DNA from: Saprospiraceae bacterium
GTDB taxonomy: Bacteria; Bacteroidota; Bacteroidia; Chitinophagales; Saprospiraceae
Reading direction: 5' to 3'
NCBI GenBank assembly: GCA_027488935.1
Contig: JAIYAP010000044.1
Location: 62,001 to 126,000, forward strand
Length of the DNA stretch: 64,000 bases
Both the position numbers and the translations under genes were made by a program. Below, piece by piece: positions 1-64,000 of the stretch; position 1 is the stretch's first letter; each line of letters begins with the position of its first letter. Under the pieces are notes generated by a model that ran no database searches, was not told where the DNA came from, and saw only the letters and a program-made list of their open reading frames with translations.

Positions 1-65
1 GCAACTGTAATTGGAGTAAGTGGTGTCATATTAAATTGGTTTGGTGTTGTGCCTTTGTCCGGCAT
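1..65 (-). CDS. N-terminal fragment of an unidentified protein, cut by the window edge
   Basis: An ATG at 65 on the minus strand opens a frame that stays open for 21 codons to the left edge (it begins MPDKGTTPNQFNM). A good Bacteroidota-type -7 element lies about 20 bases upstream on the same strand, which is the main reason to believe the start. Too little is visible to assign a family. It lies downstream of the kinase/response-regulator pair in the same direction, with its own probable promoter. Confidence 0.4.
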   Translation of the reverse strand, partial: MPDKGTTPNQFNMTPLTPITV

Positions 66-84
66 GTAGTTTAACTTTTTGCGA

Positions 85-92
85 CAAAAGTA
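85..92 (-). promoter_or_regulatory. Probable -7 promoter element (TACTTTTG) for the left-edge gene
   Basis: Read on the minus strand this is TACTTTTG, a full match to the Bacteroidota -7 consensus TAnnTTTG. A TTG that could serve as the -33 element lies 17 bases further upstream (110-112). The start codon of the partial gene follows about 20 bases downstream. Confidence 0.5.
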
Positions 93-201
93 ATGCTATT
101 ATTTAAAAACAAGCACAAGCTGCTTTATTTTATGTACGCCTGTTATTGTATCAGTTAGTATACAGATTGGAATCCTACTTGGATGGGATCATCCGGGCAA
201 A

Positions 202-633
202 TCATGCTGCGGGGATGAAAAAATGGAGCAAGGTGCTGTGCTTTTTCAGTTTTCCCAAAGCTTCTATGTTAAGTGGCTTCGGCAAAAAGTCAACGACCAA
301 TGGATGATTCAGCGCGCGGTCTTTTTCAAAAGGATCTACGCTGGACGAAAGAATAAAGATTTTGGTTTGCGTTGCTTTTTCTGGAAACATGTCGGCAAAA
401 GCAGACAAGAACTCCCAGCCATTCATCACGGGCATGTTCAAGTCTAACAAGATGACTTCCGGATAAACCCGCGCTTGAATTGGTAAATCTTGTTGTTCCG
501 AAAAATGTTCGAGTGCATCCGCACCATTTTCTGCGGTCAACAATGTTTGGCAAAAGTTGGCTTTCTCTAAAATCAATCGAATCAACATAAGGGTCATTTT
601 GTCGTCATCGACGCATAGCAAGGTGGGGATCAT
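202..633 (-). CDS. Single-domain response regulator (receiver domain only)
   Basis: A 143-residue CheY-like receiver with no output domain. The acidic pocket is D9-D10-D11, the phospho-acceptor is D64 in LLDLNMP, a serine in the LSSS stretch (96-98) replaces the usual Thr/Ser switch residue, and K119 lies in the LPKP motif. The start codon overlaps the stop of the upstream histidine kinase (ATGA), so the two are probably translationally coupled and form a kinase/receiver pair. With no DNA-binding or enzymatic domain it should act through protein contacts or as a phosphate relay or sink. The family call is secure; target and signal are unknown. Confidence 0.9.
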   Translation of the reverse strand: MIPTLLCVDDDKMTLMLIRLILEKANFCQTLLTAENGADALEHFSEQQDLPIQARVYPEVILLDLNMPVMNGWEFLSAFADMFPEKATQTKIFILSSSVDPFEKDRALNHPLVVDFLPKPLNIEALGKLKKHSTLLHFFIPAA

Positions 634-3600
634 GATGCATCAGGTTTAAAACATATTGTAAATTTGGTTCCTTCTAATGGTTTACTTTCGACAGCAATAG
701 AGCCTCCTAATGCGGTTACCTGCGAATGCACCAGGTACAGTCCGATCCCCTTGCTGTCTTTGTGTGCATGAAATTTTTGGTACAAGCCAAAAATTCGATC
801 TTTCACTTTTTCCAAATCGAATCCCAGGCCTTGATCCTCAAAACTAAGGTGTATATTTTTGTTTTTCACATAACTGTATATTTTTATTTTAGGTTTTTCG
901 TTTTCCTTAGAATATTTGATGGAATTGGTCAGCAAATTTAAAAAAATACTCTCTAGATATTCGGAATTGAATACCACATGGGGCGCTTCATGAAAATTGG
1001 TTTCAATGATGGCCCCCGATTCATCAATCAGGTGCTGTATCGAATTGGTAACAGACTGGTAAACTCGTTCAAATAGAATGGACCGCAACGTTAAATTGGT
1101 ATTGCCTTTTACAATCAAAATATCGATTAAGTCATTCAGCGTATTGTTTAAATGTAAGGTTGATTTTTTTAAAGCATCTATCAATACGATGGTCTCTTTG
1201 TGGGTAATATGTTCCAAATTCAATAATTCGAATACAGAAAGCATATTTGTCAACGGGGAACGTAAGTTGTGGGAGGTGATGTATGAAAACTGCTTTAACT
1301 CCCGGTTGTTATTTGTCAACGCCTCAATCAGTTGCTTTTTCTCTTCATCCATCGCTTTCTTTTGGGTGATGTCTTTGGCAACTGCATAGAGAAGTCCCTC
1401 TGATTTTAAGGGTACCATTTGCCATTCAAACCAAACAATTTTCCCGGATTTGGTAATGAAGCGGTTTTCAAATATTAAGGGTTGAAATTCATTGTGTGAT
1501 TCCTTAAATCCCCCCAAATACATACTTCGATCCTCCGGATGTACAAATTCTGGAATATAGGTTGAAAGCAATTCTGCTTCTGTATATTCCATGATTTTTA
1601 CCATGGCCGGATTTATTTTCCGAAAATAACAATCCTCACTGGCAATACAAAGTACATCCGGTGAAAGACTAAAAAAATGATTTAACTCTTCGTCAATTCT
1701 GTTTTTTTGGATGTCTGCCCCGATTTGTGTGCTGATGCTTTGTAACAAATTGCAGCCTTGAGGGGACTTCGGATACACCTTTTCTGAATACAGGCAAAAA
1801 ACAGCAATGATTTCCTCTTTAAAGAAGATAGGAATACCAATTGCACTCACCAAACCCGCTTCCTTTGCAATGTGTTTTCGAATAAAAGGACGATCGTGCA
1901 GGGTATCCCAGTATACAATGCTTTTTTGCTCCAGGGTGTTTCCGATCAGGCCTTGTCCGTACACTACAACGTTTTGTACCAGCCCATCTGTCATGCTGTT
2001 AAATCGAGGATGTGTCGACCAGCATGTGCGAAACATCATTCTGGTAGCCTTGAAATTGATTGACCAGGCTTCCGCATAAGGACAATCGAAATGTTTGGCA
2101 AGATGCGAAGCCGCTAGTTGCATACCCTGATCGAGCGAATCATGTTGGTTGATGGCGCGCAATATCTGATTAAAAGTTTCTCGTTCTGCTTCTGCTATTT
2201 TTCGTTCTGTAACATCTTTTTGTATGGAAATTACATGGGTAAATTGGCCTTTTTGGTTAAAAATGGGTACCACAGAGCAATTATTCCAAAAAGTATCACC
2301 GTTTTTTTTGTAGTTAATGAGTTCAACTTCAATAGGTTGTCCAAGTTGAAGCGAAACATTTACACGTTGTACTTCTTGTTCATCCGTTTTGGGACCTAAT
2401 AAGATGCGTGGAGGTGTTAATTTGATTTCTTCAAGCGTATAACCTGTTAGGCTTGTAAAGGCCGCATTGGCATATATGATCAGGGTTCTATTTGGAAGGT
2501 GTTCGCCAACTTCCATGATCATAATGGCATCTTTGGCGTTGGTGATCACCGACTCCAGCAGTTTCATTTGCTGCTCTTCCTCTTTTTGTTGGGTAATATC
2601 CTGCATCGCGCCAATCATCCGCAGACCTTTCCCGTTTTCATCGCGGATGACCACCCCTTTATCGCTCACAAAGCCATAATGATGATTAGAACGCAGGTAT
2701 CGATAAGTTTCATGCCAAATACCGGTTTCTAATTGAATATGCTTAAGCAGACTCTGTAATACCCGTTCGCGGTCCTCCTCGTGAATACGGTCTACCCAAA
2801 ATTCAAGGTTTGTCTGTTGCGCGGTAATTTCACTTCCAAACAGGCGTGCATAAGAATCACCCCAGAATAACGTATTGGTAATCAAATCATAATCCCATAT
2901 GGCGTCCGAAGTAGCTTGGGTCGCATACTCAAAGCGTTCATTGCTCAATTTTAAATTCTGCTCAATCGCCTTGTTTTCGATGATTGTCTGCAAAATATTT
3001 CGGGCGCGCATGATGGTTTGCATTTCCGAAGCATTGGGCGACTTTGGGGTTTGGTGGTACAGGGCAAACGTACCAACAATCGTTTCATTCGAATCAAAAA
3101 TGGGAATCGACCAACAGGATTTCAAATTATGTGCCTGCGCAATGTCTTTATAATCCTTCCAGCGATGGTCCGTACTGATGTCTGACACAATCACCGTTTG
3201 TTTTAAATAAGCAGCCGTGCCACACGATCCTACTGCCGGACCCACATAAACGCCATCCGTTATATCTAAATAAGTTTGCGGTAAATGAATAGATATCCAG
3301 TTGAATATTTGGTTGTTATATACTTTTTGGATCGAGCATAGCATGCCCGGGTGCAATTGTTCAATTGAAGTTAGGTAAAAACGGATCGTTTCTTCAATTT
3401 TACTGTCTTTTTTAATATTCATTTCCAGTACTTGTTGCTCCAGTTGTTGCAACTGTATCAAATGCCGGGTTTGAGAAATATCTTTAAAATAAACGGAAAG
3501 CCCGATTGCTGAGGGATAAGCGGAAATTTCAAACCATTTGTCTACAAAAGGGTAATATTCTTCGAAATGTACGGGCACATGGGCTTCCATCGCCCGGTGA

Positions 3601-4988
3601 TATTCCCTGAAAAACACCATTTCACGCGCATCTCCGTACACCTTCCACATATTTTTTCCGAGCACTTTTTCCCGGGGCAGGGTAGTGATAACTTCTGCCG
3701 CCCGGTTCCAGTACGTCACCTCCCAATTGCGGTTGATGGTGCAAAATCCATCGGTAATACTTTCCAGAATGGTGTTCTTTTCTGCAAGCAAATCCATCAA
3801 GGTTTGCTCAGCACGCTTCCGGTCGGTTATATCCTGACAAATACCATACATCCTGACAGGGGTATCGCCACTTTTTTCGGTGCGGATTGTAAGTCTTTTC
3901 CAGCGGTCGTTTCCTTTTGCGGTTACAAATTCCAGTTCTACATCTACATCCTCGCCGGTCAATATTGCTGCATTAAAAATTTCGTTCATTCGGTCACGCC
4001 GGGCACCTTCTTTGAAAAAACGTTCTGCGTAATTCAGGTCGGGTACAAAATCATCGGATACTTCATGGATTTGACGCATGGTTTCATTCCAGCTGATTTT
4101 GTTTTGGCCAAGATCAAGCTCCCAACTTCCAATTTTTGCTACCTCTTCAGTATCCTCCAGCAGTTTTTGTTTCTTTTTGCTTTCACTGATATCTGTAATT
4201 GAGCCCGCCATTCGGATAGCGCGACCTTCTTCGTTCCAACTTGCTTGGGCGCGTACCAAAAACCAATTATATCCCCCCAAATGATCCTTCATGCGAAATT
4301 CTTGCAGAAACGGCTCATTGTGCTTAAAGTGCAAGGTGAGTGCCTGCAACACCCGGTCTCGATCGTCGGGATGTACCCGGTTGTTAAAAAAAAGAACTCC
4401 TTCAACGTCTATTTCGGCCTCTAAGCCAAACATTTCTTTAAACCGAGGCGAAAAAAACGCCGTATCCGACTCCAAATCCCATTCCCATATACCATCTCGC
4501 GCGGCCTCTATGGTTAGGTTAAAACGCTGCATGCCATCTATTAAGGCCTTTTCCGTTTTCAATCGTTTGGTTATATCCTGAATGGTACCATAATATCGGC
4601 GGACTTTCCCGTCCAAATCAAATTCGGGCGTGGCGATGGAGTGTACATGTATGATTTTGCCATCTGGACAAACCAGGCGTTTCTTGATATCGTAACGTAG
4701 CCCATGTTCAAGCGCATGGTAAAAGGTTTGAAGGGTCCGGTCCCGGTCATCTGGGTGTACCAACTCCAAGGCTAAATCATTGCTGGATTCCTTTTCCTGG
4801 GGCACTAACCCGCATATTTTGTAGTAATTATCCGACCAACGTTGGGTGCCGGTGCCTAAGTCTAATTCCCAGCTGCCCGTACCCGACAATTGTTCCATTA
4901 GATCAAGCATGCGCTCTTTTTGCTGCAATTGCTCTAAAAGCATTGCTTTTTGATCTGGCAATTCCGTGCTCTGGGTTTGGGTAGACAT
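630..4988 (-). CDS. Multi-sensor histidine kinase with about seven PAS and two GAF domains
   Basis: A 1452-residue sensor kinase with no convincing membrane segment, so probably cytoplasmic. Approximate order: PAS/PAC units at 25-145, 150-272, 278-395 and 400-515; GAF 530-690; PAS 695-815; a LOV-like PAS 820-935; GAF 945-1085; PAS 1090-1205; HisKA with phospho-acceptor H1240 in SHNLRSPL; HATPase_c 1330-1450 with the N box (NLLTNSIKYS), G1 (DQGLGF) and G2 (KGIGLYLV). The LOV-like unit has the FMN-pocket-like LINYKKNGDTFWN but prolines where the photoactive cysteine should be. The 3' end overlaps the receiver gene by 4 bp. PAS boundaries are estimates and the signals sensed are unknown. Confidence 0.93.
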   Translation of the reverse strand: MSTQTQSTELPDQKAMLLEQLQQKERMLDLMEQLSGTGSWELDLGTGTQRWSDNYYKICGLVPQEKESSNDLALELVHPDDRDRTLQTFYHALEHGLRYDIKKRLVCPDGKIIHVHSIATPEFDLDGKVRRYYGTIQDITKRLKTEKALIDGMQRFNLTIEAARDGIWEWDLESDTAFFSPRFKEMFGLEAEIDVEGVLFFNNRVHPDDRDRVLQALTLHFKHNEPFLQEFRMKDHLGGYNWFLVRAQASWNEEGRAIRMAGSITDISESKKKQKLLEDTEEVAKIGSWELDLGQNKISWNETMRQIHEVSDDFVPDLNYAERFFKEGARRDRMNEIFNAAILTGEDVDVELEFVTAKGNDRWKRLTIRTEKSGDTPVRMYGICQDITDRKRAEQTLMDLLAEKNTILESITDGFCTINRNWEVTYWNRAAEVITTLPREKVLGKNMWKVYGDAREMVFFREYHRAMEAHVPVHFEEYYPFVDKWFEISAYPSAIGLSVYFKDISQTRHLIQLQQLEQQVLEMNIKKDSKIEETIRFYLTSIEQLHPGMLCSIQKVYNNQIFNWISIHLPQTYLDITDGVYVGPAVGSCGTAAYLKQTVIVSDISTDHRWKDYKDIAQAHNLKSCWSIPIFDSNETIVGTFALYHQTPKSPNASEMQTIMRARNILQTIIENKAIEQNLKLSNERFEYATQATSDAIWDYDLITNTLFWGDSYARLFGSEITAQQTNLEFWVDRIHEEDRERVLQSLLKHIQLETGIWHETYRYLRSNHHYGFVSDKGVVIRDENGKGLRMIGAMQDITQQKEEEQQMKLLESVITNAKDAIMIMEVGEHLPNRTLIIYANAAFTSLTGYTLEEIKLTPPRILLGPKTDEQEVQRVNVSLQLGQPIEVELINYKKNGDTFWNNCSVVPIFNQKGQFTHVISIQKDVTERKIAEAERETFNQILRAINQHDSLDQGMQLAASHLAKHFDCPYAEAWSINFKATRMMFRTCWSTHPRFNSMTDGLVQNVVVYGQGLIGNTLEQKSIVYWDTLHDRPFIRKHIAKEAGLVSAIGIPIFFKEEIIAVFCLYSEKVYPKSPQGCNLLQSISTQIGADIQKNRIDEELNHFFSLSPDVLCIASEDCYFRKINPAMVKIMEYTEAELLSTYIPEFVHPEDRSMYLGGFKESHNEFQPLIFENRFITKSGKIVWFEWQMVPLKSEGLLYAVAKDITQKKAMDEEKKQLIEALTNNNRELKQFSYITSHNLRSPLTNMLSVFELLNLEHITHKETIVLIDALKKSTLHLNNTLNDLIDILIVKGNTNLTLRSILFERVYQSVTNSIQHLIDESGAIIETNFHEAPHVVFNSEYLESIFLNLLTNSIKYSKENEKPKIKIYSYVKNKNIHLSFEDQGLGFDLEKVKDRIFGLYQKFHAHKDSKGIGLYLVHSQVTALGGSIAVESKPLEGTKFTICFKPDAS

Positions 4989-5170
4989 TAAAGTTGGTTT
5001 AGCATACAGGTTTCAGTTGGCGCTAAAGATAGAAATAGTACTACATTATTCAAAAAGAATGCCATGAATGTAGAAATGTTGGTAACTTTTTGCTAGAAAA
5101 GTACCTACAATTTGTGTCAAATATTGAAATTTGCCCCCCACGCCGAAACCATTTAACACAATTGTTTCCT

Positions 5171-7288
5171 ATGAGTTACGCAAGCCGTATTTCCCAAATC
5201 CTGAGTATCCCCTTTCGCCGGGTGGAGGCCACCGTCGAACTGCTCGAATCCGGTGCAACCATTCCGTTTATCGCCCGCTACCGCAAAGAAGCTACCGGCG
5301 AATTGGATGAAGTGCAAATCGCTGATATTCAGGATGTACTTAAAAAATTGATGGAACTCGATAAACGGCGCGAAGTGATTTTGCAAAGCATTGAGGAACA
5401 AGGCAAACTAACCCCGGAATTGCGCAAATCCATCGAATCGGCTGCTACCATGACCGAATTGGAAGACTTATACCTTCCATACCGTCCAAAACGCAAAACC
5501 CGCGCTTCAATGGCCATCGAGAAAGGCCTGGAGCCGCTCGCGCAACGGCTTTTCGCACAACGCGATAAAGCCATCGAAACCATTGCTGCTCAATATATTA
5601 ATGATCAAGTACCCAATGTAGACGAAGCCCTGCAAGGCGCGCGTGACATCATGGCCGAGTGGATTGCGGAGGACAAAAAAGCACGCGATAAAATACGCCG
5701 CCACTTTGATAAAGGGGCCATCATTGCCTCCAAACTCGTAAAAGGCAAGGAGGAAGCGGCCAAAAAATACCAGGATTACTTCGAATGGAGTGAAAAACTG
5801 TCCAATTGCCCTTCCCACCGCCTGCTTGCGATGCGCCGGGGTGAAGAAGAAGGCTTCTTGCGCGTGGGCATCGCGCCTGATGAAGAAATGTCGATCAAAG
5901 ACCTTGATGCCTTGTATGTTACGACGTTTGGCGAGGCTGCCGATCAGGTGCGGCAGGCGGTAAAAGACAGTTACAAAAGGTTGTTGCAACCGGGTATCGA
6001 AACCGAATTTCGGAATGTCAGCAAAGAAAAAGCAGACCTGGAAGCGATCCGGGTTTTTGCCGAAAACCTCCGCCAATTGCTGCTTTCTGCGCCGTTGGGT
6101 GAAAAATCAGTGTTGGGCATCGACCCTGGTTTTCGTACGGGGTGTAAGGTGGTTTGTTTGGATGCAAACGGTAACCTGTTGTACAATACCGCTATTTATC
6201 CGCATGAACCACAACGACAAGTGTTTGAAAGCCAAAGTATTATTGAAGGCCTGGTCGACAAATACGGTATTGATGCCATTTCGGTAGGCAATGGAACTGC
6301 GGGCCGGGAAACCATGGATTTCCTGCACAAAATCAAATTCGCTCGCCCGATTGAAATATTCCAGGTCAATGAAGCTGGTGCCTCTATATACTCTGCCTCT
6401 GAGGTTGCACGGGAAGAGTTTCCGAGTCAGGATCTTACAGTGCGTGGAGCGGTCAGTATCGGCCGCCGCCTCATGGATCCCTTGGCCGAATTGGTGAAAA
6501 TTGACCCGAAAAGCATCGGGGTAGGGCAGTATCAGCACGATGTCAATCAAACCTTACTCAAAGCTAGCTTGGATAGAACGGTCGAAAGTTGCGTAAATGC
6601 GGTAGGAATCAACCTGAACACTGCCAGTAAACACCTCTTAACCTACGTTTCGGGACTTGGCCCAATGCTGGCACAAAACATCGTGCAATACCGTGCCGAA
6701 AATGGCGCGTTCAAAAGTCGTACAGAAATAAAAAAAGTAGCCCGACTCGGGGATAAAGCCTTCGAACAATGCGCGGGCTTTTTACGCATCCGGGAGGCCA
6801 AAAATCCACTGGATAACACCGCAGTGCACCCCGAGCGCTATGCTTTGGTGCAAAAAATGGCCGACGACCTGGGCTGTTCCCTGCAGGATTTAGTTAAAGA
6901 CCGGGCTCAACGCCAACGGATCAACCTCAAACAATATGTGCAAGGTGATGTGGGCTTACCGACCCTGCAAGACATTTTGAAAGAATTGGAAAAGCCGGGA
7001 TTGGACCCACGCGGGGCCGCCAAATCTTTTGAGTTTGCCAATGTACATACCCTCGACGACCTCCAGGTAGGCATGGTTTTGCCCGGAATCGTTACGAATA
7101 TCACCAATTTTGGTGCCTTTATCGATATTGGCATCAAGGATTCAGGCCTGGTGCATGTTTCTCAATTGTCGAACAAGTTTGTCACCAACCCACTGGAAGT
7201 AGTGCATTTGCAACAACAAGTAATGGTGCGGGTGCTGGAAATAGACTATGCCCGCAAAAGGGTAGCCCTCACCATGAAAGATGTGTAG
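5171..7288 (+). CDS. tex: Tex-family S1 RNA-binding transcription accessory protein
   Basis: A 705-residue Tex homologue with the full family order: N-terminal helical Tex_N region (1-190), YqgF/RNase H-like fold from about 313 (VLGIDPGFRTGCKV), helix-hairpin-helix region around 478-590 (NTASKHLLTYVSGLG) and a C-terminal S1 domain at about 632-700 (GIVTNITNFGAFIDIG). Tex proteins bind nucleic acid and associate with transcription; the exact role is unsettled. I start at the ATG at 5171 (MSYASRISQ), where family similarity begins; the frame stays open 27 codons further up, but that stretch looks like leader. It is divergent from the kinase gene and ends 2 bp before the convergent DUF5686 gene. 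Confidence 0.95.
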   Translation: MSYASRISQILSIPFRRVEATVELLESGATIPFIARYRKEATGELDEVQIADIQDVLKKLMELDKRREVILQSIEEQGKLTPELRKSIESAATMTELEDLYLPYRPKRKTRASMAIEKGLEPLAQRLFAQRDKAIETIAAQYINDQVPNVDEALQGARDIMAEWIAEDKKARDKIRRHFDKGAIIASKLVKGKEEAAKKYQDYFEWSEKLSNCPSHRLLAMRRGEEEGFLRVGIAPDEEMSIKDLDALYVTTFGEAADQVRQAVKDSYKRLLQPGIETEFRNVSKEKADLEAIRVFAENLRQLLLSAPLGEKSVLGIDPGFRTGCKVVCLDANGNLLYNTAIYPHEPQRQVFESQSIIEGLVDKYGIDAISVGNGTAGRETMDFLHKIKFARPIEIFQVNEAGASIYSASEVAREEFPSQDLTVRGAVSIGRRLMDPLAELVKIDPKSIGVGQYQHDVNQTLLKASLDRTVESCVNAVGINLNTASKHLLTYVSGLGPMLAQNIVQYRAENGAFKSRTEIKKVARLGDKAFEQCAGFLRIREAKNPLDNTAVHPERYALVQKMADDLGCSLQDLVKDRAQRQRINLKQYVQGDVGLPTLQDILKELEKPGLDPRGAAKSFEFANVHTLDDLQVGMVLPGIVTNITNFGAFIDIGIKDSGLVHVSQLSNKFVTNPLEVVHLQQQVMVRVLEIDYARKRVALTMKDV

Positions 7289-7290
7289 TT

Positions 7291-9825
7291 TTAGAAAGTC
7301 ACGACCGCAGAAGCACGAATCCCAAACTGGCTTACGTTGGGCTGATCCAGGTAGTTAAATCGGCGAATTAAATCGACCCGTAATACCTTCAGGATATTGC
7401 TAATACCTACGCTTGCCTCTAAATAAGGGCGCGCACTCAGGCTGTAGCTGAGTGGCGAACCATCGGGTTGTGTTGGGAATCGGTAAAGCCCCGATCCTTC
7501 CTTAGGCTGATTGATATCGCTTACCCTGCCATAAATCATTTTAAAGGCACATACCTCGCGGAATTTTAACCTGCGAAACAAGGGTATTTTGTTGAAAATG
7601 AGCCCATTAAAATAATGTTCTGTCATTACTGTGATGTACCGGTCACTAATGAATTCCATAAAATTCATCAGGTTGTATGAAAACGGCAAATTGATGTACG
7701 ACTGGTTACCGCGATGTACGGTAAGCAATGGATATGGAACTTTCCCAAAAATAGCCCCTGCTTCTATGTATAGAAAATTATACCCAAACGGGGGTAAATC
7801 GGTGTATTTGTATATGCTTGCCGTCAACTCATTATAGTTATATTGGCCATTCAAAAATCCTTTAATGCCTTTGCTGTACCGAATGTTGGCGACATAATTA
7901 AAATCGACCAGTACCCGACCATTCGTGCCCTGGTAGTTTTTTTCGCCCGGCGCATACCTCAACTGCAGGTAAGCACCAGATGCCGATACCGGATTGAACA
8001 CCGGTTCACCGCCTTCCGCAGGAATAAATGACAAGGCACCCAGGGGTTTAAAATCTTGTTGTACTAAACCTGTTTGAAACGAAAAATGGTTTTCGAACTC
8101 CCGCTCATATTCCAGATTTAGCTTTTTATTCAAGAAAAACTTATCATTAATCCCCCGCACAAAAGAGTTGCCCAAATTACTGCCAACGCCTTGGAAGTTT
8201 TGTCCAGGTATAATCACATCATTCACATAGCTTACCCGCAGCAGGTTGTAAGGAAATTTGTTAAAAGTACTACCTGGTAACGCAAAGGTGCCTTTGATCC
8301 GATATTTCCATTGCTGATCTTTAAGACCGTATGCAGCATACCCTTCCAACCGATATCGGTCGCTAAAATTGGTACTGGTACGCCCGCCAAACCGAAATCG
8401 GGTCCCTTCTACATCATTAAATGCATAAAAAGAGTTAATCGGCCCAATTTCCAACCAACGCCCTGCAGGGGCATAAGCCCCCACCAAGATGTAAAGTGAT
8501 TTAGATACCACTTTAAAAAAGGAGGTGCGTTGCAGGCTATCCATATGGGTGTAGGTATAGTTTTCTGCCTGCGTTAATGGGGTAGGGCGCTTGGTGGCCC
8601 AATAGGTGGTATCATTTTGGGTCGAACCCGGTAAAAATACAATTTCTGAAACCCCTTGCAAGGTACCCTCCGGAATCGATTGGTTGAATTCGGGGTTTTG
8701 ATGCAATACATAACGCTGGGCCGCCATACCCAAACTTTTTTCGGTAATGCCAAATTGAATGCGATAATCTTCTGAAACAATAATGCACTTGCCGTTGGGC
8801 AAAAAAGTATAATTTTGCGTTATGTCTAAATCATTGACCCAGTTTAGGTTAATATTCGGATTGATCGTAAAATTAATCCTGGTAACCGGGTAGGTGCTGT
8901 CTAATGCAATGTATAATTCGCCTTGCAGCAGCATGTCAAACTTATTCCGTGGGTAAAACTCTAACCTTACCACTTTTCGGCCATTTTCCACCGTCGTATC
9001 CTGCGGGTAGTAGCGGTAAAAAAGTGGTGCGTTATTGGCAATCGGGCTCAAAAATTTATCGGTGAGCAGCGTAATATAATTATCGTAAATATCAATTTCT
9101 TCGTACAGATATTGGAGCGATTTATTGAAGCCATCATGGTCGATAAAACCCGGAAAACGCACTGATTTGGAGGCTTTAACCAGTTTTTTCCACTTTTTGG
9201 GGTCCGATTGGCTGTAAAAATCCATGATGTTTTCCTGCAAAAATACCGGAATAACCGCCATGCCTTCCACTTTGGAGGTGTCGGTATTATCGAGGAGGAA
9301 TCGGATGCCCTTGAGCATCTTGCGATTCTTCATCTCGCTTTTCAGGTTCGTCAGGCCAAAGAAGAGTTTTTCGTATTGTTCATCGTGATAAGCCGACATT
9401 TCTTCAATGTGGTTTTTATCGCGGTTATCAATAACACGCTTGATTAGTTCGACCGCTGGATTGTTTTTATTGCGGTATTTTTCAGGTTTTATGACAATTT
9501 CGCCGAGCTGCCGAGACTCATCCAGCAGGGTAATATCAATTTCCTGGGTCTTACCCGTTCTGACCAGTATTTCCTGGGTTCGATACCCCAGGGCAATGGC
9601 CTTGATCATGGTAATGGGTTTATCCGTTTTAATGGCATAATGCCCGTTTTCATCCGTTTGTTGTCCCAATGGGAGCCCTGGCACACTTACTGTTGCAAAC
9701 GAAATAGGCAATTTAGTCGCCGCATCGGTTACCGTACCTTTAACAATGGTAATATTGACTTTTTGCGCAACCAATACAGGTTGGAAAAGCACCAACAAAG
9801 TAACAAGCCTAATGAAAATCCGCAT
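7291..9825 (-). CDS. DUF5686 protein with carboxypeptidase-regulatory-like domain, outer membrane
   Basis: An 844-residue protein with an N-terminal signal peptide (about 1-20), a CarboxypepD_reg-like beta-sandwich (about 26-105, with GTVTDAATKLPISFATV and a TDENGHYAI turn) and a long DUF5686 region rich in beta-strand, tyrosine and asparagine, ending in aromatic strands typical of an outer-membrane barrel (final residues ASAVVTF). This is a Bacteroidota-specific family related in its N-terminal domain to TonB-dependent receptors but without a plug domain. It stands alone, with its own -7 element upstream. No substrate can be named. Confidence 0.85.
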   Translation of the reverse strand: MRIFIRLVTLLVLFQPVLVAQKVNITIVKGTVTDAATKLPISFATVSVPGLPLGQQTDENGHYAIKTDKPITMIKAIALGYRTQEILVRTGKTQEIDITLLDESRQLGEIVIKPEKYRNKNNPAVELIKRVIDNRDKNHIEEMSAYHDEQYEKLFFGLTNLKSEMKNRKMLKGIRFLLDNTDTSKVEGMAVIPVFLQENIMDFYSQSDPKKWKKLVKASKSVRFPGFIDHDGFNKSLQYLYEEIDIYDNYITLLTDKFLSPIANNAPLFYRYYPQDTTVENGRKVVRLEFYPRNKFDMLLQGELYIALDSTYPVTRINFTINPNINLNWVNDLDITQNYTFLPNGKCIIVSEDYRIQFGITEKSLGMAAQRYVLHQNPEFNQSIPEGTLQGVSEIVFLPGSTQNDTTYWATKRPTPLTQAENYTYTHMDSLQRTSFFKVVSKSLYILVGAYAPAGRWLEIGPINSFYAFNDVEGTRFRFGGRTSTNFSDRYRLEGYAAYGLKDQQWKYRIKGTFALPGSTFNKFPYNLLRVSYVNDVIIPGQNFQGVGSNLGNSFVRGINDKFFLNKKLNLEYEREFENHFSFQTGLVQQDFKPLGALSFIPAEGGEPVFNPVSASGAYLQLRYAPGEKNYQGTNGRVLVDFNYVANIRYSKGIKGFLNGQYNYNELTASIYKYTDLPPFGYNFLYIEAGAIFGKVPYPLLTVHRGNQSYINLPFSYNLMNFMEFISDRYITVMTEHYFNGLIFNKIPLFRRLKFREVCAFKMIYGRVSDINQPKEGSGLYRFPTQPDGSPLSYSLSARPYLEASVGISNILKVLRVDLIRRFNYLDQPNVSQFGIRASAVVTF

Positions 9826-9845
9826 ATTTGTTTTAACGTAAAACG

Positions 9846-9853
9846 CAAAGGTA
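9846..9853 (-). promoter_or_regulatory. Probable -7 element (TACCTTTG) for the DUF5686 gene
   Basis: On the minus strand this reads TACCTTTG, a full match to TAnnTTTG, 20 bases upstream of the ATG. No clear -33 TTTG was found at the usual distance. Confidence 0.55.
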
Positions 9854-9893
9854 AGGGTTTTTGCACCCGCACATGTCTTACGAGAACGTTAAT

Positions 9894-11834
9894 TTACTGC
9901 CCCAATTGGTTAGCAAAATAGTCGGATTTGGTCATATCCCCTAATAAACGGTATCCGATGGCAAGATTCTGGATGATCTCTTTGTCTCCGGGAGCCTGTT
10001 CGAGGGCCATTTCATAGTAATAAATGGCTTCTCTATGTTTGTTTTGCAGCCCGTAAGCGGTACCCAATTGTCGCAGCAATACCTGGTTTTTAGGGTATAG
10101 TTTTAAGCCTTCCAGCATGTAGGTGGTGGCAGCCTGGTAATCTTTTTTAATTTGACCTTCATATTTACCCCATTCGATGTAGGTGGCAAGCAATCGATCG
10201 GTTGCTAATTTATTGTTGGGTTTTAGTTCAAGGGCTTGTTTGAACTTGCTTGCAGCGGCAGCATAATTTTTTCGGAAAAAATCTACATTTCCTAAGCCGA
10301 TAACGGCATTTTCGGTCGGTCGAATGGCATAACTTTTTTCAAAAAACACCCGCGCCTGCTCCAATAATTTATCGGCCCCCGGCGCAGTAGGGCTTTTAAG
10401 GTATTGCAGGAAATACTGTTCCCCTGCCGCACGCGTACTCCGGAAACTATTGGGCGCGCTGTCTTTATCGTTGATAAACAAGGTATTACTATCTTCCCAA
10501 ACGGGCGTACGTACAAAGGTCCGGTAACTTGCAGCAAAAATAAGCACCACCAGTATGCTCGTGAAAGTAGCCACATTTTTGGTTGCAAAGACAGAAGCCG
10601 CTGTATCCGCTTTTTCATCTGGAATGCGTAAAAGCCTCCAAATCAACAAACTAACGCCCAGGGCAAACCAAAGCGAGGCGCTGTAAGCCAAACGCTCCCC
10701 GGCCACCGTACCAATGAGCATAAAAATATTGGCATATAAGGCAATTGATGCGAAGTAGGCCAAAATGATGTAAGAAAAAATACTGCGCTTTTTAACATGC
10801 CAAAGTGCATACCCCAACAAACCCAAGTGCACCCCAAATGCCAGTAAACAAATCGGACTGGACCAACTTACGGTCGGGATTTGATTGAACGAATAATCCC
10901 ACGACAATACAGCCGGCCAAACCAGCAACTGTAAATATTTGCCCAAAAGTACAAATCCGGTGGCCCAACGATCCAATAATCCGGCTGCAACCAATTGATT
11001 GTCATTGAAATCAGGGGTATAGCCCATTCGGCCATGCATCACCGACCAGCGCAATACAAACCACAAAAAGAACGGGATCAACAACCAACTGCTTTTGGAC
11101 AAGGTATCAGCAATGCTGCGTTTTGCGTCTAAAAAGTAGATACTGATCGGAATCAGCACTAACAATGTCACAGCGCCTTCTTTGGATAATAGTGCAAGGA
11201 AAAACGCAGATAATGCAAGTATAAGTCGTTGTTTTTGTTGGCTTTTTGTGTAGTCCCAATACCAATAAAGGCTCAACACGCTGAAGAAAAAACTCATTAA
11301 TTCATCGCGGCTCTTGATATTCGCCACTACTTCGGTATGCAAGGGATGGGCTGCAAACAAGGCTGTTGCCAGGGCAAACAATACCAAGGGGCGATTCGGC
11401 ATTATTTTGCTCAAACAAAGAAACACCAAGCCAATCGTACAGGCATACCATAATACGTTCATAAAGTGGTAGAACCCAGGGGAATTGGGTGCAATGGCCC
11501 ATTCAATGGCAAAACTGGCCACCGATAAAGGACGGTATAAGTATTCAGAATCGGTCGCAACGGAAGAGCCTGCCCGGTAACTGTGCGTAAAAATATCGCG
11601 CAATCCGCCAAATCCGGCCTGCACATATTGGTTGAGGGTAATCACCAGCGGATCATCCAATACGTAATCAAACCCAAACGTGTTGCTGTAAAGCAGGAAA
11701 GCAAAAAGGGCCAACAAGCCCGCCAGGCGCCAGCGCTGGGTGTCGCGTTGTACTACCGTTTGTGTAGGATTTTGGGTAGAAATTGCGGGTTTTGTGGGTT
11801 TAGACACCTGATTTCTTTTCGTTTGTTTCGACAT
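9894..11834 (-). CDS. GT-C-like polytopic membrane protein with C-terminal TPRs (TMTC-like)
   Basis: A 646-residue membrane protein. After a basic, Thr/Gln-rich cytoplasmic tail, the first membrane helix starts at about 37 and is followed by an acidic pair D60-D61 in YVLDDPLVI, which matches the conserved acidic motif of GT-C glycosyltransferases and of TMTC proteins. Around ten hydrophobic helices follow. The last about 150 residues form TPR repeats (for example KNQVLLRQLGTAYGLQNKHR). The topology suggests a lipid-linked-sugar-dependent protein O-glycosyltransferase, but the substrate is inference. I prefer the ATG at 11834 (MSKQTKR); another ATG lies three codons up at 11843 and the frame extends to 11933. 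Divergent from pyrR. Confidence 0.75.
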   Translation of the reverse strand: MSKQTKRNQVSKPTKPAISTQNPTQTVVQRDTQRWRLAGLLALFAFLLYSNTFGFDYVLDDPLVITLNQYVQAGFGGLRDIFTHSYRAGSSVATDSEYLYRPLSVASFAIEWAIAPNSPGFYHFMNVLWYACTIGLVFLCLSKIMPNRPLVLFALATALFAAHPLHTEVVANIKSRDELMSFFFSVLSLYWYWDYTKSQQKQRLILALSAFFLALLSKEGAVTLLVLIPISIYFLDAKRSIADTLSKSSWLLIPFFLWFVLRWSVMHGRMGYTPDFNDNQLVAAGLLDRWATGFVLLGKYLQLLVWPAVLSWDYSFNQIPTVSWSSPICLLAFGVHLGLLGYALWHVKKRSIFSYIILAYFASIALYANIFMLIGTVAGERLAYSASLWFALGVSLLIWRLLRIPDEKADTAASVFATKNVATFTSILVVLIFAASYRTFVRTPVWEDSNTLFINDKDSAPNSFRSTRAAGEQYFLQYLKSPTAPGADKLLEQARVFFEKSYAIRPTENAVIGLGNVDFFRKNYAAAASKFKQALELKPNNKLATDRLLATYIEWGKYEGQIKKDYQAATTYMLEGLKLYPKNQVLLRQLGTAYGLQNKHREAIYYYEMALEQAPGDKEIIQNLAIGYRLLGDMTKSDYFANQLGQ

Positions 11835-11934
11835 AAAAGGCATTTTAAAAGGACGGAAGTCGGAATAAATGCAAATTTCATGTTTTACCCGCAGATTATT
11901 CAATACTATTCGAAAAAACAGCGCATGAAGCATT

Positions 11935-11942
11935 TATCTTTG
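11935..11942 (+). promoter_or_regulatory. -7 element (TATCTTTG) placed 5 bases before the pyrR start
   Basis: TATCTTTG is a full match to TAnnTTTG. Its last base is followed by only five bases (CGCCC) before the pyrR ATG. In this promoter class transcription starts a few bases after the element, so the mRNA should be leaderless or nearly so, leaving no room for a pyrR-type attenuator leader. Confidence 0.65.
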
Positions 11943-11947
11943 CGCCC

Positions 11948-12493
11948 ATGGAAACAGGAAAAATACTCCTCAACAGCGAGCGATTCGCGCTGACCATCGA
12001 CCGACTGAGTCACCAGCTGTTGGAAGATTGGGGCGATTTTTCCAATGCCTGTATCATCGGCATCCAACCTCGGGGTGTGTCCGTTTCCAACCGGATTTAT
12101 AAGCGCTTGGTCGAACTCACCGGAAATACCGCCATCGATTATGGTAAAATGGATATTACGTTCTATCGCGACGATTTTCGCATGGAAGGTGGTCCGCTTG
12201 CTCCATATCCAAACGAAATTAACTTCATTGTGGCCAATAAAAAGGTGCTACTGGTAGATGACGTGCTGTACACCGGCCGTACCATCCAGGCAGCCTTGGC
12301 AGCCCTGCAACATTATGGCCGGCCATCTTCCGTCGAACTGTTGGTTTTGGTAGACCGACGGTTTAATCGTCATCTGCCCATTCAAGCAGATTATATCGGC
12401 ATCAGTGTGGATGCTGTGGATGAAGCCTATGTACGGGTGCGCTGGCAAGAAACACACGGTGAAGATCAAATACTGTTATACGACAAAAAATGA
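11948..12493 (+). CDS. pyrR: PyrR-type phosphoribosyltransferase / pyrimidine regulator
   Basis: A 181-residue type I phosphoribosyltransferase. The PRPP-binding loop VLLVDDVLYTGRT lies at about 99-111, preceded by the RGV (IGIQPRGVSVSNRI) and DITFYRDD segments characteristic of PyrR. In Gram-positives PyrR binds pyr mRNA and also has uracil phosphoribosyltransferase activity. Here the gene overlaps pyrB by 4 bp and appears to be transcribed without a leader, so the classical attenuation targets are absent from this locus. The enzymatic role, or a trans-regulatory one, is therefore more likely. Length is normal for the family. Confidence 0.92.
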   Translation: METGKILLNSERFALTIDRLSHQLLEDWGDFSNACIIGIQPRGVSVSNRIYKRLVELTGNTAIDYGKMDITFYRDDFRMEGGPLAPYPNEINFIVANKKVLLVDDVLYTGRTIQAALAALQHYGRPSSVELLVLVDRRFNRHLPIQADYIGISVDAVDEAYVRVRWQETHGEDQILLYDKK

Positions 12494-13413
12494 AAAGACT
12501 TTCCACGCGGCATCTCATTGGGATCAAAAACATCACCGAAGATGATATTCAACTCATTTTTGAAACCGCCGATAATTTTAAGGAAGTCATCAACCGTCCG
12601 ATAAAAAAAGTACCCAGTTTGCGGGATATCACGGTTGCCAACCTCTTTTTTGAAAGCAGCACCAGGACCCGCGTTTCGTTCGAACTGGCAGAGCGCAGAC
12701 TGAGCGCCGATATTGTCAATTTTACGGCCTCTTCTTCCAGTGTAAGCAAAGGCGAAACCTTGCTAGATACCGTCAATAATATCTTATCCATGAAGGTGGA
12801 TATGGTGGTGATGCGCCACCCCGCACCAGGCGCTTGTGTTTATTTGTCACAGCGCATTGATGCAAATATTGTAAATGCAGGTGATGGCACCCACGAGCAT
12901 CCGACCCAAGCCTTGTTGGATGCATTTTCTATTCGGGAAAAATTAGGGGATGTAGCGGGAAAAAAAGTAGCCATCATTGGCGATATCCTGCATAGCCGCG
13001 TCGCTTTAAGCAATGTATTTTGTTTGCAAAAATTAGGGGCAAAAGTGCGGGTTTGTGGTCCACCAACCCTCATTCCTAAATATTATGCCGACCTTGGAGT
13101 AGAAGTATCACACGATATCCAGGATACGTTGCGCTGGTGCGATGTGGCCAATGTGCTCCGTATTCAGCTCGAACGGCAGGACATTAAGTTTTTTCCCAGT
13201 ATTCGGGAATACCATCAATATTTCGGAATTAGTAAACCAATGCTCGATGCATTGGACCGGGATATTGTCATTATGCATCCCGGTCCAATCAATCGCGGTG
13301 TGGAACTCAATTCGGATGTAGCCGACGGCCCACATAATATTATTTTACAACAAGTAGAAAACGGCGTCGCCATTCGTATGGCTGTTTTATACTTGCTGGC
13401 AGCAGGCAATTAG
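12490..13413 (+). CDS. pyrB: Aspartate carbamoyltransferase catalytic subunit
   Basis: A 307-residue ATCase that condenses carbamoyl phosphate with aspartate in de novo pyrimidine synthesis. The carbamoyl-phosphate loop SSTRTR is at about 55-60, HPTQ at about 137-140, and the HPGPINRG motif is near the C-terminus. Translationally coupled to pyrR (ATGA overlap). No pyrI follows; the next gene is convergent and overlaps the 3' end by 4 bp. This pyrR-pyrB order fits a non-allosteric bacterial ATCase. Confidence 0.96.
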   Translation: MKRLSTRHLIGIKNITEDDIQLIFETADNFKEVINRPIKKVPSLRDITVANLFFESSTRTRVSFELAERRLSADIVNFTASSSSVSKGETLLDTVNNILSMKVDMVVMRHPAPGACVYLSQRIDANIVNAGDGTHEHPTQALLDAFSIREKLGDVAGKKVAIIGDILHSRVALSNVFCLQKLGAKVRVCGPPTLIPKYYADLGVEVSHDIQDTLRWCDVANVLRIQLERQDIKFFPSIREYHQYFGISKPMLDALDRDIVIMHPGPINRGVELNSDVADGPHNIILQQVENGVAIRMAVLYLLAAGN

Positions 13414-14645
13414 TTGCCTTGTTGCGCTTCCTGTTGTTCAGGATACAACTTTTGGGTATAGTCTTTGATCCACGCCTCCACTTTTGGAGTAAGTTTCCAA
13501 CCTTCTGCGGCATAAAGATCGTGTAATGTTTTTACAGAATTAGCCAGGGCGCTACCAGGATATTTTTGTATTACGTATGCCCACAACTTTTTATAATCGT
13601 CCATTACCTCTTTAGTATCATAATTATATACCTGGGTATTATCTGAGCCATTGTGCACCACCAGAGCCGTCCAACGTTCTGATTCCTGGGTGCGATCTTT
13701 CAACAAGAAATACGGATTAGTTTGGTTGAATTTTTCCCAAAAAATGGCACGATCCGCAATTTGCTCCAAGGGAACGATAATGCCACCATCATCCCAGGCT
13801 TGGTTACTAAATTCCAGCAATTCCTGGTCGAGGTAACTTTTAAAAGCCGGACTGCATTTAGGAGCAAAAAAGGTATGTAACTTTTTGAAATCGGTGATTG
13901 GAAACACCTGACCTTCCCCCATACCGATGGTAAACCCATTTTCCGCCAAAGATTTGGTGGCAGGGTATTTATTCATATCAAATTTATCATCGGCCATGGC
14001 TTTATAGTCATCATCCGACCAATTGATTGCTTCCGTCATGTTGTAAAACTGCCCGTCCATTTCCAAGCGCATCATAAAATGCTGGAGCATCACAAAACCT
14101 GCATCTGCCAGTGCGCCGCTGGCATTGGAAAAGGATTTAGTTGCAGCATCCCATGCTTTTTTACCACTTTCTAACTTCTTGGTATTCAGGCCTTTTAGGG
14201 CCATGCTAAATTGAGACAATACGCCCAAATCCGGCGTGGTATTGCGCGCGCCACTGTATACGGGCAATAAGGCACCGCCATAAGCCCAGCCTTTTTTCTG
14301 TTCTGGTGTCGTAGAAATAACCTCAAGGTAGGGCTCAACTAGCACCATATTTTGAATAGTGGCTTCTTCCTTTTTATCAGAAACAACACCGGTTCCTTCA
14401 ACAAAATCGCCTGCAGCAAACTTGGTGATCACCTGCGAACCGGTTTTGGAAGGCAAATTGCGCAGTAAAAGGTTGTCTACCTTTACCATATACAACTGCA
14501 ATTCTGGTTTAACTGCAATGGGTTGGGTCGTTGGTGGGGTAGCAGGTTGCGTCTTATCCGTTACTTTATTGTCTGTACCGGTGGTACATGCATCCATGAA
14601 GAGGCAAATACCCAAAAGAAAAGCACTTAATTTAGCTTTTTGCAT
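13410..14645 (-). CDS. Predicted lipoprotein with SH3-like domain, last gene of the nuo operon
   Basis: A 411-residue secreted protein of unknown function. The first 20 residues look like a lipoprotein signal with Cys20 (LFMDAC, an imperfect lipobox). A Thr/Pro-rich linker follows, then a bacterial SH3-like domain at about 50-125 (the VDNLLLRNLPS and GWAYGGALLPVY segments are typical). The rest is mixed alpha/beta without a recognised domain. It starts 30 bp after nuoN with no visible promoter between them, so it is probably co-transcribed with complex I, although nothing in the sequence ties it to respiration. Its 3' end overlaps the convergent pyrB by 4 bp. Confidence 0.75.
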   Translation of the reverse strand: MQKAKLSAFLLGICLFMDACTTGTDNKVTDKTQPATPPTTQPIAVKPELQLYMVKVDNLLLRNLPSKTGSQVITKFAAGDFVEGTGVVSDKKEEATIQNMVLVEPYLEVISTTPEQKKGWAYGGALLPVYSGARNTTPDLGVLSQFSMALKGLNTKKLESGKKAWDAATKSFSNASGALADAGFVMLQHFMMRLEMDGQFYNMTEAINWSDDDYKAMADDKFDMNKYPATKSLAENGFTIGMGEGQVFPITDFKKLHTFFAPKCSPAFKSYLDQELLEFSNQAWDDGGIIVPLEQIADRAIFWEKFNQTNPYFLLKDRTQESERWTALVVHNGSDNTQVYNYDTKEVMDDYKKLWAYVIQKYPGSALANSVKTLHDLYAAEGWKLTPKVEAWIKDYTQKLYPEQQEAQQGN

Positions 14646-14675
14646 AATGTGTTATTTTGGTAGATTGAATGCACT

Positions 14676-16067
14676 TTAAATCAAACCGTAAACGCTGCCA
14701 GGGGCCAACGTCAACAAGGCAATAAGCACCAAACCACCTGCAACGACCCATTTAAAACCAACTGGGGTTATTACAACCGGCGATTCTTCATTCCGCACAA
14801 AATACATGGCAATGATTACCTTGAAATAATAGTAAATGGAAATCGCGGAATTGATCACCGCCAATCCAATCAACCAGGGATACCGTTCAAATGCTGCTGT
14901 AAACAAGAAGTATTTACCAAAAAAACCAGCAGTTGGTGGAATTCCTGCCAAAGACAACATCGAAATTACCATCACCGCAGCAAGAAATGGCTCCTTTTTA
15001 CTCAAACCATTGAAGGCATCCAGCGATGCATTGTTATTTTGTTCGGCTACCAATATATATACCGCAAATGCACAAATTGTTGCAATGGAGTAACTTAAAG
15101 TGTATAGCAACATAGCGCCCGCGCTGCCTGCCTGTCCAATAGCCAATACCGCCAACAACAAATAGCCCGCATGGGAGATGGAAGAATAGGCCATCATCCG
15201 TTTGAAATTGGTTTGGAATAAGGCCGTTACGTTGGCTAAAGTCATAGTAAGTGCGGCAATTGCTGCAACCGTAATGCCCCAAAAGTCAATGGCATCGACA
15301 AAAGCGCTCGAAAACAGGCGATATAATGCTGCAAAACCTGCCGTTTTTACAACCGTAGACATAAATGCAGTTACTAAATTGGGGCTCCCTGTATATACGT
15401 CTGGTGCCCAAAAATGGAATGGAACCGCCGAAACTTTGAAACTTAATCCGACCAACATCAACAAGATACCCATGTGCAGCATGCCCAACGAATGTTTACC
15501 CTCGGCAATGGCCCGGGCAATGACTTGCAGGTCAAAACTGGCCGTTGCCCCGTATACCAACGCAATACCAAACAACAAAAAGCCGGTAGCAAAAGCACCC
15601 ATCAAAAAATACTTCAAAGCAGCCTCGTTGGATTCCGGTTCGTCGCGTCGACTGCCCGCCATCACATACATGGGAATGCTCAATATTTCAATGCCCAGGA
15701 ATAACATCACCATATTGGTAAAGGAAAACATGCACAAGGCACCACATAAACTGAACAAAATCAGGCCATAGTTATCCCCCAGGGTATCGGTTAAGGCACG
15801 AAATCCCCAACCGGACAAACCCAAAATGAGCACCGTGCCGATTAATACCACCGCCGAAAACGCAAGTGCATATTGGTCGAACCGAAACATGGTTGCGTAA
15901 TGCTCGTTTAGCCCTGTCGTGTCGCCCAACATCAGGTCAATACCAGTGGCCAACAAAGCCAATATGGAACCTGCCAAGGCAATGGTTTGCAAGGTTTTGC
16001 GATTTTTAGACAGACCGGCAAACAACACTGCGATTGCCGTAAAGAATAAAATCAGTAATGCTTTCAT
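14676..16067 (-). CDS. nuoN: NADH-quinone oxidoreductase subunit N
   Basis: A 463-residue antiporter-like membrane subunit of complex I, with about 13-14 transmembrane helices and the Proton_antipo_M core (segments KVSAVPFHFWAPDVYTG and MMAYSSISHAGY carry the conserved Lys and His of the proton channel). It translocates protons in the membrane arm next to NuoK. Last of the canonical nuo genes here; 58 bp separate it from nuoM. Confidence 0.96.
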   Translation of the reverse strand: MKALLILFFTAIAVLFAGLSKNRKTLQTIALAGSILALLATGIDLMLGDTTGLNEHYATMFRFDQYALAFSAVVLIGTVLILGLSGWGFRALTDTLGDNYGLILFSLCGALCMFSFTNMVMLFLGIEILSIPMYVMAGSRRDEPESNEAALKYFLMGAFATGFLLFGIALVYGATASFDLQVIARAIAEGKHSLGMLHMGILLMLVGLSFKVSAVPFHFWAPDVYTGSPNLVTAFMSTVVKTAGFAALYRLFSSAFVDAIDFWGITVAAIAALTMTLANVTALFQTNFKRMMAYSSISHAGYLLLAVLAIGQAGSAGAMLLYTLSYSIATICAFAVYILVAEQNNNASLDAFNGLSKKEPFLAAVMVISMLSLAGIPPTAGFFGKYFLFTAAFERYPWLIGLAVINSAISIYYYFKVIIAMYFVRNEESPVVITPVGFKWVVAGGLVLIALLTLAPGSVYGLI

Positions 16068-16125
16068 ATCGTATGCGCAGCCCTTGGACTGCTTTTTTTA
16101 TCAATTCCGCAATTGCGGTAAATGT

Positions 16126-17595
16126 TTAAATTTGAACAGCGCCAAGGATGGCGTTTACACTTTGATCCGTTAAACCCAAAATGGTTTGTGGGAAAAAGCC
16201 CAAAACAAGCACTAAAAAGGCTAAAATACCCAAAATAGTCAATTCACGGGTATCCAAATCAGCAAATTGTGCAGTCGCCTCATTGGGTTCGCCAAACATC
16301 GCAAGGCCATAAGCACGCAACATATACACTGCGCCAAAAATGATGGTCAAACCAGCCACTGCGCCCATCCAGGCATTATAGTTCCAGATGCCGTTCAGCA
16401 ACAAAAACTCTCCCGGAAAACCATTGGTGAGCGGGACGGCCACTGCGCCCAGCATGATAATCATAAATAAAGTGGCCAAACGCGGTGCGCTTTTCGCAAT
16501 ACCACCCATATCAGCCAAACTGCGGGTGCCCAGGCGGCGCTCAATCAAATCGGCTACAAAAAACAAACCCACCACATTGATACCGTGGTTGAACATTTGA
16601 ATCAAGCTGCCTTGTACCCCTGTTTTGTTCCAGGCAAATACACCAGCCGCAATCAAGCCAACGTGGGCAATGGAGGAATAGGCGATGAGGCGTTTGAAAT
16701 CACTTTGTTTAACCGCAATAATGCTGGCATACACGATGCCTATTATGGCCAAAGTCATAAAGGTGGGTACCAACGTATGCATCGCTTCAGGTGCTAAAGG
16801 CACCATCCAGCGAATCACACCATATACCCCCATTTTTAACATAATACCTGAAAGCAACATTGTGCCGCCTGTTGGTGCAGTTGTATAAGTGTCTGGTTGC
16901 CAGGTATGGAATGGGAAAATGGGCATTTTTACCGCAAATGCAACAAAAAAGCCTAACATAACCCACCATGCAGTTGCAGGTGTAAGTGGTACTGCTACCA
17001 AATCACGCCACAAAAAGGAATGCCGAATCACATCGCTGCCTGCCAGTGGATCGCCTGTTTGCAAATAAACATAGATCAAAGACATCAGCATAAACAAGGA
17101 GCCGATAAAGGTATAGATGAAAAACTTCAGCGTCACCCGAATCCGATCTTGTCCACCCCAAATCGCGCAGATAAAATAAATCGGGATTAGTGCCAATTCA
17201 TAAAAAACGTAAAACAACAGCCCGTCTTCCGCCATAAAAACGCCGTTTAGAGCGCCCAACATCATCAAAACCATGCCATAGTAGCGGTTTTCATGCTCGT
17301 ACGTCCGGCCAAAGCTACTCAACACAATGATCGGAGCAAGCAGGTTGGTCAACACGACCAACAACAAACTAATGCCATCAAGGCTAAGGCTGAAACTGAT
17401 ACCTGCATTGGGCACCCAAGGGGTACGGAAAGCCAGCGCATCTCCGCCACCGGATTGAAATGCCAGGACTACATAAGCAGTCAAGGCAAGATTTGCCAAG
17501 GTGATCAACAGCGCAATTTGCCGTCCGTTGCTCGGACGAGCCACCAACACAAATCCAGCGGCTATAAGAGGTATGAGTAGGAGTAAAAGAGACAT
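16126..17595 (-). CDS. nuoM: NADH-quinone oxidoreductase subunit M
   Basis: A 489-residue antiporter-like complex I subunit. The conserved channel segments are present: KMPIFPFHTWQPDTYT and RLIAYSSIAHVGL (Lys/His), plus the acidic residue in the YELALIPIYF helix. About 14 transmembrane helices. It sits between nuoL and nuoN as in most nuo operons; length is normal. Confidence 0.96.
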   Translation of the reverse strand: MSLLLLLIPLIAAGFVLVARPSNGRQIALLITLANLALTAYVVLAFQSGGGDALAFRTPWVPNAGISFSLSLDGISLLLVVLTNLLAPIIVLSSFGRTYEHENRYYGMVLMMLGALNGVFMAEDGLLFYVFYELALIPIYFICAIWGGQDRIRVTLKFFIYTFIGSLFMLMSLIYVYLQTGDPLAGSDVIRHSFLWRDLVAVPLTPATAWWVMLGFFVAFAVKMPIFPFHTWQPDTYTTAPTGGTMLLSGIMLKMGVYGVIRWMVPLAPEAMHTLVPTFMTLAIIGIVYASIIAVKQSDFKRLIAYSSIAHVGLIAAGVFAWNKTGVQGSLIQMFNHGINVVGLFFVADLIERRLGTRSLADMGGIAKSAPRLATLFMIIMLGAVAVPLTNGFPGEFLLLNGIWNYNAWMGAVAGLTIIFGAVYMLRAYGLAMFGEPNEATAQFADLDTRELTILGILAFLVLVLGFFPQTILGLTDQSVNAILGAVQI

Positions 17596-17629
17596 TAGTC
17601 TTTTTTTGTTTTGTAAATCCTGAAATCGT

Positions 17630-19537
17630 TTATAAAAACATGGTCAAAACCAATAAAATCGCACCGGCTACCATGCCGATCAGATAATATTCGATGTTGC
17701 CATTTTGTAATTTTCTGAATTGAGCGCCCACGCTTTGCACGCCTTTACCTACCCCGTTCACCAAGCCATCAAGTGCCCAAACGTCTACATAATAATGCAG
17801 TAATTTCGACAGTTTTTCGGTGGAACGCACAAACAGGAAGTTGTATATTTCATCCACATAAAATTTGTGGGCAAATAATTTACTCAAACCAACCTGGGCT
17901 TCATCTGCGACGGGCAAGTTTTTGCTGCGCTGGTAAATGAAATAGGATCCCAGCAACACGATCAAGGCCAAAACCGTGGTAATGGCCATCAATCCCCATT
18001 CCAGGCTTTCCTCCAAATGTAACGGGTTCAAAGGAACGACCGGCATGTTGTTCAAACCATTGCCGCCAAACCAATGCGCCAACCACTCGCCTTCGCCCAA
18101 GCCCATAAAATGGGGCAGGTTCAACAAGCCACCCACGACCGACAATACTGCCAAAACCATCAAAGGTGCCGTCATCACCAATGGACTTTCGTGCAAATGG
18201 TGTTCTTGTTCGTGTGTACCGCGGAAGTCTCCAAAAAAGGTGACGTATAGCAAACGGCTCATGTAAACGGCGGTTAAAGTGGCGCTTAATGCACCCAAAG
18301 CCCACCAAATGATACCGCCATGCGCATAAGTGTAGGCAAAAATTTCGTCTTTCGAAAAGAAACCAGATAAGAATGGGAAGCCGGAAATGGCAAAAGTACC
18401 AATCAAAAATACCCAAAAGGTAATCGGCATCGCTTTGCGCAAACCACCCATGTTGCGGATATCCTGTTCGCCGCCCATCCCGTGAATCACACTACCTGCT
18501 GCAAGGAACAATAAGGCTTTGAAAAATGCATGGGTGGTTACATGGAAGATCGCTGTAGTGTAAGCGCCCATGCCCAGCGCCAAAAACATCAAACCCAATT
18601 GGGAAACGGTAGAATACGCAAGTACTTTTTTAATATCATTCTGGCGCAAACCAATTAAGGCCGCTACAATAGAAGTGGTCAAACCAATCACCGCAATAAA
18701 TTCGCTGGCTTCATGCGACATTGCATACAAGCCATTGCAACGGGCTACCAAATAAACACCCGCCGTTACCATGGTCGCTGCGTGGATGAGGGCCGAAACG
18801 GGCGTTGGACCCGCCATCGCATCCGGCAACCAAGTGTACAAAGGAATTTGGGCACTTTTACCCATCGCACCCACAAACAGCAACATGCAAATAGTCGTAA
18901 TCACGCCAGGTTCTACCCGGATCAAAGGCAGTTTGGCAAAAATCTCTGCATAATTCAAACTTCCAAATGTTTGATAAATCAGGAACATGCCCAACAATAA
19001 CCCAAGGTCACCAATGCGGTTCATAATGAAGGCTTTGCGTGCAGCCTCGCCGTACGAACGGTTTTCGTACCAAAAACCAATCAGCAGGTAAGAACACAAA
19101 CCAACACCTTCCCAGCCAAAGAACAACATCATGAAATTATCGCCCATCACGAGCAACAACATCGAAAACACAAACAAATTAAGGTACGCAAAAAACTTGT
19201 AAAACCCATCATCATCGTGCATGTAGCCCACCGAGTACACATGGATCAGAAAACCCACACCGGTGATAATCAACATCATCCAGACAGAAAGTTGGTCTAC
19301 CAAAAATCCAAAACCAACATTCAGCCCATCCACGGCTAAAAACTGATACAAATTGACTTGAATCGGGCCGGATGCGCCAATTTGGTTAAAACAGGCAACG
19401 CTCAAAATCAGCGATCCCAGCAAGGTGCCTGAACCGATCAGACCTACTGCGTTTTTAGATAACTGCTTTCCAAATAAACCATTGATAATGAAACCTATCA
19501 AAGGCAAAAATGGAATAAAGGGTACAAGTGTATTCAT
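17630..19537 (-). CDS. nuoL: NADH-quinone oxidoreductase subunit L
   Basis: A 635-residue distal antiporter-like subunit. It has the Proton_antipo_N and _M regions (FFGWEGVGLCSYLLIGFWY; SAQIPLYTWLPDAMAGPTPV; VLAYSTVSQLGL) and the C-terminal extension that forms the long lateral helix bracing the membrane arm (the last about 100 residues, ending in another hydrophobic helix). Separated from nuoK by a small lipoprotein gene. Confidence 0.96.
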   Translation of the reverse strand: MNTLVPFIPFLPLIGFIINGLFGKQLSKNAVGLIGSGTLLGSLILSVACFNQIGASGPIQVNLYQFLAVDGLNVGFGFLVDQLSVWMMLIITGVGFLIHVYSVGYMHDDDGFYKFFAYLNLFVFSMLLLVMGDNFMMLFFGWEGVGLCSYLLIGFWYENRSYGEAARKAFIMNRIGDLGLLLGMFLIYQTFGSLNYAEIFAKLPLIRVEPGVITTICMLLFVGAMGKSAQIPLYTWLPDAMAGPTPVSALIHAATMVTAGVYLVARCNGLYAMSHEASEFIAVIGLTTSIVAALIGLRQNDIKKVLAYSTVSQLGLMFLALGMGAYTTAIFHVTTHAFFKALLFLAAGSVIHGMGGEQDIRNMGGLRKAMPITFWVFLIGTFAISGFPFLSGFFSKDEIFAYTYAHGGIIWWALGALSATLTAVYMSRLLYVTFFGDFRGTHEQEHHLHESPLVMTAPLMVLAVLSVVGGLLNLPHFMGLGEGEWLAHWFGGNGLNNMPVVPLNPLHLEESLEWGLMAITTVLALIVLLGSYFIYQRSKNLPVADEAQVGLSKLFAHKFYVDEIYNFLFVRSTEKLSKLLHYYVDVWALDGLVNGVGKGVQSVGAQFRKLQNGNIEYYLIGMVAGAILLVLTMFL

Positions 19538-19600
19538 GTTCTTTTATGCGTTAGGTGTTGCACGTTTGTAATCAAGCGCAACGACGAGTAACTTTTTTTC

Positions 19601-20062
19601 CTATTTGGTCCAACTTTCTGGCACCCCATTTGGGTCGCCCATTTTGACAAAATCAATTCGCTGTGGAGTAAATCCTTGTACAGCCAGACATACATCATCC
19701 TGTCCACGCAACATCACAGAGGCAATGATTTCGCGGTATTTTTTATTCATGGCTCCGCAAGTAAGGTCTGGGTAAAGTGCATATTTTACCGAAAGACTAG
19801 GTCCAGGTTTGCCATTTTCATATCGGATACAAGTACCATCCTTGATTTCATATTCAATACCGGGTTCTGCGGATGCTTTCCAGCGGCCTTGCAAGGATGA
19901 TTTTAGCAATGCAACAACGCCTTCATCGGCAGCCTGTTTCTGCTCGGATTCCGTTTTGGGCGCACCAACTGGTTTTTCCTTTTTTTCAGGCGTTTCCTGG
20001 TTGCAGGCACCTAAAAACAACAATATACTGAGTAAAGCGCAGGAAAATTGGATATACTTCAT
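19601..20062 (-). CDS. Small lipoprotein of unknown function inserted between nuoK and nuoL
   Basis: A 153-residue protein with a clean lipoprotein signal: hydrophobic stretch, then lipobox LGAC with Cys20. A charged Glu/Lys/Pro-rich linker follows (about 22-50), then a compact domain whose GRWKAS and IKDGTCIRYENGKPG segments suggest a small lipocalin-like or META-like beta fold. Two further cysteines (in DGTC and LTCGAM) and one near the C-terminus could pair. It is co-directional with the nuo genes, 14 bp after nuoK and 63 bp before nuoL, and so is probably co-transcribed. The product should be periplasmic or outer-membrane anchored, a different compartment from most complex I biogenesis steps. 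Role unknown. Confidence 0.8.
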   Translation of the reverse strand: MKYIQFSCALLSILLFLGACNQETPEKKEKPVGAPKTESEQKQAADEGVVALLKSSLQGRWKASAEPGIEYEIKDGTCIRYENGKPGPSLSVKYALYPDLTCGAMNKKYREIIASVMLRGQDDVCLAVQGFTPQRIDFVKMGDPNGVPESWTK

Positions 20063-20076
20063 GGTTAAATTGGTTT

Positions 20077-20397
20077 TTAGTTGCGGATTTTATCCAAAAA
20101 CGAAATATCAGTCGATTTTGTATTGCGGTAAATCATTACCAGAATACCTAATCCGACAGCCGCTTCTGCAGCAGCAACCACCATGATGAAAAATACCATG
20201 ATTTGGCCTTGTCCATCCGACAAATAGGTGGAAAATGCGGCCAATAATAGATTTACTGCATTGAGCATCAATTCAATACACATTAATACTACGATTGCAT
20301 TACGGCGTATCAAAACACCAAATACCCCAATACAAAACAGAATGGAACTGAGGTACACGTAATAATCGATCGGAACAGATTTTATGATTTCGAGCAT
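20077..20397 (-). CDS. nuoK: NADH-quinone oxidoreductase subunit K
   Basis: A 106-residue, three-helix complex I subunit of standard length. It carries the two conserved membrane glutamates in the family segments MCIELMLNAVNL and AAAEAAVGLGILV that are needed for coupled proton transfer. 20 bp after nuoJ. Confidence 0.96.
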   Translation of the reverse strand: MLEIIKSVPIDYYVYLSSILFCIGVFGVLIRRNAIVVLMCIELMLNAVNLLLAAFSTYLSDGQGQIMVFFIMVVAAAEAAVGLGILVMIYRNTKSTDISFLDKIRN

Positions 20398-20417
20398 GGC
20401 TGCGCTGAGTTGTCAGT

Positions 20418-20918
20418 TTAAATTTTAAGATCGCGTTTTCCTACCAATACGGCGCCGACCATGGCAGCCAAAAACAAAATACCGGCAATTTCAAAAGGCA
20501 CCACGAAATCGCGGAATAACACGGTTCCAAGGTTTTTGACCAGGCCCACTGCAGGATCGGCATTGGCCACCTGCTGAAGTTGAATGCTCCCTTTTAGTGC
20601 ACCCAAAAAGGTAAGCAGGAGCAAACCTGCCGCAATTGCTGCTGCAAATTTCCAACCCACCGACTTTTGTGGTTCGGTATCTTTATTCAAGTTGAGGAGC
20701 ATCAGTACAAACAGGAACAATACCATGATGGCGCCTGCATATACGATAATATGGACCACCGCCAAAAATTGCGCATTGAGCAGAATGTAATGCGCTGCAA
20801 TGGAAAAAAAGGTAAGAATCAAGTACAACACACTGTGAATTGGGTTTTTAGTAAACACCATCAACAGTGAAAAGAAGACTGAAACAACCGCCAGGGTCAG
20901 AAAAATGGCAAGTGTCAT
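20418..20918 (-). CDS. nuoJ: NADH-quinone oxidoreductase subunit J
   Basis: A 166-residue, five-helix complex I membrane subunit. The conserved third helix VHIIVYAGAIMVLFLFVLM, with its pi-bulge region, is clear. The 128 bp between nuoI and nuoJ is the longest gap inside the operon; it contains no coding signal or obvious hairpin that I could support. Confidence 0.95.
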   Translation of the reverse strand: MTLAIFLTLAVVSVFFSLLMVFTKNPIHSVLYLILTFFSIAAHYILLNAQFLAVVHIIVYAGAIMVLFLFVLMLLNLNKDTEPQKSVGWKFAAAIAAGLLLLTFLGALKGSIQLQQVANADPAVGLVKNLGTVLFRDFVVPFEIAGILFLAAMVGAVLVGKRDLKI

Positions 20919-21046
20919 GTCGGTTAGTCGTTAGTTAGCGCGCGGCTTGAATTAGGTGCGGCAAAGAAAAAATTCAGAATACTCTGGTTGAATGTCAGGA
21001 GGTTCTTGGGTTGAAACAAGTTCCAGTAATCGGTAATGGGACAAGG

Positions 21047-21610
21047 TTATTTTGCCGTTTCAGAAGCCCATTTTGGCTCTTGCACATGCTTTTGGCGCTT
21101 GGTTACATCAATGCGCTTATCGGGCGTCGTACCTTCTACCAACATATCTTTCCCAAAAATGAACCCATCGCGTGCATAATCGGAAGGCACAATGCGATCT
21201 GTCAAGAAAATGGCTTCTTTCGGGCATGCTTCCTCGCACAATCCGCAAAAAATACAACGCAACATGTTGATTTCGTACACAGCGGCGTATTTTTCCTCTT
21301 TGTAAAGGTGTTCTTCGCCTTTTTCGCGTTCTTCTGCTACCATGGTGATGGCTTCTGCCGGACAAGCCACGGCACACAACCCACAGGCTGTGCAGTTTTC
21401 ACGACCCTGTTCGTCGCGTTTCAATACATGCCAGCCCCGAAAAACGGGTGCAAATTCGCGATGCTGATCGGGGTACTTAACCGTAGCAGGCTTCATGAAA
21501 AAGTGCCGTATAGTAATCGACATCCCTTTGAGAATGGCTGGAAGGTAAATACGCTCCCAAAAATTCATCTTTTTATTGACAACGTGTACGGAACGGTTAG
21601 TCAGTTGCAT
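21047..21610 (-). CDS. nuoI: NADH-quinone oxidoreductase subunit I (2 x 4Fe-4S)
   Basis: A 187-residue ferredoxin-like subunit carrying clusters N6a and N6b. The two CxxCxxCxxxCP motifs are at Cys73/76/79/83 and Cys119/122/125/129. It passes electrons from the peripheral arm toward NuoB. The N-terminus could also begin at an internal ATG (MNFWERIYLP, codon 15), which aligns better with the family start; I keep the longer form with lower certainty about the first 14 residues. Confidence 0.95.
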   Translation of the reverse strand: MQLTNRSVHVVNKKMNFWERIYLPAILKGMSITIRHFFMKPATVKYPDQHREFAPVFRGWHVLKRDEQGRENCTACGLCAVACPAEAITMVAEEREKGEEHLYKEEKYAAVYEINMLRCIFCGLCEEACPKEAIFLTDRIVPSDYARDGFIFGKDMLVEGTTPDKRIDVTKRQKHVQEPKWASETAK

Positions 21611-21662
21611 ATTTTTTTAATATTTCTTTTGCTGATCGAATAGGATCGCTGTAATCCCAATT

Positions 21663-22697
21663 TTAATTTCCAAATAACAGAATGCCCCCCCCTGTTAATA
21701 CCATGTTTAAAATGGCCAATGGAATGAGTGATTTCCAGCCCAAGTGCATCAATTGGTCATATCGGAAGCGCGGAAGCGTCCAACGAATCCACATGAACAC
21801 AAAAATGAAAAAGAAAATTTTGGCAAACAACACAATCGGGCCCATGAGTCCACCAAGCCATGCCGGATCCAAGCCCGGGAAATTGTACCCGCCAAAATAG
21901 AGGGTAGAAATCACCGCACAGGAAATAAACATATTGATATATTCGGCAAACAGGAAAAAGCCCAGTTTCATCGAACTATATTCGGTGTGATATCCGCCAA
22001 TCAATTCGGTTTCACACTCTGCCATATCAAACGGTGCGCGGTTGCACTCTGCCAGGGCGCAGGTAAAAAAGATGATAAAACCCAAAGGCTGATAAATGAT
22101 GTTCCACCCAAAACCAGTTTGTTGCTCGGCAATATCGCGCAAACTCAAACTGCCGGAAATCATCACCACCGAAATGAGCGCAAGTCCCATCGCCAATTCA
22201 TACGAAATCATCTGTGAACTGGCACGAATGGCGCCATACAGGGAATATTTATTATTAGATGCCCAGCCGCCAATCATAATGCCATATACACCTAAGGAAA
22301 CAAAACCCATGATGTACAAAATACCAATGTTAATGTTGGTCACCTGTAAGTCAATGGAACCGCCAAACAAGGTCAGTTGTGTTCCCCAGGGAATCACCGC
22401 ACTGGTCATACAAGCCACAAAAATGAACGCACCTGGTGCCAGGATGTACAACCATTTTTCTGCCTGATTCGGCATAAAATCTTCTTTGGTAAACATTTTT
22501 ACCCCGTCGGCAATCGGCTGCAGAAGTCCCCAAGGGCCTGCGCGATCCGGACCAATGCGATCCTGCATGAACGCGGCAATTTTGCGCTCGCCATAAGTAG
22601 AGTAGGCCGCAACACCTAAAGTGATGGTAAATAAAACGACAATCAAGATCATTTTTTCAACCACAACGGCAAACACGAACAGTAAAAAAATACTCAT
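21663..22697 (-). CDS. nuoH: NADH-quinone oxidoreductase subunit H
   Basis: A 344-residue membrane subunit that forms the quinone-access chamber. Family segments are intact, including RIGPDRAGPWGLLQP near the N-terminus, AECNRAPFDMAECETELI in the acidic loop facing the quinone site, and the C-terminal RWTLPRFRYDQLM. Eight helices are expected. Normal length. Confidence 0.96.
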   Translation of the reverse strand: MSIFLLFVFAVVVEKMILIVVLFTITLGVAAYSTYGERKIAAFMQDRIGPDRAGPWGLLQPIADGVKMFTKEDFMPNQAEKWLYILAPGAFIFVACMTSAVIPWGTQLTLFGGSIDLQVTNINIGILYIMGFVSLGVYGIMIGGWASNNKYSLYGAIRASSQMISYELAMGLALISVVMISGSLSLRDIAEQQTGFGWNIIYQPLGFIIFFTCALAECNRAPFDMAECETELIGGYHTEYSSMKLGFFLFAEYINMFISCAVISTLYFGGYNFPGLDPAWLGGLMGPIVLFAKIFFFIFVFMWIRWTLPRFRYDQLMHLGWKSLIPLAILNMVLTGGGILLFGN

Positions 22698-22738
22698 ATT
22701 AAGTGGTATTTAACCAGAATTCAACTTTTTTAAATGAA

Positions 22739-23671
22739 TTAGCGCACCGTCAATGCCTTCTGGCCATAGTGGCCTTGTGCAATTACGGAATGCCGATCAA
22801 TACTACGCGGACCTTCCACCACCCAATCGCCCGGTGCTTTTTTCTCAAAACGACAAGTATTGCAAATGAAATCGTGTACTTCGCCGTATTTGTCTTTGCG
22901 GGCCGTTACGCGGTAAATTTCGTTGCCGTACATCCACACCACTGCTTTGCCGCTGCAGGTAGGACAATCGCGGTGGGCATCCATGGCATCCAGGAACCAA
23001 ACGCGGCTTTTGAAACGGAAGGTACGATCGGTCAATGCACCCACTGGACAAACATCAATGACGTTGCCAGAGAAATCATTGTCAATCGCCTTTTCAATCA
23101 TCGTACTGATTTCCGAATGGTCGCCGCGGTTCAAAATACCGTGTACGCGATTGTCGGTCAATTGATTAGCGACATACACACAACGGTAGCACAAAATGCA
23201 ACGGGTCATGTGCAATTTGATATAAGGGCCGATGTCGATTTTTTCGAACGTACGGCGTTCAAATTCATAGCGGGTACCTGCTGCGCCGTGTTCAAAAGCC
23301 AAATCCTGCAAATGACATTCGCCTGCCTGATCGCAAATAGGGCAATCGAGCGGGTGGTTGAGCAGCAAAAACTCTACGACCCCTGCGCGTGCTTTTTGCA
23401 CTTCCTCGCTGGTGATATTGGCCACTTCCATACCGTCCATGACCATGGTCTGGCAGGAAGTAACGAGTTTGGGCATTGGGCGCGGGTCTTTTTCGGAGCC
23501 TTTGGTCACTTTCACCAAACAGGTGCGGCATTTACTGCCTGAACCTTGTAGGGTAGAGTAGTAGCACATGGCGGGCGGCACAATATCGCCTCCAATCATG
23601 CGGGCTGCCTGCAGGATGGTGGTGCCATCGGGCACTTCCATTTCGAATCCGTCTATTTTTACTTTTGGCAT
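22739..23671 (-). CDS. nuoG: Short NuoG-type iron-sulfur subunit lacking the molybdopterin-like domain
   Basis: A 310-residue protein covering only the N-terminal iron-sulfur part of NuoG. Seen in order: the 2Fe-2S N1b ligands (MCYYS, KCRTC, LVTSC), the HxxxCxxCxxxxxC motif for N5 (HPLDCPICDQAGEC), the N4 ligands (CILCYRC with CPVGAL), and a C-terminal CxxC pair set (CPTC and CNTC) at the N7-like position. The chain ends where full-length NuoG continues for several hundred residues into a molybdopterin-oxidoreductase-like domain. Short NuoG forms are known in Bacteroidota, so this is probably functional and not truncated. Confidence 0.92.
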   Translation of the reverse strand: MPKVKIDGFEMEVPDGTTILQAARMIGGDIVPPAMCYYSTLQGSGSKCRTCLVKVTKGSEKDPRPMPKLVTSCQTMVMDGMEVANITSEEVQKARAGVVEFLLLNHPLDCPICDQAGECHLQDLAFEHGAAGTRYEFERRTFEKIDIGPYIKLHMTRCILCYRCVYVANQLTDNRVHGILNRGDHSEISTMIEKAIDNDFSGNVIDVCPVGALTDRTFRFKSRVWFLDAMDAHRDCPTCSGKAVVWMYGNEIYRVTARKDKYGEVHDFICNTCRFEKKAPGDWVVEGPRSIDRHSVIAQGHYGQKALTVR

Positions 23672-23731
23672 AGCAGTTATGCTGGTTGTATTTTTTGTAA
23701 ATGTTGGATTAAAAAGGGTTTAAGCGAATCA

Positions 23732-25072
23732 TTACACAGCAACGGGTTCGCGAACCAACCCATAATTCCGTTCCATACAAGCTTTCGGCTCGTGTACGTG
23801 CCACTCAAATTCCTCCCGGAAATGCCGCACCGCTGCTGCAACCGGCCAGGCCGCTGCATCACCGAGTGGACAAATGGTATTGCCTTCAATCTTTTTCGCA
23901 ATATCTACCAGCATATCAATGTCCGACAGTTTGCCTTGGCCATTTTCCATGCGCCAAAGTACTTTTTCCATCCAGCCTGTTCCTTCGCGGCATGGCGAAC
24001 ATTGTCCGCAAGATTCGTGGCGGTAGAAACGGGCAAAGTTCCAGGTATTGCGCACAATGCATTGATCTTCATCGTACACAATGAATCCACCCGAACCCAG
24101 CATAGAGCCGGAAACGAAACCACCATCCGACAAACTTTCGTAGGTCATCAGGCGTTGCTCGCCGTTGGCCGTTTTATTGATCAAGAAATGCGGCAAAATG
24201 GGCACAGAAGACCCACCTGGCACACAAGCCTTTAGTTGTTTGCCATTTTTGATGCCACCACAGTATTCATCCGAGTAGATAAACTCTTCCACCGGAACGC
24301 CCAATTCAATTTCATACACACCCGGACGGTTAATATTGCCACCCGCGCTGATCAATTTGGTGCCGGTGCTTTTGCCAATGCCGATTTTGGCATATTCATC
24401 GCCGCCATCGTTGATAATCGGCACGACGGCAGCAATGGTTTCTACGTTATTTACCACCGTTGGACTTGCCCACAAGCCTTTTACGGCTGGGAATGGTGGT
24501 TTTACACGTGGATTACCGCGTTTACCTTCCAAACTTTCGATCAAAGCCGTTTCTTCACCGCAGATATACGCGCCTGCGCCCGGGGCAACATACAAATCGA
24601 GGTCGTAACCCGATCCGAGGATGTTTTTACCCAACCAGCCATTGGCATAGGCCTCTTGAATGGCTTTTTCAAGGATAAACACGATCCAGGAATACTCACC
24701 GCGGATATAGATATAGGAAGTATTGGCACCCAAAGCATAGCTGGAAGTAATCATCCCTTCAATCAGCAGGTGCGGAATTTTTTCCATCAAATAGCGGTCC
24801 TTGAACGTACCAGGCTCGCTTTCGTCGGCATTGCACAACAAATAGCGCGGTACTCCTTCCGGTTTTGCCAGAAAAGACCATTTCATACCCGTTGGAAAGC
24901 CCGCGCCACCGCGACCGCGTAAGCCGGATTTTTTCACTTCTTCCAAAACGCCTTCGGGCGACATGGATTTCAGTGCTTTTTCCACTGAGCGGTAGCCGCC
25001 TTGTTTGCGGTACACTTCGTAGGTGCGGATGCCCTCTACTTGGGCGTGTTCAATCAGGAGTTTGCGTCCCAT
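23732..25072 (-). CDS. nuoF: NADH-quinone oxidoreductase subunit F (NADH/FMN site)
   Basis: A 446-residue NADH-binding flavoprotein subunit. The FMN/NADH loops are intact (GLRGRGGAGFPTGMKW and NADESEPGTFKDR), and the N3 4Fe-4S cluster ligands are in ESCGQCSPCREG plus the later Cys in NTICPLGD. It accepts hydride from NADH and passes electrons to N3. The spacing after the preceding DUF2750 gene (30 bp) supports co-transcription. Confidence 0.96.
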   Translation of the reverse strand: MGRKLLIEHAQVEGIRTYEVYRKQGGYRSVEKALKSMSPEGVLEEVKKSGLRGRGGAGFPTGMKWSFLAKPEGVPRYLLCNADESEPGTFKDRYLMEKIPHLLIEGMITSSYALGANTSYIYIRGEYSWIVFILEKAIQEAYANGWLGKNILGSGYDLDLYVAPGAGAYICGEETALIESLEGKRGNPRVKPPFPAVKGLWASPTVVNNVETIAAVVPIINDGGDEYAKIGIGKSTGTKLISAGGNINRPGVYEIELGVPVEEFIYSDEYCGGIKNGKQLKACVPGGSSVPILPHFLINKTANGEQRLMTYESLSDGGFVSGSMLGSGGFIVYDEDQCIVRNTWNFARFYRHESCGQCSPCREGTGWMEKVLWRMENGQGKLSDIDMLVDIAKKIEGNTICPLGDAAAWPVAAAVRHFREEFEWHVHEPKACMERNYGLVREPVAV

Positions 25073-25102
25073 TTTATCGAAAATAGTTGAAATTCAACAA
25101 AT

Positions 25103-25510
25103 TTATTTTGTGATGCGCTTGCCGTCTTCGTCGTACTGCTCCAATTCTTTCAGCAAATCTTCTTTCAACAAACTTGGTTCTACCACCGCGCCGTTAAATT
25201 CAGTATTGGGGCAAACAGCCACCAGCATGCCTTCCGTTTCCATTTCATCCAGCCACTCAAGTAGTTCATTTACATCGAGTTCCATCACATCATACTCCTC
25301 AAAATCGGCTGCTTTGCGAAAGGTTTCCGCAATTTCAGGATCCGGGAAAAAAGGTAGGATATCGGCGTTATCATCATCGCCCAACATGGCCCAGCCTTCT
25401 TCGTCGCCCAAACCAAACACTACTTCGGATTCTGCTACTTTCTTGATGAAATATTCGTAGCGTTTCTCTCCTGGTTTTTTGAATATTTTTTCTACTTCTG
25501 CAGGTGTCAT
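25103..25510 (-). CDS. DUF2750-like small acidic protein inserted between nuoE and nuoF
   Basis: A 135-residue soluble, acidic protein. It resembles the DUF2750 family: an N-terminal KRYEYFIKKVAESEVVFGL segment, a GWAML turn, an LPFFPDPEIAETF segment and a C-terminal LVAVCPNTE strand followed by a helix. No signal peptide or membrane helix, so it is cytoplasmic. I start at the ATG at 25510; the frame extends seven codons upstream to a TTG that directly abuts the nuoE stop. It lies in the operon between the two subunits that form the NADH-dehydrogenase head, which suggests but does not prove a link to complex I assembly or regulation. Confidence 0.78.
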   Translation of the reverse strand: MTPAEVEKIFKKPGEKRYEYFIKKVAESEVVFGLGDEEGWAMLGDDDNADILPFFPDPEIAETFRKAADFEEYDVMELDVNELLEWLDEMETEGMLVAVCPNTEFNGAVVEPSLLKEDLLKELEQYDEDGKRITK

Positions 25511-25531
25511 TGCAATTAGTTTTAGGTTCAA

Positions 25532-26077
25532 TTAATGCATTTTCCAGGTACCCTTGTCGATTTTACCGGCGCGACAATCTTCCAGAAATTGGTCAATTTT
25601 GGCCTCTGTCAGGTGTTCATGGTAAAATTCGCCGACTTGCATCATGGGTGCGTACCCGCAGGCGCCTAAACATTCCACTTCTTTGATGGTAAAAACGCCA
25701 TCGGGGGTAGTTTTGCCAGTTCCGATACCCAATTTTTGCTGAGTATACGCAATAATCCGCTCGGCCCCTTCAATGGCGCAAGGACCGGTGTGGCAAAACT
25801 CCAATACATATTTACCAACGGGCTCCAGGTTGTACATGGAGTAAAAGGTAGCCACCTCATACACTTCAATGGGATGGATGCTCATCACAGCCGCCACCTG
25901 GTCCATCGCAGCGATGCTGAGCCAACCATGGTTTTCTTCCTGTGCAATATGCAGAATCCGCAAAATTGCACTTTTATGTTTTCCTTCCGGAAATTTTTGC
26001 ATCAATGCTTTCGCTTCCGCCAAAGCGGCTTCGGAGAACTGGAACGGTGTTCCGTTGGTAGCACTTGTGGTTGTCAT
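25532..26077 (-). CDS. nuoE: NADH-quinone oxidoreductase subunit E (2Fe-2S)
   Basis: A 181-residue thioredoxin-like subunit with the N1a 2Fe-2S ligands in CHTGPC and VECLGACGYAP. It partners NuoF in the NADH-oxidising head. The N-terminal helical region contains HIAQEENHGWLS, typical of the family. 12 bp after nuoD. Confidence 0.96.
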   Translation of the reverse strand: MTTTSATNGTPFQFSEAALAEAKALMQKFPEGKHKSAILRILHIAQEENHGWLSIAAMDQVAAVMSIHPIEVYEVATFYSMYNLEPVGKYVLEFCHTGPCAIEGAERIIAYTQQKLGIGTGKTTPDGVFTIKEVECLGACGYAPMMQVGEFYHEHLTEAKIDQFLEDCRAGKIDKGTWKMH

Positions 26078-26089
26078 TTATTCTAATAT

Positions 26090-27295
26090 TTAAGCGTCTA
26101 ATTCTCCGGCGATTACATTCATGGAGCTCATCGTAAGGATGGCATCTGAAAGCATAGCGCCTTTAATCATTTCGGGATAGGCCTGGTAAAAAATGAAACA
26201 AGGCCGACGGAAGTGCAAACGATAAGGGGTACGGCCACCATCGCTGGTGAGGTAAAACCCAAGTTCGCCATTACCGCCTTCTACTGCATGGTACACTTCT
26301 CCTTTTGGAATTGGAACTTCACCCATCACCACTTTAAAGTGATAAATGAGGGCCTCCATTTTAGTGTACACATCGGGTTTATCGGGCAAATAATAATCGG
26401 GCACATCGGCGTGGTAAGCGCCTTCTGGCAAGTTATTATAAGCGTCGTTGATCAGTTTAAGCGACTGCCGAATTTCTTCCTGGCGCACCATAAAGCGGTC
26501 GTAGGTATCGCCGTTTTCGCCCACCGGGATGGTAAAGTCGAAATCGTTGTAGCTGGAATATGGTTCCATCACGCGTACATCGTAATCGACACCCGCTGCG
26601 CGCAGGTTTGGGCCTGTAAAACCATAACTGAGTGCTTTATCGGCGGTAATTGGGCCAGCGCCGATACAACGATCCATAAAGATTCGGTTGCGTTCGAGCA
26701 GGCTGCCAAATTCTTCAAATTTTGGCGGGAAGGTTTTCAAAAATTCCTTCAACAAACGGTGAAAACGCGGAGAAAAATCGCGCTCCATGCCGCCGATCCG
26801 GCCAATATTGGTCGTCAAACGTGTACCGCAAACTTCCTCAAACAGGTCATAAATGCGTTCGCGTTCCTGGAAAACGTAGGTAAAGCCAGTCAAAGCGCCC
26901 GTATCTACCCCAATTACCGAATTACAAACGAGGTGATCGGCAATACGCGAGAGTTCCATGATGATGATGCGCATGTATTGTGCGCGTTTGGGAAGCTCAA
27001 TTTTGGCGAGTTTTTCGACCGTCATGTGCCAGCCCATGTTGTTGATGGGGGAGGAGCAGTAGTTGAGTCGGTCGGTAATGGGTGTCACCTGGTTGAAAGG
27101 ACGGCGTTCGGCCAGTTTTTCAAATGCGCGGTGAATATATCCGATGGTAGGCTCGGCGCTCACGATTTTTTCCCCGTCCATTTTCAGGACATTTTGGAAA
27201 ATGCCGTGGGTAGCGGGGTGGGTTGGACCCAAATTGAGCGTCGCTAATTCGCCTTCGAAGTTATCTAATTGAGAAAAATAGGATTGAACCTGCAT
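26090..27295 (-). CDS. nuoD: NADH-quinone oxidoreductase subunit D
   Basis: A 401-residue 49-kDa-type subunit, related to hydrogenase large subunits, that builds the quinone pocket with NuoB. The N-terminal GPTHPATHGIF loop carries the conserved quinone-binding His, and RIADHLVCN and the C-terminal DGGRTPYRLHFRRPCF segments are intact. Separate from NuoC (not fused as in E. coli). Confidence 0.96.
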   Translation of the reverse strand: MQVQSYFSQLDNFEGELATLNLGPTHPATHGIFQNVLKMDGEKIVSAEPTIGYIHRAFEKLAERRPFNQVTPITDRLNYCSSPINNMGWHMTVEKLAKIELPKRAQYMRIIIMELSRIADHLVCNSVIGVDTGALTGFTYVFQERERIYDLFEEVCGTRLTTNIGRIGGMERDFSPRFHRLLKEFLKTFPPKFEEFGSLLERNRIFMDRCIGAGPITADKALSYGFTGPNLRAAGVDYDVRVMEPYSSYNDFDFTIPVGENGDTYDRFMVRQEEIRQSLKLINDAYNNLPEGAYHADVPDYYLPDKPDVYTKMEALIYHFKVVMGEVPIPKGEVYHAVEGGNGELGFYLTSDGGRTPYRLHFRRPCFIFYQAYPEMIKGAMLSDAILTMSSMNVIAGELDA

Positions 27296-27312
27296 TGCGC
27301 GGAGTATTAGAG

Positions 27313-27849
27313 TTAGTCGAGCCTTTGTTGATAGTTTCCTTCGCGGCCAAAAAAGCGGTCGTCTTTATCGGTACGGGTTCCGTCTTCCAGTTTGAATTCT
27401 TTCCGCATTGGGAAAACGTCCATGTCGTCCACATTCAGGATACGGCGCAAATCGGGATGTCCAGTGAAAATTACGCCGAAAAAGTCGTATTCCTGACGTT
27501 CCATCCAATTGGCAGATGGCCAAAGGCTGGTTAGGCTTGGAATATGTGGATCTGCAACCGGAATCCAAACGCGCACCCGGATGCGGCGGTTATCCAGCCA
27601 GTTATGCAAGTGGTAGGTAAGTCCCAATTCCCGGCCGGTTTGGTCGGGGTAGTGAATCGCATTGAGGGTAGTCAGGAAGTGATAGTTCAAATCCTTGTCT
27701 TCCTTCAGCAGGGTGAGCAGTCCGATCAGACTTTCTCTTGCGGTTTCAACGATCAGGATTCCGTCATAGGCCGTTTCCGAACTGAGCACCATTTCAGCGG
27801 CGTGCTGCATGATACGGGCGTGCACTAATTCATTTGTTAAACTGCTCAT
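27313..27849 (-). CDS. nuoC: NADH-quinone oxidoreductase subunit C
   Basis: A 178-residue 30-kDa-type subunit with the family signature around WMERQEYDFFGVIFTGHPDL. It belongs to the peripheral arm and sits on NuoD. 17 bp before nuoD and 48 bp after nuoB. Confidence 0.95.
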   Translation of the reverse strand: MSSLTNELVHARIMQHAAEMVLSSETAYDGILIVETARESLIGLLTLLKEDKDLNYHFLTTLNAIHYPDQTGRELGLTYHLHNWLDNRRIRVRVWIPVADPHIPSLTSLWPSANWMERQEYDFFGVIFTGHPDLRRILNVDDMDVFPMRKEFKLEDGTRTDKDDRFFGREGNYQQRLD

Positions 27850-27897
27850 ATAAAAGGTATGGCTGAATGTTCGTTTTGTGTCGACTTGGACGAAAAA

Positions 27898-28437
27898 TTA
27901 TCCGATCTGGTATTTTTCGAGCAGGTGTTGGTATTCAGGAGAGTACCTGCGGCGTGCGGGTTCGTTTTTAACCAATTCCTGAATTTTCATGACACCATCG
28001 ATAATTTGTTCCGGGCGCGGAGGGCAACCAGGCACGTACACATCTACCGGGATGACCTTATCAATGCCTTGAAGCACCGAATAGGTATCAAAAATACCGC
28101 CAGAACTTGCGCATGCACCTACCGCAATCACCCATTTAGGTTCTGCCATTTGGGTATATACCTGTTTGAGGATCGGACCCATTTTTTTGGCAATTGTACC
28201 CATAACCATGAGCAAGTCGGCCTGGCGCGGCGAGAAAGAAAGCCGCTCCATGCCGAAACGGGCAAGGTCGTAGTTGGCACCCATGGTAGCCATAAATTCA
28301 ATACCGCAACAAGAGGTAGCGAATGGAAGGGGCCAGATGGAGTTGGCACGGGCCAAACCGATGGCTTTGCTCATAGAAGTGGCGTAAAAACCTTCTCCGC
28401 CAAATCCTTCAGGCATTTCTGCAGCGTTAATCGACAT
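27898..28437 (-). CDS. nuoB: NADH-quinone oxidoreductase subunit B (cluster N2)
   Basis: A 179-residue subunit that carries the terminal N2 4Fe-4S cluster. The adjacent cysteine pair is in ATSCCGIEF, the third ligand in VGACASSGG and the fourth in VPGCPPRPE. It hands electrons to quinone at the interface with NuoD. Normal length. Confidence 0.97.
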
Positions 28438-28514
28438 AATACTTTATGTTATACGTGAACAGACAGGTAAAATTTATTGGTTTGATTTTCAAGGGATTAT
28501 TCAAAGATTGGATG

Positions 28515-28877
28515 CTATTTTTCCCAGTTTAAAGCTCCTTTTAGCAGCACATAATAAAAGCCTACTAAAAAGATACCCACAAACATCAGCACCGCAGAAA
28601 AACCTTCCCAGCCCATTGCGCGGAAATTGACCGCATACGGGTAAAAGAAAATGACCTCCACGTCGAATAATACGAACAAAATGGCGGTCATGAAATATTT
28701 GATTGAAACGGGTATCCGGGCATTACCCTGTCCTTCAATACCACATTCAAAGTTTTCGTTTTTCTTGCTGCTTTTGCGACGCGGTCCCAAAAACGGCACC
28801 ACAATGAGTACAAACGCAACAAATCCGATTGCAACGAGTGCTTGCAGCACGATGGGCAGGTATCCAGATGGCTCCAT
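28515..28877 (-). CDS. nuoA: NADH-quinone oxidoreductase subunit A
   Basis: A 120-residue, three-helix complex I subunit with the conserved FECGIE cysteine loop and FDVEVIFFYP. I take the ATG at 28877 (MEPSGYLP), where family similarity begins; the frame is open for 44 more codons upstream, but that part would span the -7 element at 28970-28977. First gene of the nuo operon, divergent from the CBM9-like gene. Confidence 0.95.
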   Translation of the reverse strand: MEPSGYLPIVLQALVAIGFVAFVLIVVPFLGPRRKSSKKNENFECGIEGQGNARIPVSIKYFMTAILFVLFDVEVIFFYPYAVNFRAMGWEGFSAVLMFVGIFLVGFYYVLLKGALNWEK

Positions 28878-28969
28878 GCGTATGGTAGTTTTACTATGAT
28901 AAACAAAATGAATGTTCAATGGTTTTAAACCCAAACTTACCAAATTTGGCAACCCTCGGGTTTCGGCGG

Positions 28970-28977
28970 CAAAGGTA
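28970..28977 (-). promoter_or_regulatory. Probable promoter -7 element (TACCTTTG) of the nuo operon
   Basis: On the minus strand this is TACCTTTG, a full match to TAnnTTTG. It would give the nuo mRNA a leader of roughly 85-90 bases before nuoA. No convincing -33 TTTG was seen at 17-23 bases upstream. It is the only consensus-matching element found upstream of nuoA. Confidence 0.55.
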
Positions 28978-29126
28978 GAACAATTCGTTGCACATTTTGC
29001 CACTAACAAAATTGTACTTTTTACACTATTTAAAAGAAATTCGCTTCTTTAGAATGATTCCAGGTGATTTATTGCAAGAAGCATACCGTTTATTGCCAAA
29101 AAAAGTAGAACATTTGCAAAAAATTA

Positions 29127-29897
29127 ATGCAGATGAACAGAGATTCCATTCTTGGTTTGAGTATAGCCTTTCTGGCAGTGGTTTTTGTGATGTGGCAAAC
29201 GCCCAGCAAAACAGTACATGAAAACGAAGCGCCTGGACCAAAAGCCCATTTGGATGCGGCTTATGGAACGCCTTTAATTGATGGAAGTGGTACCGACGAA
29301 ATTTGGCAAGAAGCGCCCTGGTTGCCGCTCGATCAGGTTTGGATTGGTCAAACGCCTACTCCGGAAGATTTCAAAGGCCGCTACAAAATTGCCTGGGACG
29401 AAAACAACTTGTACATCCTGGCCGAAATAACGGACGACACCTTGATTGACATCCACCCGGATGGTTTGCTCAAATACTGGGACGATGATTGTCTGGAAAT
29501 TTTCATCGATGAAGATGCTTCTGGCGGCAACCATCAATACAATTACAATGCATTTGCCTATCATATTGCCCTGGATGGAAAGGTGGTGGATTGTGCTTTG
29601 GATTCTTCTTTTCAGTATTTTAATGATCATTGCCTGACGCGGAGGAGTGTTTCGGGGAAAACCAGCACATGGGAAGTTGCTATGAAGATATTTGACGGCA
29701 ATGATTACCAATTTGGCGGACAAAACATCCCAAAATTGCTTAAATCAGGCAAAAAAATGGGATTTGCCTTGGCTTACTGCGACAATGACCATTCGGCCGA
29801 GCGGGAAAATTTTATCGGCAATGTTTTTGTAGCAGGTACGGATAAAAACCGCGGCTGGATTGATGCCGGGATTTTTGGATTGCTTGAATTGAAATAA
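29127..29897 (+). CDS. CBM9-like exported carbohydrate-binding protein
   Basis: A 256-residue protein with an N-terminal membrane anchor or signal (about 6-24, [17 protein letters not shown]) followed by one family-9 carbohydrate-binding-module-like domain covering nearly all the rest. Landmarks are [44 protein letters not shown] and the C-terminal [13 protein letters not shown]. Such single-domain proteins are common in Bacteroidota and are often annotated as sugar-binding. No catalytic domain is attached. A second ATG two codons in is an equally good start. Divergent from nuoA. Confidence 0.8.
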
Positions 29898-29916
29898 CCT
29901 TTACACCTTATTATAT

Positions 29917-30795
29917 ATGCAATTACTCGACGGGAAGGTATTGTCCCAAACCATTAAAGCCGAATTAGCGCTAGAGGTAGCCCAATTGCGTGAAAAAGGG
30001 ATGAAAGTGCCCCATTTAGCAGCAGTTTTAATCGGCGAAAACGCTGCCAGTCAGGTATATGTGCAGAGCAAAATCAAATCCTGTGAGGAAGTAGGGTTCA
30101 AAAGTTCCCTCATTCGCCGGGATGCCGATACCACTGAGGAAGAAGTCCTGGATATTGTTCGGCAGCTCAACGAAGACCCAGACGTTGATGGATTTATCGT
30201 ACAGTTGCCCTTGCCCAAGCATATCAACGAAGAAAAAATTACCCTCGCGATCGATCATCGCAAAGATGTGGACGGTTTTCATCCTATTAATTTTGGAAGG
30301 ATGGCCCAAGGCTTGCCAGCGTTTTTACCTGCTACGCCTTATGGAATCGTAGAAATACTGCGCCGTTACAATATAGAAACTTCCGGTAAAAATTGCGTGG
30401 TGGTAGGTCGCAGTAATATTGTAGGCACGCCCATCAGTATTTTGTTATCCCGAAAAGGTTATCCGGGCGATTGTACCGTTACACTTACCCATTCGCGCAC
30501 CAAGGATTTGCCCGGAGAAGTACGCCGTGCCGATATTATTGTGGCGGCAATTGGTATTCCCAATTTTGTGCAGGGAGACTGGGTAAAAGAAGGCGCGGTG
30601 GTGATAGATGTAGGTATTAATCGGGTAGAAGACGCCAGCAAAAAAAGTGGCTTCCGATTGGTGGGCGACGTTGATTTTGAGGCAGTTGCGCCTAAATGTT
30701 CGTACATCACGCCGGTGCCGGGTGGGGTAGGATTGATGACGGTAACGGCTTTGTTGATGAATACTTTAAAGGCTTGTACGGGAGAGATTTATTAG
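29917..30795 (+). CDS. folD: Bifunctional methylenetetrahydrofolate dehydrogenase / cyclohydrolase
   Basis: A 292-residue FolD that interconverts methylene-, methenyl- and formyl-tetrahydrofolate in one-carbon metabolism. Signatures are [13 protein letters not shown] (with the catalytic Lys), [11 protein letters not shown], the NADP-binding [12 protein letters not shown] and the C-terminal [12 protein letters not shown]. It starts 19 bp after the CBM9-like gene. Confidence 0.97.
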
Positions 30796-30833
30796 AACAG
30801 ATTTGTAAAAAAAGTTTGAACATTTTTTAGCCA

Positions 30834-30849
30834 TGTTACCTGCGTAACA
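30834..30849. promoter_or_regulatory. Palindromic operator 1, TGTTAC-CTGC-GTAACA
   Basis: A perfect inverted repeat of 6-bp arms with a 4-bp spacer, upstream of the GH63-like gene. The same arms recur at 36367-36382 and 41529-41544. The outer TGT-N10-ACA geometry matches Crp/Fnr-family operators. Its centre (30841.5) is 36.5 bp upstream of the last G of the -7 element at 30871-30878. Inferred binding site of the Crp/Fnr-family regulator encoded at 40834-41514. Confidence 0.75.
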
Positions 30850-30870
30850 CCTTGGGCGGATTGTATCCCG

Positions 30871-30878
30871 GATCTTTG
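30871..30878 (+). promoter_or_regulatory. -7 element (GATCTTTG) of transcription unit 1
   Basis: Matches TAnnTTTG except for the first base. It sits 28 bases before the ATG of the glucosidase gene and at a fixed distance from operator 1. The weak first base is compatible with activator dependence. Confidence 0.55.
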
Positions 30879-30906
30879 CTGCGTTATTAAGAAAAACAAG
30901 GCAAAA

Positions 30907-33543
30907 ATGAAACAATCCGAACAGTTCCGCTTGCAGGAACATTATTCCGCACAAAAAAACTGGCTTAAATGGGGCCCTTACCTTTCCGAACGCCAATGGG
31001 GAACTGTCCGCGAGGATTATTCACCCAACGGAACCGCCTGGGACTACTTTCCGCATGATCATGCGCGCTCACGGGTGTACCGCTGGGGCGAAGACGGCAT
31101 TGCGGGTATTTCGGATGAAATGCAACGGATTTGTTTTGCAATTGCGCTTTGGAATGGGAAAGATCCAATTCTGAAAGAACGCCTGTATGGCATGACCGGT
31201 AGCGAAGGAAATCACGGGGAAGACGTAAAAGAATTGTATTATTATTTAGACAATACGCCTTCGCATGCGTACATGAAACATTTGTATAAGTATCCACAGC
31301 AGGCGTTTCCTTATGCCGACTTGCAGGAACAAAACCGGTGGCGCGACCGCAATCAAGCGGAATTTGAATTGTTGGACACTGGAATTTTTGCAAACAACCA
31401 ATATTGGGACGTATTTACAGAATATGCAAAAGGTTCGGAGGACGATCTGTTGATTCAGATTACCGTACACAATCGGTTTTCAGAAAGTGCTGAGTTGCAT
31501 CTTTTACCTACGCTCTGGATGCGCAATGCCTGGTCTTTTGGCCTGATGGATGAAAAACCTGAAATCCGCAGTGCCGGTAAAAACGAAGTGTTGCTTCAAC
31601 ATGAAAAAGCAGGCCAATACCATTTTTACTTTCAAGATCCTGCGCTTCAATTATTTACAGAAAATGAAAACAACCAGGAACGGCTTTGGGGTCAGCCGAA
31701 TCCGACGCCTTTTGTGAAGGATGCCTTTCACAGAGCGGTGGTACAAGGGCAGTTTGAATTTTTAGCAGACAAAACCAGTGGGACCAAATTTGCGCCCATG
31801 TACAAAGTGCAAGTAGCGGGCGGCGAAAAGGCTGTTTTTCAATTGCGTTTATCCAAAAATGCCGTGAAAACCCCATTCGGAAAGGGATTTGACCAGATTT
31901 TTGAAGATCGCAAACTCGAAGCAGACCAGTTTTACCAGCAAATTGTAGCAGAAGCCGGGCCGTCCGGTAAAATTTCAGCAGATCGTCAAAACATCCAACG
32001 CCAGGCCTACGCGGGTATGTTATGGTCGAAACAGTATTTTAACATTGACATGCCTCGTTGGCTGGATGGCGATCCGGGGCAAATTCCGCCGCCGGAAAGC
32101 CGGAAAAAAGGCCGCAACATGCATTGGCGCACCCTCAACAACGAGGATATTATTTCTATGCCCGATAAATGGGAATATCCCTGGTATGCGGCTTGGGACC
32201 TTGCTTTTCATTGTGTGCCTTTGGCGCAGTTGGATGCCGAATTTGCTAAAAGTCAGTTGGTGCTTTTTTTAAGGGAATGGTATATGCACCCAAATGGCCA
32301 ATTACCTGCTTACGAATGGGCATTTGGAGACGTAAATCCTCCTGTGCATGCCTGGGCTTGTTTGCAGGTTTATCAGATCGATAAAGCGAAAACGGGTAAA
32401 GAAGACATTGATTTTCTGAAAAAAGTATTTCAAAAACTGTTGATCAACTTTACCTGGTGGGTCAATCGAAAGGATCAGCAGGGCAACAATGTTTTTGAAG
32501 GTGGCTTTTTGGGTCTGGATAATATTGGGGTGTTTGACCGTTCCAACCAAATTCCGGGCGGTGGCTACCTGGAGCAAGCCGATGGTACTGCCTGGATGGC
32601 CATGTATTGCCTCAATATGTTGGAAATGGCGCTGGAAATTGCCCAACATGATGCCAGTTTTGAAGATGTTGCGACCAAGTTTTTTGAGCACTTTACTTAT
32701 ATTGCTGAAAGTCTGAACCGAATCGGCCACGATTGGACGAGTTCTTGGGATAAGGATGAATCTTTCTTTTATGATATCCTTGCCCTGCCCGATGGATCCT
32801 ACATTCCCTTGAAAGTGCGGTCGTTGGTGGGTTTGAGTACCTTATTTGCAGCTTATGTTTTGCCCAAAGAAAAACTGGCAAAATTGCCTGATTTCACAAA
32901 ACGCATGCGTTGGTTTCAGCGATACCGGACAGACAACGGACAATACCTGGTGTTGGAAGAAGATGCTGAAAATGGCAATATCCTGTTGTCTTTGATCCCA
33001 AAAGAGCGGTTGAGTTCCTTGTTAGATGCAATGTTGGATGAAAATGAATTCTTGTCGCCCGGCGGCATTCGATCCATTTCAAAAATCCATAAAGATGGGT
33101 ATTACGTCAACATTGACGGAACACAATTTGGATTACAATACGAGCCAGGTGAAAGTACAACAGGTTTATTTGGGGGCAACTCCAATTGGCGCGGTCCGGT
33201 GTGGATGCCCATGAACTATCTGTTGATCAGGGCCTTAGGTACTTATGGCACCTTTTATGGCGCAGGTTATATGACCGAATTTCCAGCGAAATCGGGAAAT
33301 CAAATTGATTTAAACCAGGTTGCGGATGCTTTATCCAAACGGTTGATTTCAATTTTTGAGAAAGACGAACACGGGCATCGAGCCGTAAATGGCGATGAAA
33401 AGATATATACTGAAAACCCTCATTTTCAGGATCTTATCTTGTTTTACGAGTATTTTCACGGCGATACGGCAAAAGGAATTGGTGCGAGTCATCAAACAGG
33501 TTGGACAGGTCTGGTAGCCGATTTAATCGGTAAGGCGGTGTAA
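30907..33543 (+). CDS. GH63/MGH1-like glucosidase, cytoplasmic
   Basis: An 878-residue glycoside hydrolase of the bacterial MGH1-like/GH63 type. The N-terminal half starts with the family pattern KWGPYLSERQWGTVREDYS. The C-terminal (alpha/alpha)6-type half contains WDLAFHCVPLA with candidate acid D431, FLREWYMHPNGQLPAYEWAF and GPVWMPMNYLLIRAL. No signal peptide is present, so it should act on an intracellular alpha-glucoside or oligosaccharide; the exact substrate cannot be read from sequence. First gene of unit 1, behind operator 1; 28 bp separate it from the debranching-type enzyme. Confidence 0.85.
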   Translation: MKQSEQFRLQEHYSAQKNWLKWGPYLSERQWGTVREDYSPNGTAWDYFPHDHARSRVYRWGEDGIAGISDEMQRICFAIALWNGKDPILKERLYGMTGSEGNHGEDVKELYYYLDNTPSHAYMKHLYKYPQQAFPYADLQEQNRWRDRNQAEFELLDTGIFANNQYWDVFTEYAKGSEDDLLIQITVHNRFSESAELHLLPTLWMRNAWSFGLMDEKPEIRSAGKNEVLLQHEKAGQYHFYFQDPALQLFTENENNQERLWGQPNPTPFVKDAFHRAVVQGQFEFLADKTSGTKFAPMYKVQVAGGEKAVFQLRLSKNAVKTPFGKGFDQIFEDRKLEADQFYQQIVAEAGPSGKISADRQNIQRQAYAGMLWSKQYFNIDMPRWLDGDPGQIPPPESRKKGRNMHWRTLNNEDIISMPDKWEYPWYAAWDLAFHCVPLAQLDAEFAKSQLVLFLREWYMHPNGQLPAYEWAFGDVNPPVHAWACLQVYQIDKAKTGKEDIDFLKKVFQKLLINFTWWVNRKDQQGNNVFEGGFLGLDNIGVFDRSNQIPGGGYLEQADGTAWMAMYCLNMLEMALEIAQHDASFEDVATKFFEHFTYIAESLNRIGHDWTSSWDKDESFFYDILALPDGSYIPLKVRSLVGLSTLFAAYVLPKEKLAKLPDFTKRMRWFQRYRTDNGQYLVLEEDAENGNILLSLIPKERLSSLLDAMLDENEFLSPGGIRSISKIHKDGYYVNIDGTQFGLQYEPGESTTGLFGGNSNWRGPVWMPMNYLLIRALGTYGTFYGAGYMTEFPAKSGNQIDLNQVADALSKRLISIFEKDEHGHRAVNGDEKIYTENPHFQDLILFYEYFHGDTAKGIGASHQTGWTGLVADLIGKAV

Positions 33544-33571
33544 ATTATTTTTAAAATTTCAACAACAAATC

Positions 33572-35593
33572 ATGTTAAAGTATAAAGATAAGGATCCTGA
33601 CTTCCAGGATCTTAGCTCCAAAGAATGGCTTGTTACCAACGGTCTGGGCGGGTATGCTGCCTCCACAGTATTGGGTGCCAATACGCGTCGTTACCATGGA
33701 TTATTGGTGGCAGCGCTCAATCCACCAACCGGACGTACGGTACTAGTGTCCAAAATAGAAGAATCCATTGTATTTAACCGCGACAGTTCCTTCGCGTTAT
33801 CGAGCAATCAATATCCGGGCACAATTCATCCGGATGGGTTTCAATATTTTAAGTTTTTTGAAAGGAAACCGCTTCCTGTAGTAAAATTTGAGGCACATGG
33901 TTGTCATTTGCTCAAAACCGTTTTTATGGTGCATGGCTCCAATACCACCGTTGTAGAATACGAAAATACGGGTGTTTCCAATTTCAAGTTGCGCTTAACG
34001 CCCATTTTTGTACACCGAGACGATCATGGCTTAAACCACCCCGATGCGAAATCGGATTATTGGGTAAAACGGGAAAATGGATATCAGACCATGTATGCCC
34101 ATTTCGGGGCACCACCACTGTACTTTTCCTTTACAAAAGGAGAATACCTGGAAAATCGGCAATGGTATTATAACTTAGAATATATTAGAGAGCAGGAACG
34201 TGGACTGGATTATCGGGAAGATGCTTGTTCGGTGGCTTCTTTGGAAGTGATTCTTGCGCCAGGCGAAAAGACACATCTTATTTTTTCGACAGATGAAAAA
34301 ATGATGAAGGAAGATCCGACGGTGTTGAAAACCAATACCCTAAACCGGCTGGAGTCACTAACCCAGCAGGCGGATGACAATGCGTTTTTGCGCGACTTAT
34401 TGCTTTCGGGCGATCAGTTTATCGTTCAACGCAAGAGCACTGAAGGTTATTCGTTGATTGCGGGTTATCATTGGTTTACCGATTGGGGACGGGATACCAT
34501 GATCGCGATGCGTGGGCTTACCATTGCTACGGGAAAACAGGAAATCTCAAAATCCATATTAGAGACCTTTTTGCGTTCCGTAAATGAAGGCATGCTTCCT
34601 AACCGTTTTCCTGATCGTCCGAACGACCCAATTGAATACAATACCATCGATGCAACTTTGTGGCTTTTTGTCGCGCTGTACGAGTATCATCAAAAGTTTC
34701 AGGATCTTGATTTTGTACAGCAGTATTTTGATGTTTTAACGGAAATTTTGAACCAGCATGTAGAAGGTGCCCGTTTTCAGATCAAAGTAAATTCGGAGGG
34801 CTTTTTATCGGGTGGTGAAGGACTTTCCCAGCTGACCTGGATGGATGCACGGGTAGGTGATTTTGTGGTAACACCCCGGCATGGCGCTCCGGTAGAAATA
34901 CAGGCACTTTGGTACAACGCATTGCGCATTTACCAATATTTTGCGGGCACTTTACAGCAGCCATTTGAGCAGTTTCAGGCAATTGCGGATAAATTGCTCC
35001 TCAACTTCGAGCGGAATTATGTTCAGGGAAATGGCAGTTTGGCGGATGTAGTTGATTTCAGCACAGTCCCCCCTAAAAAAGATGTTTCCATTCGCCCGAA
35101 CCAATTGTATGTGGTGAGTTTGCCTTTTTCATTGTTGGGAAAAGATGCGGAAAAGAAAGTAGTATCCATTGTGAAGGCACATTTGTTGACCGATTTTGGT
35201 TTGCGCACCCTTTCACCCGAACATGCCGATTTCAAACCCGTGTATGAAGGGGATCCCTGGCACCGGGATACGGCCTATCATCAGGGTACGGTATGGCCGT
35301 TTTTGTTGAGTGAGTACATAACAGCCTATTTAAAAGTGCAAAATTGGTCTGAAAAGGCACAAAAAGAGGCACTTGCCATGTTAGAGCCGTTGAAAAAGCA
35401 TTTTTACCAAGATCAATGTATCTTAGGTGTTTCAGAGGTTTTTGATGGGAAATTGCCGCGTGCGGGAAAAGGAACCGTGCAACAAGCCTGGTCGGTGGCT
35501 GCACTGATCAAAGTATTGCTAGACTTAAAAAAGTTGCAAGGAAAGAAGTCCACCTCCATTCCATTTTCAGTTAAAAAATCGCCTTTTCAATAA
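33572..35593 (+). CDS. Amylo-alpha-1,6-glucosidase family (glycogen-debranching type) protein
   Basis: A 673-residue protein with the N-terminal beta-rich domain typical of bacterial debranching-type enzymes (EWLVTNGLGGYAASTVLGANTRRYHGLLVA) and a C-terminal (alpha/alpha)6 barrel with WFTDWGRDTMIAM (R307, D308), YNTIDATLWL and LTWMDARVG carrying the probable catalytic acids. No signal peptide, so cytoplasmic. It probably hydrolyses alpha-1,6 branches of glycogen or related glucans (GH133-like). Co-transcribed with the glucosidase upstream and, 5 bp downstream, the aquaporin. Confidence 0.88.
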   Translation: MLKYKDKDPDFQDLSSKEWLVTNGLGGYAASTVLGANTRRYHGLLVAALNPPTGRTVLVSKIEESIVFNRDSSFALSSNQYPGTIHPDGFQYFKFFERKPLPVVKFEAHGCHLLKTVFMVHGSNTTVVEYENTGVSNFKLRLTPIFVHRDDHGLNHPDAKSDYWVKRENGYQTMYAHFGAPPLYFSFTKGEYLENRQWYYNLEYIREQERGLDYREDACSVASLEVILAPGEKTHLIFSTDEKMMKEDPTVLKTNTLNRLESLTQQADDNAFLRDLLLSGDQFIVQRKSTEGYSLIAGYHWFTDWGRDTMIAMRGLTIATGKQEISKSILETFLRSVNEGMLPNRFPDRPNDPIEYNTIDATLWLFVALYEYHQKFQDLDFVQQYFDVLTEILNQHVEGARFQIKVNSEGFLSGGEGLSQLTWMDARVGDFVVTPRHGAPVEIQALWYNALRIYQYFAGTLQQPFEQFQAIADKLLLNFERNYVQGNGSLADVVDFSTVPPKKDVSIRPNQLYVVSLPFSLLGKDAEKKVVSIVKAHLLTDFGLRTLSPEHADFKPVYEGDPWHRDTAYHQGTVWPFLLSEYITAYLKVQNWSEKAQKEALAMLEPLKKHFYQDQCILGVSEVFDGKLPRAGKGTVQQAWSVAALIKVLLDLKKLQGKKSTSIPFSVKKSPFQ

Positions 35594-35598
35594 GCTCG

Positions 35599-36351
35599 AT
35601 GATGTTTGAAACTTTTAAACAAAACTGGGCTAAATATGCCATAGAAGCCTGGGCCTTGGGCATGTTTATGTTATCGGCTTCTTTTTTCGTAGCAATGATT
35701 GAGCTGCCTGGACTTCCAATTCGTGAAAATATTGCAGATCCGATGTTGCGCCGATGGCTAATCGGGATCATGATGGGGTGTACCGCAATTACGTTGATTT
35801 ATTCGCCCTGGGGCATGCGCTCGGGTGCGCACATGAATCCAGCGGTAACCCTTGCTTTTTTGTTTTTGAAGAAAATTGCGCCCTGGGATGCGGTTGGGTA
35901 TATCATTGCACAAACGACAGGTGCTGTTGTAGCAATGCTTGCAGCCAAAAGTATTTTTCCAATGATATTAAGTGATCCGGCGGTCAATTATGTGCAAACA
36001 TTGCCTGGTATGAATGGCGTATTGGTCGCTTTTGGTGCCGAATATTTCCTCGCAATGGGCATGATTCTCTTGGTGTTATACAGCAGTAATACGACCCGCA
36101 CAGCACCTTATACCGGAATTTTTGCAGGCATAACCGTGATGGTTTATATTACGTTGGAGGCGCCGCTTTCCGGTATGTCGATCAATCCGGCCCGTACCCT
36201 GGCGTCGGCCGTTGCTGCGCATAATTTTGCATTTTATTGGATCTATTTGATCGCCCCTCCAGCAGGAATGTTGAGTGCTGCCATGCTTTGGCGGTGGTAT
36301 CTCTGTCAAAAATCGGAGTTTGCTTGCAGTATGTCGGGCAAAGAAAATTAA
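35599..36351 (+). CDS. MIP-family channel (aquaporin / glycerol facilitator)
   Basis: A 250-residue, six-helix channel with both half-helix motifs intact: N80-P81-A82 in HMNPAVTL and N196-P197-A198-R199 in SINPARTL, the Arg belonging to the selectivity filter. Whether it prefers water or small polyols cannot be decided by eye. Placement 5 bp after a glucan-degrading enzyme suggests a role in osmotic balance or polyol movement during glucan breakdown. ATGATG gives two possible starts one codon apart. Confidence 0.92.
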   Translation: MMFETFKQNWAKYAIEAWALGMFMLSASFFVAMIELPGLPIRENIADPMLRRWLIGIMMGCTAITLIYSPWGMRSGAHMNPAVTLAFLFLKKIAPWDAVGYIIAQTTGAVVAMLAAKSIFPMILSDPAVNYVQTLPGMNGVLVAFGAEYFLAMGMILLVLYSSNTTRTAPYTGIFAGITVMVYITLEAPLSGMSINPARTLASAVAAHNFAFYWIYLIAPPAGMLSAAMLWRWYLCQKSEFACSMSGKEN

Positions 36352-36366
36352 TGATATTTGGCCCAA

Positions 36367-36382
36367 TGTTACCTGGGTAAAC
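36367..36382. promoter_or_regulatory. Palindromic operator 2, TGTTAC-CTGG-GTAAAC
   Basis: Second copy of the palindrome; the left arm is identical to site 1 and the right arm differs at two positions (GTAAAC in place of GTAACA). Its centre (36374.5) is 36.5 bp upstream of the last G of the -7 element at 36404-36411, exactly as at the other two sites. It precedes the unit that ends with the Crp-type regulator gene, so autoregulation is likely. Confidence 0.72.
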
Positions 36383-36403
36383 TTTCAACGTTCGGGTGCG
36401 CCC

Positions 36404-36411
36404 TATTTTTG
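36404..36411 (+). promoter_or_regulatory. -7 element (TATTTTTG) of transcription unit 2
   Basis: Full match to TAnnTTTG, 43 bases before the SDR start codon. No -33 TTTG at the usual spacing, where the operator is found instead. Confidence 0.6.
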
Positions 36412-36454
36412 TGCTTATAAAAAGGAACTCATTCATTTTCAACACAATCGATCC

Positions 36455-37153
36455 ATGAAATCTATCATTGTTACGGGCGCTGCGGGTAATCTTGGCCAGG
36501 CTGTTGTACGCCGTTTTGCCGAAGACGGCCACAAAATTTATGCAGTCTTGGGCCTGGGTGAAAACTCCCGACATTTTAGTGAATCTGCCATGGCGGCAAG
36601 CATTCACACCCAATTTTTAAACCTTGCAGATGCAACCGTATCAGAAGGTTATGTGAAAAACATCATTGCCCTTGATCCAAATGTAGAGACTGCAATTTGT
36701 ATTGTTGGCGGCTGGCAACCAGGCGGGATTGCGGAAACGACCGGCTACGAAATTGACAAAATGATCAGCCTCAACTTTACAACTGCTTATAACATTGTTC
36801 GTCCTTTGATGGAATACTTTGAGCGAAGGGGCAGTGGTCAATTTGTATTTATTGGTGCGCGTCCGGCTATAAATCCGTCGGAAGGCAAAAGCCAATTGGC
36901 CTACGCTTTATCCAAATCGCTGGTGTTTCGTTTGGCCGAAATTATCAACGATCAGGGTAAATTCAAAAATATTCGGGCGAGTGTTATCATTCCATCTTTA
37001 CTCGATACACCGCAGAATCGCAATGCCTTTCCAGACGCGTCGGCTGAAGAATGGGTAACGCCAGATGTCGCCGCCGAAACAATTGCCTTCCTTTTAGGCG
37101 CAACTGGGGAGAACTTTCGCGAAACTGTTGTAAAATTGTACAATCAATCCTAA
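36455..37153 (+). CDS. Short-chain dehydrogenase/reductase
   Basis: A 232-residue classical SDR. The Rossmann glycine motif is at the N-terminus (VTGAAGNLGQAVV) and the catalytic pair lies in the YALSK pentad after the SQLA segment. The substrate is unknown. I start at the ATG at 36455, where the SDR fold begins; the frame is open for 60 codons upstream, but that part would run through the operator and -7 element. First gene of unit 2. Confidence 0.88.
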   Translation: MKSIIVTGAAGNLGQAVVRRFAEDGHKIYAVLGLGENSRHFSESAMAASIHTQFLNLADATVSEGYVKNIIALDPNVETAICIVGGWQPGGIAETTGYEIDKMISLNFTTAYNIVRPLMEYFERRGSGQFVFIGARPAINPSEGKSQLAYALSKSLVFRLAEIINDQGKFKNIRASVIIPSLLDTPQNRNAFPDASAEEWVTPDVAAETIAFLLGATGENFRETVVKLYNQS

Positions 37154-37179
37154 GTGATTGAAATTCAACATTATTTAAA

Positions 37180-37407
37180 ATGGAACTGGCAACTTTACTC
37201 GTAACGTTATTCTACCTTTATGGTATCATCGGGTGTGTTTTTGCTACCTGGTTTGTATTGCGTGGCGTCGAACAATTAGACCACGTTGCAAAAGGGATCT
37301 CCTGGATTACAAAGCTCTTGTTTTTTCCGGGAAGTGCGGCTTTATGGCCGGTTTTAGCCTGGAAATTGATGTATACACGCCCTGAAAACCCTGCAAACAA
37401 ACACTAA
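37180..37407 (+). CDS. Small two-helix membrane protein of unknown function
   Basis: A 75-residue protein with two hydrophobic segments (about 5-27 and 40-63) and a charged loop (RGVEQLDHVAKG) between them, ending in a polar tail. I do not recognise the family. It is followed one base later by a 36-residue membrane peptide and then by the ferric-reductase/Rieske gene, so it may be a small subunit of that membrane redox complex (inference from position). Confidence 0.75.
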   Translation: MELATLLVTLFYLYGIIGCVFATWFVLRGVEQLDHVAKGISWITKLLFFPGSAALWPVLAWKLMYTRPENPANKH

Positions 37408-37408
37408 G

Positions 37409-37519
37409 ATGACGATAAAATTGCGCAAAATTCATCGGTATATCTGGTATTTCCTGGCCATTTTGCTTCCAATTGCCTGGTTTGCGGCAATATGGGTGCT
37501 ACCAGATACAGTCTGGTAG
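37409..37519 (+). CDS. 36-residue single-helix membrane peptide
   Basis: A very short ORF starting one base after the preceding stop (TAAGATG) and ending at TAG at 37517-37519. The product has a basic N-terminus (MTIKLRKIHRY) and one hydrophobic helix (IWYFLAILLPIAWFAAIWVL) ending in aromatic and acidic residues. Tight spacing on both sides, the positive-inside charge pattern and lack of any competing frame argue that it is real. It resembles the tiny single-helix subunits that accompany membrane redox enzymes; no family can be named. Confidence 0.65.
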   Translation: MTIKLRKIHRYIWYFLAILLPIAWFAAIWVLPDTVW

Positions 37520-37554
37520 TCAAAACTTCAAACACACTGAAAACTACTTAAGCG

Positions 37555-38622
37555 ATGGCTCTTTCTTATGACCCTGTCCACTGGACACCGCATAAACGTT
37601 TGTATGATCGAATACTGATTGCGTTTATCGGGGTTTATTTGTTGTGCTTTATTGGATTACAATCTATTTTCCATCCTGACTGTACCCTCGAAACCACGGT
37701 AATTCGGGCTACGGGCACTTTGGGGTTTTTCATGTTGCACCTTATTCTCATCATTGGCCCTTTGTGTCGATTGGATCGGCGGTTTTTACCTTTATTGTAC
37801 AACCGACGGCATTTTGGGGTGGCGATGTTTTTGGTCGCCTTGTCCCATGGGGTGTTTAATTTATTCCAGTTTCATGCGATGGGGAATGTGGATCCGATGG
37901 TATCCTTGTTTACTTCCAACACACAGTATGGTTCATTGGCACGTTTTCCTTTCCAGGCGTTGGGCTTTTTTGCTTTACTGATCCTGTTTTTGATGGCCGC
38001 CACCAGCCACGATTTTTGGATGAAGAATTTGGGACCGCGTGTATGGAAATCCCTGCACATGGGGGTCTATTTTGCCTATGCCTTGTTGGTGATGCATGTG
38101 ATGTTGGGCGTTATTCAATTAGAGAAATCGCCCGTATTGATTGGAATGGTTGGGTTGGGCATGTTTGTGGTGATTGGTCTTCATGTTGCTGCCGCAATCA
38201 AGCAAAGTAAAATAGATGCTGCATCGGAACGTAATATTGCGATAGAGGCCGGACAGGCCGTACCGGAAGGTTTTGTATATGCCTGCGAATGGGCTGAAAT
38301 TGCCAATAACAAAGCTAAAATGCTCTTGATTGGCAAGGAAAACATCGCATTATTCCGCTATGAAGATAAAATTTCGGCCGTGCATAATGTGTGCAAACAT
38401 CAAAATGGTCCGCTCAGTGAAGGGCGTATTATTGATGGCTGTATCACTTGTCCCTGGCATGGCTATCAATATTTGCCAGAAAACGGGCAATCACCGCCAC
38501 CTTTTACCGAAAAACTTTCAACTTATGATGTTTTTGTAAAGGGAACAAGTGTTTATGTACATCCAAGCCCCTATCCGGAAGGTACCCAACGGATTCCAGC
38601 GGAAATTTCAATGGTATCCTAA
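37555..38622 (+). CDS. Ferric-reductase-like membrane cytochrome fused to a Rieske domain
   Basis: A 355-residue fusion. The first about 220 residues are a six-helix ferric-reductase/MsrQ-like domain with candidate haem-ligand histidines in MLHLILI, LSHGVFN and LHMGVYFAYALLVMH. The last about 120 residues are a Rieske [2Fe-2S] domain with C280-x-H282 (CKH) and C299-x2-H302 (CPWH) in the order required for cluster binding. Electrons could pass between haem and the Rieske cluster within one chain; direction and partner are unknown. It lies between small membrane peptides and a Cys-motif protein, so it is likely the core of a membrane electron-transfer module. Confidence 0.85.
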   Translation: MALSYDPVHWTPHKRLYDRILIAFIGVYLLCFIGLQSIFHPDCTLETTVIRATGTLGFFMLHLILIIGPLCRLDRRFLPLLYNRRHFGVAMFLVALSHGVFNLFQFHAMGNVDPMVSLFTSNTQYGSLARFPFQALGFFALLILFLMAATSHDFWMKNLGPRVWKSLHMGVYFAYALLVMHVMLGVIQLEKSPVLIGMVGLGMFVVIGLHVAAAIKQSKIDAASERNIAIEAGQAVPEGFVYACEWAEIANNKAKMLLIGKENIALFRYEDKISAVHNVCKHQNGPLSEGRIIDGCITCPWHGYQYLPENGQSPPPFTEKLSTYDVFVKGTSVYVHPSPYPEGTQRIPAEISMVS

Positions 38623-38633
38623 ACAGCACAAAC

Positions 38634-39434
38634 ATGCAGGAAGAAGAATTTTACATTGGTTGGCTGGCGAAAGCGCCGCCATCTTTTGCCCGTCGGACCC
38701 GACAGTTTATCCTGGTTAGTGTTTTGTCGCTACCGCTGGTAATCGGCTGCCTGGTATATTTCCAACAAGGATTTTCTAATGGTGTTTTTGAATATGGAAA
38801 GCAAACCAGCCTAATTGGTAAGTTTAGCCCAACGCCAGCACCTTTTTTAATTTTGGAATCAGCCAATCAAACCAATGGCCGCTTGACTCCCCAGTCGATC
38901 TTATTGGTAGGGGTAGGGAAGCACGGTTATTTTGCAGATCCGAAGGAAATTCCTGCAGGAAGTAAGGTACGTGTGGATGGCTTTTTGATTTACAGAGAAG
39001 GAAAGGTCGCTTTGCAGGTTAAAAGTATAGCCGTTTTAGAAAAGGACAGTTCGGTAAATTACACGCCGTTCGCTTCAGTATTAAACGCAGCGCCAATTCG
39101 GTTGCAAGGCGAAATAACCGACCCTAAATGCTTTCTGGGCGTCATGAATCCGGGGGAAGGAAAACCGCACCAGGATTGTGCCGTGCGGTGTTTAGCAGGG
39201 GGCATTCCGCCGCTTTTGAAAGTCCACGATGGGGATGGGAAAGATGCTTATTACCTGTTGTTTGGGCCAAATGGCGCACCCCTTTTCCCGCAAATACAGC
39301 AATATGTAGGCAGTGGCATTGGTTTGTGTGGGCGCATACAAACCTTTGATAATTGGCAAATGCTGTATGTGGACACTACTTCGATTCAACGAATCAATAA
39401 ATATGCACTCGACGCTGGTCCGATGTGTCATTAA
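38634..39434 (+). CDS. Membrane-anchored protein with DPKC...HxxCAxxC motif, unknown function
   Basis: A 266-residue protein with one N-terminal helix (about 27-47), an OB-like beta domain (about 50-150) and a C-terminal domain with a striking motif: D-P-K-C166, then H179, C182 and C186 in HQDCAVRC followed by LAGGIPPLL. Further cysteines are in IGLCGR and the terminal PMCH. The fixed C/H/C/C spacing looks like a metal- or cofactor-binding site. I recall similar motifs in uncharacterised bacterial proteins but cannot give a family name. It starts 11 bp after the Rieske fusion gene, so a shared redox role is likely. Confidence 0.78.
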   Translation: MQEEEFYIGWLAKAPPSFARRTRQFILVSVLSLPLVIGCLVYFQQGFSNGVFEYGKQTSLIGKFSPTPAPFLILESANQTNGRLTPQSILLVGVGKHGYFADPKEIPAGSKVRVDGFLIYREGKVALQVKSIAVLEKDSSVNYTPFASVLNAAPIRLQGEITDPKCFLGVMNPGEGKPHQDCAVRCLAGGIPPLLKVHDGDGKDAYYLLFGPNGAPLFPQIQQYVGSGIGLCGRIQTFDNWQMLYVDTTSIQRINKYALDAGPMCH

Positions 39435-39443
39435 CCAAAACCG

Positions 39444-40799
39444 ATGCAACTGATCAAATTTCAAATCCATTCTTTGCCGATCAACACCCCGAAAGACGCG
39501 GTCTTTTACCTGGCAGGCAATTTCAATCAATGGGCACCCAAGGATCCGAATTTTTGTTTTGAAATGCAGGACAGTGGCGTGTACGAATTGAATTTCGAAA
39601 CCGACCTGACCCAGTTGGAATGCAAATTGACACGGGGGGAGTGGTCGACCGCGGAAGGTGATAATTATGGTCGCACGATCTCCAACCGTATTTTTCATGT
39701 GGTACAGGAAAATAGCTTGTATGTACAGGTAAATTCCTGGGTCGATATGCCTCCCAAACACCCGGCAGGCATTGTAAGGCTGTTGCACCCAAACATGTGG
39801 ATGCCCCAATTGGAGAGAAACCGCCGTATTTGGGTCTGTTTTCCACCCGATTATTGGATGAATACGAAAAAACGGTATCCGGTGGTGTACATGCAGGATG
39901 GTCAAAACCTGTTCAATAATCCAGATGCCGTTTTTGGCTCCTGGGATATTGATAAAGCCATGCACCAATTGTTTTTAAAAAATACGGGCAACCACCTACC
40001 GTCGCCAATTCTGATAGGCATTGAAAATGGTGGAGTGCACCGCATCGACGAATATGCACCTTGGGTAAATCCTGAACATGGCGGCGGGGAAGCTGCGGCT
40101 TATCTTGATTTTATTTGCACCACCCTTAAACCTTTTGTCGACCAGCAATTACGCACACAACCGGAACAGGCGCAAACCGGTATAATGGGCAGCAGCATGG
40201 GCGGCTTGTTTTCCTTGTATGCCATTTTAGAAAAACCAGCCGTATTTGGCATGGCAGGTGTTTTTTCGCCTGCTTTATGGTTTTCAGAAAACCTTTTTGA
40301 TTGGGTGAAAACCCGCAAACCCAGCCACCCCGTAAAAATTCTCCTGATGGCGGGCCAACAGGAAAGTGAAGAAATGGTCAGTCAACTACTTGATTTATAT
40401 GAAGTTCTGTTGGAGGCTGGCTACGATGAAGATTTGATGCACTATGATTTACACTCCGATGGCACCCATTCAGAGCATTTTTGGGCCCGTGAATTTGAAC
40501 ATGCACTTGCCTGGTTGCTGGGTGGAATGCCCGGCCATTCGCACGGTATTTCAGATGAAATGATTCAATTTGGCTTAGATGCCGGTAAAAAAGAATTGCT
40601 GATCAAAATTGCACCGCGTTTACAACATGCCCAATTGGAAGTACGCGATTACTGCCACAATCGCCAGTTTAAGCATGATTTGGGGCAAATTGATAACCGC
40701 GTTCCGTACGCCGACTGGGAAGAATGTATTTTTTCAATCCGTATGGTGTTGGGAACCGACCTGGTTTTTTCCCGGCGCGTACCATTAAATCAAGTGTAA
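39444..40799 (+). CDS. Putative esterase with N-terminal glycan-binding-like E-set domain
   Basis: A 451-residue protein. Residues 1-105 resemble a CBM20/CBM48-type starch-binding fold (YLAGNFNQWAPKD). Residues 115-355 are an alpha/beta-hydrolase of the Esterase_D type with the nucleophile S251 in the elbow GSSMGG, a preceding VVYMQDGQNLF loop and a likely catalytic His in DGTHSEHFW. The last about 95 residues are unassigned. No signal peptide, so cytoplasmic. It could deacylate a modified sugar or glucan; the substrate is unknown. Between the Cys-motif protein (9 bp) and the crp-type gene (34 bp). Confidence 0.82.
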   Translation: MQLIKFQIHSLPINTPKDAVFYLAGNFNQWAPKDPNFCFEMQDSGVYELNFETDLTQLECKLTRGEWSTAEGDNYGRTISNRIFHVVQENSLYVQVNSWVDMPPKHPAGIVRLLHPNMWMPQLERNRRIWVCFPPDYWMNTKKRYPVVYMQDGQNLFNNPDAVFGSWDIDKAMHQLFLKNTGNHLPSPILIGIENGGVHRIDEYAPWVNPEHGGGEAAAYLDFICTTLKPFVDQQLRTQPEQAQTGIMGSSMGGLFSLYAILEKPAVFGMAGVFSPALWFSENLFDWVKTRKPSHPVKILLMAGQQESEEMVSQLLDLYEVLLEAGYDEDLMHYDLHSDGTHSEHFWAREFEHALAWLLGGMPGHSHGISDEMIQFGLDAGKKELLIKIAPRLQHAQLEVRDYCHNRQFKHDLGQIDNRVPYADWEECIFSIRMVLGTDLVFSRRVPLNQV

Positions 40800-40833
40800 A
40801 AACGATTACTCAACCGATTTTAATAAACGCGTT

Positions 40834-41514
40834 ATGCATCAGAAAAGCGTCTGGTTTTTTGAAGAGGTCGATTTGTACGAAATGCTGTGTCCGTACAAAT
40901 ATAAAGATCACTTAAAAACCCATCCCCTGAGTTGTTACAACAAAACAGATTTCCTGTTTATGGAAGGTGACCCCGTCCGCGATATTTTTTTAGTGGCAGA
41001 GGGTAAAGTAAAGGTCAGTTTTTATGATAACGATGGCAACGAGCAGGTCATTGCCTTTTTATCCAAAGGTGAGATTTTGGGTGAAACAGCCCTCATTGGA
41101 CAAGCCCGCTATCGTGAATTTGCACAAGCGGTGGTTGACCGTACGATGATTTGTAAATTAGGCGTGGATAAGGCCAGGGAATTGATGCGCGATTATGTGC
41201 CCTTTTCGCTCACAATTACCAAACGTTTTGGCGAGAAAACCCAACGTCTTGAGCGCCGATTGCAAATTCTACTCTTTAAAGATGCGCGTCAACGCCTGGT
41301 AGCGTTTATCAAAGACCTTTGTAGGGACATAGGAACAGTACACGCAAGTGGTACAAAAGTTGAATTAGATATCACCCAAAGTGATATTGCAGCCCTGATT
41401 GGAGCCTCCCGCAAAACAGTTTCGCTTTTATTTACCGATCTGGAAATGGAAGGTCAAGTACGTTTTAGTGGCCGAAAAGAGCTGTTTGTTTCCAATCTAG
41501 ACCAATTAGTTTGA
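40834..41514 (+). CDS. Crp/Fnr-family transcription regulator
   Basis: A 226-residue regulator with an N-terminal cyclic-nucleotide-binding-type beta-roll (about 25-145, including LFMEGDPVRDIFLVAEGKVK and GEILGETALIG), a dimer helix and a C-terminal winged helix-turn-helix (ITQSDIAALIGASRKTVSLL, from about 180). In the recognition helix S192-R193-K194-T195-V196 replaces the S-R-E-T-V of E. coli CRP. Four cysteines are scattered and do not form an FNR-type cluster motif. Last gene of unit 2, whose promoter carries operator 2. It is the best candidate to bind all three palindromes. The effector is unknown. Confidence 0.93.
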   Translation: MHQKSVWFFEEVDLYEMLCPYKYKDHLKTHPLSCYNKTDFLFMEGDPVRDIFLVAEGKVKVSFYDNDGNEQVIAFLSKGEILGETALIGQARYREFAQAVVDRTMICKLGVDKARELMRDYVPFSLTITKRFGEKTQRLERRLQILLFKDARQRLVAFIKDLCRDIGTVHASGTKVELDITQSDIAALIGASRKTVSLLFTDLEMEGQVRFSGRKELFVSNLDQLV

Positions 41515-41528
41515 ATTAATTTTGCAGA

Positions 41529-41544
41529 TGTTACCCCTGTAACA
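41529..41544. promoter_or_regulatory. Palindromic operator 3, TGTTAC-CCCT-GTAACA
   Basis: Third copy, with both arms perfect and a different spacer. Its centre (41536.5) is again 36.5 bp upstream of the last G of the -7 element at 41566-41573. It lies between the regulator gene and the GMC oxidoreductase gene. Confidence 0.75.
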
Positions 41545-41565
41545 TTTGCTTGAAGCCATGTCCTG

Positions 41566-41573
41566 CACCTTTG
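41566..41573 (+). promoter_or_regulatory. -7 element (CACCTTTG) of transcription unit 3
   Basis: Matches TAnnTTTG except for the first base; 28 bases before the GMC gene start, the same leader length as unit 1. A TTTG at 41545-41548 could serve as -33 element with a 17-base spacing. Confidence 0.55.
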
Positions 41574-41601
41574 TCCTATCATTTGAAAAAGACAAAGCAG
41601 C

Positions 41602-43140
41602 ATGCAACAATTTGATTTTATCATTATCGGAACGGGCGCAGGGGGAGGAACCTTGGCCCACCAATTGGCGCCAAGCGGCAAGCGGATTTTAATACTTGAA
41701 CGCGGCGATTTTTTACCCAAAGAAAAAGAAAACTGGGATCCAATGGCTGTGGCGCAAGGACGGTACAAGACCACAGAACTTTGGCGCGACCGCGATCAAA
41801 ATTTATTTTCACCCTATCAGCATTATTGGGTAGGCGGAAATACGAAAATGTACGGGGGCGCGCTCTTGCGCCTGCGGGAAAGGGATTTTGAAGCCAATAC
41901 CCATTTTGACGGTATTTCTCCTGCCTGGCCGCTCAAATATGCCGATTTTGCCCCTTGGTACGATCAAGCAGAAGCGCTTTATGCCGTACATGGTACCCGC
42001 GGACAGGACCCAACCGAGCCCCCAGCCGATAAAGCGTATCCTTTTCCAGCCTTGCCCTTTGAGCCACGCATGGAAACCTTGGCCGCACAAATCCGTCAGC
42101 AAGGATACCATCCAAGCGCTATTCCGCTCGCAATTCGATTGCCCGAAGATACCAATGGTAAGATTTCAGATCGGATTAATATGGAATTATATGATGGTTA
42201 CCCGGATCCGACCGGCGCAAAGGCCGATAGTCATGTAGTGGGCATTCAGGCGGCATTGCAATACCCCAATGTAACGCTGATGACCAATTGCAAGGCTTTG
42301 AAAATCAATACAGATGCTAGCGGTAAACGGGCTGAAAGTGTCATCGTAGCGCACAACGGCACAGAAGAAACCTATTTTGCGGACACGATTGTAGTTGCTT
42401 GTGGCGCTGTAAATTCGGCCGCTTTGTTGCTCAATTCTGCCAACGAACAACATCCACAAGGACTTGCGAACAGCAGCGGTCAAGTAGGTCGCAACCTGAT
42501 GGTGCACAACAACGGAATCGTATTGGCTTATTCGGCTACCCCGAATCCTTCCAAGTTTCAAAAAGCCATCCTGATTGCCGATTTTTACCACGGCGCTTCC
42601 GACAGCCCTTATCCGCTCGGATCCATTCAAAATATGGGTAAAGCCGATCCTTTGTTGCTAATTGACGCCGTTGGTGATGATTTGGAAACAGAAGGCCGCG
42701 ATATGGAACATTTTGCCGGCCATATTGTCGACTTCTTTATCACCGCCGAAGATTTACCCACGTCTGAAAATCGAGTATTGGTTAATGAAACAGGTGAAAT
42801 TCAAGTGCAGTATACCGCCAATAACCTGGAAGCGTACCAACGTTTGCATGCTAAATTGGTGCAAATCATGGATCAGGTAGCCATGGATGAAGGCGTAGGT
42901 GAAAGCACCAAATATTACGGTTTTAAACTTGGTTCCGGTGGTGTAAGTCATCAAAATGGCACTTGCCGATTTGGTACGGATCCAAAACAGTCGGTACTCG
43001 ACCTCAACTGTAAAGCCCATGATCTCAACAATTTATATGTGGTCGATACTTCATTTTTCCCTTCCTCGGGCGCAGTAAATCCATCACTTACCGCCATGGC
43101 CAATGCACTACGTGTTGGCGCACATCTGCTTGAACAATAA
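41602..43140 (+). CDS. GMC-family FAD-dependent oxidoreductase
   Basis: A 512-residue flavoprotein with the N-terminal FAD-binding motif IIGTGAGGGTLA (about 7-18), the GMC segment HYWVGGNTKMYGGALLR and a C-terminal GMC_oxred_C region with a candidate active-site His in GGVSHQNGTCRFG and the closing SGAVNPSLTAMANALR. GMC enzymes oxidise alcohols or sugars; the substrate here is unknown. No secretion signal is obvious. Forms unit 3 with the glucose-dehydrogenase-like SDR 28 bp downstream. Confidence 0.9.
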   Translation: MQQFDFIIIGTGAGGGTLAHQLAPSGKRILILERGDFLPKEKENWDPMAVAQGRYKTTELWRDRDQNLFSPYQHYWVGGNTKMYGGALLRLRERDFEANTHFDGISPAWPLKYADFAPWYDQAEALYAVHGTRGQDPTEPPADKAYPFPALPFEPRMETLAAQIRQQGYHPSAIPLAIRLPEDTNGKISDRINMELYDGYPDPTGAKADSHVVGIQAALQYPNVTLMTNCKALKINTDASGKRAESVIVAHNGTEETYFADTIVVACGAVNSAALLLNSANEQHPQGLANSSGQVGRNLMVHNNGIVLAYSATPNPSKFQKAILIADFYHGASDSPYPLGSIQNMGKADPLLLIDAVGDDLETEGRDMEHFAGHIVDFFITAEDLPTSENRVLVNETGEIQVQYTANNLEAYQRLHAKLVQIMDQVAMDEGVGESTKYYGFKLGSGGVSHQNGTCRFGTDPKQSVLDLNCKAHDLNNLYVVDTSFFPSSGAVNPSLTAMANALRVGAHLLEQ

Positions 43141-43168
43141 ATCATTGCATCTCTAAAATCTTAATAAA

Positions 43169-43984
43169 ATGTACCAGCAACCCAACAATCGCCTTAAAAA
43201 ACAAACCTGCATTATCACGGGTGCAAATTCGGGGATCGGACGCGCCATTGTTTATGCCATGGCCCGCGAAGGCGCCAATGTGGTGGTCAATTATGTTTTC
43301 GGCGACGAGGCGGCCCAACAAATTGTCGATGAAATTACCCATTTGGGTGGACATGCAATGGCCTATAAAGCCGATGTAAGTAAAGAAGATGAAGTAATTG
43401 CCATGTTTAAGGAAACGGTGGCTACTTTCGGAACGGTAGATATTTTAGTAAACAACGCCGGATTGCAGCGCGACGCCGCATTTCACGAAATGAGCCTTAA
43501 AGACTGGCAATTTGTATTGGATGTTAACCTGACCGGACAGTTCCTGTGCGCGCGCGAAGCAGTGCGTGAATTCTTGCGCCGTGGTCCGCGTCCCGACGTT
43601 TCAGTCGCTTTGGGCAAGATCATCTGCATGTCTTCTGTGCATGAAGTTATACCTTGGGGTGGTCATGTAAACTACGCCGCATCTAAAGGGGGCGTTATGC
43701 TGATGATGAAGTCGCTGGCGCAAGAATACGGCCCTATGAAAATACGGGTCAATTCCATCGGACCAGGCGCGATTAAAACCCCCATTAACCGCTCGGCCTG
43801 GGAAACACCGGAAGCGGAGCAAAAACTGTTGGAACTCATCCCTTATTCACGGGTGGGCGAAACCTCCGACATTGGTGCAGCGGCAGTTTGGCTGGCTTCC
43901 GATGAATCCGATTATATACACGGCACCACCATTTTTGTGGATGGGGGGATGACGCTTTATCCGGGCTTTACAGAAAACGGTTAA
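43169..43984 (+). CDS. SDR family oxidoreductase, glucose 1-dehydrogenase-like
   Basis: A 271-residue classical SDR. The cofactor motif TGANSGIG is near residue 15-22, NNAG follows in DILVNNAGLQ, and the catalytic Tyr/Lys are Y169 and K173 in NYAASKGG. The overall pattern is closest to glucose 1-dehydrogenases, and an aldose dehydrogenase function would fit the glucan-degrading neighbours, but the substrate is inference. Co-transcribed with the GMC enzyme and the DM13 lipoprotein. Confidence 0.9.
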   Translation: MYQQPNNRLKKQTCIITGANSGIGRAIVYAMAREGANVVVNYVFGDEAAQQIVDEITHLGGHAMAYKADVSKEDEVIAMFKETVATFGTVDILVNNAGLQRDAAFHEMSLKDWQFVLDVNLTGQFLCAREAVREFLRRGPRPDVSVALGKIICMSSVHEVIPWGGHVNYAASKGGVMLMMKSLAQEYGPMKIRVNSIGPGAIKTPINRSAWETPEAEQKLLELIPYSRVGETSDIGAAAVWLASDESDYIHGTTIFVDGGMTLYPGFTENG

Positions 43985-44002
43985 CAAACATAAACATTTA
44001 AG

Positions 44003-44731
44003 ATGAAAAAAATACTCCAATTATCGGCCCTGTTAGGTGTGTTATCGGTTTCGGCTTGCGTCGGAACCGATTACATCGACGATCCAATTGTGCCCGAAAG
44101 GTTATCTATTTTCCCACGCATCAACAATTTGCCCGCCTTTCAAGAGCAGGTTTTTTCGGTAAAATATACCGACCAATATGGTATTGAGGCGCCGCTGGAA
44201 GACATTGTCTGGAGCAGCAGCGCGCCCGAAAAAGTGTCGATTGATGTTAATGGGAAAGCAAAAACCATTGCGCCCGGTAAGGCTACCTTGTATGCCAGCA
44301 AAGGCAACTTACAAGACTCGATTGTGTTAAACCAATCCGGAGGCTCTGGCAATCCTGGTGCAAACGATACCACCTTTTTCAAAAAAGGGGTATTTATGAC
44401 GGTCAATACCCACTATTTTGCAAAAGGCGGGGTATATCTGCAGACGGTAAATGGCATAACCCAAGTCCGAACAGCAGCTGATTTTGGCACCAGCGCAGGA
44501 CCAAGCGTGTACGTTTTATTGACCAACCACCTCAACGGCAGTTATTCGGTTACGCCAGGTAGCAATGTCATCAATGGAAGCAGCGCCCAAATAACGGCCA
44601 ATAAACTGAGCGCATTTTCCGGGGTGCAAAGTTGGACGGTCCCGGGCAGTGTTAATCCGGCCAATTATAAATACGTGGTGCTTTATTGTGTTTTGGGTCC
44701 CGTTTTTGGCGCAGCCGAATTAAAACAATAA
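44003..44731 (+). CDS. Lipoprotein with Ig-like region and DM13 domain
   Basis: A 242-residue lipoprotein: signal with lipobox VSAC (Cys19), an Ig-like/BIG2-type region (about 30-110; SVKYTDQYGIEAPL, KAKTIAPGKATLYA), a Gly/Ser linker, then a C-terminal region (about 128-242) that fits the DM13 domain. The DM13 call rests on the closing pattern YKYVVLYCVLGPVFGAAELK, with the conserved Cys and the A-E-L ending. DM13 is proposed to take part in electron transfer, which would suit this redox-rich cluster. 9 bp before the beta-barrel gene, so the two may be partners at the outer membrane. Confidence 0.75.
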   Translation: MKKILQLSALLGVLSVSACVGTDYIDDPIVPERLSIFPRINNLPAFQEQVFSVKYTDQYGIEAPLEDIVWSSSAPEKVSIDVNGKAKTIAPGKATLYASKGNLQDSIVLNQSGGSGNPGANDTTFFKKGVFMTVNTHYFAKGGVYLQTVNGITQVRTAADFGTSAGPSVYVLLTNHLNGSYSVTPGSNVINGSSAQITANKLSAFSGVQSWTVPGSVNPANYKYVVLYCVLGPVFGAAELKQ

Positions 44732-44740
44732 AAATCTTAT

Positions 44741-45595
44741 ATGAAAAAGATTGTTCAACATGCTTTTCGCTTGTTGCTGGTGATTTGTTTGCTCCCAGGT
44801 ATAGCAAGCGCACAAGCCTGGACCAGAAGCAAAGGCAAAGGTTTTTACAAACTGGATTTTGCCCGCATTTATGCACGTAATATTTTTGATGAACGGGGTG
44901 ATGTAGCGCCATTTCGGACCCTTGGAAACTACACCAGCAGTTTTTACGGGGAATACGGTCTTTTAAACAAACTCACCATCACTGCAAACGTGCCATTTTA
45001 TGTGCGCAACGTGATCAACGAAACCAAAGGCAGGCAAACCGGCCAGGTAATCGAACAGGGCATTGTGAACAATAATTTTGGTGATGTTGACTTGGCACTG
45101 CGTTTTGCACTGCCCGTTAAACGATTTGCTTTAAGCACAACGGTGATGTTTGGGCTGCCCACTGGAGACGCCCGGCAAGTAGACGGACTTTTTACGGGCG
45201 ACGGCGAGTTCAATCAATTATTAAAAATAAGCGCCGGGAAGGGTGGCGCACGCTGGTGGGTACAAGGTTCACTTGGATTAAACAACAGGACGAAGGGCTT
45301 TTCCGATGAATTCCGTTATGAGTTTGAATACGGCTATAAATTTTTCAGGGATCATTTATTGGCCATTTTAAAGGTAAATGGCATTGAAAGCTTGCAAAAT
45401 GGGAATGTTGCATCGGCAGCAAACGGCTTGTTTTCCAACAATGTAGAATTTATGGGCATCGGACCGGAAGTGTTGTATTACCTGAATGCAAAAAAAACAT
45501 TTGGGGTGTCGGCACGTATCACAGGTGCTATAAAGGGTCAAAATGTACTGGCAGCGCCCTCAACGGCGATTGGGGTGTTTTTAGATTTTAAATAA
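44741..45595 (+). CDS. Outer-membrane beta-barrel protein
   Basis: A 284-residue protein with a signal peptide (1 to about 25, ending ASAQA) and alternating-strand sequence rich in Gly and aromatics, with typical barrel strands such as NKLTITANVPFYVR and FALSTTVMFGLPTG. It ends in aliphatic/aromatic FLDFK. It resembles transporter-like or MetA-pathway-type barrels but cannot be assigned. Last gene of unit 3, followed at once by a strong hairpin. Confidence 0.75.
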   Translation: MKKIVQHAFRLLLVICLLPGIASAQAWTRSKGKGFYKLDFARIYARNIFDERGDVAPFRTLGNYTSSFYGEYGLLNKLTITANVPFYVRNVINETKGRQTGQVIEQGIVNNNFGDVDLALRFALPVKRFALSTTVMFGLPTGDARQVDGLFTGDGEFNQLLKISAGKGGARWWVQGSLGLNNRTKGFSDEFRYEFEYGYKFFRDHLLAILKVNGIESLQNGNVASAANGLFSNNVEFMGIGPEVLYYLNAKKTFGVSARITGAIKGQNVLAAPSTAIGVFLDFK

Positions 45596-45599
45596 AAAA

Positions 45600-45627
45600 C
45601 GCCCTCCACCCGAGCGGGTGGAAGGCG
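45600..45627. terminator. Terminator hairpin between convergent genes
   Basis: A strong stem-loop: CGCC pairs with GGCG, one C/A mismatch, then TCCACCC pairs with GGGTGGA, around a GAGC loop. On the minus strand it is followed by TTTTTTATTT, so it is an intrinsic terminator for the coiled-coil gene. The same hairpin lies 5 bases after the beta-barrel stop and probably ends unit 3 as well. Confidence 0.85.
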
Positions 45628-45655
45628 TAAGTTTGTTCATATAGGGGGGATACCT

Positions 45656-46681
45656 TTATTTCAGGTTAAATGCACCGCTGCCTACGAGGTAGCCTTTATT
45701 GTAAATCTCCACTTTGTATTTTCCTTTTGCAAAGTTTTGACCAGGCTGCCAGCTACCGCATACGTTTGTTTCACCGTTTTGGTAGTTGCAAGTTGCAGTA
45801 GTAGTAAAACGCACATCTGATTCGTTGCGTTTGTCGGTAGCAACACCAGAACCCAGGCTTTCGATCGCCAAAGGCGCGCCGGTTGGGTCGATAATGCGCA
45901 AGTAGAATGTTTCTTCACCGGCAGGAACCACTTCGTTTGATTCTGTGGTGAAACAAATGTTCAATTTGTCCACTTTACCCGCACGGCTTTTGGTTTTCTC
46001 TTTGCCGTTGCTTTTCACTTGTACGGATTTCGTAGTTACGTTTTTCACACGGATGGCAGAAGCGATGTCCACTTTTTTAGCCAGCTGTGTTTTTTCCGCT
46101 TCCAAAGTAGATTTTTCAGAAACCAAGGCAGCTTTAGCGGTGCTTTCTTCATCCAATTTTGTTTTGGTTTCCGTCAGTGTGCTGGAAAGCGTAGAGATTT
46201 GCTGACCTTGTTGCGTATTGGTTTCGGTCAGGATACCTACTTGCTTTTTCAGCTCATCAATTTGCGCGAGGTATTCGTTTTTCTGTTTTTCCAGACGTGC
46301 CATACCAGCACGGTAGTCTTTTTTATCGCGGATCAGGCCAGTGATTTCGTTTTTCTGTGTTTCCAGTTGCTGCAATTGAGCATTGATTTTGTTGTCCAAT
46401 TCAGCATTGATCCCTTTTTGCTGCTCCAGTTGGGTTACAGCCTCGTTGTATTTGGTATCGAGGTCCGCAAACGCTGCTTTTTGCTCCGTCAATTCGGTTT
46501 GCGTCAAGGTAAGTGTTTGTCCGGTTTTGTATTTGCTCACCAACAGGAAAACGCACAAACCAAGCAGGATGGCGATGGCAACACCCATGATGGTAGTAAG
46601 ACGCTTTTGGCCGTTGTTGTCGTTAGAGCCACCGAAGTTAGAAGGGGTCGTGGGCTGATTGAAATTGGTGGGAGTGTTCAT
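45656..46681 (-). CDS. Single-pass membrane protein with long coiled coil
   Basis: A 341-residue protein of unknown function. A polar Asn/Thr-rich N-terminus is followed by one transmembrane helix (about 29-50), a long coiled coil (about 58-215; repeated Gln/Glu/Lys/Leu heptads such as QLEQQKGINAELDNKINAQL) and a C-terminal beta-rich domain (about 225-341; FYLRIIDPTGAPLA, KGKYKVEIYNKGYLVGSG). The topology places coil and domain outside the cytoplasm. It could be an envelope spacer or adaptor; there is no direct evidence. Confidence 0.78.
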   Translation of the reverse strand: MNTPTNFNQPTTPSNFGGSNDNNGQKRLTTIMGVAIAILLGLCVFLLVSKYKTGQTLTLTQTELTEQKAAFADLDTKYNEAVTQLEQQKGINAELDNKINAQLQQLETQKNEITGLIRDKKDYRAGMARLEKQKNEYLAQIDELKKQVGILTETNTQQGQQISTLSSTLTETKTKLDEESTAKAALVSEKSTLEAEKTQLAKKVDIASAIRVKNVTTKSVQVKSNGKEKTKSRAGKVDKLNICFTTESNEVVPAGEETFYLRIIDPTGAPLAIESLGSGVATDKRNESDVRFTTTATCNYQNGETNVCGSWQPGQNFAKGKYKVEIYNKGYLVGSGAFNLK

Positions 46682-46993
46682 ACTCTGAAAATGAAAGGTT
46701 TAACGTTAGTGATTGTAATTGGTTTGAAAACATAATCAACCTTTCTCCCGAAGATTGTCATGCGATTAAATGGTTTCGCCGATTGAAAAACTGCACATTT
46801 AACCGCAATGGCACTTGCTTTATTGCCCGGGTAGAAAGAAAGTTTTTAGAAGGACAGGCTGTTTTGATCTGCAAATAACTGAAAATCAATTGAATAATTT
46901 GTTAAGTAAATAATATGAAATCATCGCTTTTTTTTAGATAAATCAGAAACGACAGATAAATTATACCTTTGCGGCCACAAAATTTTTTGCCTT
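46682..46993. other. 312-bp intergenic region between divergent genes
   Basis: Separates the coiled-coil gene (minus) from the exonuclease gene (plus). Contains a -7 element for the exonuclease at 46964-46971. No coding frame of substance, tRNA-like fold or clear repeat was found in the rest, and I could not place a consensus promoter for the coiled-coil gene. Confidence 0.6.
46964..46971 (+). promoter_or_regulatory. -7 element (TACCTTTG) for the exonuclease gene
   Basis: Full match to TAnnTTTG, 22 bases before the ATG. No -33 TTTG at standard spacing. Confidence 0.55.
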
Positions 46994-47752
46994 ATGTCTG
47001 TTTTTGATGCATTTGATCTATACAATATATTGTTTTTGGACATCGAAACGGTGCCGGGTGCAGCCGATTTCGAAGATCTGAATGAAGAATTGCAGGAATT
47101 GTGGGGGTACAAAACCCGCCAAATTCTGCGTCGGCAAGACGAGGAGTTGGAATATGATGAAATTGCGGAGGCTTTTCGCACCCGCGCAGGAATCTATGCG
47201 GAGTTTGGCAAGATCGTGTGCATCTCGGCAGGTTTCTTGACCAAGCAGCCGGGCGATGAGTTGCCATTGTTACGCCTCAAGTCCTTTACCAATCATATTG
47301 AAGCCAATTTGCTGGAAGATTTCAGTGTGTTGCTCAACAAGCATTTTAACAACCCGGACAAGTTTGCCATTTGTGGGCACAATATCAAGGAGTTTGACAT
47401 TCCTTATATTTGCAGACGTATGCTGGTCAATCAGTTACCGCTGCCACGCTTGCTGGATATTGCTGGCAAAAAGCCCTGGGAGACCAAACATTTGGTAGAT
47501 ACCCTGGAGATGTGGAAGTTTGGTGATAATAAAAACTACACCTCTTTGCGTTTGTTGGCGGCGGTATTCAATTTCCCATCACCCAAAGATGACATGGATG
47601 GCAGTGATGTTGCGGGGGTGTATTGGGAAGAGCGCGATTTGGACCGAATTGCGACCTATTGTGAAAAAGATGTGGTGGCCACGGCGCAATTGTTTTTGCG
47701 GATGAAACGTATGCCCATGATTTTACCGGAGCAAATTGTGATTGTACGGTAA
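46994..47752 (+). CDS. Predicted 3'-5' exonuclease, PolB-type DnaQ-like fold
   Basis: A 252-residue single-domain DEDD exonuclease of the PolB-like exo2 type. ExoI is D16-x-E18 in FLDIETVPG, ExoII is CGHNIKEFDIPYI and ExoIII is YCEKDVVATAQL, giving a DEDDy-type site. It probably trims single-stranded DNA or RNA 3' ends; the biological role is not known. Own promoter upstream; followed by rpe after 41 bp. Confidence 0.9.
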   Translation: MSVFDAFDLYNILFLDIETVPGAADFEDLNEELQELWGYKTRQILRRQDEELEYDEIAEAFRTRAGIYAEFGKIVCISAGFLTKQPGDELPLLRLKSFTNHIEANLLEDFSVLLNKHFNNPDKFAICGHNIKEFDIPYICRRMLVNQLPLPRLLDIAGKKPWETKHLVDTLEMWKFGDNKNYTSLRLLAAVFNFPSPKDDMDGSDVAGVYWEERDLDRIATYCEKDVVATAQLFLRMKRMPMILPEQIVIVR

Positions 47753-47763
47753 AAGTTTTAAAC

Positions 47764-47791
47764 ACTGAATATCGAACACCGAATTACGAAC
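47764..47791. repeat. Four-unit 7-bp repeat (NNYGAAY) just before rpe
   Basis: Four consecutive 7-base units (ACTGAAT, ATCGAAC, ACCGAAT, TACGAAC) with GAA in exact 7-base register, ending two bases before the rpe ATG. It occupies the whole ribosome-binding region. Different in sequence from the AGTTGNN arrays near 60 kb and 62.7 kb but with the same period. Confidence 0.6.
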
Positions 47792-47793
47792 TT

Positions 47794-48468
47794 ATGGCAC
47801 GACAACATCTTATAGCGCCTTCTGTACTGGCTGCTGATTTTACGAAACTGGCCGCTGAAATGGACATGGTGAATGGCAGTGAAGCCGATTGGTTTCACCT
47901 GGATGTGATGGATGGCCGGTTTGTGCCGAATATCACCTTTGGCATGTTTATCATAGAAGCGATGCACAAAATGGCCCAAAAGCCGCTGGATGTGCATTTA
48001 ATGATCGTAGAACCCGAAAAATACATCGAATCTTTTCGCAAAGCGGGTGCTTCTGTGATTACGGTGCATTATGAAGTTTGTCCGCATTTGCATCGGACGC
48101 TTGCACAAATCAAGGAAACGGGTGCTAAAGCCGGGGTGGCCTTGAATCCGCATACACCCATTGAGGTGTTGGAGGATTTGATTGAAGATATAGACCTGGT
48201 GTGTTTGATGTCCGTAAATCCGGGTTTTGGCGGGCAAAAATTTATTTACCGGACCTTGGATAAGGTTCGGCGTTTGCGTGCCTTGATTGATATCCGAAAT
48301 GCATCGACCTTGATAGAAATAGACGGTGGGGTTGGGCTGCAAAATGCAGAGGTTTTGTTGCAAGCTGGAGCCGATGTGCTGGTGGCGGGCAGCAGTGTAT
48401 TCAGTGCGAAGGATCCGCGCGCAACGATTGCCGCCCTGAAAGCGTTTAAGCCAGTATTCGATCTTTAG
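47794..48468 (+). CDS. rpe: Ribulose-phosphate 3-epimerase
   Basis: A 224-residue TIM-barrel epimerase interconverting ribulose 5-phosphate and xylulose 5-phosphate in the pentose phosphate pathway. Signatures are APSVLAADFTKL, the metal/catalytic HLDVMDGRFVPN, MSVNPGFGGQKF and the phosphate loop DVLVAGSSVF. Length is normal. Confidence 0.97.
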   Translation: MARQHLIAPSVLAADFTKLAAEMDMVNGSEADWFHLDVMDGRFVPNITFGMFIIEAMHKMAQKPLDVHLMIVEPEKYIESFRKAGASVITVHYEVCPHLHRTLAQIKETGAKAGVALNPHTPIEVLEDLIEDIDLVCLMSVNPGFGGQKFIYRTLDKVRRLRALIDIRNASTLIEIDGGVGLQNAEVLLQAGADVLVAGSSVFSAKDPRATIAALKAFKPVFDL

Positions 48469-48480
48469 AACCCACACGCT

Positions 48481-50094
48481 TTGAAAAAAATTGATCAATT
48501 ATTGCTAAAGAGTTTTGTAGGGCCGTTTGCTGTGTCCTTTGGCATTGCGCTTTTCGTATTGATCATGCAATTTTTGTGGTTGTATATTGACGAAATCGCG
48601 GGCAAAGGGGTCAACATATTGGTGATGGTGGAATTGATCGCCTATTTGTCCATTTCCACTTTTCCGATGGCTTTGCCGATTGCTGTTTTGATTGCTTCGG
48701 TCATGGTAATGGGTTCATTAGCAGAGCGTTATGAGTTGTCGAGTATGAAATCGGCAGGTGTTTCCTTGCTGCGTGTGATGCGCAGTTTGATTGTTTGCGC
48801 CGTTGGCATTGCGGCCTTTTCCTACGTTTGTTCCGACTTTTTGATTCCTATTTCCAATTTGAAATTTAAATCCAGGCTGTATGATATTCGCAAGCAAAAA
48901 CCGGCATTAACGCTCGAAAAAGGCGTTTTTAATGAAGATTTTCGGCAGTTTGTGATCCGTATTGGCGATAAAGAAAAAGATGGGGAAACTATTTCTGATG
49001 TTTTAATTGAGGATCAAAGTAACGTGGGGCGATTGAATTTTAATCAAATTTTATCGGATAGCGGGCAGATGTACACCACCGACGACAAGCGTTATTTTGT
49101 GATGAATTTGTTTCGAGGTACTCAATACCAGGAACCAGGCAGCAATAATTCTTCTCAGCGCCAGCGTTATCCGTTTATTCGTACCAATTTTAAATCCTGG
49201 ACGAAAGTGTGGGATATGAAAGAGTTTGAAATGACGCGCACGGATGACGAACGTTTTAAATCGCAACGTTCCATGTTGAGTATGAGTCAGTTGCGTTTTA
49301 ATGTAGATTCTCTGAACAATTTAGTGTACAACAACAAACAGAGTATTGCGCAGGATATGTTGGCCAATATCAACAAACAGTTGATCAAGCCTGTGATATC
49401 TGTTCCGCCTCAACCCGCTGTTGAATTGCTTAAAAATAAAAAAAGCCCAAAAACTCAAAAAAGCAATATTGAAAATTCCGAAATCAAAGTCCTGGCGCAG
49501 AAAGCTATGGAAGATGCCAGGAACCAGCAAGGTTTATTTACAGATGCGGCTAAAGCATACAAGCAGGTATTGGATAAACCCTTAAATCAATACACGTCAT
49601 TTGACCAAACCTTTATGGAAGGAGCCCGTGGGGCATTGTTGCGGGAGGCGAAAGTGCGCTCCAATTTTTACAAAAATATATATACCACCCATAGCACCCT
49701 GATCAAGAATCGTCGATTGGAATCGGTAAAAACGGCATATGAATTGTACACCAAATATGGTTTTGCGTTGATTTGCCTTGTTTTTATATTTATTGGTGCG
49801 CCGATGGGGGCTATTATTCGAAAAGGTGGTTTTGGGTATCCGGTTTTGGTTTCGATTATCTTTTTCGTAACCTTTATCATGCTGACGATTTTGTGCCGTA
49901 AGTTTGCGGAATTGCTCATTTTATCGCCTTTCTGGGCCGCGATGTTGCCTTGTTTGTTGTTAGCGCCTGTCGGATTTGTACTGACGCGCAAAGCACAAAA
50001 TGATTCACAGATGATTAATACAGATCGTTTTCAGCAGGCAGTGCGTTGGGTGCTTACTCGTTTACAACGCCATAAAAAAGTGCTTGACGCCTGA
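48481..50094 (+). CDS. LptF/LptG-family permease (YjgP/YjgQ)
   Basis: A 537-residue inner-membrane permease of the lipopolysaccharide-export type. N-terminal helices (ILMQFLWLYIDEI; ISTFPMALPIAVLIA with LAERYELSSMKSAGVS) are followed by a large periplasmic region with a beta-jellyroll and a long polar insert (about 285-400), then C-terminal helices (GAPMGAIIRKGGFGYPV; LCRKFAEL). The F/G assignment cannot be made by eye. The only sensible start is TTG at 48481, since no ATG lies before the first helix. 12 bp after rpe. Confidence 0.9.
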   Translation: MKKIDQLLLKSFVGPFAVSFGIALFVLIMQFLWLYIDEIAGKGVNILVMVELIAYLSISTFPMALPIAVLIASVMVMGSLAERYELSSMKSAGVSLLRVMRSLIVCAVGIAAFSYVCSDFLIPISNLKFKSRLYDIRKQKPALTLEKGVFNEDFRQFVIRIGDKEKDGETISDVLIEDQSNVGRLNFNQILSDSGQMYTTDDKRYFVMNLFRGTQYQEPGSNNSSQRQRYPFIRTNFKSWTKVWDMKEFEMTRTDDERFKSQRSMLSMSQLRFNVDSLNNLVYNNKQSIAQDMLANINKQLIKPVISVPPQPAVELLKNKKSPKTQKSNIENSEIKVLAQKAMEDARNQQGLFTDAAKAYKQVLDKPLNQYTSFDQTFMEGARGALLREAKVRSNFYKNIYTTHSTLIKNRRLESVKTAYELYTKYGFALICLVFIFIGAPMGAIIRKGGFGYPVLVSIIFFVTFIMLTILCRKFAELLILSPFWAAMLPCLLLAPVGFVLTRKAQNDSQMINTDRFQQAVRWVLTRLQRHKKVLDA

Positions 50095-50101
50095 AATAGA
50101 C

Positions 50102-50809
50102 ATGCAGAATCATCTTAACCGCAGTATTTGGGATATCCCTTGGTTCACAATCCCTGTTTTATTGGCCTTCGTGGGTGGGCTTTTTTTTATGTTTTTGGTG
50201 CCTTACCGGGCCGAAATTTTGATGCTCAATGCATGGCGTATGGAGCCGTTGAATGCCTTTTTTTGGTTTTGGACCAAAATGGGCGAAACTTACCCTTATC
50301 TGGTCGCCTTGTTTTTGTGCCTTTTTTGGCGGTTTCGGTATGCGTTGCTGATTGGAATGGCGGGCATTCTAGTGGTGCCCTACGCGTATTTTTTAAAAGA
50401 TTGGATTGGGGTAATGCGTCCTTTAAACTGGCTGGGGGAGCAGGGTTTGCGGGAAAAATTGGTGGTGGTTCCTTATGTTGAACTTGCATCGGGGTATACC
50501 AGTTTTCCATCTGGACATACGATTGCCGCGTTTACCTTATATACTTTGTTGGCATTGATGGTGCCTAAATCGCGTGCCATTGGGGGGCTATTTTTTGCGA
50601 TAATGGCTGTTTTAGTGGGTATTTCCCGTGTTTTCCTGGCACAGCATTTTGTTGCTGATGTATTGGGGGGCGTCGTATTTGGGTTGTTGTTGGCAAGTGT
50701 GGTTTGGCAAATTGGCCAAATGGCTGCTTTTCGTACCAATACAGGCCTGGATCGCAATTTATTTCAGATTACGAAGAAACAGTCATCTGCGCCTCCAGGT
50801 ATTGAATAA
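50102..50809 (+). CDS. PAP2-family membrane phosphatase
   Basis: A 235-residue membrane enzyme with the three-part PAP2 signature: KDWIGVMRP, PSGHT in the central loop and SRVFLAQHFVADVLGG. It probably dephosphorylates a lipid such as undecaprenyl diphosphate or phosphatidate. I use the ATG at 50102, just after the permease stop; the frame extends to a TTG at 50084. Its last 41 bp overlap the end of the convergent miaA gene. Confidence 0.93.
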   Translation: MQNHLNRSIWDIPWFTIPVLLAFVGGLFFMFLVPYRAEILMLNAWRMEPLNAFFWFWTKMGETYPYLVALFLCLFWRFRYALLIGMAGILVVPYAYFLKDWIGVMRPLNWLGEQGLREKLVVVPYVELASGYTSFPSGHTIAAFTLYTLLALMVPKSRAIGGLFFAIMAVLVGISRVFLAQHFVADVLGGVVFGLLLASVVWQIGQMAAFRTNTGLDRNLFQITKKQSSAPPGIE

Positions 50810-51677
50810 CTTTTTCGGTATCCGTCGGATCAAATGTTTGCCAATTCCCGTGTTTTTTAAACCAGGTTGCCTGTCTTTTGGCGTAGTTTCTGGAATGCTG
50901 CTGTATTTTATCAATGGCCTCAACGCGAGAGATATTTCCATCAAAATATTCAAAAAACTCTTCATAACCGACTGTTCTTAAAGCGCTTAGGTCGCGATAA
51001 GGCAACAAGGAGCGCGCTTCCTCTTCCAATCCTGCATCCACCATTTCGAGCACGCGGGCATCGATGCGTGCGTATAACTGTGGGCGTGGTACATCGAGCA
51101 GCACATACAAAGGCTGAAAGGGGCGTTGTACTTTGGCGCCCGCGCGAAAACTGCTGTACGGCTGTCCGGCAGCCAAACAAACCTCCAATGCCCTGCGCAT
51201 GCGGGCGGGATTTTGACGGTCTACTTCCGCATAATAGGTGGGGTCGAGGTTGGAAAGCGTCGTTTGTAGCCACGACAAGCCACCCCGCTCCATCTCTGCA
51301 TCCACTTGGGCTTTAATTGGTGCGGGAACTTCCGGGAATTGATCCATCCCCTCGCAAAGTGTGCGGAGGTACAAGCCAGATCCACCGCTGACAATGGCGA
51401 TTGATTTCGTTTCAAAAATTTTATCGAGGCAAAGCAGGGCATCGCGTTCAAAATCGCCCACGCTGTACGTTTGGGTGACATCCAGGCTGTCAATAAAATG
51501 GTGGGGAGCTGCGGCCAACTCTGCTGCATTGGGTTTAGCGGTGCCAATAGACATGCCTCGATAGAACTGTCGACTGTCGGCCGAAAGAATCTCCGTGTTA
51601 AAATGCCGGGCAAGTTGAATGGCCAAAGCCGTCTTCCCAGTAGCTGTTGCGCCACCGATTACAATTAAATATTTCAC
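50769..51677 (-). CDS. miaA: tRNA dimethylallyltransferase
   Basis: A 302-residue MiaA that transfers the dimethylallyl group to A37 of tRNAs reading UNN codons. The P-loop GGATATGKTA is at the N-terminus, then SADSRQFYRGM and GTAKP, with VSGGSGLYL and RTVGYEEFFEYF further on. I prefer the GTG at 51677 because the P-loop then begins at the usual distance and a -7 element lies 6 bases upstream; the frame extends to another GTG at 51725. The 3' end overlaps the PAP2 gene by 41 bp. Confidence 0.92.
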   Translation of the reverse strand: MKYLIVIGGATATGKTALAIQLARHFNTEILSADSRQFYRGMSIGTAKPNAAELAAAPHHFIDSLDVTQTYSVGDFERDALLCLDKIFETKSIAIVSGGSGLYLRTLCEGMDQFPEVPAPIKAQVDAEMERGGLSWLQTTLSNLDPTYYAEVDRQNPARMRRALEVCLAAGQPYSSFRAGAKVQRPFQPLYVLLDVPRPQLYARIDARVLEMVDAGLEEEARSLLPYRDLSALRTVGYEEFFEYFDGNISRVEAIDKIQQHSRNYAKRQATWFKKHGNWQTFDPTDTEKVIQYLEAQMTVSS

Positions 51678-51683
51678 AATCCG

Positions 51684-51691
51684 CAAAATTC
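51684..51691 (-). promoter_or_regulatory. -7 element (GAATTTTG) immediately before miaA
   Basis: On the minus strand GAATTTTG matches TAnnTTTG except for the first base. Only six bases separate it from the GTG start, so the miaA transcript may be leaderless, as for pyrR. Confidence 0.45.
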
Positions 51692-51725
51692 TTTCTTTTT
51701 TCGCGCTTTCAGAAAAAGTACGCAC

Positions 51726-53018
51726 ATGAAATTCAGTTTAAAAGGCCAAAGTACGGGCAAATTTTATCCATACATCTCTCAAATTACGCCATTGATGCTT
51801 TTGGCGTTCTTTCGCAAAATTTATTTGAACAATTTAAAGGGCGTTCCCACCAATGCACCGGTTATTTTGGCGGGCAACCATCCGACGGCTTTTGTAGATC
51901 CGATTTTGCTTTGCCTGTTTCTGGACCCGCCCATTTATAATATGACACGGGGCGATATTTTCAAAAAGCCGTTTTACCGAAAATTGATGGAAAGCATTAA
52001 TATGTTTCCGGTGTACCGGGTGCGCGACGGATATGCCACCCGCGATCGGAACGACGAAGTATTTGATTATTGCATTGAAAAGTTGCAACAGGAACGAGTG
52101 GTTACTATTTATGTGGAAGGCGAACACCACCTTGAAAAGATTGTGCGTCCGGCCAAAAAAGGGTTTGCTCGCATTGCTTTTGGTGCGTTTGAGCGCTATG
52201 CTCAAGACAATTTGCAAATTGTTCCGGCGGGCTGCAATTATCAGTGGGGCGATCGGCCGCGCGATACGACGATGGTGAATATTGGTCCACCGATTTTTGT
52301 AAAGGATTATTGGTCTTTATACCAGAAAAATCAGGCCATGGCGATCAATAAATTATGCGCCGATTTGGAGGCGGCCTTGAAAAAAGTGTGTTTTCATATG
52401 GAAGACCCGAATGACATTCCTTTAGCGGAACAATTGCTTGAACTACACCGGAGTACGCATTTGTTTACAGCTTTGCCCATTATACAATACAATACGCCGC
52501 GTTTTGAATTGGAAAAAGCAGTGTGTAATCGGGTAAATGACATGCCTGCGTCCGAAAAGCAACGTTTAAAAACAGAAACCGATGGCTATTTTTCGGAATT
52601 GGCGGCGGCGGGTGTAAGTGATCTTGCCTTAATGACACCGCAGCGAGGCAAATTATTTGGATTGATGCTATTTATATTGGGTTTTATTCCGTTTGTTATA
52701 GGTTACCTAAGTAGTTGGCCCTTACTGCGTTTGGCGCATTGGTCGACCTATCGCTTGGTAAAAAAACGCGAATTTATCGGCAGTGTGATGATGGGGATTG
52801 GATTTTTGGCTGGTTTTGTGTATTATTTACTTTGGTTGATTGTAGGAGTTTGCACCTTGCACCCGTTTTGGATTGGTTTGACGATCAGTTTGCCGCTTTT
52901 AGGCTGGTTTTCTGTGTTTTACTGCGAAATGTGGGCAGGCTGGGTTGCTGCGCGAAAAGCCAAGTTTCATCCCAAACGTGCCGAATTGTTAGCGCAAAGG
53001 GCCAAAATCAACTTTTAG
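51726..53018 (+). CDS. 1-acyl-glycerol-3-phosphate acyltransferase-like (PlsC domain) membrane protein
   Basis: A 430-residue protein. The N-terminal half is a PlsC-type acyltransferase domain with the HxxxxxD motif at H52-D58 (NHPTAFVDP) and a VEGEHHLEKIVRPAKKG block in the position of the usual EGxRS motif. The C-terminal part has about four hydrophobic helices (about 305-420). Probably acylates lysophosphatidate or a related lipid. Bacteroidota have long-form PlsC proteins like this. Its 3' end overlaps the convergent bshC by 4 bp. Confidence 0.85.
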   Translation: MKFSLKGQSTGKFYPYISQITPLMLLAFFRKIYLNNLKGVPTNAPVILAGNHPTAFVDPILLCLFLDPPIYNMTRGDIFKKPFYRKLMESINMFPVYRVRDGYATRDRNDEVFDYCIEKLQQERVVTIYVEGEHHLEKIVRPAKKGFARIAFGAFERYAQDNLQIVPAGCNYQWGDRPRDTTMVNIGPPIFVKDYWSLYQKNQAMAINKLCADLEAALKKVCFHMEDPNDIPLAEQLLELHRSTHLFTALPIIQYNTPRFELEKAVCNRVNDMPASEKQRLKTETDGYFSELAAAGVSDLALMTPQRGKLFGLMLFILGFIPFVIGYLSSWPLLRLAHWSTYRLVKKREFIGSVMMGIGFLAGFVYYLLWLIVGVCTLHPFWIGLTISLPLLGWFSVFYCEMWAGWVAARKAKFHPKRAELLAQRAKINF

Positions 53019-54613
53019 CCAGGCAATTCTTCCGATAAAATGATAAAACCGGGGTCAAATGGCTGTAAAGCGGCTTTGAGGGTATCAAAATAGCCGGGGC
53101 CATATTTGAGGTAATACGCCAGGAAATTTTCGCTGCGTTCCTGCAGGCCATTGCCTGGAAACAATTTTTCTTTGAGTGTGCGTAATTGATTGAGGGTCAC
53201 TTCATGCCGTTGTTTTTCGGCCTTCATTAAGCGCGCTTGCCATTGTTCCAGGGCCGCCGTGGTTTTACTGGCATCGGCCCGAACCGCTTTATCTAAGGTC
53301 GGATCAATGGCAGCGGCTTTGGCGGCAAGTTGTTCATAAACCTGTGCAATTGCTTGTATTTCAGGCTGTAAGTTGATTTCTCCTGCTGCATTGGTCTCGA
53401 TGAACCGACGTACCAAAAGGTCAGTGTCTTCAAAGCATTCAGAAGCGGTAAAACCGAATTTTTGCAATTTCTTTTGGGCGTCTTTATCGAGCCAAAGCAC
53501 CGAATTGCGGCGTACCAGCATCGGATAAGGAATGCCGAGGGTTTCAAATTGTGTTTTGCGCTCAAGCCAATATGCCAATTCGCCCCCACCGCCCACGTAG
53601 GCAAGATTAGGCAACACCAGTTCCTGAAACAAGGGGCGCAACACCACATTGGGAGAAAAACGTTCGGGGTGTTTTTCGAGCAAATCAAGTATTTCGGCCT
53701 CGCTCCATACCAAGTTTGTATTCAAGGCTTTATAGATGCCATCTTCCAACACAATCCGTTCGCGCAGGCCTTTATCCAGGTAAAACAAATTGATCGCGCG
53801 GGGGGATGCTTGTGTTTTGAATCCAGCTGCATTCAAGGCGTCGGCGGTGGCGCTGACCAAAGTCTGGGAGCTTTGTTCGAGCAATTCCTGACGCATCAGC
53901 GGAATAAACTCCCGTTTGAGTACCGGGTGGTTCATATTGAGCACCAAGAGGCCAAATCTGCCAAAAAGCGCATGCAACAAGGCCTGGGTAGCGCTGGCAA
54001 AATCATTGGACTGGGTGTAGGCTTGTTCGAGTTGGGTAAATATTTCGACGGCTAAATCGGAGGTACCCAGGATGTCTTTCAATTGATCAAGCAGCGGGTG
54101 CACTTGGACTGTGCGCATGCTTCCTACCGCGCCCGATTCGTTTGGTTCCCAGGTTAAAGGCTTGTTGAACAGGCTAATGTGATTGAGTTCTTCCAGATCG
54201 TGGTCTTCGCTGCCCAATACAAAAACAGGAATTACTTTTTTACCCGTTTCTTTGGTGGCTGCTTCTGCAAGGGTGATGGTCGTGATCGCTTTGTAAACAA
54301 AGTAGAGCGGACCTAAAAAGAGGGCAGGTTGATGGGCGGTGGTAACGGTATAGGTATCGGCGGCTAATAATTGTTCAATGTGTTGGTTAACAAGTGCTTC
54401 TGCGGGGATTTTATGATATTGCTCCTTCAAAACCTGCACCAAAGCAGCGCGTGGGGTTTGGAACTGGGTACGGGCAGCAATTACGGCCTCGAAAGATGCC
54501 AATGCGGGTTCGTATGTATAAAATGGTTTCAACTTAGGGTCGCCCGTGGCATAAGCAATGTCCGTTTTTGCGAGTTGGGGAACTTTTTCGAAAGCAAGCA
54601 GGGTTTTAAGCAT
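53015..54613 (-). CDS. bshC: Bacillithiol biosynthesis cysteine-adding enzyme
   Basis: A 532-residue BshC homologue. Family segments are TVTTAHQPALFLGPLYFVYK, VFVLGSEDHDLEELNHI and NLAYVGGGGELAYWLE. BshC adds cysteine to glucosaminyl-malate in the last step of bacillithiol synthesis, so this organism probably uses bacillithiol as a low-molecular-weight thiol. bshA and bshB are not in the window. Length is typical. Confidence 0.92.
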   Translation of the reverse strand: MLKTLLAFEKVPQLAKTDIAYATGDPKLKPFYTYEPALASFEAVIAARTQFQTPRAALVQVLKEQYHKIPAEALVNQHIEQLLAADTYTVTTAHQPALFLGPLYFVYKAITTITLAEAATKETGKKVIPVFVLGSEDHDLEELNHISLFNKPLTWEPNESGAVGSMRTVQVHPLLDQLKDILGTSDLAVEIFTQLEQAYTQSNDFASATQALLHALFGRFGLLVLNMNHPVLKREFIPLMRQELLEQSSQTLVSATADALNAAGFKTQASPRAINLFYLDKGLRERIVLEDGIYKALNTNLVWSEAEILDLLEKHPERFSPNVVLRPLFQELVLPNLAYVGGGGELAYWLERKTQFETLGIPYPMLVRRNSVLWLDKDAQKKLQKFGFTASECFEDTDLLVRRFIETNAAGEINLQPEIQAIAQVYEQLAAKAAAIDPTLDKAVRADASKTTAALEQWQARLMKAEKQRHEVTLNQLRTLKEKLFPGNGLQERSENFLAYYLKYGPGYFDTLKAALQPFDPGFIILSEELPG

Positions 54614-54647
54614 CTTGAGTAGCTAGGCGTGCATTTTAATTGGATGG

Positions 54648-54655
54648 CAAATCTA
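54648..54655 (-). promoter_or_regulatory. -7 element (TAGATTTG) for bshC
   Basis: On the minus strand TAGATTTG fully matches TAnnTTTG, 34 bases before the bshC ATG. It lies inside the longest possible version of the divergent RNA-ligase gene, which argues for a later ligase start. Confidence 0.5.
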
Positions 54656-54705
54656 TGGCTAAACAGCATCCTGCGGGCAATTGTTGGATGAAATTCAAAA
54701 AACCT

Positions 54706-55347
54706 ATGGCAAACGGCAAATATCCCAGAACCTATCATTTCCCATTTTCACCCGGGGCCACCCAGGATGACAAGATCAGCGCGGATTGGATGCCTATCAC
54801 GCAACACGCATTGGTGGTCACCGAAAAGTTGGATGGAGAGAACACGTGTTTGAAAAAAAGCGGTGTGTTTGCGCGATCGCACAGTGCGCCTACGCGCAAT
54901 CCCTGGGCTCAAAATATGTGGCCTATTTGGGATCGAATCCAGCATGATTTGGATGACTTGGAGATATTTGGGGAAAATCTATATGGCATTCACAGCATAG
55001 AATACAGTCAATTATCGGCTTATTTTTATGTTTTTGGCATACGATCCGGCATGCAATGGCTGTCGTGGGCGGAAGTGCAACAGTGGTGTTTTTTAATGGA
55101 TTTGCCCGTTGTTCCGGTATTTCAAACCGGTGTTTTTACGCCTGCAGGTCTCCAAACAAAAATTTTGGAAGGAATGAAAGCGCCCAGCGCCTTGGGTGGG
55201 ATACGGGAAGGATTTGTGGCGCGTACGGAAGCGGCATTTATGGAAGATGATTTTGGCCAAAACGTGTTAAAATATGTGCGTGCCAACCATGTACAAACTG
55301 ATGAACATTGGACGCGCAACTGGCGAAAAGCGCAACTTGTTTATTGA
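54706..55347 (+). CDS. RNA ligase family protein
   Basis: A nucleotidyltransferase-fold RNA ligase of 213 residues from this start. The nucleophile Lys41 lies in motif I, EKLDGEN. The downstream GENLYGIHSI segment fits motif III, and REGFVARTE fits motif IV. The N-terminal YPRTYHFPFSPGAT is typical of the family. The start is uncertain: upstream in-frame ATGs occur at 54655 and 54688, and a TTG at 54640. It would seal 5'-phosphate to 3'-OH RNA ends. It is followed 16 bp later by an end-healing enzyme, so the pair forms an RNA-repair cassette. Confidence 0.85.
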   Translation: MANGKYPRTYHFPFSPGATQDDKISADWMPITQHALVVTEKLDGENTCLKKSGVFARSHSAPTRNPWAQNMWPIWDRIQHDLDDLEIFGENLYGIHSIEYSQLSAYFYVFGIRSGMQWLSWAEVQQWCFLMDLPVVPVFQTGVFTPAGLQTKILEGMKAPSALGGIREGFVARTEAAFMEDDFGQNVLKYVRANHVQTDEHWTRNWRKAQLVY

Positions 55348-55363
55348 AAAACAACTTCAAATA

Positions 55364-56443
55364 ATGAAAAACTGGATCATCGATCTAAAGCCCAATTGGC
55401 CGCTGTTAGAAACCCTTCCATGGGTAGCGGACATGCGCGCCTGCATGCAAGACCCCGTGTGGCATGCAGAAGGGGATGTATTTACCCATACTAAAATGGT
55501 GCTCCAAGAACTTGTACAACTGCCTGAATTTCAATCTTTAAATACATCTGACAAGTCTTTATTGGTGTGGGCTGCTTTATTGCATGATGTAGCCAAACCG
55601 CACACCACAAAATTAGAAGAAGGCCGCATTGTGAGTCCCAGACACGCAGCAATCGGTGAAAAAGTGAGTCGGGAAATGTTGTGGGATATGCCTTTTGAGC
55701 AGCGGGAGCAAATATGCGCACTGGTTCGATTGCATGGTTTGCCACTTTGGTCGCTGGATAAAGACAATCCCAACCGCTCCGTGATTAGCGCCAGTTTGCG
55801 GGTACGTAATGAATTAATCTATATTTTAGCCAAGGCCGACGTGCTGGGCCGCATCAGTGCCGGACAATCAGAATATTTAGAACGCTTGGAATATTTTAAA
55901 GAATTATGTATTGAAAACGAATGTTTTAGCGCGCCCAAACAGTTTTTTAATGCGCATAGTCAATTTCGTTTTTTCCAAACAGATGCCCCTTATCCGGCGC
56001 AATTATTTGACGATACGGCTTTTGAAATAATCATTATGTCGGGTTTGCCGGGCAGTGGGAAAGACACGTATGCATCCAACAAAAATTTGCCAGTAATTAG
56101 TTTAGACGCCTTGCGTAAAACCTTGAAAATCAAACATGATGATCGCGATGGGCAGGGTAGGGTAGCCCAGGAAGCGTATCAAATGGCGAAGGCTTATGCG
56201 GGTAAAAAGCAGTCTTTTATCTGGAACAGCACCAATTTGACCAAAATGATGCGCGATCGGGTGGTGCATACCTTGGCCGTATACAATCCGCGTTTTCGAA
56301 TTGTTTATGTAGAGTCTTCCCTCGAAAAAATGATGGAACGCCGTGGAGCCAGTATTCCGCATGCGCGTTTAAGGGATATGTTGCAAAAATTGGATTTGCC
56401 GTTAAGAGAAGAGGCGCATTCGATTGAATATCGGCGGTCTTAA
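55364..56443 (+). CDS. HD-Pnk-type RNA/DNA end-healing enzyme (HD phosphoesterase plus 5'-kinase)
   Basis: A 359-residue two-domain protein. The N-terminal HD domain carries H74-D75 in LLHDVAKP, with an upstream FTHTKMVL His and a later LVRLHGLP His completing a metal site. The C-terminal domain is a P-loop polynucleotide kinase with G227-T235 (GLPGSGKDT, Lys233), a candidate catalytic Asp in SLDALRK and a lid region IWNSTNLTKMMRDR. This order matches HD-Pnk of Runella slithyformis, which removes 2',3'-cyclic phosphates and phosphorylates 5'-OH ends. I start at the ATG at 55364; the frame is open upstream but overlaps the ligase gene. Confidence 0.88.
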   Translation: MKNWIIDLKPNWPLLETLPWVADMRACMQDPVWHAEGDVFTHTKMVLQELVQLPEFQSLNTSDKSLLVWAALLHDVAKPHTTKLEEGRIVSPRHAAIGEKVSREMLWDMPFEQREQICALVRLHGLPLWSLDKDNPNRSVISASLRVRNELIYILAKADVLGRISAGQSEYLERLEYFKELCIENECFSAPKQFFNAHSQFRFFQTDAPYPAQLFDDTAFEIIIMSGLPGSGKDTYASNKNLPVISLDALRKTLKIKHDDRDGQGRVAQEAYQMAKAYAGKKQSFIWNSTNLTKMMRDRVVHTLAVYNPRFRIVYVESSLEKMMERRGASIPHARLRDMLQKLDLPLREEAHSIEYRRS

Positions 56444-56467
56444 TTTTTTTATCCCTGACCTTTTCGC

Positions 56468-56475
56468 CATCTTTG
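56468..56475 (+). promoter_or_regulatory. Possible -7 element (CATCTTTG) for ettA
   Basis: Matches TAnnTTTG except for the first base and would give a leader of about 60 bases before the ettA ATG. Confidence 0.4.
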
Positions 56476-56540
56476 CGGCACGCGCGGCGATTTGTTGTAT
56501 ATTGCTGTGCATCTTACCAATTCATTTTTTATAAATCGCT

Positions 56541-58211
56541 ATGTCAGAGAAGATTATATTTTCAATGTCCGGGGTGAGTAAAACCTTTCCTCCGAGCAAA
56601 CAGGTGCTTAAAAACATCTGGCTTTCCTTTTATTACGGCGCAAAAATCGGGGTGCTGGGTTTGAATGGTTCGGGTAAATCGACCTTGCTGAAAATTATCG
56701 CTGGGGTTGACCAGAACTACGAAGGCAAAATCGAATTTGAAAAAACATTCAAAATTGGTTTCCTCGAACAGGAGCCAATCATGGATGAAAGCAAAACCGT
56801 TCGACAAATTGTGGAAGAAGCCGTGGCCAATGTTGTGGCTTTGTTGAAAGAAAACGAGGACATTGGCATGAAACTCGGTGAGGTGACCGACGATGACGAG
56901 ATGATGCGCCTGATTGAACGCCAGGGAGAAGTGCTGGAGCAAATTGAACACGTGAATGGCTGGGAACTCGATTACCGCCTGGATGTTTTCATGGATGCGC
57001 TGCGTTGCCCGGATAATGATAAAATGATTAAGGTGTGTTCAGGAGGTGAACGTCGCCGGGTTGCTTTGGCCCGTTTGCTGCTCAGTCAACCTGATATTTT
57101 ATTGCTCGATGAGCCTACCAACCACTTGGATGCCGAATCGGTGGCCTGGTTGGAACAATACCTGCAAAATTTCCCGGGTACCGTTATTGCGGTAACGCAC
57201 GACCGGTACTTCCTCGATAATGTAGCAGGCTGGATTTTGGAACTCGACCGCGGAGAGGGTATTCCGTGGCAGGGCAACTATTCTACCTGGCTGGATCAGA
57301 AAAACAAACGCCTTCAACAGGAGGCCCGTGAAGATGACAAACGCCGCAAAACCCTGGAGCGTGAGTTGGAGTGGGTGCGGATGTCGCCCAAAGCCCGCCA
57401 AAGCAAGGGTAAAGCTCGTTTGAATGCCTACGATAAGATGGCCGGAGAAGAAGGCCGCGAAAAAGAAAATAAACTGGAACTCTGGATTCCGGGTGGCCCG
57501 CGTTTGGGCGACCTCGTGATTCAAACCAAAAATATTTCCAAGTCTTTCGGTGATCGGATTTTGTTTGAAAACGTGAACCTGGACATTCCGAAAAATGCCA
57601 TTGTGGGTATTATCGGACCAAATGGTGTGGGTAAATCTACCTTGTTTAAAATCCTGACAGGTCGGGAGCAAGCTGATACGGGTGAAGTTATTACCGGTGA
57701 AACGGTCAAAATGAGTTATGTTGACCAAAGCCACGAGGGCCTGTTGCCGGAAAAATCTATTTTTGAAATTATTTCGGATGGGAACGACCTCATCCAGGTG
57801 GGCAATACCAGCGTCAATGCCCGCGCCTATATTTCGCGGTTCAATTTCTCTGGATCCGATCAGCAGAAAAAACTCGGGGTATTATCTGGTGGTGAACGCA
57901 ACCGGGTACACCTGGCGATGACGCTTAAAGATGGCGGCAATGTGTTGTTGCTCGATGAGCCTACGAACGATATTGACGTGAATACCTTGCGTGCGCTTGA
58001 AGATGCCTTGGATGATTTTGCGGGTTGCGCCTTGATTATCAGCCACGATCGCTGGTTTATTGACCGTTTGGCTACCCACATTTTGGCTTTTGAAGACGAT
58101 GCGCAAGTGGTCTTTTTTGAAGGAAACTTTACGGATTATGAAGCCGCTAAACGCGCAAAATTAGGCGATGTGACACCACACCGCCCACGCGTAAAGCATA
58201 TTTTACCATAA
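56541..58211 (+). CDS. ettA: Energy-dependent translational throttle protein (ABC-F)
   Basis: A 556-residue soluble ABC-F ATPase with two nucleotide-binding domains. Walker A motifs are GLNGSGKST and GPNGVGKST, signatures CSGGERRR and LSGGERNR, and Walker B regions end in LLLDEPTN. Between them lies the charged interdomain linker (KRLQQEAREDDKRRKTLERE) that reaches the ribosomal P/E-site region. Length and the absence of membrane helices fit EttA, which couples ribosome entry into elongation to ATP/ADP levels. Confidence 0.95.
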   Translation: MSEKIIFSMSGVSKTFPPSKQVLKNIWLSFYYGAKIGVLGLNGSGKSTLLKIIAGVDQNYEGKIEFEKTFKIGFLEQEPIMDESKTVRQIVEEAVANVVALLKENEDIGMKLGEVTDDDEMMRLIERQGEVLEQIEHVNGWELDYRLDVFMDALRCPDNDKMIKVCSGGERRRVALARLLLSQPDILLLDEPTNHLDAESVAWLEQYLQNFPGTVIAVTHDRYFLDNVAGWILELDRGEGIPWQGNYSTWLDQKNKRLQQEAREDDKRRKTLERELEWVRMSPKARQSKGKARLNAYDKMAGEEGREKENKLELWIPGGPRLGDLVIQTKNISKSFGDRILFENVNLDIPKNAIVGIIGPNGVGKSTLFKILTGREQADTGEVITGETVKMSYVDQSHEGLLPEKSIFEIISDGNDLIQVGNTSVNARAYISRFNFSGSDQQKKLGVLSGGERNRVHLAMTLKDGGNVLLLDEPTNDIDVNTLRALEDALDDFAGCALIISHDRWFIDRLATHILAFEDDAQVVFFEGNFTDYEAAKRAKLGDVTPHRPRVKHILP

Positions 58212-58220
58212 AATTAAGAT

Positions 58221-58721
58221 CTATTCTTCAATTGGAATCGGTGTGCTGTATGGATGTGCTGCAAATAACACCATGGCAACAATATAAAGCAGCATGCCGA
58301 TTCCAATCAGAATAGCCGACATGCGCACATAATTGCGGTAACTTACCCAGGATTGTTCAAATTGACTTTGGTTTTTGTACCGTACTGCATTTTGCAAGTT
58401 GGAACCAAATTGATATAAAAAATAATAATAAAAAGCCAAAATACCTACTACGATCAAGACACCAAGCATGCCGTATTGGAAAAAACGGGAAATCATGGAA
58501 TATACCGGATTGCCAGCAGTTTCAAGTTGGGCGAACAAGGTGACCATCGTACCGGCGAGGGAACCCATCAAGGCAAATAAACCAGTGAAAATAAAACCCA
58601 AAATAGCCAGGAAAACGGTCCATTTTCCGGTTAAGATCCAATTGTGAAAGAGTTCATAAGGCAAATGACCGCCTTCTTCTGTTAATTCATTGCGGGTATA
58701 ATCGTCGTCCAGGATTTCCAT
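58221..58721 (-). CDS. Small polytopic membrane protein (DUF5362-like)
   Basis: A 166-residue protein with four hydrophobic helices (about 33-58, 78-105, and two in the last 45 residues) and an acidic cytoplasmic N-terminus. The KWTVFLAILGFIFTGL start and the YQFGSNLQNAVRYKNQSQFE loop resemble DUF5362 proteins of Bacteroidota. Function unknown. Probably co-transcribed with the related protein encoded just upstream (58742-59200), 20 bp away. Confidence 0.7.
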   Translation of the reverse strand: MEILDDDYTRNELTEEGGHLPYELFHNWILTGKWTVFLAILGFIFTGLFALMGSLAGTMVTLFAQLETAGNPVYSMISRFFQYGMLGVLIVVGILAFYYYFLYQFGSNLQNAVRYKNQSQFEQSWVSYRNYVRMSAILIGIGMLLYIVAMVLFAAHPYSTPIPIEE

Positions 58722-58741
58722 AAGAGTCGTTTGGTTTGGTG

Positions 58742-59200
58742 TTAGCGTGTGTTGGCAAGACTTCCGATGACGAATAACAGGAAAAACATCAATACAATAA
58801 ACCCGATATAAATCAGTGCGAGAATGCCGTAAAAAGCATAATTGTATCGAAAGTACTTAAAACCATCGGTAATAGAGTCCATTTCATCGGTTTCCATCCC
58901 GTTTTTCAGCATTGTTGCGAATTTGAAACTATACCAGACTGGCCATAGCACGAAGAGGATGGAAACAAAGTAGGAAAAGTATTGAACGGATTGGAGTTCT
59001 TGATTCAACAAGGGATTGCGGTTGGTGAATACAAAAAAACCGGAGAGTACCAGATACAGGAGCGTTAATCCTAAACAGACAAACGTCCAAAGAATGATTT
59101 CCGCCCAGATGGCGCGCACAAAGGGGGTTATCCGGATATCTTGTTCAGGTGGCGTAATCGGGTTGGAAGTTTGTTCTTCCGGGTTCGTATCGAGGATCAT
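58742..59200 (-). CDS. Small polytopic membrane protein related to its downstream neighbour
   Basis: A 152-residue protein with four predicted helices and a polar N-terminus. The third-helix/loop pattern (YSFKFATMLKNGMETDEMD followed by FKYFRYNYAFYGILAL) parallels the FGSNLQNAV...YRNYVRMSAIL pattern of the next gene, suggesting a diverged tandem duplication. Function unknown. Confidence 0.7.
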   Translation of the reverse strand: MILDTNPEEQTSNPITPPEQDIRITPFVRAIWAEIILWTFVCLGLTLLYLVLSGFFVFTNRNPLLNQELQSVQYFSYFVSILFVLWPVWYSFKFATMLKNGMETDEMDSITDGFKYFRYNYAFYGILALIYIGFIVLMFFLLFVIGSLANTR

Positions 59201-59221
59201 GTTGGAAGGTAAATTTTGTTG

Positions 59222-59229
59222 CGAAGGTA
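59222..59229 (-). promoter_or_regulatory. Possible -7 element (TACCTTCG) for the membrane-protein pair
   Basis: On the minus strand this matches TAnnTTTG at seven of eight positions, 21 bases before the ATG of the 152-residue protein. Confidence 0.35.
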
Positions 59230-59289
59230 GGGTGTTGATTTTTAATTTAAAAGAAAGCCCCTTTTTTACTTATAATTAAAATGTGACCC

Positions 59290-59721
59290 ATGTATATCTT
59301 ACAAATTGCGTTTGGTACCCCAGCGTTCGACGAGGCGGTGCAATTGCGTTATGAAGTTTTGCGCCGTCCGCTTGGACTAACGTACACCGAGGAGCAATTG
59401 GCCGCAGAGTACGATCAGTTGCATTTGGCGGCCTATTCGAACAACAGCGTATTAATCGGGTACCTCAACCTGACCCCCCAGGATGTGGAGGTTGTCAAGA
59501 TGCGCCAGGTGGCTGTTGCACCCGATTGTCAGGGTAAGGGTGTTGGCAAAGCATTGGTGAAAGCGGCAGAAGATTTGGCCAGCCAGTCTGGCTATAAAAC
59601 GATGGTGTTACATGCGCGTGAAACAGCCGTTCCATTTTACAACGCCTTGGAATACAATTCGGTGGGCGCTCAATTTGAGGAAGTAGGAATCCCGCATTTT
59701 CGGATGGAAAAAGCGCTTTAG
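59290..59721 (+). CDS. GNAT-family N-acetyltransferase
   Basis: A 143-residue single GNAT domain. The acetyl-CoA loop lies in QVAVAPDCQGKGVGKALVK (QGKGVG), with the usual C-terminal LHARETAVPFYNALEY segment. The substrate is unknown; the overall pattern is close to ElaA-like small acetyltransferases. Divergent from the membrane-protein pair. Confidence 0.9.
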   Translation: MYILQIAFGTPAFDEAVQLRYEVLRRPLGLTYTEEQLAAEYDQLHLAAYSNNSVLIGYLNLTPQDVEVVKMRQVAVAPDCQGKGVGKALVKAAEDLASQSGYKTMVLHARETAVPFYNALEYNSVGAQFEEVGIPHFRMEKAL

Positions 59722-59814
59722 CACCGATGAAAATATAATTTTTTTAGGCGCTTAGGCTTCAAAACAATTTGGTTTATCGCATTGTTTATGCAGACAATGC
59801 GTATCACCATAGAA

Positions 59815-59982
59815 ATGTCTAAAGAAAAACAGCCGGAACCAGATTCCAAACCTTTACCACTTCAAGAAGGTCTGGATTATTATATTGAAAACGGATATTT
59901 CGTTTTCACGGCGTATTATTTAAAAAAACGGGGCACCTGTTGCGGTAGCGGGTGTCGGCATTGCCCTTATGGTAAGTTGTGA
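59815..59982 (+). CDS. DUF5522-like cysteine-rich small protein
   Basis: A 55-residue protein from this ATG (MSKEKQPEPD). In-frame ATGs at 59788 and 59797 and a TTG at 59782 are alternatives. The C-terminus carries RGTCCGSGCRHCPYGK, the hallmark of DUF5522, with four Cys and a His that probably bind a metal. Its TGA stop lies in the first heptad of the repeat array that follows. Confidence 0.8.
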   Translation: MSKEKQPEPDSKPLPLQEGLDYYIENGYFVFTAYYLKKRGTCCGSGCRHCPYGKL

Positions 59983-60009
59983 GTTGATAGTTGTTAGTTG
60001 TTAGTTGTT
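59975..60009 (+). repeat. Heptad array, 5 units of AGTTGNN (left arm, locus 1)
   Basis: Five consecutive 7-base units AGTTGTG, AGTTGAT and three AGTTGTT, followed by a degenerate AGTTTGG. It begins inside the last codons of the DUF5522 gene and faces an inverted array of the same repeat at 60101-60177. The transcript of the two arms could pair over about 35 bases with mismatches at the variable positions. Confidence 0.85.
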
Positions 60010-60064
60010 AGTTTGGGTAAAATGGGAATCAGCAATTAAGTTTATCGGTTTTGTTACAAGGATG

Positions 60065-60080
60065 CGACCCACTAGGGTCG
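60065..60080. repeat. Small hairpin between the two heptad arms, locus 1
   Basis: A perfect 6-bp stem CGACCC/GGGTCG with a 4-base ACTA loop, in the roughly 90-bp core between the inverted heptad arrays. Confidence 0.6.
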
Positions 60081-60100
60081 TAATTGACCACGAAAATTTT

Positions 60101-60177
60101 CAACTCACAACTCACAACTATCAACTCACAACTATCAACTCACAACTCACAACTCACAACTATCAACTATCAACTAA
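60101..60177 (-). repeat. Heptad array, 11 units of CAACTNN (right arm, locus 1)
   Basis: Eleven uninterrupted 7-base units CAACTCA, CAACTAT or CAACTAA. On the minus strand these are NNAGTTG, the same repeat as the left arm in opposite orientation. The array runs into the 3' end of the Kir channel gene, supplying its final codons and its TGA stop at 60163-60165. Confidence 0.88.
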
Positions 60178-61119
60178 CTCATACTCCCCAACCAAACTAG
60201 TCAATACCCGCGCTTTTCCTTTTTTGGTGCGGCCAATGACTGGTAAAAACCGCGCATTCCAGGCCATTTCTTCGCCTGTGTACGAGCGCCGTACGTGTAC
60301 CATTTGCTGATTGGCTTCATCGGTGCCTTTTACCAAAATTAAAAATTCGGCCATCGCATCGATCAAATCCTGTTGCGAAAACCCAAAAAGCGGACTGTTT
60401 TCATTGATGTCATGCACGATTGTCCAGGAAAGCGAGAAGAACGATACTTTCGAGATTTCGAGGGGTAATGCAAAAAAACGTCGGGAAATATTGCCATTTT
60501 CCTCCCGCTGATTGACCGTCAAAATTACTTGCACTTCGGTTTCAATCAACTCACTGCGCGCAGCATTCACCATCCGAAACATCAGGCCTTGTCCGGTGCG
60601 GTATGGGGCCACCAGTATTTTTTCGCTAAAAGCAATCCGCGCAACGGGGCGAGAAAATCGGCCATACAACAAGCCAGAAATCAGGGCGAAAGTAAGCAAC
60701 CCTAAAAAAGATTCAAAGGATGCTATGATGTTGGCGGGCAATCCTTCTGGACTAATATGACCGTAGCCAACCGTCGTAAGGGTTTGACTGCTAAAAAAAT
60801 AAGCCTGGGTCAATTGATGCAAAATATCGCCATCAGAGGTGCCACGCAAGTGCTCAATTCCAATCAGGCAATAAACAACAGAAAATACAATATTTAAAAA
60901 AACAAAACCTGTTAAAGCCAACAAAAAAAACTGCCAGGCAGGCATCATCATTAAATGAAAATAGGTATTGTCCCAATATCCAAACCGTTCTCTATCAACA
61001 TTAAATACACCATTTGGATTCATCATCCGACCAGAGTCGGTCAATGTTTTACCAAAGCCCAATTCTTGTTCTATGGGTTTAGTGGCGATACGCCGCGGCA
61101 TTTTAGTAAAATTAAGCAT
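60163..61119 (-). CDS. Inward-rectifier (KirBac-type) potassium channel
   Basis: A 318-residue channel. Two membrane helices (about 60-85 and 130-155) flank a pore loop with the K+ filter T116-V117-G118-Y119-G120 (TTVGYGH). The C-terminal about 160 residues form the cytoplasmic Ig-like gating domain (YGRFSRPVARIAFSEKILVA and GQGLMFRMVNAARSELIE). The last codons (ELVDS) and the stop are encoded by the heptad repeat array. Family assignment is secure; gating ligands are unknown. An internal ATG at codon 7 is an alternative start. Confidence 0.93.
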   Translation of the reverse strand: MLNFTKMPRRIATKPIEQELGFGKTLTDSGRMMNPNGVFNVDRERFGYWDNTYFHLMMMPAWQFFLLALTGFVFLNIVFSVVYCLIGIEHLRGTSDGDILHQLTQAYFFSSQTLTTVGYGHISPEGLPANIIASFESFLGLLTFALISGLLYGRFSRPVARIAFSEKILVAPYRTGQGLMFRMVNAARSELIETEVQVILTVNQREENGNISRRFFALPLEISKVSFFSLSWTIVHDINENSPLFGFSQQDLIDAMAEFLILVKGTDEANQQMVHVRRSYTGEEMAWNARFLPVIGRTKKGKARVLTSLVGEYELVDS

Positions 61120-61237
61120 AACAATCTGGTAAAATTAGGATGTAAAAATAAGACACCTTCTTCCAAACAAAAGGCTATTTTAAAAGTTTACTGCTTATCT
61201 GTATGTTCAGACATCATTTTGATTTACTATTGCATGC

Positions 61238-62662
61238 ATGAAGCATAGTGCGATTGTTTGGTTTCGACAAGATTTAAGGCTTCACGATAATGAGGCGATC
61301 ACCACGGCACTGCGCATGGCCGATGAGGTGGTACCCGTGTACGTTTTTGACGAGCGGGTATTTAAAGGTACCACGCGGTTTGGCTTTCCAAAAACGGGGG
61401 CCTTTCGAGCAAAATTTATCCTTGAATCTGTAGCAGATTTGCGCCAAAGTTTGCGTGAATTGGGCAGCGATCTAATTGTCCGGGTAGGACGTCCTGAAGT
61501 TATTGTGGCCGAAATGGCCCAGCAGCGCAAATGTTCCTGGGTACTTTGTAACCGCGAACGCACCCAGGAAGAGGTATTTGTGCAAGATGCCTTGGAGCAA
61601 AAATTGTGGACTTTTGGTGTTGAGTTGCTGTACACCCGAGGAAAAATGTTGTACAACACCCAGGATTTGCCAGTACCCGTGCATCATACGCCTGATACCT
61701 TTACCCAGTACCGCAAAGACAACGAAAATATCACCCCTGTTCGCCCGCCTTTGCATGCCCCTACTGCACTCACAACGCTACCTGCCCTATTTGAACCCGG
61801 TGAAATACCCACATTAAGCGATTTCGGACTATCCGAACCGGTAGCCGATCCGCGCAGTGTTTTGCCTTTTAAAGGCGGTGAACGCGCAGGATTGCAACGC
61901 CTCCGCTATTATTTCTGGGAAAAAGACCTGCTGGCGGAGTATAAGGAGACCCGTAATGGACTGATTGGCGGCGATTATTCCTCCAAGTTTTCACCGTGGC
62001 TCGCAACTGGATGCTTATCGCCCAAACTCGTTTACCATGAAATAAAACGCTACGAACGCGAACGCACTTCCAACGATAGCACCTATTGGCTGTTTTTTGA
62101 ATTGCTATGGCGCGATTATTTCCGCTTGCTCGGCAAAAAATTTGGCAACAAAATCTTCCTAAAATCCGGTCCTCAAAACAAGCCCCAGCGCCACCTGAAA
62201 AATAATATGGAGCTGTTTAAATGCTGGGCGGAAGGGAAAACGGGCGTTCCCTTTATTGATGCCAACATGCGCGAACTCAATGCCACGGGCTTTATGAGCA
62301 ACCGCGGCCGCCAAAATGTGGCTTCTTTCCTGGTGAAAGACTTGAAAGTGAACTGGCAAATGGGCGCCGAATACTTTGAAAGCCTCCTCATAGACTATGA
62401 CCCCTGCTCCAACTGGGGCAACTGGAATTATGTAGCAGGTGTCGGCAGCGATCCACGCGAAGACCGCTATTTCAACATCCTCACCCAAGCCCGCAATTAC
62501 GACCCCCGCGGCGCATACGTGCAACTTTGGCTGCCCGAATTCGCCCATGTCCCGATCGAAAAAATTCACCGCCCCGACCTCCTCTGCGCCGCCGATCGCC
62601 AGGAATTTAAGCTAAATGGATATCCCAAACCTATGGTGCGGATTGAAAAATGGGTAAGTTAG
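61238..62662 (+). CDS. Cryptochrome/photolyase family protein, DASH type
   Basis: A 474-residue flavoprotein. The N-terminal photolyase alpha/beta domain begins IVWFRQDLRLHDNEAI and binds an antenna cofactor. The C-terminal FAD domain contains FSPWLATGCLSP, FELLWRDYFRLLGKKFGNKIF and NRGRQNVASFLVKDLKV, the last two diagnostic of CRY-DASH. Such proteins repair UV dimers in single-stranded or looped DNA. The TAG stop (62660-62662) lies where the heptad array begins. Confidence 0.93.
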   Translation: MKHSAIVWFRQDLRLHDNEAITTALRMADEVVPVYVFDERVFKGTTRFGFPKTGAFRAKFILESVADLRQSLRELGSDLIVRVGRPEVIVAEMAQQRKCSWVLCNRERTQEEVFVQDALEQKLWTFGVELLYTRGKMLYNTQDLPVPVHHTPDTFTQYRKDNENITPVRPPLHAPTALTTLPALFEPGEIPTLSDFGLSEPVADPRSVLPFKGGERAGLQRLRYYFWEKDLLAEYKETRNGLIGGDYSSKFSPWLATGCLSPKLVYHEIKRYERERTSNDSTYWLFFELLWRDYFRLLGKKFGNKIFLKSGPQNKPQRHLKNNMELFKCWAEGKTGVPFIDANMRELNATGFMSNRGRQNVASFLVKDLKVNWQMGAEYFESLLIDYDPCSNWGNWNYVAGVGSDPREDRYFNILTQARNYDPRGAYVQLWLPEFAHVPIEKIHRPDLLCAADRQEFKLNGYPKPMVRIEKWVS

Positions 62663-62744
62663 TTGATAGTTGTTAGTTGTTAGTTGTTAGTTGTTAGTTA
62701 TTAGTTGTTAGTTATTAGTTGTTAGTTATTAGTTGTTAGTTGTT
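62661..62744 (+). repeat. Heptad array, 12 units of AGTTRNT (left arm, locus 2)
   Basis: Twelve uninterrupted 7-base units: AGTTGAT, then AGTTGTT interspersed with three AGTTATT, preceded by a partial AGTT that overlaps the last photolyase codon and followed by AGTTTGG. Same repeat family as locus 1, again starting at the stop codon of a plus-strand gene. Confidence 0.88.
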
Positions 62745-62777
62745 AGTTTGGACATGCCCAAATATGGTTGATATTCG

Positions 62778-62818
62778 AGGTGACACCTTCGAGGGTTACC
62801 ACCCAAGGTGTCACCTCC
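62778..62818. repeat. Core of locus 2: inverted AGGTGWCACCT palindromes
   Basis: GAGGTGACACCTT (62778-62790) and AAGGTGTCACCTC (62806-62818) are perfect 13-bp inverted repeats around a 15-base loop. Each also contains its own 11-bp palindrome AGGTGWCACCT, and each is followed by a CGARGGTTA tail, so they can equally be read as near-identical direct repeats. Outside them GGACATGCC (62750-62758) and GGCATATCC (62843-62851) pair as imperfect inverted repeats. Confidence 0.75.
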
Positions 62819-62858
62819 GAAGGTTAACGCCCCGAAGCCCATGGCATATCCAAACTCA

Positions 62859-62886
62859 CAACTCACAACTAACAACTAACAACTAA
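62859..62886 (-). repeat. Heptad array, 4 units of CAACTNN (right arm, locus 2)
   Basis: CAACTCA followed by three CAACTAA units, with a degenerate AAACTCA before them. Inverted relative to the left arm. The TAG stop of kdsB on the minus strand (62883-62885) lies in the last unit. Confidence 0.85.
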
Positions 62887-63602
62887 AAAAAAAGGTCTTC
62901 CGGCACATCAATTCCGCGTGTTTCCCACTCGGTAAGGCCAACTTTAATTTGAAAGCCATTTTCCAGCCAGCGCAATTGTTCGAGAGATTCGGCAATTTCC
63001 AGGGGGGTGGGGGCGAGTTGGGCGAGTTGAAGCAAGGTCTGGCGTTGAAATCCGTATAAACCGATGTGCTTGTAATAGTTATGTGTACGCAACCACTCAG
63101 CAAGGTCTTTGCCGCGTAAGAAAGGGATAGCGTGTCTACTAAAATATATAGCGTTTCCGGCGGGGCTGAATGCCACTTTTACGATATTGGGATTGCTGAG
63201 CGCTTCCGGGTTTTCAATTTTTTTGGCCAAAGTGGCAATTTGCGTTTCATGGGTTTCCAGCAAGGTGCGGGCAAGTAAATCTATTTGTTCGGGTTGAATA
63301 AACGGTTCATCGCCCTGTATATTCAAACAATGGGTAGCCGCTGGAAAATGTTCGGCTACTTCGGCACAGCGGTCTGTTCCGCTTGGATGTTCCGAACGGG
63401 TCATGCACACGGTTCCACCAAATTCCTGTACGTGGTTAAAAATACGCAGATCGTCGGTGGCAACAACGACCTTGGTCAGCGATTGCGCTTTGGATGCTTG
63501 TTCGTACACGCGTTGAATCATCGATTTCCCTTGAATATCGACCAAGGGTTTGCCGGGAAAACGGGTAGAAGCGTATCGTGCAGGAATAATGCCTAAAATC
63601 AT
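62883..63602 (-). CDS. kdsB: 3-deoxy-manno-octulosonate cytidylyltransferase (CMP-KDO synthetase)
   Basis: A 239-residue KdsB that activates KDO with CTP for lipopolysaccharide core synthesis in the cytoplasm. Signatures are the N-terminal IPARYASTRFPGKPL, VATDD, the TRSEHPSGTDRCAEV block, NIQGDEPFI and the C-terminal ARGIDVPEDL region (read here as TRGIDVPEDL). The stop codon is provided by the adjacent heptad array. Confidence 0.96.
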   Translation of the reverse strand: MILGIIPARYASTRFPGKPLVDIQGKSMIQRVYEQASKAQSLTKVVVATDDLRIFNHVQEFGGTVCMTRSEHPSGTDRCAEVAEHFPAATHCLNIQGDEPFIQPEQIDLLARTLLETHETQIATLAKKIENPEALSNPNIVKVAFSPAGNAIYFSRHAIPFLRGKDLAEWLRTHNYYKHIGLYGFQRQTLLQLAQLAPTPLEIAESLEQLRWLENGFQIKVGLTEWETRGIDVPEDLFF

Positions 63603-63642
63603 GATTTAAGTATTGTTAAGACATGCTTTGCTTTGAAGACCG

Positions 63643-63650
63643 TATTTTTG
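63643..63650 (+). promoter_or_regulatory. -7 element (TATTTTTG) for the LysM gene
   Basis: Full match to TAnnTTTG, 29 bases before the ATG at 63680. No -33 TTTG at the usual distance. Confidence 0.5.
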
Positions 63651-63679
63651 TGGCGAAGGAAATCAATACAGACCATACT

Positions 63680-64000
63680 ATGCGCAATTTCAAGCCCCTA
63701 ATAATTTATTTTTTGTGTCTGTGTACGGCGGCGGTATTCGGACAAAGCGTTGAGAAGGAGCGCGTTGTACCCGTTTTGACGTTCAAAGATACACTCTTGT
63801 TGGTCGTTGAAGATGGAAAAAAAATCGTGTACCATCCGGTGAAGCCCAAGCAGACGCTTTTTTCAATTTCTAAGTTTTATAGCCTTAGTTTGGAAGATTT
63901 GTACGACCTCAATCAAGGCTTTCGGACAGATCCGACCTTGCGGACTGGCACCCGGATTAAAATACCCATCCCGAATAAGGCCATATTGCGGTATAAAACA
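63680..64000 (+). CDS. LysM-domain secreted protein, N-terminal fragment
   Basis: An open frame from the ATG at 63680 to the window edge (107 codons). It starts with a signal peptide (MRNFKPLIIYFLCLCTAAVFG) cleaved probably near GQS. After a short beta region it has a LysM-like repeat (YHPVKPKQTLFSISKFYSLS, then LYDLNQGF and a GTRIKIPIP ending) that would bind peptidoglycan. The remainder and any catalytic domain lie outside the window. Confidence 0.8.
   Translation, partial: MRNFKPLIIYFLCLCTAAVFGQSVEKERVVPVLTFKDTLLLVVEDGKKIVYHPVKPKQTLFSISKFYSLSLEDLYDLNQGFRTDPTLRTGTRIKIPIPNKAILRYKT

Follow-up and report, generated by a model that had tools for sequence, protein, structure and literature searches.

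Phased palindromes before three gene units of a Saprospiraceae genome: probable operators of a Crp/Fnr-family protein encoded among them

Three co-directional gene units in a Saprospiraceae genome are each preceded by a palindrome, TGTTAC-N4-GTAACA or close to it, at a fixed distance from the promoter box, and a gene for a Crp/Fnr-family protein lies among them; the question is whether these palindromes are the operators of that protein and, if so, in what manner it acts on them. The window (the whole stretch of 64,000 nucleotides that was analysed) had been interpreted before, and the observation made in that sequence-only reading is confirmed as a whole, sequences and coordinates included; its interpretation is also supported overall, with two corrections: the regulon reaches beyond the locus, and an arm of one palindrome deviates. 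Judging from sequence comparisons, we consider it probable (roughly 0.85) that the palindromes are operators of the Crp/Fnr protein encoded at 40834-41514, which would serve as a class II activator.

Sites, promoter boxes and gene units

The features of the locus, all on the + strand, are as follows.

30834..30849, +: site 1, TGTTACCTGCGTAACA, exact TGTTAC-N4-GTAACA, predicted centre -41.5, the same in genome G527
30871..30878, +: -7 box of unit 1, GATCTTTG
30907..36351, +: unit 1, three genes with gaps of 28 and 5 nt
30907-33543, +: GH63/MGH1-like glycoside hydrolase (Pfam)
33572-35593, +: glycogen debranching enzyme, GDE_N/GDE_C (Pfam)
35599-36351, +: MIP aquaporin (Pfam)
36367..36382, +: site 2, TGTTACCTGGGTAAAC, right arm imperfect (GTAAAC)
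36404..36411, +: -7 box of unit 2, TATTTTTG
36455..41514, +: unit 2, internal gaps of 1-35 nt
36455-37153, +: SDR (Pfam)
37180-37407 and 37409-37519, +: two small ORFs
37555-38622, +: ferric reductase-like and Rieske protein (Pfam)
38634-39434, +: ORF with no Pfam match
39444-40799, +: esterase (Pfam)
40834-41514, +: Crp/Fnr regulator, 226 aa, last gene of unit 2 (Pfam)
41529..41544, +: site 3, TGTTACCCCTGTAACA, exact TGTTAC-N4-GTAACA, with TTTG at -33 to -30 directly 3'
41566..41573, +: -7 box of unit 3, CACCTTTG
41602..45595, +: unit 3, gaps of 9-28 nt
41602-43140, +: GMC oxidoreductase (family search)
43169-43984, +: SDR/glucose-1-dehydrogenase-like protein (family search)
44003-44731 and 44741-45595, +: two further ORFs (ORF calls only)

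In all three cases the G that ends NAnnTTTG (30878, 36411 and 41573) follows the palindrome centre at 36.5 bp, just as had been claimed, and at site 1 the end of the site is separated from TTTG by 25 bp. The Bacteroidota TAnnTTTG box occupies -12 to -5 (PMC9723704); since this puts the G at -5, a centre 36.5 bp away is predicted at -41.5, with the start deduced from the box. This is the class II Crp position (PMC5957442) and bears out the earlier placement near -41. The predicted site would then span -49 to -34, adjoining the -33 element. Because site 3 has a TTTG of its own at -33, the unit 3 promoter may be less dependent on an activator.

The claim that the arms are kept in all three sites stands for those at 30834 and 41529, which are exact, but not for the one at 36367, where the right arm deviates at 2 of 6 positions. 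The deviating arm is kept in the nearest relative; both arms are identical in G527, with the spacer identical at 10/20 positions, and GTAAAC or GTAATC forms the right arm in five of the six listed promoters of the unit 2 SDR across genomes. Spacers and flanks differ among the three window sites.

Phasing and distribution of the sites

Three phased sites occurred in none of 400 simulated Markov-1 windows (mean 0.03), nor did two exact palindromes (0/400), while allowing up to two mismatches irrespective of phase gave six matches in the window vs a shuffled mean of 2.3, six being reached in one of 100 shuffles. Among 28 exact sites gathered irrespective of phase, 17 have a TTTG spacing of 25, and any other spacing is found in three at most. 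Simulation and phasing rule out a chance origin: the sites exceed chance frequency and keep their phase, so the refutation proposed beforehand on these grounds did not come about. The whole 6.28-Mb genome contains three exact palindromes and none of the reversed control pattern; of these, C36:75516 falls within an ORF of 996 aa and shows no phasing, and is taken as chance rather than as an operator. Another exact site, L040:7814, lies outside any ORF of 100 aa, yet is unphased. Weaker matches (two to three mismatches) are not enriched in bulk: phased matches in the window's own genome number 84 with up to three mismatches vs 188 for the reversed pattern, and seven vs 21 with up to two. The signal resides in the core sites. 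That there are exactly three sites is correct if one keeps to the window; contig C22 of the same genome carries another two in phase, with one and two mismatches, and with these, and with phased sites before other genes in other genomes, the notion of a local regulon falls.

The predicted association with orthologues of the regulator is borne out by a scan of 42 genomes of the genus, eight of which carry an orthologue. The exact palindrome was found in seven of these eight vs 3 of the 34 without one; the core pattern TGTTAC-N4-GTAA-N27-TTTG was present in 8/8 (36 sites), and in none of the 31 listed genomes lacking the orthologue (the list does not extend to G531-G533). Sites were also found upstream of orthologous units in relatives, as anticipated. 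The base at -11, outside the search pattern, is A in 36/36 core sites of the eight orthologue-bearing genomes, in 11/22 non-core rows of the same genomes with TTTG intact, and in 27/67 TTTG-intact matches of genomes without the regulator. A count of 54/54 came from loci picked after the sequence had been seen, and we prefer the unselected one for the eight genomes, 47 of 58 TTTG-intact rows (64 rows in all).

An orthologue with Lys at position 181 (CRP numbering) is carried by fifteen genomes, the window genome included, and these proteins form one side of a tree branch with support 100/98. The exact palindrome is present in 14 of the fifteen genomes and an exact phased site in 12, though the genomes compared are related and such counts are not independent. 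G522 has no exact palindrome and only phased sites with one or two mismatches, and G100 and G183 have TTTA in place of TTTG at the phased position. Counting against a strict link between Lys181 and the site is G104, whose homologue has Glu181 and which contains one exact palindrome outside ORFs of 100 aa, with TTTA at phase. A search of the phylum gave eight genomes with homologues carrying Pro or Gln at 181, five of them with a phased match at one mismatch; L164 and L170 represent one locus seen in a pair of related genomes, and the same holds for L166 and L169; these matches were left out of the support.

The regulator and its relatives

The protein carries the domains of the Crp/Fnr superfamily, an N-terminal cNMP_binding domain (PF00027, E 2.3e-17) and a C-terminal Crp-type HTH (PF13545, E 1.2e-11), and is predicted to take the Crp fold (pLDDT 81.9 with 40 sequences; a prediction with four, at pLDDT 44, was set aside). 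The fold as predicted does not reveal the signal. In the phosphate-binding loop, A-R-Y-R-E-F-A, no Arg-Ser or Arg-Thr pair is seen, the register being uncertain (there is a gap relative to GlxR, and CRP is unaligned); Arg or Lys is kept there in most Lys181 proteins. Of its four cysteines (19, 34, 107 and 163) only C19, which is followed by Pro, and C107 are kept throughout a set of 40 homologues, and in two of the Lys181 proteins the number of cysteines is down to two.

The recognition helix, S192-R193-K194-T-V-S-L198, aligns by reading with CRP positions 179-185. Relative to CRP, Glu181 is replaced by Lys and Arg185 by Leu, and Arg180 is kept. In CRP, Arg180 reads G2, and the G4:C4 pair is recognized by Glu181 together with Arg185 (PMC11253593), so that TGTTA in place of TGTGA matches a change at the two residues reading that base pair. 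The fourth base of the half-site is T in 49 and A in three of the 52 listed sites, which a TGTTAC pattern had been used to collect; the protein may bind other sites as well.

The likeness to class II promoters of E. coli CRP covers the Crp fold, a two-fold operator at -41.5, Arg180 and the half-site TGT, whereas the present system differs in TGTTA for TGTGA, Lys181 and Leu185, the Bacteroidota -7 box and the Arg-Ser pair not visible in ARYREFA (register uncertain). The protein does not appear to be a CRP orthologue: it scores 76.7 bits against the NF008732 cut-off of 266, and the sites at hand do not read TGTGA-N6-TCACA. It is likewise not NtcA (TIGR03697, 70.9 bits, cut-off 244.95), whose consensus is GTA-N8-TAC; the window half-site reads TAC toward the centre. 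Nor is it FNR (NF008365, 64.6 bits, cut-off 228), as it lacks the conserved set of four cysteines that holds a [4Fe-4S] cluster; its own cysteines are not arranged as in FNR. FNR and DNR share the superfamily and the N4 spacer, as in TTGATnnnnATCAA (PMC1274295), with a different half-site. HcpR2 (Rodionov 2005, PMC1274295) is a Crp/Fnr regulator also found in Bacteroides, with an N4 spacer and a specificity that is linked with residues 180 and 181; it pairs GTAACnnnnGTTAC with Pro181, however, and the window regulator pairs TGTTACnnnnGTAACA with Lys181, so it is not HcpR2. DdrI of Deinococcus is a Crp-family protein reported to bind DNA without cAMP; unlike the window regulator it has TGTGA-N6-TCACA and RETV in the recognition helix (PMC11253593). 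NikR was discarded, since GTGTTAC-N13/14-GTAACAC has the same half-site but a gap of 13-14 bp (PMC545781). Crp/Fnr homologues of Saprospiraceae have been treated as MalR-like (PMC8510549). Among the open-access papers listed for these motif letters, none showed a Crp-type site of this kind; one may be described elsewhere, closed literature included.

Competing readings, targets and meaning

Could the regulator bind these sites but mainly repress, or do both, by blocking the -33 region? A site covering -49 to -34 adjoins the -33 element, and site 3 carries TTTG there. A repressor would, however, be expected to use more positions than the fixed spacing to the -7 box allows, and TTTG stands at -33 in only 3/54 phased sites and the -7 box begins with T in only 15/54, as would be expected of promoters needing an activator; we regard repression as unlikely. 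It is more unlikely still that the palindrome is the operator of some other protein co-occurring with the cluster. Co-occurrence of site and regulator is partly co-occurrence of the gene cluster, but exact phased sites are present in G091 and G333, where no other window genes were found near the regulator (within 10 kb in G091, on its 8.2-kb contig in G333); moreover, the two-fold symmetry, the gap and the -41.5 position of the site are Crp/Fnr geometry, and the change in the site agrees with that in the helix.

A paralogue in the same genome, G000:C77:186825 (helix SRQTVTT), might bind the sites instead of the local regulator. With a cut-off of E 1e-30, 123 of 199 family genomes have Crp homologues, mostly in the paralogue's range of 28-36% identity, yet no core phased sites were found in 31 genus genomes lacking the Lys181 orthologue, and we think this very improbable. 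That the palindromes arose by chance, or that one promoter module was copied not long ago, is hardly credible: the window has three sites only, but the simulations never gave as many, the three differ in spacers and flanks, and other genera have the same sites.

Under the preferred reading, activation by the Crp/Fnr regulator, its dimer would bind TGTTAC-N4-GTAA(CA or AC) centred at -41.5 at NAnnTTTG promoters, mostly without TTTG at -33, and activate them in class II fashion. It would drive the three window units, each putatively an operon, and with unit 2 its own gene, amounting to positive autoregulation, as well as at least two units elsewhere, for VOC/glyoxalase-like and YHS proteins on C22. 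The change from TGTGA to TGTTA at the fourth base would go with Glu181Lys and Arg185Leu, Arg180 and its G being kept.

Phased sites are likewise found upstream of genes for YHS, MsrB, MsrA, antiporter and DoxX-like proteins, whether in the window's genome or in others. The recurrent target families, assigned by hand for 52 of 67 rows (the other 15 had imperfect TTTG, reverse palindrome readings or no clear target), are GMC (10 and one probable; G425 has ~1.6 kb between the site and its GMC gene), GH63-like (8), the YHS/HbpS cluster (8) and SDR (6). In G091 phased sites stand before MsrB, a YHS-cluster protein and, ~0.3 kb away, MsrA. The regulon thus appears to extend beyond the locus, further targets likely being stress-protection genes, and a role in protection against oxidative, electrophile and osmotic stress is suggested. 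The lists of targets in 15 genomes can be tested, and some of the targets are for repair of oxidized protein.

The primary sigma factor of the phylum uses an unusual -7 box, and the Crp-type geometry can here be read directly as -41.5, as in E. coli, although the promoter is of another kind; in the open-access papers searched, none turned up that describes how a Crp-type activator is placed relative to this box. The Crp recognition code can be put to a natural test here, with residues 181 and 185 set against the half-site's fourth base. Far more tentatively, a lineage of Bacteroidota Crp/Fnr paralogues may have kept the rigid -41.5 geometry to NAnnTTTG while its operator shifted in step with residue 181 (Lys, Gln or Pro), with insulated parallel regulons as the outcome: one would use TGTTAC in the Lys181 group, another a second palindrome, TGCTAC-N4-GTAGCA, which stands in the same phase before a gene for a small membrane protein. 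The Lys181 regulon would be one for redox, electrophile and methionine-sulfoxide repair, with the invariant Cys19 and Cys107 as candidate residues for sensing a thiol or haem signal rather than cAMP; we hold this doubtful as a whole.

Palindromes and predicted promoters of the gene run

A co-directional gene run spans window positions 30907-45595, with intergenic gaps of at most 35 nt save two, of 103 nt (between the aquaporin and SDR genes) and 87 nt (separating the Crp gene from the GMC gene). Just ahead of the run lies another larger gap, at 30796-30906. Each larger gap holds one palindrome, listed here together with the regulator gene:

30834, site 1, exact TGTTAC-N4-GTAACA, upstream of unit 1
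36367, site 2, right arm GTAAAC, upstream of unit 2
40834-41514 (+), the regulator, a Crp/Fnr protein of 226 aa, last gene of unit 2
41529, site 3, exact TGTTAC-N4-GTAACA, upstream of unit 3

At all three sites the palindrome centre lies 36.5 bp from the last G of a NAnnTTTG box (TTTG at spacing 25, here called phased), and the box position predicts transcription starts at 30883, 36416 and 41578. A TAnnTTTG box is placed at -12 to -5 in Flavobacterium psychrophilum (PMC9723704), and class II Crp sites are centred at -41.5 (PMC5957442); a box at -12 to -5 therefore puts the palindrome centre at -41.5, the class II position. TTTG at -33 to -30 accompanies 3 of 54 phased sites, including site 3. 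Also encoded in the window are a glycogen debranching enzyme, an aquaporin and a ferric reductase-like/Rieske protein, the last with weak MsrQ similarity (40.9 bits vs. a cut-off of 130).

Neither three phased sites nor two exact palindromes arose in any of 400 simulated (Markov-1) windows. The three phased palindromes reported by the sequence-only reading are real. The unphased excess by itself is modest (6 matches with up to two mismatches in the window vs. a shuffled mean of 2.3). The window is positions 62001-126000 of contig C83 in a 6.28-Mb genome, which holds three exact palindromes, the third within a 996-aa ORF outside the window, and none of the reversed pattern. Phased searches there gave 7 rows at up to two mismatches (the three window sites, a reverse reading of site 1, two sites on contig C22 and one further hit on C30) vs. 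21 for the reversed pattern, and 84 vs. 188 at up to three; because the reversed pattern outnumbers them, the weak matches carry no bulk signal, and the evidence rests on the strong sites and their accompaniments.

In G527, the window's nearest relative, the arms match at 12/12, 12/12 and 11/12 positions, and the five defining -7 bases are all kept at each site. That reading's conserved arms hold exactly for sites 1 and 3 and fail in the right arm of site 2, which is nevertheless kept rather than decaying, since the arms match G527 despite a site 2 spacer with just 10/20 identical bases. The adjoining -33 region may account for this asymmetry. Among 52 aligned sites (picked by motif similarity and by hand, which biases the motif columns), TGTTAC and the following GTAA are near-invariant, with variation at the two final positions (CA, AC, TC, CC, CG and others). 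Which right-arm variant occurs depends in part on the gene: 5/6 SDR promoters have GTAAAC or GTAATC, 9/10 GMC promoters GTAACA, and 7/8 YHS-group promoters GTAACC or GTAACG.

Co-occurrence with the regulator

The genus set comprised 42 genomes, eight of which carry a Crp orthologue (E 1e-42 or better). An exact palindrome is present in 7/8 carriers vs. 3/34 others (Fisher 3e-5, kinship ignored). Core sites (TGTTAC-N4-GTAA-N27-TTTG) occur in all eight carriers, making up 36 sites among 64 rows, and in none of 31 genomes without the orthologue (the 34 minus G531, G532 and G533). The A at -11 of NAnnTTTG, which played no role in the search pattern, is present at 36/36 core sites of the carriers, at 11/22 of their remaining TTTG-intact rows and at 27/67 such rows in genomes without the regulator; this distribution argues independently for the phased TTTG being a promoter box.

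Outside the genus, the search covered nine genomes whose homologues are 38-55% identical to the regulator. Lys occupies CRP position 181 in seven of them (G180, G091, G058, G008, G183, G100 and G333); the residue is Glu in G104 and Gln in G237. Adding the eight genus carriers gives 15 Lys181 genomes from two families. A 32-protein tree contains a branch (support 100/98) one side of which consists of the Lys181 rows. Fourteen of the 15 have an exact palindrome and 12 an exact phased site; G100 and G183 show TTTA at the phase, and the phased sites of G522 carry one or two mismatches. A single exact palindrome is also present in G104, where the phased tetramer is TTTA; G237 has none. A spacing of 25 to TTTG is seen at 17 of 28 distinct exact sites collected irrespective of phase, and any other spacing at three at most. 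Five unphased exact sites in Lys181 genomes (L001, L117, L127, L128, L065) fall within ORFs of 385-1994 aa, and one, L040:7814, outside such ORFs. That reading had called the regulon local, which is not borne out, with phased sites also on C22 and in other genomes; its Crp-type regulon with predicted class II promoters is mostly right.

Genes preceded by phased sites (window and other genomes)
GMC oxidoreductase: 10, plus 1 probable; in G425 about 1.6 kb from the site
GH63-like hydrolase: 8
YHS/HbpS group: 8
SDR: 6
Second SDR: 2
Protein without Pfam match: 5, one assigned by near-identical promoter
CotH-like: 3, one Pfam-tested
MsrB: 2
MsrA: 1, about 0.3 kb from the site
VOC/glyoxalase-like: 1
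Na+/H+ exchanger: 1
DoxX-like: 1
No target assigned: 1
Subtilase: 2, sites with TTTA

YHS was found by Pfam in three tested group members (the window's genome, G414 and G522), with a fused HbpS-like domain in G522; the G091 member had no Pfam match and was assigned by similarity. The gene names suggest a stress regulon concerned with oxidized-protein repair, electrophiles and osmotic balance.

The record title of contig JAKLJF010000048.1 (L005/L068) names a Thermoanaerobaculia MAG. Its sequence is that of the G522 contig in reverse complement, with the same gene cluster, and G522 is assigned to the genus of the window; this looks like a wrong record title or a mixed bin.

Recognition helix and signal

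Pfam and the predicted fold place the regulator in the Crp/Fnr superfamily. In the CRP half-site T1G2T3G4A5, Arg180 reads G2, and Arg185 and Glu181 read G4:C4 (PMC11253593). Read by eye, the Lys181 group retains Arg180 (R193 in the window protein), replaces Glu181 with Lys throughout, and has Leu for Arg185 in 14/15 rows (Val in G100); its sites retain T1G2T3 and A5, with T, rarely A, at position 4, where CRP has G. The motif is indeed unlike the CRP and FNR operators, as had been claimed, and differs from these and from that of HcpR2 where the recognition helix differs. Rodionov and colleagues (PMC1274295) described comparable correlations between operator and residues 180 and 181 in HcpR, DNR and NnrR. 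A paralogue in the window's genome (C77:186825), 33% identical to the regulator, has Gln181.

The loop of CRP Arg82-Ser83 reads A-R-Y-R-E-F-A in the regulator, with no Arg-Ser or Arg-Thr pair, though the register is uncertain; the signal is likely other than cAMP, and thiol or haem would be a guess. Of its four cysteines (19, 34, 107, 163), C19 and C107 alone are invariant in 40 homologues, and the Pro after C19 is near-invariant. W7 is likewise invariant in the 40 aligned proteins (the window's and 39 homologues), C19 lies within an LCP stretch, and the invariance of all three residues extends to paralogues with a different recognition helix, which suggests a shared structural or sensing role.

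Related phased palindromes were also seen. A hybrid, TGTGAC-N4-GTAACA, occurs at the same phase in G509, G510 and G442, all without a Lys181 regulator. Phased one-mismatch sites occur in genomes with Pro181 homologues (L164, L166, L167, L169 and L170, position 1501), some preceding genes that read as DUF547-like and MBL-fold/rhodanese-like. A second palindrome, TGCTAC-N4-GTAGCA, lies equally far from TTTG; exact copies occur in 5/42 genus genomes (L173, L174, L175, L176 and L177, position 1501), three of the five without a Lys181 regulator. It probably marks a further Crp/Fnr regulon with the same geometry; the next ORF in four of the five encodes the same membrane-type protein of about 70 aa, DUF2892-like by reading.
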